A stretch of DNA of 35,276 nt from Bacteroidetes bacterium HGW-Bacteroidetes-21 (lineage in GTDB: Bacteria; Bacteroidota; Bacteroidia; Bacteroidales; GWA2-32-17). Of this stretch, positions 1-35,276 are shown one piece after another. The notes below the pieces were generated by a model. It made no database searches and had not been told where the DNA came from. It saw nothing but the letters and a program-made list of their open reading frames with translations. How positions within the stretch are numbered: position 1 is the first letter of the stretch; every line of letters starts with the position of its first letter. A program made the position numbers and the translations under genes. The stretch is from assembly GCA_002840935.1 (NCBI GenBank), contig PHDH01000011.1, forward strand, positions 1-35,276, read 5' to 3'.

Positions 1-2893
1 CATATTTGAATCTAGTTTTTCACAAATTGTTATTCAAAATCTAAGCTTTTCAAATGGAAGTTATCGTTATTTACTAGATTCATCAATCGTGTCTCCCTAT
101 GATCCTGATTCTGCTATTCAATATAGTGCGACTTCAAAAGTAATATACAAATCTCCAGAAATAATCAGATTAAAGAATGGGTTCCAATCTGGAGATTATA
201 CAAGTGGGTTCTTTTCAGCATCATTTTCCTTTGAAATTTCTTTTTATTCAGAAAAAAAATGTGATGATACAACAGGAGTATTATTTACAAGTATTTATGG
301 CGGGGTTTTTCCTTTTTCATATCTTTGGAATACAGCTGATACAACAAGTAGTATAAGCTTTCCTGATTTAGGTACTTATACGGTTACAGTTACAGATAGT
401 AGAGGGGTAAAAGCTATTAATTCATATACAGTATTAGATTCTAAAAATGCAGAAATCTTTGCGGGTTTTCAATCAAAGACCTTTCATACTTGTAATGGAT
501 ATTTTTACGATAGTGGTGGAGATTCTGAGGTTTATGGGCATTATGAGGATTATTCTGTAGTTTTTTACCCTTGTGATAGTACTTATTCAACGGTTGTTGA
601 TTTTAAATCATTTAAATTAGACGAATTAAATCATGATTGGTTAGCTATTTACGACGGGTCTGATACCTTATCTACTTTAATAGGAAAATATTATAGTAAT
701 TCAAATTTTCCTGGGGTATTTTCGTCAACTCATCCAACAGGTGCATTAACTTTTGTTTTTCATTCAGATGGAAATGTGGTTGGTGATGGATGGGACAGTA
801 GAATGTATTGCGTTGATAAAAGCTGCACACAACTTGCTGGTTTGGTTTCAATTTCAGGCGAAAGCGGAACTTGTGAATCTTCATTATCTACTGTTTCTCT
901 ATCAAATTCAATTGGAGAGTTTCAGGGATGGTTATATTCATATGATAATGTAGATTATTATGAAATGAAAGAAGACAGCATTTCATTTCAAACCATGATT
1001 AATACTACTACATATTTTAAAGCAACTGTATTAACTTCAGAAGGGACATGCACAACATCCCCTGCAAAATTTGAGACCAGCAACAATTATTATGTAAATG
1101 ATGAAAATTTGGATGGGGATAAGTGGTGTACTGATATTGGAAAAGATAGTTATAATGGCTTAACAATAAATACGCCAAAATTTCATCTGGATGACTTAAT
1201 TAATACTTATGTATTAAAACCCTGTGATACTATTTTTGTAGATAACGGATTGTATGAATATTATACTGAGATAACTAATAGTGATACAGGTGAAATTAAT
1301 AAGAATATTGTGATTTATGGGGCATCAAATGATTCAACCATTTTTACATCATCAAATGATTGGAATTTTAAGTTAAATGTAACATCCTATTTTACAATAT
1401 CAAATATTCAAATCGTGCCAAATGGCACTTTTTCAAATATATATATATTAAATTCAAATAATATTAATGTTGAAAACTGTAAACTATTAGGTGCAAGCGA
1501 GGGCAATATTGATATTGTTGGTAATGAGAATAATGGTTCAAGTAATATTCTAATTAAGAACAATAATATTATTAATGAGAGTAGTGGTGCTGGAGTATGG
1601 ATGCATTATAATGTTTCTGATGTAGAAATACAGGGCAATACAATTTCAAGTTTACATAGCAATGACTTTTGCGCTACGGTTTATATCGATACTCATAATG
1701 AAACTATTAATAATATAAACATATTAAATAATTTTTTCACCATAAAAAAATATGGTATTCGTGTGATCAATACGATAGGAAGTGTTCAAAACACTACAAT
1801 TCAGGGTAATGTGTTTGATTTAGATAGTCTTACTGGCGTAGGAATTAGTATGGAAAATACAACTGATGGCACAGTAAATACTTCAAAAATTTCTGAAAAT
1901 CTATTTTATAAAGGTGTAGTAGGGATTATGTTGAATAATGGAGTAAAGAATTTTTCGATACACAATAATTTCTTTTCAAGCAATGAAATCGGGTTAAAGG
2001 TCTTTGATAATGCATCTATAGGTAATAAGGTCTATTTTAATTCATTTTATAATTTGAAAAACAACCTATATTTTTCTGATAGTTTAATCTCCTCTTGGAA
2101 AATTAAAAACAATATTTTTTATACCTATGGTAATGATACTACATACGCTTGCTTGCGTTTTAATAATTTAGTTTTTTCAATATCTGCTTTAGATTATAAT
2201 TTATATCATGCGCCAAATAACGCCTATTTTGTGTTGTTTAATAATGATAATACTACATGCAATAATTTAACACAATGGGATAATGCTTGTAAAGTATATG
2301 GGGGTGGAAATGAAGATGAAAATTCTATTGAAGGAGATCCAGCATTTATGCTTCCAGATATTGGTAATTTGAATATTGATGAAGCCTCTATAGCTAATAG
2401 TGCAGGTACCAATATTGATCAGTATACAACAGATTTTAACAAACTAGCATTTTCAACTCCACCACCTATCGGTGCTGCAACGGCTTTGATTTTGGGTAGT
2501 AATGATGCTTATGCAGAGTTAAAAAGGGAATTAGATGGCTCATATTGTATTTTTGTTGAGCAGAGTGTTAATGTTCATTATTTCGAAGAATATAATGTTG
2601 AACAAAACGACAGGCTTAATTATCGGATTTATATGCTGGATGGAGCACATTTAACGGCATCAACAAGAACAGTGTATCAGACAGGTAGCCTGAGTTATGC
2701 CAAGGAAAAAATTAAATACGGTAATAACTGGCTCCGGCTTTCATTTTCTACTGGTATGACTGTCGGAATGTACTTATTGGAAGTTGAGAACCTTAAAAAA
2801 GAAAAATTTTATTTAAGGTTTAAGTATAAGCCTTCAGGCCCATTCGTTACAGTTGATTTTATGACCGAAACTTTTAGAACAAATAACCCTTGA
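1..2893 (+). CDS. Large secreted surface protein (partial, 5' end outside window): SprB-like repeat, CUB-like domain, right-handed beta-helix, C-terminal beta-sandwich
   Basis: Frame is open from base 2 to the annotated GTG at 89 (IFESSFSQIVIQNLSFSNGSYRYLLDSSIVSPYDP...), so the gene runs off the left edge. Motifs: IIRLKNGFQSGDYTSGFFSASF; SprB-like GGVFPFSYLWNTADTTSSISFPDLGTYTVTVTDSRGV; CUB-like CNGYFYDSGG...DWLAIYDGSDTLSTLIGKY...GALTFVFHSDGNVVGDGWDSRMYC; many IxNNxI beta-helix turns; C-terminus GMTVGMYLLEVENLKKEKFYLRFKYK resembles a T9SS sorting domain. Confidence 0.85.
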   Translation, partial: IFESSFSQIVIQNLSFSNGSYRYLLDSSIVSPYDPDSAIQYSATSKVIYKSPEIIRLKNGFQSGDYTSGFFSASFSFEISFYSEKKCDDTTGVLFTSIYGGVFPFSYLWNTADTTSSISFPDLGTYTVTVTDSRGVKAINSYTVLDSKNAEIFAGFQSKTFHTCNGYFYDSGGDSEVYGHYEDYSVVFYPCDSTYSTVVDFKSFKLDELNHDWLAIYDGSDTLSTLIGKYYSNSNFPGVFSSTHPTGALTFVFHSDGNVVGDGWDSRMYCVDKSCTQLAGLVSISGESGTCESSLSTVSLSNSIGEFQGWLYSYDNVDYYEMKEDSISFQTMINTTTYFKATVLTSEGTCTTSPAKFETSNNYYVNDENLDGDKWCTDIGKDSYNGLTINTPKFHLDDLINTYVLKPCDTIFVDNGLYEYYTEITNSDTGEINKNIVIYGASNDSTIFTSSNDWNFKLNVTSYFTISNIQIVPNGTFSNIYILNSNNINVENCKLLGASEGNIDIVGNENNGSSNILIKNNNIINESSGAGVWMHYNVSDVEIQGNTISSLHSNDFCATVYIDTHNETINNINILNNFFTIKKYGIRVINTIGSVQNTTIQGNVFDLDSLTGVGISMENTTDGTVNTSKISENLFYKGVVGIMLNNGVKNFSIHNNFFSSNEIGLKVFDNASIGNKVYFNSFYNLKNNLYFSDSLISSWKIKNNIFYTYGNDTTYACLRFNNLVFSISALDYNLYHAPNNAYFVLFNNDNTTCNNLTQWDNACKVYGGGNEDENSIEGDPAFMLPDIGNLNIDEASIANSAGTNIDQYTTDFNKLAFSTPPPIGAATALILGSNDAYAELKRELDGSYCIFVEQSVNVHYFEEYNVEQNDRLNYRIYMLDGAHLTASTRTVYQTGSLSYAKEKIKYGNNWLRLSFSTGMTVGMYLLEVENLKKEKFYLRFKYKPSGPFVTVDFMTETFRTNNP

Positions 2894-2899
2894 TTTCTT

Positions 2900-3412
2900 A
2901 TGAAAAACTATATTCCTTATTTCCTGATTGTAATACTTACAGCTTTCTGTATTTATATCTATTTATCAAAGGGTGAGAAAAATGCGTATGTAAATCTGTC
3001 TGTAATTAATGCAGAGTTTGAAATGAAGAAAGATTTAGAAAAAAAATACAACGAAACAGTTTCTGCTCGAACAAAAATTTTGGATAGTTTAAAACTCGAA
3101 GTAATTATGCTTCAAAAACTGGTTGAGAAATCTAATGATAAAGACCAGTTTTATAAATATAATGTAAAGAAAGAAAATTACTTATACAAAGAAAATGAGT
3201 TCGAAAACGATAACGCCAATTTATCTGAAAAGCTTTCTGGTGAAGTGTGGAAACAGTTAAATGAATATGTTGAAGAATACGGAAAAGCCTATGGCTACGA
3301 TTATATTTTTGGTGCAGCTGGTAATGGTTCATTAATGTTCGCAAATTCAGGAAATGATATAACCGAAGATGTTGTTAAATACATTAACCTTAAATATAAT
3401 GATAAAAAATAG
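2900..3412 (+). CDS. OmpH/Skp-like periplasmic protein with N-terminal membrane anchor
   Basis: 170 aa; hydrophobic N-terminus, YVNLSVINAEFEMKKDLEKKYNETV coiled coil and C-terminal YGKAYGYDYIFGAAGNGSLMFANSGNDITEDVVKYIN, the typical OmpH pattern. Confidence 0.8.
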   Translation: MKNYIPYFLIVILTAFCIYIYLSKGEKNAYVNLSVINAEFEMKKDLEKKYNETVSARTKILDSLKLEVIMLQKLVEKSNDKDQFYKYNVKKENYLYKENEFENDNANLSEKLSGEVWKQLNEYVEEYGKAYGYDYIFGAAGNGSLMFANSGNDITEDVVKYINLKYNDKK

Positions 3413-4028
3413 CTTTTATATTTTTGTTTTTGAGGCCATTTTTTTGTTGGGTTGTAATGGTTCAAAGGATGAATTATTGCCTGATGAATATCTTCCCTTT
3501 TATTTAGAGCAGAGTGATATAATTGAAAACAAAAAGATGATAGATGACATATATATTAAGGCAATGTATTTGTCCCCTGAATATATGGCACTAAAAAATA
3601 ATGAGCATTCAAAAGCAGATGAAATAATGGATGAGCTTAAAGAAAGGAATAATTACTATTATTTCAATTTGGAAATTGGTTATAACGAAGACAAAAATGA
3701 TATTTTACAAAAAGATATTGCCAATCAGGAAGAATTCTTTCAGCGGGTGGAATATCTCTCATTTAAAGTCCAAAATGATTTGCGTTTAATTGTTGGTGCT
3801 GAAACTCTTCCATGTATAATGGCTCAATACGAAAGAACTTTTGGCTTAAACAAGGCCATTAGTATTGTTTGTATGTACGAAAAAAGTAAAAATCAAAAAG
3901 AAAATTGCCCTGATATTAAACTCGAATACTATGATAATTTCTTCAAAAGTGGTATTGTATACCTGGCTTTTGATGGTGAAAGTTTATGCAATTTACCCAC
4001 ATTAAAATTAGCTCAACATGTTAAATAG
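3399..4028 (+). CDS. Putative lipoprotein of unknown function
   Basis: Internal ATG at 3399 gives MIKNSFYIFVFEAIFLLGCNGSKDE with a lipobox-like LLGC; it overlaps the stop of the upstream OmpH-like gene, so translational coupling is likely. The longer ORF starts at 3369. Confidence 0.65.
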   Translation: MIKNSFYIFVFEAIFLLGCNGSKDELLPDEYLPFYLEQSDIIENKKMIDDIYIKAMYLSPEYMALKNNEHSKADEIMDELKERNNYYYFNLEIGYNEDKNDILQKDIANQEEFFQRVEYLSFKVQNDLRLIVGAETLPCIMAQYERTFGLNKAISIVCMYEKSKNQKENCPDIKLEYYDNFFKSGIVYLAFDGESLCNLPTLKLAQHVK

Positions 4029-7000
4029 AATCAGAAAAAGCAAAATTACTAAAGTTGTTGCTGTTTTTATTATACTTACAGTTTTTAACGATTTGGTTAG
4101 GCCTATTTCGTTATTGGCCTTAACTAGCGGCCCTAGCCAACCTGAATTTCAGAGTTTTGAACCGGTTGGTACAACCGATATGGTTAACTTGTTTAGTGGC
4201 GATTTTGTATATAATATCCCGCTGTTTGAACTACCAGGTCCCGATGGGGGATACCCTTTTAATATTGCATATCACTCAGGTATTACCATGGAACAGGAGG
4301 CAAGTTGGGTAGGACTTGGTTGGTCTCTTAATCCCGGTGCTATTAACAGAAATGTTAGAAATCTCCCAGATGAGTTTAATGGTGAAGAAATTACAATTGT
4401 TAATGGAATGAAAAAAAATGAAACGTATGGTGGGACTATACGTGGCAGTTTAGAAATTTTCGGTTTTGAAAAGGAGAAAAGCAATGTTTCTTTGGATGTT
4501 GGTTTGGGCTTAACTCCGTATTATAATAATTATAAGGGATTCGCAATAACATATGATATTGGAGCAAATGCCGCAATGGGATTAGGAAACAAATCAGATA
4601 ATTCTCCCGCAATAGGTCTTGGGTTGGGGTTATCAATGGATAAATTTCAAGGTGTTGGCACTGACGCATCTTTAACTTTTCAGAGTCATAAAAGATGTAA
4701 ATATACAAAATATTCAATAGGTGCAGGTTATAATTCAATGGAAGGGTTACAATCTATTTCTTTAGATTGTAAATCTGTTAGAGAAAGTGGTTATACTTCT
4801 AGATTCCGTGATTATACCCAAGATAATAAAACAATTACTTCTAAAGGTGGAACGTCAACATTATCCTTTACAGGTGGAGCCTTTGGCACGCTTAACCAGC
4901 AATTTGAGTATAGAGGATTAAGTTTAGGTGTAAATTTTAAGTTAGGTCTAAATAATTGGGGAATAGATGGGAGTGCCTCAATAGGTGGGTTTTACAATGT
5001 GCAGAAAATCAAAAACAATTATGAAGAAGTAAAATATCCTACATATGGTTATCTTAATTTACACAATTGCTATGATGAAGATTATGAGCATGATAAAAAT
5101 AATTCTATTGGTGATTATGCTCGAGAGAAAGACAATGAGATTTTTAAAAATACGGAGTATTTACCCATTCCATCGCTTTCGTATGACGTTTACTCTGTTG
5201 TAGGTCAGGGTATTGGAAATATGTACCGGCCTAAACGGTCAGATTTTGGAATTATTACGGATAGGTATAAAAAGTCAGAATCAAATGGTTATAATATTGG
5301 CGCGGAAATCGCCCCTGGCAATGGCATGAGGTGGGGATCTGAAGGTGGATATAATCACGGCTGTGCAAAGTCGGGAATGTGGCGGAATAATTTCGATTCT
5401 GAATTAGTCGATTATTTGAAGTTCCATGCAACTTGCGAGGATTATCCCGGATATGAACCTTCTTATTTTAAAACATATGGAGAGCATTCTGCTAACGATT
5501 ATAAATCTCTTTTACAGTCATCTATTTATTCGGAATTACCTTGCTTAGTGAATATTGATAATGAAGATAATGATTTTGATTCAGACCCTATTGCACAATC
5601 CCAGCTAAGAAATAAATTCAGTAATGCAAAAGAAGCAATTGCAAGAAAAACAAGGGGCAAAAGAGAGAAGCGCGGTGTAAGTATTTTACCAGTCTTGATT
5701 GGGGATATTAAAAAAGTTGTTAGTCCAAATGTTTATGCATATGATATTATTAGTGAGATAGATTTGACCCGAAATGTTAGTGATCCAAACTACTCAAATC
5801 AAAATGCTTTAATTAATGATATAAGGGACAAGAACTCATATCATATCGCGGGTTTTATAGCAACCAATACGAACGGAGTAAAATATGTATATGGTTTGCC
5901 AGCTTACAACAATGAGCATAAGGAAGTCCAATTTTCTTATTATGATGAGAGTCAAGATGAATTAACTAGTAGAGTTTCATATAGTTTGAATCCAGAAGAA
6001 GATATTGAATCACAATTATCTGAAGAAACTAATCAGTATTATAGCTCAACTGAATTTCCCAAATACCCATATGCTTACTTACTAACCTATGTTATTGGTT
6101 CTGATTATGTCGATATTGATGAAATCCCTGGTCCCTCTGATGGAGATATGGGCTATTGGGTAAAATTTAACTATGAAAGAAAAGAGAATGATTATGCTTG
6201 GAGAGCTCCATATGGTCAAGGTACCGGAAACTATATGCGTGGCAGAAATACAGATATACGTGATGATATGGTTGGATATATAGAAGGGGAAAAGGAAATT
6301 TGGTATTTATCCTCTGCTGAAACAAAAACACATAAAGCTCTATTTAACCTTGATGCGAATCCACGAGAGGATGGTATTGGATCTGGAAGTGGTGTTCAAT
6401 ATAAATTAAACAATATTGAGTTGTATAGTAAGAGAGAAATGACTACCCCCATTAAAACAATTGCATTTGATTATGATTACTCTCTTTGTCAAGGTGTCGA
6501 AAATAGAGCAACAAACGGGGGTAAATTATCATTAAAAAGCATTGCCATTTATTATAAAGATAATTTGAGGGGTAGTTTTAGTCCCTATCGTTTTTCTTAT
6601 TCTTCAGGAGATGGTAATCCGGTATATTCTTCAGAAGGTAAATATACCGATAGATGGGGCAACTATAATGCTGATAATAATGCGCCAACGATTAACCCAT
6701 ATGTTAAACAAAATGCAAATCGCACAACTAACGATGCTTATGCAGAGGCCTGGGAATTGAAAAAAATTACCTTACCCAGTGGTGGCGAAATAAGTGTTGA
6801 TTACGAAAGCGATGATTACGCCTATGTACAGGATAGAGTTGCAATGCAAATGACAGAAATTGTTGGGGTTAATGAGCCAGAAATTTATACTATTTATACA
6901 GATCAAGTAAATCAGCCAAATTATGATTATGTCTATTTTAAATTAAATAGCCCACCCTCAAATACAACTGTTGGAGGTCTTAAAGATTTAGCTAAAAGAT

Positions 7001-10000
7001 ATATGAGTGTAGGCGAATATCTCTATTATAAAATCAGAATAAAACTTAAGGATAATAGTCAATATGAATATATTGCCGGATATGCAAAGGTTTTAGATGT
7101 TTCAATAATTCTCAATAGCAGTAGTCAGGAGTATGTTGGAAGAATAACACTTGAAAAGTATAAAAAACCAGACGAGAATGAATATATAAATTATCATCCA
7201 TTTGCTGTAGCCGGTTGGAATCATCTAAAAACAAATCAACCTGAGTTATTGTATAATAACCTTGGGGCACCTTCAACGGATAACGAAACGGATGCAGAAA
7301 AGGGAAATGCCACTGTCGGTTTTTTTGAAGCTATCGGAGATCAATATGCAACAATTTTTAGAGGATTATATGATTTTTGTTCACATCATAACCATATGTA
7401 TTGTGACAGAATTTATCATGATGAAAATACACCTGAAAGTGAATACAAATCGTGGGTTAGATTGAGAAATCCTGATAAAATGAAAATGGGTGGAGGAAGT
7501 CGTGTTAAGAAACTTGTTTTTGATAATAAGTGGTCTGCTGGGAACTTAGAGAATAATGATGTTTATGGACAAGTATATGAATACAAAACGACTGATATAG
7601 ATGGAACAGAAATTAGTAGTGGAGTTGCAGAATATGAACCCTTAATTGGAGGAGATGAAAATCCATTTAGATTGCCTAAACCATATTATCAGCTTATTCC
7701 TATGAAAGCCGATAACGAATTTTATGCAGAAGAACCCTTTAATGAAAGTTTATTTCCTGGAGCAAATGTGGGGTATAGTAAAGTAACAGTTTCAAGCCTT
7801 GCTTCTTATGAATACAGGGATCCTTCTGTTTCAAATAAAACAACATCTCCTACAGGAAAAACTATATATGAGTTTTATACTGCAAAGGATTTTCCAGTAA
7901 AAGTTGATAATACAGAATTAACTTTTTCACAAAATAATCAAACAAAATTTGAAAAAACAACCTTTATTCCACTCCCGTTTCTTGGCGCTATAACAAAATA
8001 TAAATTCACTGGAACTCAGGGCTATTCAATAGTCTTAAATGACATGCATGGGAAACAAAGAAAAGTTTCTACTTTTAATGAAAGAGGTTTTCTTGTTAAT
8101 TCTGCAGAATATGTGTATAGTACTCAAGTTGATGATAATTCAAAATTGGATAATAGATTGGATGTGATATTATCTGATAAGGATCTTTTAGATCCTTCGA
8201 AAGCTCAAATTGTTAAACAAGATATCGGTGTAGAATATGATTTTGTAACGGATATGAGAGAAACTTATAATTTTAACATGCAGTCAGGTGTTTCTTTTAA
8301 TTCAGAAATTATGTTATTCCCACCATTACTTGCATTTTATCCATGGCCAAATTATAACCAAACAGAAACTCAGGTAAGGACGATTGTTACAAATAAAATT
8401 ATTCACAAGTCAGGTATTTTAACTAAGGTTATTACTAATAATGGAAAATCGAAAACTATAGTTGAAAATAAATATTTTGACCCTTTAACTGGAAGTCCAT
8501 TACTAACAACAACAACTAATGATTTTGATGGCTTAATCTATGATTATAAATATCCTGCCCGATGGAATTATGATGGAATGGGAGAGTCTTCTATGAATAG
8601 TGGAATGGCATTTCAATGTTCATTTACATCTCTTTCAGATCCTCTTAATCCTAATCTTTATAGAATTGATGTTAATAATCCTTTAGTTTTAAATCTGCTG
8701 GAACCTGGAGACGAATTTTTACTTTTCGAAATTCCATTTTCACAAAATATTGGAAAAGCTTTTTATTTGGGGAAAAGAACTGATAATAGTAATAATATTT
8801 ATTATATTGTTTATGCCGAATCAGATATGTCGAATTTTATTATTGCAAAAATATTTAATTCTGGTAAAAAAAATATCCTTAATAGTTTTTCTGGAAGCAT
8901 TATAGCAACAAGTAACCCTACGATAAATAGATCAGTCAACACCAGTTATTCATATTTTCCTTTATACCCTATTATTAATGATTATGATGTATTTAAGTTT
9001 GATCCGGTTGCCGTAGCGTTAGCTGTTGAGTTCTTTAATTATCTATGGTCTAATTATAAATCAGAATTTTTAAATGATAATTCTTATGAAAAAACAATTG
9101 ACAATAGTGACTTAGTGTTGAAATCGATGTATGATGCATTGATTAATGAAGTTACTACAGAAGGGAGTTTTTGTTCTAGTACAGTACCTCCGTTTTTAAA
9201 TGTTGTCAAGTTTGGTATTTCCATGGGTTATCCTAGCTTGCTCTTTAAAATTTCATCAGATAGATTTGTTCCGTTATTTGTAGCACATAAATATCCTTAT
9301 CCATGCTCAATTTCTCCAATTGATAATTTTCCATGTACACTTAATGAACTTGAAGAGATTTCTTATGGAGGACCTGAAATAAATTCATTTATTATAAATT
9401 TCCAAAAAACAGATAATTCAGTAATATCAAAAAAATATGATTCATTTTTTGATGATTGGGGTAAAAATGTTCCATGGGAAAATAGACCTTTGTATTATAT
9501 TTGGAATGCGCAATATTTTTTGGATGATCAATTAAAAATAAATAATATTATTTCTTCAAATGCAACGGAGTATAGTAATCAGCTATGTGGAAGCGAGTTG
9601 AATGATGCGGGAATTGATAATGTTCATAAATATTGGATGAAGAATGGATGGAGCGTTAAAAGTAACAACTATTATTTGGATAACAGAAGTCAGAGTTTTC
9701 CCGTAGACATCAGAAACGATGGGATTATTGATAATGTGGATATTTTTAAGTGGAATAAATCGGGGTTTAATCCAACAAAATGGAAAAAATCAAATTCACT
9801 TATAACTGTTAACCGATCGAATTATCCAACTGAACTAAGAGATAACAATGATGTAAATACTTCTATGTTATATTGCTTAGATGGTTCGTATATGTCTGCA
9901 ATTGCTTATAATGCAAATAAAAATGAAATTGGATTTGAAAGTTTCGAAGAATTTAGCCCTGGGGTAACAGTAAATCAAACCGAATATCGATCAGGTAATA

Positions 10001-10908
10001 TCGATATTTATCAAAATTCTTCGAACTATAATAAATATACGGTGTATCCTATTGATGCTGCAAAAGGAAATGTGGCTGTTGTAGATCTTCCATATAGAAA
10101 TATTTCAGGTTACGAAGTAGTAGTGGATGGCGAAACAGTTGATAATGAAGGGAAACAATTAATTTCAGGAGTAGGTGCTGTAATTGATATTGCCTTGAAT
10201 GGAAATACACATTATGCAGTATTCAATGAGAATATTGCTAGTGATAAAACTATTGTTCGATTTATTAATAGTCAAGGGAGTATTCCTGGTTTTGTTAATA
10301 ATAGTGACAGACTGTGGAAGGGAAGTCTTCGTATTAAAGATGAAATAACGGGTAATCTTTCAAATGAAGGAATATCTATAGTTAATAATCAGAAACATAC
10401 GGGTAAAAATTCGTTAAGAGTATATAATACAACGGCTAATTTTACTCAAAGCCGCCTTTTGTTAAAACCAACAGACACATATGTTTTTAGTGCATGGGTA
10501 AAAGTAAATAATTGCAATGTGCCTTCTTATAGTCAATTAAGCAATAATGTCGAAGTTAAGATTAATGGTGCTACTTGTCAATTTAAAGGGAAAATTATTG
10601 AAGGATGGCAAAAAGTTGAAGTCCCGTTTATTGCATTGTCTAATAATATTATATCTATAAAATCTTCAAATTCTAACGAAGTCTTTATAGATGATATTAG
10701 AATACATCCTTATAAAAGTACAATGAAGTCATATGTGTATAATTTACAGGATTATAAGTTGATGGCAATTCTTGATGAAAATAATTATTCTACTTTGTTT
10801 TTCTACGACGAAGAAGGAAAACTGTATCTTAAAAAACAGGAAACTGAAAGAGGGATAGTTACGATTTCTGAATCACATTCAAATTTGAAACCCAATGATT
10901 CAAACTAG
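4018..10908 (+). CDS. Giant secreted RHS-partner protein (Bacteroidota conserved family), with C-terminal CBM-like jelly-roll region
   Basis: 2296 aa; N-terminal hydrophobic segment then SGPSQPEFQSFEPVGTTDMVNLFSGDFVYNIPLFELPGPDGGYPFNIAYHSGITMEQEASWVGLGWSLNPGAINR, a motif typical of proteins encoded next to RHS proteins; C-terminus YNLQDYKLMAILDENNYSTLFFYDEEGKLYLKKQETERGIVTI. Confidence 0.85.
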   Translation: MLNRIRKSKITKVVAVFIILTVFNDLVRPISLLALTSGPSQPEFQSFEPVGTTDMVNLFSGDFVYNIPLFELPGPDGGYPFNIAYHSGITMEQEASWVGLGWSLNPGAINRNVRNLPDEFNGEEITIVNGMKKNETYGGTIRGSLEIFGFEKEKSNVSLDVGLGLTPYYNNYKGFAITYDIGANAAMGLGNKSDNSPAIGLGLGLSMDKFQGVGTDASLTFQSHKRCKYTKYSIGAGYNSMEGLQSISLDCKSVRESGYTSRFRDYTQDNKTITSKGGTSTLSFTGGAFGTLNQQFEYRGLSLGVNFKLGLNNWGIDGSASIGGFYNVQKIKNNYEEVKYPTYGYLNLHNCYDEDYEHDKNNSIGDYAREKDNEIFKNTEYLPIPSLSYDVYSVVGQGIGNMYRPKRSDFGIITDRYKKSESNGYNIGAEIAPGNGMRWGSEGGYNHGCAKSGMWRNNFDSELVDYLKFHATCEDYPGYEPSYFKTYGEHSANDYKSLLQSSIYSELPCLVNIDNEDNDFDSDPIAQSQLRNKFSNAKEAIARKTRGKREKRGVSILPVLIGDIKKVVSPNVYAYDIISEIDLTRNVSDPNYSNQNALINDIRDKNSYHIAGFIATNTNGVKYVYGLPAYNNEHKEVQFSYYDESQDELTSRVSYSLNPEEDIESQLSEETNQYYSSTEFPKYPYAYLLTYVIGSDYVDIDEIPGPSDGDMGYWVKFNYERKENDYAWRAPYGQGTGNYMRGRNTDIRDDMVGYIEGEKEIWYLSSAETKTHKALFNLDANPREDGIGSGSGVQYKLNNIELYSKREMTTPIKTIAFDYDYSLCQGVENRATNGGKLSLKSIAIYYKDNLRGSFSPYRFSYSSGDGNPVYSSEGKYTDRWGNYNADNNAPTINPYVKQNANRTTNDAYAEAWELKKITLPSGGEISVDYESDDYAYVQDRVAMQMTEIVGVNEPEIYTIYTDQVNQPNYDYVYFKLNSPPSNTTVGGLKDLAKRYMSVGEYLYYKIRIKLKDNSQYEYIAGYAKVLDVSIILNSSSQEYVGRITLEKYKKPDENEYINYHPFAVAGWNHLKTNQPELLYNNLGAPSTDNETDAEKGNATVGFFEAIGDQYATIFRGLYDFCSHHNHMYCDRIYHDENTPESEYKSWVRLRNPDKMKMGGGSRVKKLVFDNKWSAGNLENNDVYGQVYEYKTTDIDGTEISSGVAEYEPLIGGDENPFRLPKPYYQLIPMKADNEFYAEEPFNESLFPGANVGYSKVTVSSLASYEYRDPSVSNKTTSPTGKTIYEFYTAKDFPVKVDNTELTFSQNNQTKFEKTTFIPLPFLGAITKYKFTGTQGYSIVLNDMHGKQRKVSTFNERGFLVNSAEYVYSTQVDDNSKLDNRLDVILSDKDLLDPSKAQIVKQDIGVEYDFVTDMRETYNFNMQSGVSFNSEIMLFPPLLAFYPWPNYNQTETQVRTIVTNKIIHKSGILTKVITNNGKSKTIVENKYFDPLTGSPLLTTTTNDFDGLIYDYKYPARWNYDGMGESSMNSGMAFQCSFTSLSDPLNPNLYRIDVNNPLVLNLLEPGDEFLLFEIPFSQNIGKAFYLGKRTDNSNNIYYIVYAESDMSNFIIAKIFNSGKKNILNSFSGSIIATSNPTINRSVNTSYSYFPLYPIINDYDVFKFDPVAVALAVEFFNYLWSNYKSEFLNDNSYEKTIDNSDLVLKSMYDALINEVTTEGSFCSSTVPPFLNVVKFGISMGYPSLLFKISSDRFVPLFVAHKYPYPCSISPIDNFPCTLNELEEISYGGPEINSFIINFQKTDNSVISKKYDSFFDDWGKNVPWENRPLYYIWNAQYFLDDQLKINNIISSNATEYSNQLCGSELNDAGIDNVHKYWMKNGWSVKSNNYYLDNRSQSFPVDIRNDGIIDNVDIFKWNKSGFNPTKWKKSNSLITVNRSNYPTELRDNNDVNTSMLYCLDGSYMSAIAYNANKNEIGFESFEEFSPGVTVNQTEYRSGNIDIYQNSSNYNKYTVYPIDAAKGNVAVVDLPYRNISGYEVVVDGETVDNEGKQLISGVGAVIDIALNGNTHYAVFNENIASDKTIVRFINSQGSIPGFVNNSDRLWKGSLRIKDEITGNLSNEGISIVNNQKHTGKNSLRVYNTTANFTQSRLLLKPTDTYVFSAWVKVNNCNVPSYSQLSNNVEVKINGATCQFKGKIIEGWQKVEVPFIALSNNIISIKSSNSNEVFIDDIRIHPYKSTMKSYVYNLQDYKLMAILDENNYSTLFFYDEEGKLYLKKQETERGIVTISESHSNLKPNDSN

Positions 10909-11578
10909 TTTTCGAACAATATTAACATTTTTAGTGTTTTTCTTCTATTTAGATTCTTCAGCTCAGATAGAAAAAGAATTTCTCAATTTGCATAATAAGT
11001 ATAAGAATATTGATACACTTTCAGTATTTATGAACATGCAAGTATTTTATACAAATAATTTATCAAATACTAAATCTGATTTAGCATTGTATAAGTTAAA
11101 AAACATCTTTTTGTATAAGATAGATAAGAATCTGATACTTAGCACGCCTGAAATGGATTTGTTTATTAATAATGATTTAAAGCAAATCCATGTTACTAAT
11201 AAAACTAAGGATAAAAACAGTTCTAATCCAAATGTAAATTTTAACATTTTTGAAGTAGATTCTATATTAAAAAAATGCAAATCAATATCGGGTCCAAATA
11301 TTAATGGGTCTAGTAAAACCTACTGTATGATTTCAGATAATCTACCCATATATAATACTTGTGTGACAATTGATACTGTTACAAGTTTTTTAACTTATGT
11401 TTCGTATGATTATAAAGAAATTGTAAATTCTATTAAACGAGTCGAAATTTCTATAAAGAATTCAAATGTGATGCTTGTAAAAAACGAAATGAATATTAAC
11501 TATTATGTTCAATCTGTTTCAAAAAACAAATATATTCCAACAAAAAAATATATGCATTATGAAATTATTACTAACTAA
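10895..11578 (+). CDS. Small exported protein, possible LolA-like fold
   Basis: 227 aa; signal peptide MIQTSFRTILTFLVFFFYLDSSAQ; strand-rich body (KLKNIFLYKIDKNLILSTPEMDLFINNDLKQIHVTNK). Overlaps neighbours at both ends. The LolA-like assignment is weak. Confidence 0.6.
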   Translation: MIQTSFRTILTFLVFFFYLDSSAQIEKEFLNLHNKYKNIDTLSVFMNMQVFYTNNLSNTKSDLALYKLKNIFLYKIDKNLILSTPEMDLFINNDLKQIHVTNKTKDKNSSNPNVNFNIFEVDSILKKCKSISGPNINGSSKTYCMISDNLPIYNTCVTIDTVTSFLTYVSYDYKEIVNSIKRVEISIKNSNVMLVKNEMNINYYVQSVSKNKYIPTKKYMHYEIITN

Positions 11579-14500
11579 GTTCAGGGTAATGCAAAGGTCT
11601 TTTATTGCTGCATTTTTAACATGCTTTTTCCTGACATTATCAGGTAATCTTATATCGGGAACTTATGAACTTACAAAGTTTATTAAAAAGACACAAATAA
11701 CAAGTAACGCTACACTAAATTTAAAGGATAATGTTTATTTCCAAGAAGAAACACCAACGTCTGACGGATATATTAATAGGTCAACTTATATTCGCTTAAA
11801 GTATACTCGAGATCAACAAACTGATGTCGAAGGAAAATATTGGATATATTCAGTAGCATATACTCTCAATCCAGGAGGGCAAACCGGTATATTATTAATT
11901 AAAAAAACGCCCTCTGAAAACATATACGAAGCTGTTGCTGCAATAAACAATAATCAGGCTTCGGTAACCCTTACTATTAATAGTGTTATAGCAAGCTATA
12001 GCAGCGATGGAAGTAATTATACACAAATAACAACACCAGCTACTTCTTCTAATATTCCTGAGGACATTCAAATTGAACTTTCAATAAATACAGAAAATTA
12101 TAAACAATTTTATACAGTAAATGGCCCAGTATTCAATTTTGATTATTTAAAAAGTACAGCATATTGGACTCATTTAAAAGGTGCTGAAGAATATGATCTT
12201 GAATGGGTATTTATTGATGATAATTGCGAAGCAGCATCAAACTTCCAATATAATGAAGACCCCTTTAATTACAAAGAACCTATAAGAATATCTACTAAAA
12301 ACAATCATTATCCTGTGGTATTAAACTATCAGGAAGGTACAGTCTATTTTAGGGTTAGGGGTGTTGGAAGATACATTAATGGTGTAAATGGAGATTATAC
12401 ATACCCAAGTCAGGGGGCTTGGTCTTATACTTCGTATAATATTGCAATTGGATTTGAATTCGACAAAAACATGGTTTGTACGCAGAATTTTGCAGAAGAT
12501 GGAAAATCGAAAACAGTTGTTTCATATTTTGATGGATTATTAAATAAAAAGCAAACTTTATCATATCAAAACTCTAATGAAGTACTTGTTGCACAAACCG
12601 ACAGGTATGATTTTGAGGGAAGACCTGCTGTTGATATCTTGCCAGTACCAGTTGAAGGGAGTGGTTTTAATTATATTGATGATTTAAACCTGAATAGTAA
12701 TGGTACCGAATTATTTGATAAAAATGAATTTGATAAATCTACAGTAGAATCAATAGGAAAAGCAAATGGTGCTGGTATCTATTATTCCGACGAAAATCCA
12801 TTTGATCAGGATCTGTTTCGGTCATACATCCCCAATTGCAGTGGGTACTCGTATGTCCATAAAAAATATACCGATGATAATACAGGAAGACTTATCAGTG
12901 TATCAGGCCTTGGTCCAGATTTAAAAACAGGAACCGGTCACGAAACAAGATATTTTTATTCAAATCCGAATAAAACTGAATTGCAAAGATTATTTGGTTT
13001 GAATGTAGGTAATGTAAAACATTACAAAAAGAATTACATATTAGATCCAAACAATCAGATGACTGCTAGTTATTTAGATCAGGAAGGTAGGGTGATTGCA
13101 ACGTGCTTGGTTGGAAATAATACAGGGAATCAAATTGATGGTTATCTGCTTGATGATGTTAGCAATGATTCTAGTCTGATTAGTGTGAATGCTGACGACC
13201 AAAATGAAATAGTGAATGATAATAATAATATTATTAGTCGTAATATAATTAGCATTGTAAATGAAAAGGTCGGAAAGGAGTACACTTTTAGTTATGATAT
13301 GGGAGGTAGAGGTGTAGTAAATACGATGTACCCAATTTTTTCTTTGGGCTTCGAAGACAACGAAGAAATTCAGGATTACGCATTAGTTTCTGGAATAAAT
13401 CAGACTCAAAGTCATGCTGGAACTCAGTCGTTTGTATTAGAACAGGAAAAAGTTTTACTTAAATCTTATGTGGTAAAACCCGGAGATATTGTAAACGCAT
13501 CTGTGTTTACCAAAACTATTTCTTCTGGGCAAAGTGCCTCAATTACAATGGCTTTAATCAATCCTTCAAACAACGAGATTTTGCCTAATAATTTTTTTCA
13601 AGTAAATACATCTAATAGTAATGTATGGGTGCAATTATCAATTCCTACTTACACAGTTCCATCAACTGCAACATTCTCAGGTTATGCCTTTAATTATTAT
13701 ATACTTAATGTTTACCTTGAGGCTCCTACATCTTCAGAAGCATACTACCCAAGTTGGTATAATCCCGAATTAACATGGTTTGATGATGCAAGTATTCTGG
13801 TAGAACGTCCAGGTTTAAATTGTCCCAGTTGTCGTTACGATTTAACATTTAGGATATTTAAACCCGATGGTACAATTCTTAATGAAATTGTTAGGGACAT
13901 TAATAATTCTCTATCATCCGATTGTAGTTTAGATTATTATTTAACAAGTAATGATCAAATTAGTTTCTCACAAACTTTTAACGAAATTGGAGAGTATATT
14001 ATAGTTAAGGAACTTAAAGTTAATGCGCAATCGCTGGAAGATTTACAAGTTGAACTTATAAACTTTGGAGAAAACAATATTGATTGTCCAAACAGTAGTG
14101 CAACTGTTCAGCAAGCTATTTCAAATTTGGATTATTCAAGTTGCGAAACTACTTGCGAGGAACAATTTGAAGCTGAATGTGTCCAATGGTTTATTGATCA
14201 TAATCAGGAGTATGTTCAAAGAGATATTGATGAGTGTGTTAAAAGCAATTGCGAACAGTACATGACAAACACTATATCTACTGGGGAATGTCAGGGATTG
14301 TTGGAAAGGATGAGACAAGATGTGTCTTCTGATGGAACTCTCTACGAATCAAGTTTAAGTGATCCTGCCAGTTGGTGGAATACAGCAGACTATAGTATTA
14401 TTAATGGCACAACTTTTACAAAAAAAGATGGTACAACTTTTATTTTTTATTGTGACTTAGAACATGGTTTTGATGATGCTGAATATGTTTCTGACGAAAG

Positions 14501-17500
14501 CAATTGGGTTGATAGTTGGACTGATATTCTGGTTTTAATGCATCCTGAGTATTGCCAATATGAGAAATGTATGTTTTTGCAACCTTACAAATCATATATA
14601 CATAGATTAATGGTATCTGATATTGACGATGCTAATTACTTTTCTGATTGGTATGCCAATGATCCAATTTTTGATAATTCAGAATTGAATCTTACTGCAT
14701 ATCCTGCTTGCCAAACTTTGAGAACAAATTTTAATACTCAATTAAATAATTTTTATACCCATGTTGATGATGAAGTATACTCTTTATACGAGTTTTGTAT
14801 CAATCAAAGCACATTGAATCCAAACTTTTTGGACCCATTTGATGTGTTTCCATCATCAATGCTTACCAATATTACTGAGGATATTAGAGAATGGTCAATG
14901 TTTATTGCCATGTATTCAGGGATGAGGGATGCCTTTTTAACTGAACTTTATAATTGCATGTATGGCGTTTGCCCATATAGTAATGCTGAACATCCTTTAG
15001 TTCAAAATCCTGAAACTGTCAATGAGTTTGACACTTTTATTACTGAAAATGCGGACTATACTTGTTATGATTGCAATGTGGGTGGTTGTCCGGATTGTCC
15101 CAAATGTGTATCTAATGCGTTGTATTGGTTATCGGTAGTTAATAACAATTGTGGCACTGCTTATGATAATACCAGCGCGTTATATACTCAATTGTTTAAT
15201 TTATGCAAACAGAAATACTCATATACTAATCCTTTTGGGATGCTTTTTGAAAACGACCCAAACACTGTTTCTGCTTTAACTGCAATTATTCAAAACTATA
15301 CTTCATGCCTAAATAATTATATTGATGTTGCAGAAATGATACTTTCTGATTACAACATTGTGTTCTCTACAGATCAATACAATATTTATAATAATGTTGA
15401 ATTAAGTAGTACCAATTCCATTTTGGTAAATTCAATTCTTCATATTCCTTATAAATTAGGTCACAACGGGATAACTCATCCCGATTGTTGTGGTAGTGAT
15501 ATTTGGTATAGTAACACTGGAAAGTATTGGTGGTCGGGCGGAAATACTACCTATTTCAAACTGCTTGATGATGATGGTGTAGAAATTGATTATTCTACTC
15601 TTCAGATAAGTGATGCATTATATACAACATTCCCCATTGAACCTTTTCTTGACTTTAATTTTTATCATAATAACCAGACTAAGGTTGTTAATTTAAACGG
15701 GAATAATGTTGCATTTATTAATACAGCTATCAGATTTCCAGTCAACGAGCGCAATTCTTCGGATGTGTTTTTTGCAAACTTGTACACATATTCTGCTACT
15801 TCGGCTTGTACAAGTTATTTGGATGGTAACGAATGGAACTTATATTGTGGATATTCACAGGATCTTGGCGTAAATACAGGGATATATACTCAAGTACCAA
15901 TAGATATTGTAATGCCTGAGGGTATGGATGAATTAACTCCGTTTAGTCAATCTGATTGTATTAATGATATTATTGCCTCCCAAACCGAAAACTCTTTAGA
16001 TGAATATACGACTAACTTTAATAATTATTGTGAAAGTTATATTCAATCGCATATGGTAAATTGTTTCGAAGGCTTAGACGAAACACTTGAATATTCTTAT
16101 ATAAGTTATGAAAAAGATTATACATTATATTATTATGATCAATCCGGACATCTTGTTCAAACTGTTCCCCCTGAGGATGTTAAATCTGGGATGTTGCCGG
16201 GGCCAACTTATAGTTCTTTTCCAGTTTATTTAATGACAACACGGTATAAATATAATTCGGCTGGAAATATTATTGAGCAAAATACTCCGGATGGAGGTAA
16301 AACAGTATATATTTATAACGATAAGCAACAATTACGTTTTTCTCAAAATAGTGAACAGGAAGTTGTAATTATTGTAAATAGTGCACAGGTTAGAAAATGG
16401 ACTTATTCAAAGTACGATGCATTAAATAGGCCTATTGAAACTGGCGAAATATTGCTTTCTTATGATATAACTGTTAATAATTTTCCTATTGATGATATTA
16501 ATGATGATAGTTATCCTAATGGTATTGACTTATACGAAGTTAATAGGACGTATTATGATAATAAAGTTATTACCCCATTAGCAATTAATGCTGAAAATTT
16601 GCGTAACCGAGTTAGTTCTGTTGAATATTTTGATTATATGCCTCTGGATGGTAGTGGCACGCAGAAATGGGCAACTCACTATTCCTATGATGTTCATGGA
16701 AATGTAAAATCAATGTTGCAAGAAAATGGTTATTTAAGACATATACCCAGTCAAACATATAAGAGAATTGATTATGAATACGATTTAATTAGTGGTAATG
16801 TAAAGCAAGTAGTATATCAAAAAGGTAAATCGGATATGTTTTTGCATAAGTACTATTATGATGCTGATAATAGAATTACAAACGCCTTTACTTCTAATGA
16901 TGGGATTATATGGTCACAGGATGCCAAGTATTTCTACTATTTACATGGTCCGCTTGCACGAGTAGAAACTGGGCAGGATAAGGTTCAGGGTACCGATTAT
17001 GCCTATACTTTGAATGGATGGCTAAAAGGTATTAACTCAAACACACTTACTGCAAAAAGAGATATAGGTAATGATGGTAATACTTCGTATACCAGCCTGA
17101 ATAAATACATGGCACAGGATGTTGTATCCTATGATTTAAATTATTTTGGTGGCGACTACAATCCAATTGAATATATAGCAGCTGGTAACAGAGCTTTTGC
17201 AGATAATTCTAATTTAATATATGGAACCAATACAAATCTTTATTATCTTTACAATGGGAACATTAGTAGCATGATTACAAATATTTACGATATTAATCCT
17301 TTAAACAATTTTGAGCAAATTCCTCAAATTAACGTATATAAATACGATCAATTGAACAGGATTAAAGCTACGAAATCGTATAATTTTAGTGCTCCCGAAG
17401 ATTTTATTACATATAATTCATTTGATCAAATTTCTAACCTAAATTCGGCCAATTGGGAGACTTTTGAATACGACTTAAATGGCAATATTACTGAGCTTAA

Positions 17501-19721
17501 GAGATACAATGCATCAATGAATTTGATGGATGATTTTACTTATTCATACAATAATCCTTTAGGAAGGTTGGTAAATAACAAGCTTAATGGAGTCACCGAT
17601 AACAGCACATTTTCACCCAGCCAATTTGGCCCATATACTTATGATCATACTGGCAATTTGATAAAAGATCCATCAATTGGTGTATTACAAAGTTCTTCAA
17701 AAATTATTTGGAACTTAAACGGAAAAATTAAATCAATTCCTCGACCTAATACAAGCTTAAGTGATTTATACTTTGCATATAACACAAACGGTAACCGGGT
17801 AATGAAATTAGAGAAACCACGAGAGACAAATGGTACGTTAAAAAGTGTTAATGATTGGTTTTTTACCTATTATATTTATGATGCGCAAGGTAATGTAATG
17901 GCTACTTACGATAGAACAATAGATTATAATTCAGAATTTCAATCTACTGAAGAAAGAATATTCTTAAAGGAACATATGTTATATGGTACTTCACGTCTAG
18001 GATACGATGGCGTGACCAGTGAAATTGCATTTTCTGAATTTAAAGATGGTACATATAATTATGATCTGAATGATGGTTCGGTAGAATTAAACTATGATAT
18101 TTGGGATTACAGCGAAACAGATAATAACTCTACTCTGCGTTATCTGCCCATTAATACTTTGGTTAATGCAAATAGAAAAGTTGGGCAACGAACTTACGAG
18201 TTTAGTAACCATTTGGGAAATGTACTCACTACAGTCTCCGATTTAAAAACAGCTGTTTCTCATCCTGGCGAGCCTGATGTATTTAATTGTGGTTTTGATG
18301 GAGAAGAAACCGCATTACTTGGCAATTATAATGCTATTCCAGAGCCAGACAATGCAAGTAACAAGATTATTGCTTTGGTACCTGCTGTATCTCCCGATTT
18401 ATATGTGTTTGGACCAATTTGCAGGTTTAGAGTTTATCCAGGAGATATCGTTTCTATTGGTGTAGGAATGAGAACAAATTCTCCTGTACCTCATTCAAAT
18501 GTTGGTCACATTGTTGCAGGCCTAACAGGAGAAGATGGAAATTGGCTTTTAAATCCGGCAAACCAGCAACCATACTATAACCGAGCACCAAGTGTAAGCC
18601 AAACTCTTACAGATACATGGGTTGTGCTTATGGCTGCCAATCAATTTCAGATACCTTCGAACCTGGGGGATATTCCAATATATGCTACCTTACAGCTTAT
18701 TAACGAACAAAATTGTCTCGAAACTTATTTCGATAACCTTAATGTCTCTATAACACCTGCCAACGCGCATTCTAATTATGTTGCCGATATTACAAGTACT
18801 GCCGATTATTATGCTTTCGGTAGCCTTAAAACTGAACGTACAAATACCAAAGCCTCTTTGGGCTCATACCGCTTCGGATTTAATGGCAAAGAGAAAGATG
18901 ATGAAGTAACAGGCGTGACAGGCAGTCATTTAGACTTTGGAGCAAGAATTTATGATAGTAGGATAGGACGGTGGTTAGCAGTTGACCCGAAATTTTATAA
19001 ATATCCAAGTTTATCTAGTTATTGCTCTTTTGAAAATAGCCCTCTTGCGATAGTTGATCCCGGAGGGGATACGACAGTTTATTTTTCTCAAAAAGGAGAA
19101 TACCTCTACACATCTGTAGATGGATTACCAACTGCTATTACAATAGTTTCAGATAAAAATTTAAAAATATTCAAAGCAACTGCATTCCTAGCATATACTA
19201 AAAAACTTCAACATAATGATAACATTAATAAAGCATTTAGACGAACGGGGATAACCATTGATGTGAACTCATTAAGAAAATTTTATAATAATTCAACGAT
19301 AGTAGGAAAGAATAATTTGGATGAGAATGGAGACCCATATCCTAAAGGTTATTTTAATGAAGCTTCTGATAATTTATATTTAAATAATGGAGTAATTAAG
19401 ATAGGAAGTGGTAAAAACTCAATTATTGGGACATTGGATGAAGTTGGAAAAGGTGGTTACCCTGATAATGAAAATGGACAGGGTGAAAATGCAGGAAATG
19501 CACATACTCATGCGAATGAAGGATTGCGAGACTTTAGGGAAAGGGAGGATGGTCAATATCCAATCTTTGATTGGACTTATAGTAATCAAGATAATTCAAA
19601 TCCTGCAAAACTAAAAGTAGTTGTTGGAAGAGTTAATATACAGGTGTTTGGCAACGATATGGGTTTGATAAGAATTAATAAGAATACTTTAAAAGAAGAT
19701 AAAAATCCTTATAAAAAATGA
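11559..19721 (+). CDS. RHS-repeat polymorphic toxin with N-terminal DUF6443-like region and variable C-terminal (candidate JAMM/JAB-like) tip
   Basis: Start at ATG 11559 (MKLLLTKFRVMQRSFIAAFLTCFFLTLSGNLISGTYEL, signal peptide) overlaps the upstream stop. Many YD/RHS repeats (YKYNSAGNIIEQNTPDGGKTVYIYNDK; FEYDLNGNITELKRY) and the RHS core end YRFGFNGKEKDDEVTGVTGSHLDFGARIYDSRIGRWLAVDP followed by a different C-terminal sequence. The ORF track starts at 11505. Confidence 0.92.
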   Translation: MKLLLTKFRVMQRSFIAAFLTCFFLTLSGNLISGTYELTKFIKKTQITSNATLNLKDNVYFQEETPTSDGYINRSTYIRLKYTRDQQTDVEGKYWIYSVAYTLNPGGQTGILLIKKTPSENIYEAVAAINNNQASVTLTINSVIASYSSDGSNYTQITTPATSSNIPEDIQIELSINTENYKQFYTVNGPVFNFDYLKSTAYWTHLKGAEEYDLEWVFIDDNCEAASNFQYNEDPFNYKEPIRISTKNNHYPVVLNYQEGTVYFRVRGVGRYINGVNGDYTYPSQGAWSYTSYNIAIGFEFDKNMVCTQNFAEDGKSKTVVSYFDGLLNKKQTLSYQNSNEVLVAQTDRYDFEGRPAVDILPVPVEGSGFNYIDDLNLNSNGTELFDKNEFDKSTVESIGKANGAGIYYSDENPFDQDLFRSYIPNCSGYSYVHKKYTDDNTGRLISVSGLGPDLKTGTGHETRYFYSNPNKTELQRLFGLNVGNVKHYKKNYILDPNNQMTASYLDQEGRVIATCLVGNNTGNQIDGYLLDDVSNDSSLISVNADDQNEIVNDNNNIISRNIISIVNEKVGKEYTFSYDMGGRGVVNTMYPIFSLGFEDNEEIQDYALVSGINQTQSHAGTQSFVLEQEKVLLKSYVVKPGDIVNASVFTKTISSGQSASITMALINPSNNEILPNNFFQVNTSNSNVWVQLSIPTYTVPSTATFSGYAFNYYILNVYLEAPTSSEAYYPSWYNPELTWFDDASILVERPGLNCPSCRYDLTFRIFKPDGTILNEIVRDINNSLSSDCSLDYYLTSNDQISFSQTFNEIGEYIIVKELKVNAQSLEDLQVELINFGENNIDCPNSSATVQQAISNLDYSSCETTCEEQFEAECVQWFIDHNQEYVQRDIDECVKSNCEQYMTNTISTGECQGLLERMRQDVSSDGTLYESSLSDPASWWNTADYSIINGTTFTKKDGTTFIFYCDLEHGFDDAEYVSDESNWVDSWTDILVLMHPEYCQYEKCMFLQPYKSYIHRLMVSDIDDANYFSDWYANDPIFDNSELNLTAYPACQTLRTNFNTQLNNFYTHVDDEVYSLYEFCINQSTLNPNFLDPFDVFPSSMLTNITEDIREWSMFIAMYSGMRDAFLTELYNCMYGVCPYSNAEHPLVQNPETVNEFDTFITENADYTCYDCNVGGCPDCPKCVSNALYWLSVVNNNCGTAYDNTSALYTQLFNLCKQKYSYTNPFGMLFENDPNTVSALTAIIQNYTSCLNNYIDVAEMILSDYNIVFSTDQYNIYNNVELSSTNSILVNSILHIPYKLGHNGITHPDCCGSDIWYSNTGKYWWSGGNTTYFKLLDDDGVEIDYSTLQISDALYTTFPIEPFLDFNFYHNNQTKVVNLNGNNVAFINTAIRFPVNERNSSDVFFANLYTYSATSACTSYLDGNEWNLYCGYSQDLGVNTGIYTQVPIDIVMPEGMDELTPFSQSDCINDIIASQTENSLDEYTTNFNNYCESYIQSHMVNCFEGLDETLEYSYISYEKDYTLYYYDQSGHLVQTVPPEDVKSGMLPGPTYSSFPVYLMTTRYKYNSAGNIIEQNTPDGGKTVYIYNDKQQLRFSQNSEQEVVIIVNSAQVRKWTYSKYDALNRPIETGEILLSYDITVNNFPIDDINDDSYPNGIDLYEVNRTYYDNKVITPLAINAENLRNRVSSVEYFDYMPLDGSGTQKWATHYSYDVHGNVKSMLQENGYLRHIPSQTYKRIDYEYDLISGNVKQVVYQKGKSDMFLHKYYYDADNRITNAFTSNDGIIWSQDAKYFYYLHGPLARVETGQDKVQGTDYAYTLNGWLKGINSNTLTAKRDIGNDGNTSYTSLNKYMAQDVVSYDLNYFGGDYNPIEYIAAGNRAFADNSNLIYGTNTNLYYLYNGNISSMITNIYDINPLNNFEQIPQINVYKYDQLNRIKATKSYNFSAPEDFITYNSFDQISNLNSANWETFEYDLNGNITELKRYNASMNLMDDFTYSYNNPLGRLVNNKLNGVTDNSTFSPSQFGPYTYDHTGNLIKDPSIGVLQSSSKIIWNLNGKIKSIPRPNTSLSDLYFAYNTNGNRVMKLEKPRETNGTLKSVNDWFFTYYIYDAQGNVMATYDRTIDYNSEFQSTEERIFLKEHMLYGTSRLGYDGVTSEIAFSEFKDGTYNYDLNDGSVELNYDIWDYSETDNNSTLRYLPINTLVNANRKVGQRTYEFSNHLGNVLTTVSDLKTAVSHPGEPDVFNCGFDGEETALLGNYNAIPEPDNASNKIIALVPAVSPDLYVFGPICRFRVYPGDIVSIGVGMRTNSPVPHSNVGHIVAGLTGEDGNWLLNPANQQPYYNRAPSVSQTLTDTWVVLMAANQFQIPSNLGDIPIYATLQLINEQNCLETYFDNLNVSITPANAHSNYVADITSTADYYAFGSLKTERTNTKASLGSYRFGFNGKEKDDEVTGVTGSHLDFGARIYDSRIGRWLAVDPKFYKYPSLSSYCSFENSPLAIVDPGGDTTVYFSQKGEYLYTSVDGLPTAITIVSDKNLKIFKATAFLAYTKKLQHNDNINKAFRRTGITIDVNSLRKFYNNSTIVGKNNLDENGDPYPKGYFNEASDNLYLNNGVIKIGSGKNSIIGTLDEVGKGGYPDNENGQGENAGNAHTHANEGLRDFREREDGQYPIFDWTYSNQDNSNPAKLKVVVGRVNIQVFGNDMGLIRINKNTLKEDKNPYKK

Positions 19722-20269
19722 AACTAATTATAGTTATCTCAATTCTTGTTGCGTTTGTTTGTTCTTGTTTAAGAAATCAAAATGAAGATTACAATAAAAA
19801 ACCAATTAACCTATTATATGAAAAAAGATTAATAGAGGCAAAATGGCGGTATTATGAGTATAATTTTAATTCTAAAGGAATAAGTTGTAACCAAACATGT
19901 TTTTATGATACCTCAATTTGCTTTGTAGATGGAATGCGTGTTGACACAATGAGTATTGGGGATACTTTTGAAATAGAATTATATACTTCAATTAAAGATT
20001 CCGATATCTGTGTAACCTATGGTAATAATATTTTTTACAACATATTTGGCTATTATCCCAATTCTGATACAATAACTTATATCTGGAGTGATTCATGGGT
20101 TCCTAATCGGAAAGTGCAAAATGCTCTATCAACAAATACTAATGAGCAATATGGAGTTTATCCTTGGTATGTCCGAGAAAAAATGTTTAAAGAATTTATT
20201 ATTAAGAATGAGCCTAAACTTAACAAGTTTATAAAAGAAGAAGCAAAAAAACGAGGGTATATAAATTAA
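19718..20269 (+). CDS. Putative lipoprotein; candidate immunity protein for the RHS tip
   Basis: 183 aa; MKLIIVISILVAFVCSCLRNQNED signal with lipobox-like Cys; ATGA overlap with the stop of the RHS gene, the standard immunity-gene position. Confidence 0.6.
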   Translation: MKLIIVISILVAFVCSCLRNQNEDYNKKPINLLYEKRLIEAKWRYYEYNFNSKGISCNQTCFYDTSICFVDGMRVDTMSIGDTFEIELYTSIKDSDICVTYGNNIFYNIFGYYPNSDTITYIWSDSWVPNRKVQNALSTNTNEQYGVYPWYVREKMFKEFIIKNEPKLNKFIKEEAKKRGYIN

Positions 20270-20293
20270 TATATTATATTTCTACCCTGCTCT

Positions 20294-20316
20294 CAGCGTA
20301 GTTTGCAACTACGCTG
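20294..20316. repeat. 23-nt palindrome, copy 1
   Basis: CAGCGTAGTT-TGC-AACTACGCTG; perfect 10-bp arms. Confidence 0.9.
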
Positions 20317-20354
20317 CTCAATATTATAACCAAATATATTATTAAACCCCCTCT

Positions 20355-20377
20355 CAGCGGAGTTTGTAACTACGCTG
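20355..20377. repeat. 23-nt palindrome, copy 2
   Basis: CAGCGgAGTT-TGT-AACTACGCTG; one arm mismatch. Confidence 0.88.
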
Positions 20378-20463
20378 AAATATAAAATCACCCAAAAACA
20401 TTTCTTACAACATACCATTACGATCAAAAAAATACTAAATTTACACCCCGTTAATCCCTGATA

Positions 20464-21354
20464 ATGACAGATATTCCTCAATATTGGACAGAAATACCCG
20501 ATAAAGGCAGATATTGCTACGGATTTAATGGCAAAGAAAAAGACGATGAAATTACTGGACAGACTGGCAGTCACTTAGACTTCGGTGCGAGGATTTATGA
20601 TAGTAGGATTGGGAGATGGTTAGCGTGTGACCCATTAGCAGCGAAATATCCTGATTTAAGTACTTATAATTTTGTTGCAAATAGTCCATTAATATTTATT
20701 GACCCCGATGGAAAAGATATAATTTGGGTTGGAGATTGGACTGCAAAACAAAAGAGAGCGCAAAAAGCTATGCTAAAAACTCAATGGGGGAAAGCTGTTT
20801 ATAGGCAGTTTAATAATTCAAAAACTGATGATATTTACATAGCAGCTTCAAGTGAAATAAGTGGAAAGGCTGTAACTTCTTTTAATGTTAAGAATTCATT
20901 CACAGATAATTTTTATTTCCCTTGGGAAACCCCAACATTAGAATATCAAAATAGTTATGTTCCTGATAATTATAAAAAGTTTGTTAATGCATTTAATGGA
21001 CAGAATGTTAATAATATTGATGCCAGAATGCATTTGCTTCTAGTTGCAAGCGATGCTCTTGAGGGCAATGAATATCAAGCAGCAGCTTTAATAAACCATG
21101 ATATAATTGCACATATTTTGGTTCCTCTTATTTATGGCAAAGATTTACCAGAGAAAACTGAACATGATATTGTAGGAGGCAATCAAGTTGGTAATGCAGC
21201 AAAAAACAGAAGCGGAAGCATTCAGGAAGATATTAATAATGATGCTGCTAATACTCAGAAGAATGGAGAAGGTAGTGTAGACAAAAGTCAACAAAAACTG
21301 GAAAGGGTAGAAAAAGAAGTAAATGAATATAAAACAAATGAGGAGAAAGAATAA
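20464..21354 (+). CDS. Displaced (orphan) RHS tip cassette: RHS core end plus a second C-terminal toxin-like domain
   Basis: YCYGFNGKEKDDEITGQTGSHLDFGARIYDSRIGRWLACDPLAAKYPDLSTYNFVANSPLIFIDPDGKD core then an unrelated tip. In-frame stop at 20452-20454; no signal peptide or upstream RHS repeats. Confidence 0.85.
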   Translation: MTDIPQYWTEIPDKGRYCYGFNGKEKDDEITGQTGSHLDFGARIYDSRIGRWLACDPLAAKYPDLSTYNFVANSPLIFIDPDGKDIIWVGDWTAKQKRAQKAMLKTQWGKAVYRQFNNSKTDDIYIAASSEISGKAVTSFNVKNSFTDNFYFPWETPTLEYQNSYVPDNYKKFVNAFNGQNVNNIDARMHLLLVASDALEGNEYQAAALINHDIIAHILVPLIYGKDLPEKTEHDIVGGNQVGNAAKNRSGSIQEDINNDAANTQKNGEGSVDKSQQKLERVEKEVNEYKTNEEKE

Positions 21355-21753
21355 ATGAAAAAAATGTTCTTAATAATATTCATTACAACCACAAGCTTTA
21401 ACCTTAACGCACAAGTAGATATCAATTTTATTGATAAAGTTGATACTTCTTTAAATGGACAGGTGAAATATTACAGCGTCAAAGGAGACTTAAAATGTGT
21501 AAAAAATTATAAGAATGGAAAGTTGGATGGAATAGTAACATATTATTATCCTAATGGGATTAAAAAGAAAGAAGGAGTATTTTATAATGATATAAAGGAT
21601 GGGAAATTTATATATTGGAATGACGCTGGAGAAATTATATTAGAAATGACAATCTCAAATGATAGCATTTATTCGAATATTATGTTTTGGGATGAAGCTC
21701 GGAAGAAAAAAGAAATTTCTGTAGAAGAACTGACGAAACTTAAAATGAATTAA
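21355..21753 (+). CDS. MORN/YwqK-like repeat protein; candidate immunity protein for the orphan tip
   Basis: 132 aa; signal peptide MKKMFLIIFITTTSFNLNAQ; GQVKYYSVKGDLKCVKNYKNGKLDGIVTYYYPNGIKKKEGVFYNDIKDGKFIYWNDAGEI; abuts the stop of the orphan tip. Confidence 0.75.
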   Translation: MKKMFLIIFITTTSFNLNAQVDINFIDKVDTSLNGQVKYYSVKGDLKCVKNYKNGKLDGIVTYYYPNGIKKKEGVFYNDIKDGKFIYWNDAGEIILEMTISNDSIYSNIMFWDEARKKKEISVEELTKLKMN

Positions 21754-21777
21754 TGACTTTGGGCACTGTCTCCCCCT

Positions 21778-21800
21778 CAGCGTAGTTTATAACTACGCTG
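21778..21800. repeat. 23-nt palindrome, copy 3
   Basis: CAGCGTAGTT-TAT-AACTACGCTG; perfect 10-bp arms. Confidence 0.9.
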
Positions 21801-21943
21801 CTATATATAACACTTCTCCTTGCACTGCACACTCCCCCCGAAAACACCAAAAATCCTTCCCAATATTGGGAAAAAGGAGGCAAAGCAAGTATCATACTGA
21901 TGGAAAGATAAAACAAAAAAAACACGGTAAAAGAAAAAATGAT

Positions 21944-22108
21944 ATGCAGGTAACCGTATCGAAAAAGATGTTGAAAATGTCTGCTGATAGCGGACAGCTT
22001 GAAGAGTTTATACAGGGCATGGAGAAATTTGGCGATGTAACCATCCTGAGAGAATACCAAAAAGAACTTGCGGAAAAAAAGAAAAGGAAGAAGGCGGAGA
22101 AGAAGTAA
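21944..22108 (+). CDS. Short hypothetical protein with Lys-rich tail
   Basis: MQVTVSKKMLKMSADSGQLEEFIQGMEKFGDVTILREYQKELAEKKKRKKAEKK from ATG 21944; the ORF-track start (TTG 21866) is less likely. A terminator hairpin follows. Confidence 0.4.
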   Translation: MQVTVSKKMLKMSADSGQLEEFIQGMEKFGDVTILREYQKELAEKKKRKKAEKK

Positions 22109-22113
22109 AAGAG

Positions 22114-22140
22114 AAACGCCAGGCGGAAAGCTTGGCGTTT
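22114..22140. terminator. Rho-independent, probably bidirectional terminator
   Basis: AAACGCCA-GGCGGAAAGCT-TGGCGTTT, 8-bp perfect stem with A-rich and T-rich flanks, between convergent ORFs. Confidence 0.7.
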
Positions 22141-22519
22141 ATTTATTTAAAAACTTTTTTAGTTCACTAACCACTGGCTGAATTTCTTTTTTGGTCAGGG
22201 CTTCGTTAAATATTATTATGTGATTAGGTTTCAGAAGGCTTGAAATATGAGGTTCTAAGTCGGCAGGCAGATTGGTAATAAAAGTAATGCCTTTTGAATG
22301 AATTTGCGGTTTGTGTTGTTTCAGGATTTCATTAAAGCATTTATCAATATTTTCAAGGAGTTCCGCATCTGTTTTAGGAGCCTTGGCCATAACGGGGCTG
22401 AATGCATATTTGCTGTATCCATCCATGCTAAGCAAGGCCATAATATCTCCATCGGCAATTGTTTTAAATCCAGTTAAGTATACATATATATGCTCGAAAG
22501 GTATAGTGGGGGTGTTCAT
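22139..22519 (-). CDS. Hypothetical protein (126 aa)
   Basis: Intact ORF MNTPTIPFEHIYVYLTGFKTIADGDIMALLSMDGYSKYAFSPVMAKAPK...; no confident family. Confidence 0.6.
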   Translation of the reverse strand: MNTPTIPFEHIYVYLTGFKTIADGDIMALLSMDGYSKYAFSPVMAKAPKTDAELLENIDKCFNEILKQHKPQIHSKGITFITNLPADLEPHISSLLKPNHIIIFNEALTKKEIQPVVSELKKFLNK

Positions 22520-22543
22520 ATTGAATTCGTATGATTCTAATTA

Positions 22544-23005
22544 TTATATATTCTCTCTTTTTACACATCTAAGTATATAAGTAAACCAACCCATTTGCGG
22601 ACCTGAAAAATGAGTAATTTTAAAATGTCCTTTAATTCTGAAAGATGTAGGTCTCATGTCGAAAAGAACTTCGTTTTGATCATCTTTGTTAAAAACAACC
22701 TGTATCCCTATTAATGGAAACCCGTTTTCATTTTTTTCAAGAACGAAGTCAATACGGAAATCTTCAGAAAAGCTCTTTCCTTGAGACTCATCAAGGCTGA
22801 TGTCCATAAAGAATATTCTATTCTTATGTTCATTTAAATGTATAAATTCTATGAATTTACCAATATCATCTTCGTTATCTAATCGCTTCTGAAACTTTGG
22901 AATTCTTTTTTTTGATTTTCTGTAAAGTGCAATAGAAACAAAAATACTTGCAAGTGCAACGATAAGAGCAATCAGATTATATGGTTCGTCTTTAAGTAGG
23001 TTCAT
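22544..23005 (-). CDS. Hypothetical membrane-anchored protein
   Basis: 153 aa; N-terminal TM segment YNLIALIVALASIFVSIALYRKSKKR then a soluble domain. Confidence 0.6.
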   Translation of the reverse strand: MNLLKDEPYNLIALIVALASIFVSIALYRKSKKRIPKFQKRLDNEDDIGKFIEFIHLNEHKNRIFFMDISLDESQGKSFSEDFRIDFVLEKNENGFPLIGIQVVFNKDDQNEVLFDMRPTSFRIKGHFKITHFSGPQMGWFTYILRCVKRENI

Positions 23006-23079
23006 GTTGATTTATTTAAAATAGTTAACACAGTATAGCCTTTCCAATAATGACTGGCAAGCTATTTAAGCAAATTATG

Positions 23080-23673
23080 TTATTTACAGCCTAAATTTAC
23101 GACATTTATTAATAAAATTTCATCGAAATTAAACAAATCACCCTCTTTTCGAACCACACGGACAGGAAATCTATGTGATTCAATTTCGCTTGCAATATCT
23201 CTGGGATAAAATGGTAGCTCATTCATAATAAACTCAAGGTGCTCATCAAAACTATAGTCAGGGTTGGGCTTAATATCAATGAATTGCCATACCTTTAAAT
23301 CTAGATATACCAGTTTTTGATGCCCGTGTATTTTATGTTTAGTCTCAATGTATTGCTTTGTAAAGTTTGCTTCAGGTATTGGTAGCGAATGACTTACCTT
23401 GTCGAATTTCTCTTTAATTGCAATATTTGTTGACTTAAGAATGACATTAGCCTCGTCAATATTATTTGCAATAATAAACAAAGGGAGCCAATATATTTTA
23501 CCCGATTCTCTGGAAGAAAAATTAAACTCAACGAAGAATTTGGGTCTAATATATCCATCGCCATTGCATATTTGGCATGTATTACTTTCCGGTGGGCATT
23601 CTCCTGCATTAATGAAGGCAACTCCCTCACCAATGTGTCCTGTTCCATTGCATTTTTTACAAATTTTTATCAT
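23080..23673 (-). CDS. Hypothetical protein with DnaJ-type zinc-binding CxxCxGxG motifs
   Basis: 197 aa; MIKICKKCNGTGHIGEGVAF...NTCQICNGDGYIRPKFFVEF has two CxxCxGxG-type repeats; no J-domain. Confidence 0.65.
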   Translation of the reverse strand: MIKICKKCNGTGHIGEGVAFINAGECPPESNTCQICNGDGYIRPKFFVEFNFSSRESGKIYWLPLFIIANNIDEANVILKSTNIAIKEKFDKVSHSLPIPEANFTKQYIETKHKIHGHQKLVYLDLKVWQFIDIKPNPDYSFDEHLEFIMNELPFYPRDIASEIESHRFPVRVVRKEGDLFNFDEILLINVVNLGCK

Positions 23674-23990
23674 ACTATAAAATTAAGCATGTATTTATTC
23701 TTTGATTTAACCTCTTTCTCTTTAATATCAGGGTATTCCACTCCAACTTTGTCCGTTGAAATGATGGGATAATATACTGTTACTGCATCATCTTTATCCC
23801 ATGTAATTGCAATCAACTCTGCATGCAAATCAGAAATAAAAGATTTACTATCACCATCCCCATAAAAGGTAGATTGATTAGTGTTTTGTTTAATAAGACC
23901 AAGACTACTCAAAATGTCTTCAATCTGTTTTACAACGTCAATTCTCACAGCATGGTTATGAACGTTGTATGTTACTACATAATTACTCAT
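23670..23990 (-). CDS. Small hypothetical protein, possible Cas2/VapD/SinR-like ferredoxin-fold
   Basis: 106 aa; MSNYVVTYNVHNHAVRIDVVKQIEDILSSLG N-terminus resembles the first beta-alpha unit of Cas2-like folds. 4-nt overlap with the next minus-strand gene. Confidence 0.45.
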   Translation of the reverse strand: MSNYVVTYNVHNHAVRIDVVKQIEDILSSLGLIKQNTNQSTFYGDGDSKSFISDLHAELIAITWDKDDAVTVYYPIISTDKVGVEYPDIKEKEVKSKNKYMLNFIV

Positions 23991-24096
23991 ATTAATTTGG
24001 TTTTTATTAAATATAATAAAAAGTCAGGAAGAAGTAAAGCGTTTTAAATAAAAAAAATAAATATTTATTAGTATATTGTATAACAGGCTGATACAA

Positions 24097-24342
24097 TTAC
24101 CTAATTCCATGTATCTTCCCCGCCTTATCAAACCCCACCCATTTACCTTCCTTGTCAACACCACGATTGGCGAGTTCTTTTCGGATTAGGTATATGATGT
24201 CATAATTCCCTCTTAGGGCTTCGCAGAGGAGTTGTGTAGCAGTGGTACTGAATATGTGCCGGGGATTAAGATCAAATATGATATGTAAATTAAAGCAAAT
24301 GTGGTGCTTTAATAAAACGACCACCAGCTCCAGAAGAAACAA
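24097..24342 (-). pseudogene. Probable gene remnant (C-terminal fragment of a small Bacteroidota protein)
   Basis: Only the C-terminal part, LLCEALRGNYDIIYLIRKELANRGVDKEGKWVGFDKAGKIHGIR, looks protein-like; the N-terminal part looks like read-through. Confidence 0.35.
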
Positions 24343-24497
24343 GAACCAAAAGACAGTGTATATTTATTTTTTCTGGGTGAATAAAACTGGGAACAAAAAA
24401 ATCATTTTTTAAAATTTCATGTAATTCATTCTTTTGCAATATACAACAAGTTAGTATTATTTGTACATTTGTGTATGTTGCATGAGTTTGATAATTA

Positions 24498-25805
24498 GTG
24501 TCAATATTTAATTTCTATACTGAAATAGAGAACGAATTTGAGTTCCTTTTACCCGAAAGGAATGTAGGTCTTGTTATATTTCATTTATTTCAGAAACTTA
24601 AGAACAAAGACATTTCTGCCACTTTTACCGAAGATGAAATAGTCAAATCAATTAGAGAAGTTCGTAAAGACATAAAAACCGAGCAAAAGGAACAATTTAA
24701 TCAAACGATTAAATCCCTGCAAAAGTATTATCTATGGCGGGATGAAGAAAAAAGAGTATATCGCTTTCGTCCTTATGCAATTAAACTTTGTGAAGCGATT
24801 AATGAAATTCTTTTTGAAAATTTTAATCCGACAGAAATACAGAAAGATTTCAAACTATTACTTAATGAGTTAAAAGAAAAGCAATTTGAACAATGGTATG
24901 AATACTTCTTTAGTAAATATAGCGACAAAGTAGGTACTCAAATTTCAGCTTTAGACAGGCAAATTTTTATGGAAGTCTCAGAATTTCGTCAGAAGATATC
25001 AGATGATGAAACTTATGATATTGTGGTATTAAAAAATATTGTTGAAAAGCTGGAAGAGATAAGGAAGAAAACCGATGAGTTAAATGTAGCGTTTGATAGC
25101 TCTTATGAAATTAATAGGTTTCTAATGGACTTTCTCTCAGAGCCGAAGAATGCCACATACACAGAAAAAGTAAACCGTGTAATCAATTTCTTTAAAGATG
25201 TCCGAGAAAACCTCAAAATAATTAGTAAAAAGATTGATAGTCTGAAACCTAAGCTAAATGAGTATATAAGAGATATAAATAGAAAAGATTTTTATAAGAA
25301 ATTCAAAGCATTTATCAAGTTCACATTAGATACAAGTATAATTGAAAAAGGAGAAATAGCATTACCTCAAGAAATTAGCCGATGTGCAATTGGGATGTCA
25401 AGTAAACCCAGATTCATAATTATCAAAGAAAGTCTGGATATTGAGAATATTCATTCGCCCAGAAACATGCGGTTACAAGCTCCTCAATATAATAAAGAAA
25501 AGGCTATAGAAAAACTGCATAATGAGAATGAACGATTATTGCTTAATAAAAGAGTTAAAGGCTATTTAAGAGAATTGGAAAGTAAGTTAGAGAAAACAAA
25601 AGAAGTTGATTTTTCGATTTATTTTTTTGATATACTAAATAGGGAAAAAGGAAACATTAATGTGGTGGTAAAACTGGCTTATTTAGTAATGAATAAGTAT
25701 AATCGACATCAGGAATTTGGAATATCGATAACAGGAGAAAAAATCAGCAATCATAAATATCCCTCAATTTCAGTATGGCAAACGATAATTTACAAGAAAA
25801 TTTAA
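24498..25805 (+). CDS. Wadjet/MksF (JetA)-like accessory subunit, divergent
   Basis: 435 aa, GTG start with in-frame stop at 24492; helical/coiled-coil protein, first gene of an operon with an SMC-like ATPase and a Toprim protein. Assigned mainly by position and size. Confidence 0.6.
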   Translation: MSIFNFYTEIENEFEFLLPERNVGLVIFHLFQKLKNKDISATFTEDEIVKSIREVRKDIKTEQKEQFNQTIKSLQKYYLWRDEEKRVYRFRPYAIKLCEAINEILFENFNPTEIQKDFKLLLNELKEKQFEQWYEYFFSKYSDKVGTQISALDRQIFMEVSEFRQKISDDETYDIVVLKNIVEKLEEIRKKTDELNVAFDSSYEINRFLMDFLSEPKNATYTEKVNRVINFFKDVRENLKIISKKIDSLKPKLNEYIRDINRKDFYKKFKAFIKFTLDTSIIEKGEIALPQEISRCAIGMSSKPRFIIIKESLDIENIHSPRNMRLQAPQYNKEKAIEKLHNENERLLLNKRVKGYLRELESKLEKTKEVDFSIYFFDILNREKGNINVVVKLAYLVMNKYNRHQEFGISITGEKISNHKYPSISVWQTIIYKKI

Positions 25806-26458
25806 ATTATAGTTTTTTACTACATCCGGATGCAAAAGATTTGTTTGCAGAACTGGATTATGCTTTAAAAAACGGACAACATATTCAGAAACAAACAAAA
25901 CCTGATGGGATATTCAACTTCATCAGGCATGAATTTAATAGCTTTAAAGAATATTATAAAGAATATTTTGAACTATATCTTAGTACAGAGGGGTTGGATG
26001 ATGAACAATATTATTTCATTGACTTCAGAAGAGATCCAAACGGAAACTTCAGCAGAGGGAAAATTCCTTTAGGCAACAGAGAATATTTAAAAGATTCATA
26101 TATTATTATAGGATTTTTATTAATCAGAATTTACATATTAGAGTTGAATCCTGAAATCAAACATTCCATAACCGGATTTAAAAACAGGATATTGCATGAT
26201 TATGAGGAATATAAAACAAGTCTCCTGCGATTGTTTGCCAAAAGTAATGATATAAATAATACGGATTATGAGGAAGACTCTATCGATAATCCAATAGAAA
26301 ATGCCTTAAAAAAATTCAATGAATTAGGATGGATTCTGCTTGATAAGAATAGTGATATATTTGAGATATTGCCATCCTGTAAACGACTGCTCAAAATATA
26401 CGAAGAAAACATTCGTGATATTGATAATATTATTAAACAAAATACCACAAAAGGATGA
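25775..26458 (+). CDS. Wadjet/MksE (JetB)-like accessory subunit, divergent
   Basis: 227 aa; overlaps the upstream gene by 31 nt and the downstream ATPase by 4 nt (ATGA). Assigned by operon position and size. Confidence 0.6.
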   Translation: MANDNLQENLNYSFLLHPDAKDLFAELDYALKNGQHIQKQTKPDGIFNFIRHEFNSFKEYYKEYFELYLSTEGLDDEQYYFIDFRRDPNGNFSRGKIPLGNREYLKDSYIIIGFLLIRIYILELNPEIKHSITGFKNRILHDYEEYKTSLLRLFAKSNDINNTDYEEDSIDNPIENALKKFNELGWILLDKNSDIFEILPSCKRLLKIYEENIRDIDNIIKQNTTKG

Positions 26459-29400
26459 CCGCTAAAAGCTTTCCCCGAATATACAGTTTGTCAACGGTTG
26501 GTATTCGTAATCATTACCATACGAACTATCTATTTCATCCTTTCCGTACTGACTTCACGGGAGATAGCGGAGTAGGAAAGACAATTATTGCTGATATTTT
26601 ACAGCTTATTCTTGTCGGTGAAAAAGAATATAAATCAGCAACAGAAGCAAATGAAGAAAGAGAAGTCCGAAAGCTGCCATTAGGACGTTTTGGTTATGTT
26701 TTTTTGAATATTGAGGTAGATAACAAGCAATACCTTGTAATTGGAATGTTTATCAGTAATGGTGGTGTAGAACCATTTATCATCCAACAAGGTTACGATT
26801 GGGAAAACTTTACCCCATTAACAGAACCCTTATCATATCGTAAGATTTTAATAAATGATAATGTTATTGATATTGATGCTCTTGCAGAACAGTTGACTGA
26901 CGTATATTGCAAAAAATTTTCCCTAAAAAAATATCATGAATACTTACGCAAGTATGAAATTCTCCCCATTGATTTAATAAACGATGGGGAATTAAAAAAT
27001 TACGCTCAGATAATTCGTTCATTTTCAAGAGGTAGAGGTTTCAAAAATGATTCTGAAGGATTAAAAAGGTTCTTTTTTAATGATGGTAAAGAAAATGAAA
27101 TTTATGAAAAATTTCAGAGACAACTGAACGAAATGGATGCCGACCTGAAAGATCAGCGGAGAAATAAAGACGACATTGAAAATGTCAGAAAAAAGGAAAA
27201 TAGATTAATTGAATTAAAAAAATTAAAGAGTGAAAAAGAATCATCCGAATTAACGTACTATGAAGCAAAAACCATATATCATTTCCGTAATATCGAAAAT
27301 TTTAAGAAACAAATCAGCCTAAACAAAAACTCAATAATTAAAGTTAATAAATCTATTGTTCAATTTCGATTACAAGAGTTGGAAACAGATGAAAAAACAT
27401 TGAGGTGTGAAATAGATAATATTGATAAAGAGTTTGATAATATCATAACGATAGAAAAGAGTTTAGATGATGCAAATAATAATATTGAAAAATATAGTGA
27501 AACGAAACAAGAAGTTGATCAACGTTACCCTGAATTAGATAAGCTTTATCTACAAATGTTGGAAGTTGACAAATGGTTAGTACAATATAAAACGATAGAC
27601 GAACTAAGGTCAGCATTCTACAATCAATTAGAAAACAAAAAAGAAAGGGATAACCTGAAATCATTTGAGAATGAACTAAGGCAAAAAAAACTTTATGAGA
27701 AATTCCTAAAGTCAAAGTGGGCAATAGATATCAAAGAAGGGAATAAATTTTACAATGACGAAAAAAAACGTATTGAAAATGAAATTCAAAACTTAAAAGC
27801 CATCCAAAATTTTTCAGATACCAGTAACAAATATTCACTGGCAAGCTGGATTCTGAATAACTTACAAAAATTAACCCATGAACAGGAAAGTGTTTTTGTT
27901 CATTTTCAAAAACTTGTTACCAGAAAACCTGAAGTATTTCATAAGGGTGATCGATATCTTTCAGAACCTTTGGAATTATTAGATAATTTGAGGATTGAGG
28001 AAAGTGGAAAAAATGGATTCTGGTTATATATAAATGGAATAAGGGAGTATATAAAATATGTCCCTGTTCAAATATTCAACAGTACTGACAAAGAAAAAAT
28101 CACTAACTATTTTAAAGAAAATTATCAAGAAGCTGATGAAAAACTAAACCATCTAAATGATGAGAAAGAAGATTTAGAGGATCTTAATAATAATGTGAAT
28201 AAATTTGGAGAAAATATTGTTGCCAAATATCCCAAGAAACAAGAACTTGAATCATTTCCTGCTAATGAAAGCCTAAGCAAATCAGAGGAAGAGTTTGAGC
28301 AATATCTTAGAGATTATTTCAACAGAGATGAAATTGTTGTACTAAAGAAAAGCATTCAGTCTTTGAAGCCATTAAATGATTCTGGAGAATTATTTCTTAG
28401 AAATATAGACAACATAAAAACGGAATTAAAGGACTTTTTGAAAAATAATGGAATAGATGCAGAATCAGAATTTGAGGATATTAAGCATAAGTTGAACATT
28501 CTTCGTGATAAAAAGCAAAAATCTATTTCTGATAATGAAAACAGGTATATTCGATATAATAAGCTACTTTCATCCTATAGTGAAAGCCAAGGAACAGCAG
28601 AATTTGTAAAAACTATTGATAAATTAAGTATTTACAAAGAAATGGAGCGTAAATTATCACAAAAGGAAAGACTTAAACAAGAGATAAAAAATATACAAGC
28701 TCAAGTATTATCAGAAAATAAGCTCTATCAAGAATTTAATGTCAAATACGAAGCATTATCTAATACGAAACTTATATTTAATATTAATAGTTTCGAAGGA
28801 AAGTTTACAAATCCCGATGTTGAGGAAAAACACAATATGGAGCTTGCAAAGACGCTTTATTTAAAAGATTATAAATCTATAGTAGAAGAATATATTGATA
28901 TTTCAGAAAAAATCCAATTCGAAAACTCAGAAGATTTTATTTTACTGGCAAAACATATGGTTTCAGAAGTACTTGCAAAACGTATAATTAATGAAGATAC
29001 TGCAATACTGGATGAAATAAGAAAATACTTAACAGAGCTTACTGAAAAACTTTCAGAATTAAGTGAAAGAAAGTATAAGCTACTTAAAGAGCTTTTTATT
29101 GAAGTCAGAGAAGTATTTAGTGAATATATTTTTACAATTAATAATATCGCCAATTATTTTCGTGGCAACGAAAAACAAATATCTCAAGGGTACAAACTTA
29201 TTCTTAAGCACACATTTTCTGACACATATCCAATTGGATGGATTGACGATTTTCTTAGAAAACTTGACGAAACAATTGGGAGAGAAAGAATAAACTCAGG
29301 TCTATTCAGTGTCTTGCGTGAAAAGATTGATATTACGGATATCATGATAACAGCGTATCATCAATGTGGTGGTAAATCAAAAAGTCCGGATGCAAAAGAA

Positions 29401-29802
29401 TTACTCAACCCCAAAAGGTACTTTGACATCTCATTTAATATGCAGGCAGATGATGGAGAACTCAATGTGGGAAGTGCTGGTCAGACATATGCAGCAGTAG
29501 CCCTTTTATGTATAGCAAGATTATCATTAATTGACCAAAGCGGTAGACTTCGCAAAGGTTTGCGGTTTATGCCAATAGATGAAGCTGAAGGAATAGGAAG
29601 TAATTATGACTTATTGGAAAATATTGCAAAAACAAATGATTATCAAATAATTTCTATGTCAATAAGGCCTTTAGATGATTTCAAGGAGGGTGAACAATAT
29701 CTTTATATACTTAATGGCAGGATGGGAAAAAATGAGAGAATCAACACTTTTGCCATTTTTAGTGAAGAAGTGGGTATAACAGAACATACAGGAGAATTAT
29801 AA
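26455..29802 (+). CDS. SMC/MksB (JetC)-like ATPase
   Basis: 1115 aa; Walker A GDSGVGKT (codons at 26560-26583), long coiled coils, signature-like LNVGSAGQTYAAVALLCIARL, Walker B-like RFMPIDEAEGIG. Confidence 0.8.
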   Translation: MTAKSFPRIYSLSTVGIRNHYHTNYLFHPFRTDFTGDSGVGKTIIADILQLILVGEKEYKSATEANEEREVRKLPLGRFGYVFLNIEVDNKQYLVIGMFISNGGVEPFIIQQGYDWENFTPLTEPLSYRKILINDNVIDIDALAEQLTDVYCKKFSLKKYHEYLRKYEILPIDLINDGELKNYAQIIRSFSRGRGFKNDSEGLKRFFFNDGKENEIYEKFQRQLNEMDADLKDQRRNKDDIENVRKKENRLIELKKLKSEKESSELTYYEAKTIYHFRNIENFKKQISLNKNSIIKVNKSIVQFRLQELETDEKTLRCEIDNIDKEFDNIITIEKSLDDANNNIEKYSETKQEVDQRYPELDKLYLQMLEVDKWLVQYKTIDELRSAFYNQLENKKERDNLKSFENELRQKKLYEKFLKSKWAIDIKEGNKFYNDEKKRIENEIQNLKAIQNFSDTSNKYSLASWILNNLQKLTHEQESVFVHFQKLVTRKPEVFHKGDRYLSEPLELLDNLRIEESGKNGFWLYINGIREYIKYVPVQIFNSTDKEKITNYFKENYQEADEKLNHLNDEKEDLEDLNNNVNKFGENIVAKYPKKQELESFPANESLSKSEEEFEQYLRDYFNRDEIVVLKKSIQSLKPLNDSGELFLRNIDNIKTELKDFLKNNGIDAESEFEDIKHKLNILRDKKQKSISDNENRYIRYNKLLSSYSESQGTAEFVKTIDKLSIYKEMERKLSQKERLKQEIKNIQAQVLSENKLYQEFNVKYEALSNTKLIFNINSFEGKFTNPDVEEKHNMELAKTLYLKDYKSIVEEYIDISEKIQFENSEDFILLAKHMVSEVLAKRIINEDTAILDEIRKYLTELTEKLSELSERKYKLLKELFIEVREVFSEYIFTINNIANYFRGNEKQISQGYKLILKHTFSDTYPIGWIDDFLRKLDETIGRERINSGLFSVLREKIDITDIMITAYHQCGGKSKSPDAKELLNPKRYFDISFNMQADDGELNVGSAGQTYAAVALLCIARLSLIDQSGRLRKGLRFMPIDEAEGIGSNYDLLENIAKTNDYQIISMSIRPLDDFKEGEQYLYILNGRMGKNERINTFAIFSEEVGITEHTGEL

Positions 29803-29812
29803 AAATGCATTT

Positions 29813-30778
29813 ATGGACAAACAATTGACATGGAGAGAAATCAAGGCATTAAACCAGCTTTATTATGATAGAAACACCAAGGCCAAAATAGATAATAGGC
29901 CATATATTAAATACTTAATCGAAGACGGATTTATAGATTATAAGCGAGGGACTAAAAAAATACTTCAGCCAACTTATAAATTCAACAAAAAATTTGAATC
30001 TGAATGCTTTTCAGAACTCTATAACGGATATAATATCTTCTTATTGGAAAATAATCTTTTATCTGATTATACAAATTTTACCGAGTTTGAAATAAAAGGT
30101 TTAATGACCCTCATAAAATCACAAACCATACTACAAGATCTACAAAGTAAAATACTAGCCGGTCAGGAAAGTCGAAAAGGAGTATCAACTCTGTTCTTCA
30201 AATCTGCTAAATATATAAGGAAAAATTCTGCTTTAGAAAAAGCTGTTTTAAAGTTATTGAATATAGAAACATTCCCACAAAATGAGAATCAGGGATTTTA
30301 CAGGGTTCCGAGTAAAAATCCAAAAGCTATTATACTATGTGAAAACATGTACTTTTTAACTTTGAATATTGCTCAAAGTAACGATATTGAATTATGGTGT
30401 GCTGGTGGGAATAATACCAAACCTATTGAAAATATACCCAAAATAGACTATCCAATTTTTTATCTTTGTGATTGGGATTATGATGGGTTGAAAATATTTG
30501 AGAGGCTTCTTGAAATCGTCGAAAAAACACCTACTAAAAAAACGTCCCTGCAATTACTATCACCTAAAGGTAAAAGAGAGAATATTATTGCCACACATGA
30601 CCATCATCGAAGCCAATGGAAACAGGAAATTAAATTTTCCGGATTGACACCATCCTGTTACACATCGGAACAGATTCAATTAATAAATAACCTGATTGTA
30701 AACAATGAGTGGATTGAAGAAGAGAGCAATGATTTGGGATTGATAATAAATAAAATCAATAGTGAACTTGCCAGGTAG
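29813..30778 (+). CDS. JetD/MksG-like Toprim nuclease
   Basis: 321 aa; ILCENMYFLTL (acidic Toprim motif) and IFYLCDWDYDGLKIFERLLEI (DxD motif) match the CEN...DxDxxG arrangement of JetD-type Toprim proteins. Confidence 0.72.
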   Translation: MDKQLTWREIKALNQLYYDRNTKAKIDNRPYIKYLIEDGFIDYKRGTKKILQPTYKFNKKFESECFSELYNGYNIFLLENNLLSDYTNFTEFEIKGLMTLIKSQTILQDLQSKILAGQESRKGVSTLFFKSAKYIRKNSALEKAVLKLLNIETFPQNENQGFYRVPSKNPKAIILCENMYFLTLNIAQSNDIELWCAGGNNTKPIENIPKIDYPIFYLCDWDYDGLKIFERLLEIVEKTPTKKTSLQLLSPKGKRENIIATHDHHRSQWKQEIKFSGLTPSCYTSEQIQLINNLIVNNEWIEEESNDLGLIINKINSELAR

Positions 30779-30838
30779 TTGTTTTAAAAGACATAAAGAT
30801 TGTCATGATTTTTTTAAAATATTTTCATAAATTGAAAT

Positions 30839-32308
30839 ATGTCAAAGTGTTACATCTGCAATAGAGAATTAATTGAAAGGAACTACTATGAACAAAACAT
30901 AGATAGTTTTAATGATAAACCAGCCATTAATCACAAAGAACATATAATACCTAATGCTTTACATGGTAGATTTAAAGCAGAAAATATATTGTGCTCAGAT
31001 TGTGGAGGAATTCTCAGTAAAAGTATTGATTCACCTTTTTGTAGCCTTTTTAATGTTATTACAGAGCAACTTAAACATGTACTAATAACTAAAGATCATG
31101 GAAAAAGCAATGAACCACCAGTTCTAAAAGGATATTTATATAAAGACGAGTCATTTAAAGAAAAAATTGAGATTAATTATAAAGATAAAAAAGTTTCCCC
31201 AGAAAATCCATATTATGAATTAGACACATCCACAAACAAGTTAACCATTTTCGCAAATAAAAGAAGGGCTAAACATTTTAAAGAAGTAGTCTTAAATGAA
31301 CTAAGAGAGAAAGGAATTAAAACGGGTGAGTTAGTAATTGAAGTAAAAACAGATATTGAAGATCAAAGATTTTTAGGTTTGTTCTTCACAGAAAATATTC
31401 AAGATTTTAATGCCAAATTTAAGAAGGGATTCTGCAAGATAGCTGTTGAATTTGCTCTTCATAAGGGAATTAAAAGAGAGGGTTTAAAGAATGTACTAAA
31501 AATAAACACCGACCAAACGGCTGAACATATTGATTCTAAAAATTTAATACCTTTTTTCCCATTAAGTTCTTTTGACAAGTTTTATGAAACAAACCGATTA
31601 GATATTGAAACGAATTATCCTACACATGAAATAATCTTGTTTACTCAACATTATACCAATAATACGAAAAAACTCTTTTGTTTTATTTCTCTTTTCAGTA
31701 CGTTTCAATACTATGTTTTATTAAATGATAAATACACAGGCCCGGATGTCGTTGAAACTTATTGTCAAACAGTTTTAAAACAAGAATTTCCCGATATCAA
31801 TATAAGAAGTATCAGACCAAAACATTTAAGCATTATTGTTCATAATTTTGGAATTGATACCTCAAAATACAAAGGGGAATCACTATCTGATTATATAGAT
31901 TTCATTGAAAAGGAATATAAAAATCTGAAGGCTAAATACGAGTTAGATATTTTTGGAGAGTTGAAAGAATCAGCATCGGTTTTATTAACAAGCTTTACCC
32001 TCTCAAAATCTGCAAAAACGGAACTTTTGGAACATATCTCATATCGTAATGTTATTAAGAGTTTTGCTGATTTTCCAGAAAATCAAACAATTGCTTTTTT
32101 GAGGGAAGCTCAAGCAATTCACGAAGATAGCTTTATATACTATAAAAGAAGTTTCTTTGAAGATGATGGACATGGGCAATTAGAAAACTTATCCTACCCG
32201 GATGAGTTAATAAAAGAAATGAACAGAAATTCTCAAATCTGTAAAGCATACGGCCATTTAAAATTTGGAGAATTATCCAAATTCATCGAAAAGAATAAAT
32301 CAAAATAA
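30839..32308 (+). CDS. HNH endonuclease-like protein (HNH_5-like N-terminus)
   Basis: 489 aa; CYICNREL...NHKEHIIPNALHGRFKAENILCSDCGGILSKSIDSPFCSLFN, a CxxC...HEHIIPxxLxG...CxxC HNH zinc-finger arrangement. Confidence 0.75.
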   Translation: MSKCYICNRELIERNYYEQNIDSFNDKPAINHKEHIIPNALHGRFKAENILCSDCGGILSKSIDSPFCSLFNVITEQLKHVLITKDHGKSNEPPVLKGYLYKDESFKEKIEINYKDKKVSPENPYYELDTSTNKLTIFANKRRAKHFKEVVLNELREKGIKTGELVIEVKTDIEDQRFLGLFFTENIQDFNAKFKKGFCKIAVEFALHKGIKREGLKNVLKINTDQTAEHIDSKNLIPFFPLSSFDKFYETNRLDIETNYPTHEIILFTQHYTNNTKKLFCFISLFSTFQYYVLLNDKYTGPDVVETYCQTVLKQEFPDINIRSIRPKHLSIIVHNFGIDTSKYKGESLSDYIDFIEKEYKNLKAKYELDIFGELKESASVLLTSFTLSKSAKTELLEHISYRNVIKSFADFPENQTIAFLREAQAIHEDSFIYYKRSFFEDDGHGQLENLSYPDELIKEMNRNSQICKAYGHLKFGELSKFIEKNKSK

Positions 32309-32309
32309 C

Positions 32310-34442
32310 ATGAACCCGAAACCTGAAAATTCAGAGAATTTATTAGCCCAATTCAAAGAAACAGTAGACAAATATTCTGCGAATATTACTTCAGATAACC
32401 TTATTGATATTAGCAAGCAATTTGGAATTGACACTACGAGAGGTTATTCTGCTCATCAGGTTTCGCAAATAATCTATGGAAAAATTAAAGAATCATTAAA
32501 AATTGATTCAGAAAAAGAACCGGAAAAAATATCAAGGACACGATTATTAAATTTACAGGCAGAGTTGATTTACAGGCATGTGCTTTATAATGAAGACCCT
32601 GTTGAATATATAATGACATTGAAAGTTATTAATGATTCATGTAGACCGGATATGAACTATTTTCCACCGTTTTCAGACGTAGAAAAATGGGAATCCGCAA
32701 TAACCAACTGTAAAAGTTACAATAAATTTTCACTGACAACGCATAAAATTCTATATGATGATATCAGGAAAGACTATCCGGAAGATTATGACATTGCAAA
32801 TTCTGTTAAACAGCTAATAGAAAAAGGATGTACGATTGAAATTGTGAATTCAGATATACTTATCACAAGCGGGATGGAAGCTGTTATTGACGAACTTAAT
32901 GAAAAGGTTAGGACTATTGGGGGTATTGTTCTGGCTAAATCATTATTAAATCATCTGACCCATATTGGTAAATATTCTAAACGATTCGAACGCTTTTTCA
33001 TAACACGTGAAACCAGTGGTGTTAGCTTTGACCAAAAGCCACAAATACCATACGGTTTTCTATTGAATTTATCGTTAAAGTACCCTTGTGAAAACCTGAA
33101 AATAATTGACCCACAAAAACTATTGGATGAAATAATCCATTTAGCAATTATTATCACAAACGGAGCATATGGAGTGCAGCCTTACAATTTTTGGACATTT
33201 CATTTTCAAACAGGAGACACCATAATTAAATTCTGTACGGAAATAGCTCTATGGGATTCAATGTTTTCAATACCACAATGCCGAACTTCTACTGCTATTG
33301 AAATAACAGACAAGCTGTTTTCTTATATTGATGAAGAAACTTTCAAGGGAACATTTGGTTTCTCAAGACAAGAGTTTATTGAAGTCTTAAATGAGATACA
33401 AAAAATGGCTTCAGAAACTAATATGCCTGTTATCATTTATTACTCAACTATAAGCAAAAAATTAAAACAAATCGACAAAGAAACGATACTTAAAATTCTA
33501 AACTTTCTTTCACATTCCGATGGTGTAAATGAGAACTATACGTTACCGTCAGATTATTCTTCAATAGACTTTTATTTAAAACCATTGTTGAAGCAGGGAA
33601 ATACAAAATTCCTGCTAATGAATAAATCATGGTGTTCACCAAATTACTTTGAATCATTAGCTACAAGACTCAGAGAGTCCTTTAAAAAACAGAAAAAAGA
33701 TTTAGATGCTGAATTAGGTACACAACTTGAAATCTTTTTACAAAATAAACTTACTGAAAAAGGAATAATATTCTCAACCGGAGATTATAAAGTGGGTGGG
33801 ATAGCCGGTGAATGTGACCTTTTAATAGAATCTGAAAAAGCAATTGTGCTCATTGAGTTCAAAAAGAAAGTATTAACAAGAAAATCCAAGTCTGGTATTG
33901 ATACAAATATATTACTTGATTTATCTGACAGTATCTTAACCGCACAACTTCAGGCTGGAAGAACAGAAATAATATTAAGGGAACAGGGGAACATTACTCT
34001 GAAAGCAAAAGATGGGACGGAAACCATTGTGTATTTCAATAACAGGCAGATCGAAAGAGTCGCTCTTACCCAGCTTGAATTCGGAGGTTTTCAGGACAGA
34101 AGCATTATAAATCAATTTCTAAAATCGCTGCTTACACATTCCTTTGGAACATTCTCCGAAGACACAAATATAATTAAGAAATTTAAAGAACTTGCAGAGA
34201 AACAGGAGCAATGGGTAGAACAGTATAACAAATTATATGAGTTGGATAAAGGATTTGCTCATTACCCGTTTTTTAACTGTTGGTTTTTAAGCCTTCCACA
34301 GTTACTTGAAGTGATAAACATTTCATCTGATAACAATACTTTTCATGAAGTATTTCGCAAAACAAAGCATGTTACAATGAGCACACTTGATTGGTATAGA
34401 GAATTTGATACTGTTACTAAGTTGAAAAGAAAACAGGAATAG
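32310..34442 (+). CDS. PD-(D/E)XK nuclease-domain protein
   Basis: Start ATG 32310 lies 1 nt after the upstream stop. C-terminal GTQLEIFLQNKLTEKGIIF...GIAGECDLLIESEKAIVLIEFKKKVL fits E...ExD...ExK. The ORF track starts at 32265. Confidence 0.72.
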   Translation: MNPKPENSENLLAQFKETVDKYSANITSDNLIDISKQFGIDTTRGYSAHQVSQIIYGKIKESLKIDSEKEPEKISRTRLLNLQAELIYRHVLYNEDPVEYIMTLKVINDSCRPDMNYFPPFSDVEKWESAITNCKSYNKFSLTTHKILYDDIRKDYPEDYDIANSVKQLIEKGCTIEIVNSDILITSGMEAVIDELNEKVRTIGGIVLAKSLLNHLTHIGKYSKRFERFFITRETSGVSFDQKPQIPYGFLLNLSLKYPCENLKIIDPQKLLDEIIHLAIIITNGAYGVQPYNFWTFHFQTGDTIIKFCTEIALWDSMFSIPQCRTSTAIEITDKLFSYIDEETFKGTFGFSRQEFIEVLNEIQKMASETNMPVIIYYSTISKKLKQIDKETILKILNFLSHSDGVNENYTLPSDYSSIDFYLKPLLKQGNTKFLLMNKSWCSPNYFESLATRLRESFKKQKKDLDAELGTQLEIFLQNKLTEKGIIFSTGDYKVGGIAGECDLLIESEKAIVLIEFKKKVLTRKSKSGIDTNILLDLSDSILTAQLQAGRTEIILREQGNITLKAKDGTETIVYFNNRQIERVALTQLEFGGFQDRSIINQFLKSLLTHSFGTFSEDTNIIKKFKELAEKQEQWVEQYNKLYELDKGFAHYPFFNCWFLSLPQLLEVINISSDNNTFHEVFRKTKHVTMSTLDWYREFDTVTKLKRKQE

Positions 34443-34520
34443 ATTATTTTTTGTATCACTTATTATATTTCTAAACAGTTACTTAAGCCTGCAACTTGAA
34501 AATCAATTTTAGTTATAGCA

Positions 34521-34630
34521 ATCGGCTCCAAATCGACTCCATATCGATTTCACATCGGGAACGTATCGAATAACTATCGGTTAAATATTGGAAAACTATC
34601 GGATACATATTGGGCACATATCGGGTACGA
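34521..34630. repeat. Ten degenerate direct repeats at an exact 11-bp period
   Basis: Cores ATCGG/ATCGA/ATTGG begin at 34521, 34532, 34543, 34554, 34565, 34576, 34587, 34598, 34609 and 34620; rough consensus ATCGGNTAMAT. Confidence 0.93.
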
Positions 34631-34665
34631 AATAAACAACGTTGGAAAACCGTTGAAATCAGTAT

Positions 34666-35166
34666 ATGAGCCGTACAAAAAGCACAATTCAGAAGCGACA
34701 GAGAGAAAAAATGCTTTCCCAGAGCAAGGAACAGCTTGTAGAAACCATTCTGCAATTACAGGAAAAAGTAAATCAGTATGAAGAAAAACTACTTCAAAGA
34801 ATAGAAGAATACGAACAACTATCAAAAAAACATCAAGAACAGCAAACAGACAACACCCCGGTTGTTGTGCCTAGCAAGAAACTAAGCTGGGTTGGGAAAA
34901 TTGTTTACGCTTTAGCTACCAGAGATTGTCCCATGCAATCCTCAGAAATAGTTGACTTCATAGAAAAATTCGATAACACAGCCTTTAAAAACGCTACAGA
35001 CAAATCCAAGTACCTTTCCTCCTTTCTTGGAAATGCCCTGAAGTTCGAAAGGATTTGCCGGTATAAACAAAAAGGGATCCGGGGTCATTTCTACACATTG
35101 CCCCAATGGTGCGATGAGAATGGCAACCTGAAGAGAGAATACAAGGAAAAAGAACCCATCGTTTAA
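34666..35166 (+). CDS. Coiled-coil plus winged-helix-like protein, candidate DNA-binding protein
   Basis: 166 aa; N-terminal coiled coil SKEQLVETILQLQEKVNQYEEKLLQRIEEYEQLSKKHQEQ; C-terminal SWVGKIVYALATRDCPMQSSEIVDFIEKF...LSSFLGNALKFERICRYKQKGIRGHFYTLPQW looks like a winged helix with a beta-wing. Confidence 0.6.
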   Translation: MSRTKSTIQKRQREKMLSQSKEQLVETILQLQEKVNQYEEKLLQRIEEYEQLSKKHQEQQTDNTPVVVPSKKLSWVGKIVYALATRDCPMQSSEIVDFIEKFDNTAFKNATDKSKYLSSFLGNALKFERICRYKQKGIRGHFYTLPQWCDENGNLKREYKEKEPIV

Positions 35167-35276
35167 AACTTTGTATTTGACATTTCCGGGAATATTAAAC
35201 ACAAACCGGAATTATTCAGCATAAACAGTCAAAAAGCGACAAAACCGGGAAAGTTCAGTTTTCGGATGTCGGAACT

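What the first reader, a model, noticed from the sequence alone, without database searches (positions are those of the whole stretch)
34510..34665. Ten 11-bp phased degenerate repeats directly upstream of a putative DNA-binding protein
Seen directly: ten units, ATCGGCTCCAA / ATCGACTCCAT / ATCGATTTCAC / ATCGGGAACGT / ATCGAATAACT / ATCGGTTAAAT / ATTGGAAAACT / ATCGGATACAT / ATTGGGCACAT / ATCGGGTACGA, with no spacing errors. The core is conserved while the other positions have diverged. That argues for selection on helical phasing rather than recent slippage. Two weaker units (CGTTGGAAAAC, CGTTGAAATCA) follow at 34640 and 34651, about 1 bp out of phase. Established comparison: the parC centromere of plasmid R1 has ten 11-bp direct repeats bound by ParR; iteron and operator arrays are also helically phased. 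Inference: this is a cooperative binding array (operator, centromere-like or silencing nucleation site), probably recognised by the 166-aa product of the next gene. No ParM or ParA gene is visible here.
Basis: partly seen in the sequence, partly recalled or inferred. Interest (0 to 1): 0.85.

Follow-up and report, generated by a model that had tools for sequence, protein, structure and literature searches.

The report
Regulator-linked phased 11-bp operator array
Ten degenerate 11-base repeats in front of a small DNA-binding-type gene belong to a widespread, previously unnamed regulator-plus-array switch found on mobile islands of Bacteroidota bacteria, most of which carry phage-defence genes; the repeats are most likely where the protein lines up on DNA to control its own gene.

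Summary
In detail: ten 11-bp units run without a spacing error from 34521 to 34630, 35 bp before a 166-aa gene. The fixed core is AT(C/T)G(G/A); the other positions have diverged. None of 100 shuffles of the window gave even three phased units. A second copy in the same genome (79% protein identity) has its own ten-unit array. Across 39 relatives, 30 have 11 bp as the strongest period upstream (16 of 144 control gaps do). The core differs between lineages (TATCGG, TAAGAAC, ATTAGAA, GCATGGCTCTT, AAGGTGGAAAC and others) and tracks the protein. Distant chromosomal homologues lack arrays. In 16 relatives the array starts 0-8 nt after the -7 box of the gene's own Bacteroidetes-type promoter. In relatives the pair is the last part of a tRNA-integrated recombinase module, with interchangeable cargo (Gabija, BREX, Wadjet, RM, AbiE) beginning right after it; in the window, Wadjet-like genes lie upstream. 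The best reading is a cooperative operator array bound by a coiled-coil/winged-helix autoregulator of mobile, mainly defence-carrying islands, working like 186 Apl, P2 Cox or BldC but not homologous to them. A parC-like centromere is not supported. Binding and repression are inferred, not shown.

The parts
34521..34630 (+). array of ten 11-bp degenerate direct repeats, core AT(C/T)G(G/A)
   Evidence: ten-unit counterpart in the second copy
34640..34661 (+). two weaker 11-bp units (CGTTGGAAAAC, CGTTGAAATCA), 1-2 bp off register
   Evidence: CCGTTGAAAT is also kept before the start codon of the second copy
34666..35166 (+). gene for a 166-aa protein: N-terminal coiled-coil helix (about residues 3-59) and C-terminal winged-helix-type domain (about 75-144); presumed reader of the array
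   Evidence: AlphaFold secondary structure H-H-H-E-E (low confidence); no Pfam/NCBIfam family
34542..35167 (+). segment shared (82% DNA identity) with the second copy on contig C283: most of the array plus the gene, and nothing on either side
24498..30778 (+). four-gene Wadjet/MksBEFG-like defence operon (435, 227, 1115 and 321 aa) upstream of the array; presumed cargo
   Evidence: MksE E=3.9e-16; JetC1 E=2.2e-4; JetD_C weak, E=0.11; gene order and sizes
30839..32308 (+). HNH-domain protein (489 aa), presumed cargo
   Evidence: PF14279 E=1.7e-6
32265..34442 (+). 725-aa protein with a GECDLLIE..IVLIEFKKK stretch that looks like a PD-(D/E)xK nuclease motif (by eye), presumed cargo
   Evidence: translation; no significant Pfam or PADLOC hit

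Best explanation
The array is a cooperative operator for the product of the gene it precedes. [quoted passage not shown] Occupancy covers or abuts the promoter of the regulator gene and represses it, keeping this regulator of an integrating mobile island at a set level; in relatives with a divergent recombinase operon it probably also influences that promoter about 190 bp away. Shown: array-gene linkage, the constant 11-bp period with lineage-specific core, co-variation with the protein, placement at the promoter in many relatives, and the mobile-island context with mainly defence cargo in relatives. Inferred: DNA binding, cooperativity, repression, and control of recombinase or cargo.
For: Second copy in the same genome has its own array, also ten units; columns 1, 2 and 4 are identical in 10/10 order-paired units while tail columns vary. 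In 39 family members 11 bp is the best of 15 periods in 30, against 16 of 144 control intergenic gaps, binomial 2e-21; counting one per lineage by hand, 12 of 14. Phased fits show many different cores at the same period. Array similarity tracks winged-helix identity: Mantel r=0.86, 0/2000 permutations; r=0.37, 0/2000 for pairs under 60% identical. A promoter-like TAnnTTTG box lies 0-8 nt before the first repeat (overlapping it by 1 in two) in 16 loci, 15 of them with a TTG 22-23 bp upstream of the box; it lies inside the array in four others and after it in several more; such variable placement suits a repressor. No second array elsewhere in the inspected elements. Apl has the same site design, needs three or more adjacent sites and represses promoters (PMC7498355); BldC binds direct repeats head-to-tail (PMC5859096).
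Against: No binding or expression data. The structure prediction is weak (mean pLDDT 64 and 48; only two sequences were permitted in the alignment), and the Foldseek hits, mostly winged-helix domains, are not significant. The window's own promoter was not identified: there is no TAnnTTTG box in its upstream region. Several relatives have weak or no arrays (L192, L201, L207, L208, L216).
Confidence: 0.68

Rival explanations
1. Centromere-like stability site: the protein coats the array and tethers or pairs the excised circular island, in the manner of plasmid R388 StbA/stbDR (no motor needed) or ParR/parC.
For: R388 stbDRs are two sets of five 9-bp repeats spaced by 2 nt (11-bp period) around the promoter of the stbABC operon, and StbA alone suffices for stability (PMC3098194). 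Placement at the own promoter is common to centromeres and operators.
Against: No ParM/ParA/TubZ-like gene was seen in the inspected islands. The elements are integrated at tRNA genes, sometimes with little cargo (L173), where partition has little use. No plasmid or phage record encodes a relative of the window protein.
Confidence: 0.12
2. Recombination-directionality (excisionase-type) system: the protein coats the array to steer excision by the recombinase, and represses its own promoter as a second role, as RdfS, P2 Cox and 186 Apl do.
For: Conserved neighbour of a site-specific recombinase (serine or tyrosine) in many relatives; the Apl, Cox and RdfS precedents combine both roles.
Against: In the serine-recombinase islands the array lies about 3 kb from the tRNA end and no second array is found near the attachment end, whereas Apl has a second set of sites at attP. 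Most recombinases here are serine recombinases, whose known directionality factors generally act on the integrase rather than on arrays (general knowledge).
Confidence: 0.15
3. The array is read by another protein (for example the divergent MerR-domain partner, or a host nucleoid protein), and the downstream gene is only linked.
For: A MerR-domain protein (PF13411 E=1.2e-10) is divergent from the array in group A; BldC, a MerR-like protein, binds direct repeats.
Against: The only gene common to all array-bearing loci is the winged-helix gene; a MerR-domain neighbour of this kind is missing in G000, G073 (301-aa protein without MerR hit), tyrosine-recombinase islands and the XRE-type elements. 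Array similarity follows the winged-helix protein.
Confidence: 0.08
4. Slippage-derived minisatellite without function.
For: Unrelated 11-bp tandem repeats with similar cores do occur in other Bacteroidota genomes and in viral contigs.
Against: Those are mostly near-perfect copies and none of the viral loci encodes a relative; here the tails have diverged while core and spacing are kept in two independently diverged copies and across many relatives.
Confidence: 0.02

Closest known systems
Phage 186 Apl operators (and P2 Cox, P4 Vis, RdfS)
   Same: Direct repeats 10-11 bp apart at a regulatory promoter, one weak site per helical turn, three or more adjacent sites needed, small DNA-binding protein of a mobile element (PMC7498355, PMC11963761)
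   Different: No detectable homology; the protein here is about twice as long with an N-terminal coiled coil; no second array near the attachment end; most relatives go with serine recombinases
BldC of Streptomyces
   Same: Winged-helix protein on direct repeats, head-to-tail, at promoters (PMC5859096)
   Different: BldC is a 68-residue MerR-like chromosomal regulator without a coiled coil; different family
StbA/stbDRs of plasmid R388
   Same: 11-bp period (9-bp repeat plus 2 nt) around the promoter of the protein's own operon; single DNA-binding protein (PMC3098194)
   Different: R388 has two blocks of five and a companion ATPase-like StbB on a conjugative plasmid; here one block, on integrated islands, no StbB-like gene seen
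ParR/parC of plasmid R1
   Same: Ten 11-bp direct repeats near the promoter of the binding protein (general knowledge)
   Different: ParR is ribbon-helix-helix and works with the actin-like ParM; neither is present here

Membership tests
Type II partition (ParMRC) | actin-like ParM gene in the same operon | tested here: not met
   No such ORF in the window or seen by eye in the inspected islands
Type II partition (ParMRC) | ribbon-helix-helix ParR | tested here: not met
   No Pfam RHH hit; predicted coiled coil plus H-H-H-E-E winged-helix order (low confidence)
Apl/Cox/RdfS-type dual regulators | phased 10-11 bp direct repeats at a regulatory promoter | tested here: met
   (in relatives; promoter of the window itself not identified)
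Apl/Cox/RdfS-type dual regulators | second set of the same sites near the attachment site | tested here: not met
   Secondary-array scan at or near shuffle level in the extended loci, apart from an extension of the same array in L200; attachment end not present in the window contig
Apl/Cox/RdfS-type dual regulators | sequence homology to the family | tested here: not met
   No Pfam or NCBIfam hit of this kind in any of 31 members
Apl/Cox/RdfS-type dual regulators | stimulates excision | not testable with these tools
   Needs an excision assay
StbA/stbDR | 11-bp-period direct repeats around the promoter of the protein's own operon | tested here: met
   (relatives); array directly upstream of the gene in the window
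StbA/stbDR | StbA homology and stbBC partner genes | tested here: not met
   No StbA Pfam or NCBIfam hit; no StbB-like neighbour seen
HARE-HTH winged-helix domain | significant profile match | tested here: inconclusive
   Weak hits in one family member (E=0.0038) and one chromosomal relative (E=0.015); hhalign to B. subtilis RpoE sequence negative
Coiled-coil/winged-helix array-linked family (described here) | 11-bp-phased array directly upstream of the gene | tested here: met
   30 of 39 members with best period 11; window array

The most novel reading that the evidence does not exclude
A private address system for defence islands: each island lineage carries its own regulator and a matched 11-bp-phased array whose sequence diversifies with the regulator while the period stays fixed, so islands can be controlled separately (immunity or incompatibility groups), and the regulator filament gates both the recombinase and the expression of newly acquired defence cargo, which starts right behind the regulator gene.
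Probability: 0.25. Interest if true: 0.82.

Novelty: new variant of a known kind. Interest (0 to 1): 0.62.

Why it matters
It names a so far undescribed regulator family with an easily recognised DNA signature, and ties it to mobile islands that carry Gabija, BREX, Wadjet, restriction and abortive-infection genes in Bacteroidota. How such islands keep their recombinase and costly cargo under control is largely unknown; here the operator, the candidate repressor and the promoter can all be read from sequence, so the question can be tested directly. The matched divergence of array and protein gives a natural library for learning how a winged helix picks its DNA site.

Tried and rejected
RNA-level element: no Rfam match and no unusual fold (z=+1.0). 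Coding repeat: 11 bp is not a multiple of three and the array lies between genes. Perfect-repeat minisatellite: unlike the near-identical 11-bp repeats found elsewhere. No relative in viral contigs, and none of the window protein in plasmids or phages. The partner and recombinase queries from G073 find nothing in the window's genome, so its mobility genes were not identified. No tRNA-derived direct repeat at the far end of the islands was found. The literature searches found no description of this array-regulator pair, but only open-access papers are held.

Full report
Observation. Their first five bases are 84% identical between units and the last six 43%. A three-unit pattern gives 8 hits, all inside the array, and none in 100 dinucleotide shuffles of the window. 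Two weaker units follow at 34640 and 34651. The 166-aa gene starts at 34666.

Second copy. The window is the whole contig C325 of a 326-contig, 3.9-Mb assembly. The gene has a 79% identical paralogue on contig C283, also preceded by an 11-bp array. That array has ten units too, one of them 12 bp long. Pairing the units by order, columns 1, 2 and 4 are identical in 10 of 10 and column 3 in 7 of 10, while most tail columns have drifted. DNA similarity between the copies covers 34542-35167 only: the array from its third unit plus the gene, and nothing on either side. So array and gene form one conserved unit.

Family and linkage. A relative in Bacteroidetes bacterium GWF2_33_38 (44% identity) has an 11-bp array with core ATTAGA. 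A class-wide scan and two narrower scans gave 39 members with usable upstream sequence. The best period among 7 to 21 was 11 in 30 of 39. In 144 control intergenic gaps of the same loci it was 11 in 16, so chance would give about 4 (binomial 2e-21). Many members are close relatives; counted by lineage, a grouping made by hand, it is 12 of 14. Distant chromosomal homologues, several with basic KKRGRKPK linkers, show no array: 11 bp was the best period in none of the ten tested.

Changing core, constant period. Phased fits give RTAAGAACNNT in one large group, and ATTAGAA, GCATGGCTCTT, AAGGTGGAAAC, CCTATGAA, TATGTTATTA, ATATAGAA, GTTACTTATAT or TATCGG elsewhere. Similarity between arrays follows winged-helix identity (Mantel r=0.86, 0 of 2000 permutations reach it; r=0.37, 0 of 2000, for pairs under 60% identical). 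Shared ancestry contributes to this, but it shows that the array evolves with this gene. A search for five ATYGR units in 99 related genomes found diverged arrays only at the two places in the window's own genome; the hits in five other genomes are mostly near-perfect tandem copies.

Placement at the promoter. In 16 loci a TAnnTTTG box, the known -7 element of Bacteroidetes promoters (general knowledge; the motif appears in Bacteroides promoter papers listed), is followed by the first repeat 0-8 nt later (overlapping by 1 nt in two loci); 15 of the 16 have a TTG 22-23 bp upstream of the box. The array thus begins at about the transcription start. In four others the box lies inside the array, and in several it lies after the array. 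An array that can sit before, on or after the start fits a repressor better than an activator. No second array was found elsewhere in the inspected elements. The window itself has no such box upstream, so its promoter is not identified.

The elements. In the largest group of relatives the order is tRNA gene, serine recombinase, MerR-domain protein, array, winged-helix gene, cargo. Others have a tyrosine recombinase (by eye) or XRE-type neighbours. One island of at least 11.9 kb is 99.8% identical in two genomes of different families, inserted at different tRNA-Leu genes, with the similarity starting exactly at the tRNA 3' end. Comparisons L231-L230, L231-L176 and L172-L173 show similarity that ends at the end of the winged-helix gene, with different DNA beyond. 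Cargo includes Gabija, type IIG, I and II restriction systems, BREX, AbiE and Lambda-4-type genes; the Wadjet call in L232 rests on gene order and a JetD hit of 5.9e-6. Not every island carries a recognised defence system. In the window the presumed cargo (Wadjet-like genes, an HNH protein and a possible nuclease) lies upstream of the array, as does the presumed cargo in GWF2_33_38. No recombinase or partner gene was identified next to the window's array, because the contig ends 110 bp after the gene and the queries used found none in the genome. The mobile-island context of the window is therefore inferred from relatives.

The protein. It is an N-terminal helix of about 57 residues followed by H-H-H-E-E, the order of a winged helix. 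No Pfam or NCBIfam family fits; weak HARE-HTH hits are the only hint.

Mechanism. The same design, weak direct repeats one helical turn apart read cooperatively by a small protein of a mobile element, is established for phage 186 Apl, which needs three or more adjacent sites and represses its promoters. BldC binds direct repeats head-to-tail, and RdfS forms winged-helix filaments. I therefore read the array as the autoregulatory operator of the downstream gene. It works like Apl but is not a member of that family: there is no homology and no second array near the attachment end. StbA/stbDR of R388 shares the 11-bp period around its own promoter, so a stability role cannot be excluded, but a ParMRC centromere is not supported.

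Noticed in passing
window 24498-30778: Divergent Wadjet/MksBEFG-like operon that PADLOC barely recognises (JetC E=2.2e-4; MksE by Pfam E=3.9e-16).
   Followed up: partly
L174 12243-13964 and L017 4155-5768: The serine recombinase genes run through the attachment site into the antisense strand of the host tRNA gene, so the C-terminal tail of the recombinase is encoded by the tRNA it has inserted into.
   Followed up: partly
L232 (G848) and L238 (G868): A defence island of at least 11.9 kb, 99.8% identical, sits at different tRNA-Leu genes in two genomes of different families: a recent transfer.
   Followed up: partly
L023-L031 (chromosomal loci of related genomes): A family of chromosomal coiled-coil/winged-helix proteins, several with AT-hook-like KKRGRKPK linkers, unnamed in Pfam, without arrays.
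   Followed up: no
L241 (G098), L239 (G021), L242 (G049): Several near-perfect 11-bp tandem repeats (ATCGAACACCT, ATTGAGTTCCT, ATTGAAGGGAG) in other genomes of the same order, origin unknown.
   Followed up: no
window 4018-19721 and 20464-21354: Two very large Rhs/YD-repeat-like proteins followed by a further ORF that begins with the same Rhs core end (GFNGKEKDDE..GSHLDFGARIYDSRIGRWL), like an extra C-terminal tip.
   Followed up: no
L003 677-5250 (second copy's contig): Three unannotated ORFs (470, 470 and over 507 aa; one with a P-loop-like motif) next to the second array: possible unrecognised defence genes.
   Followed up: no
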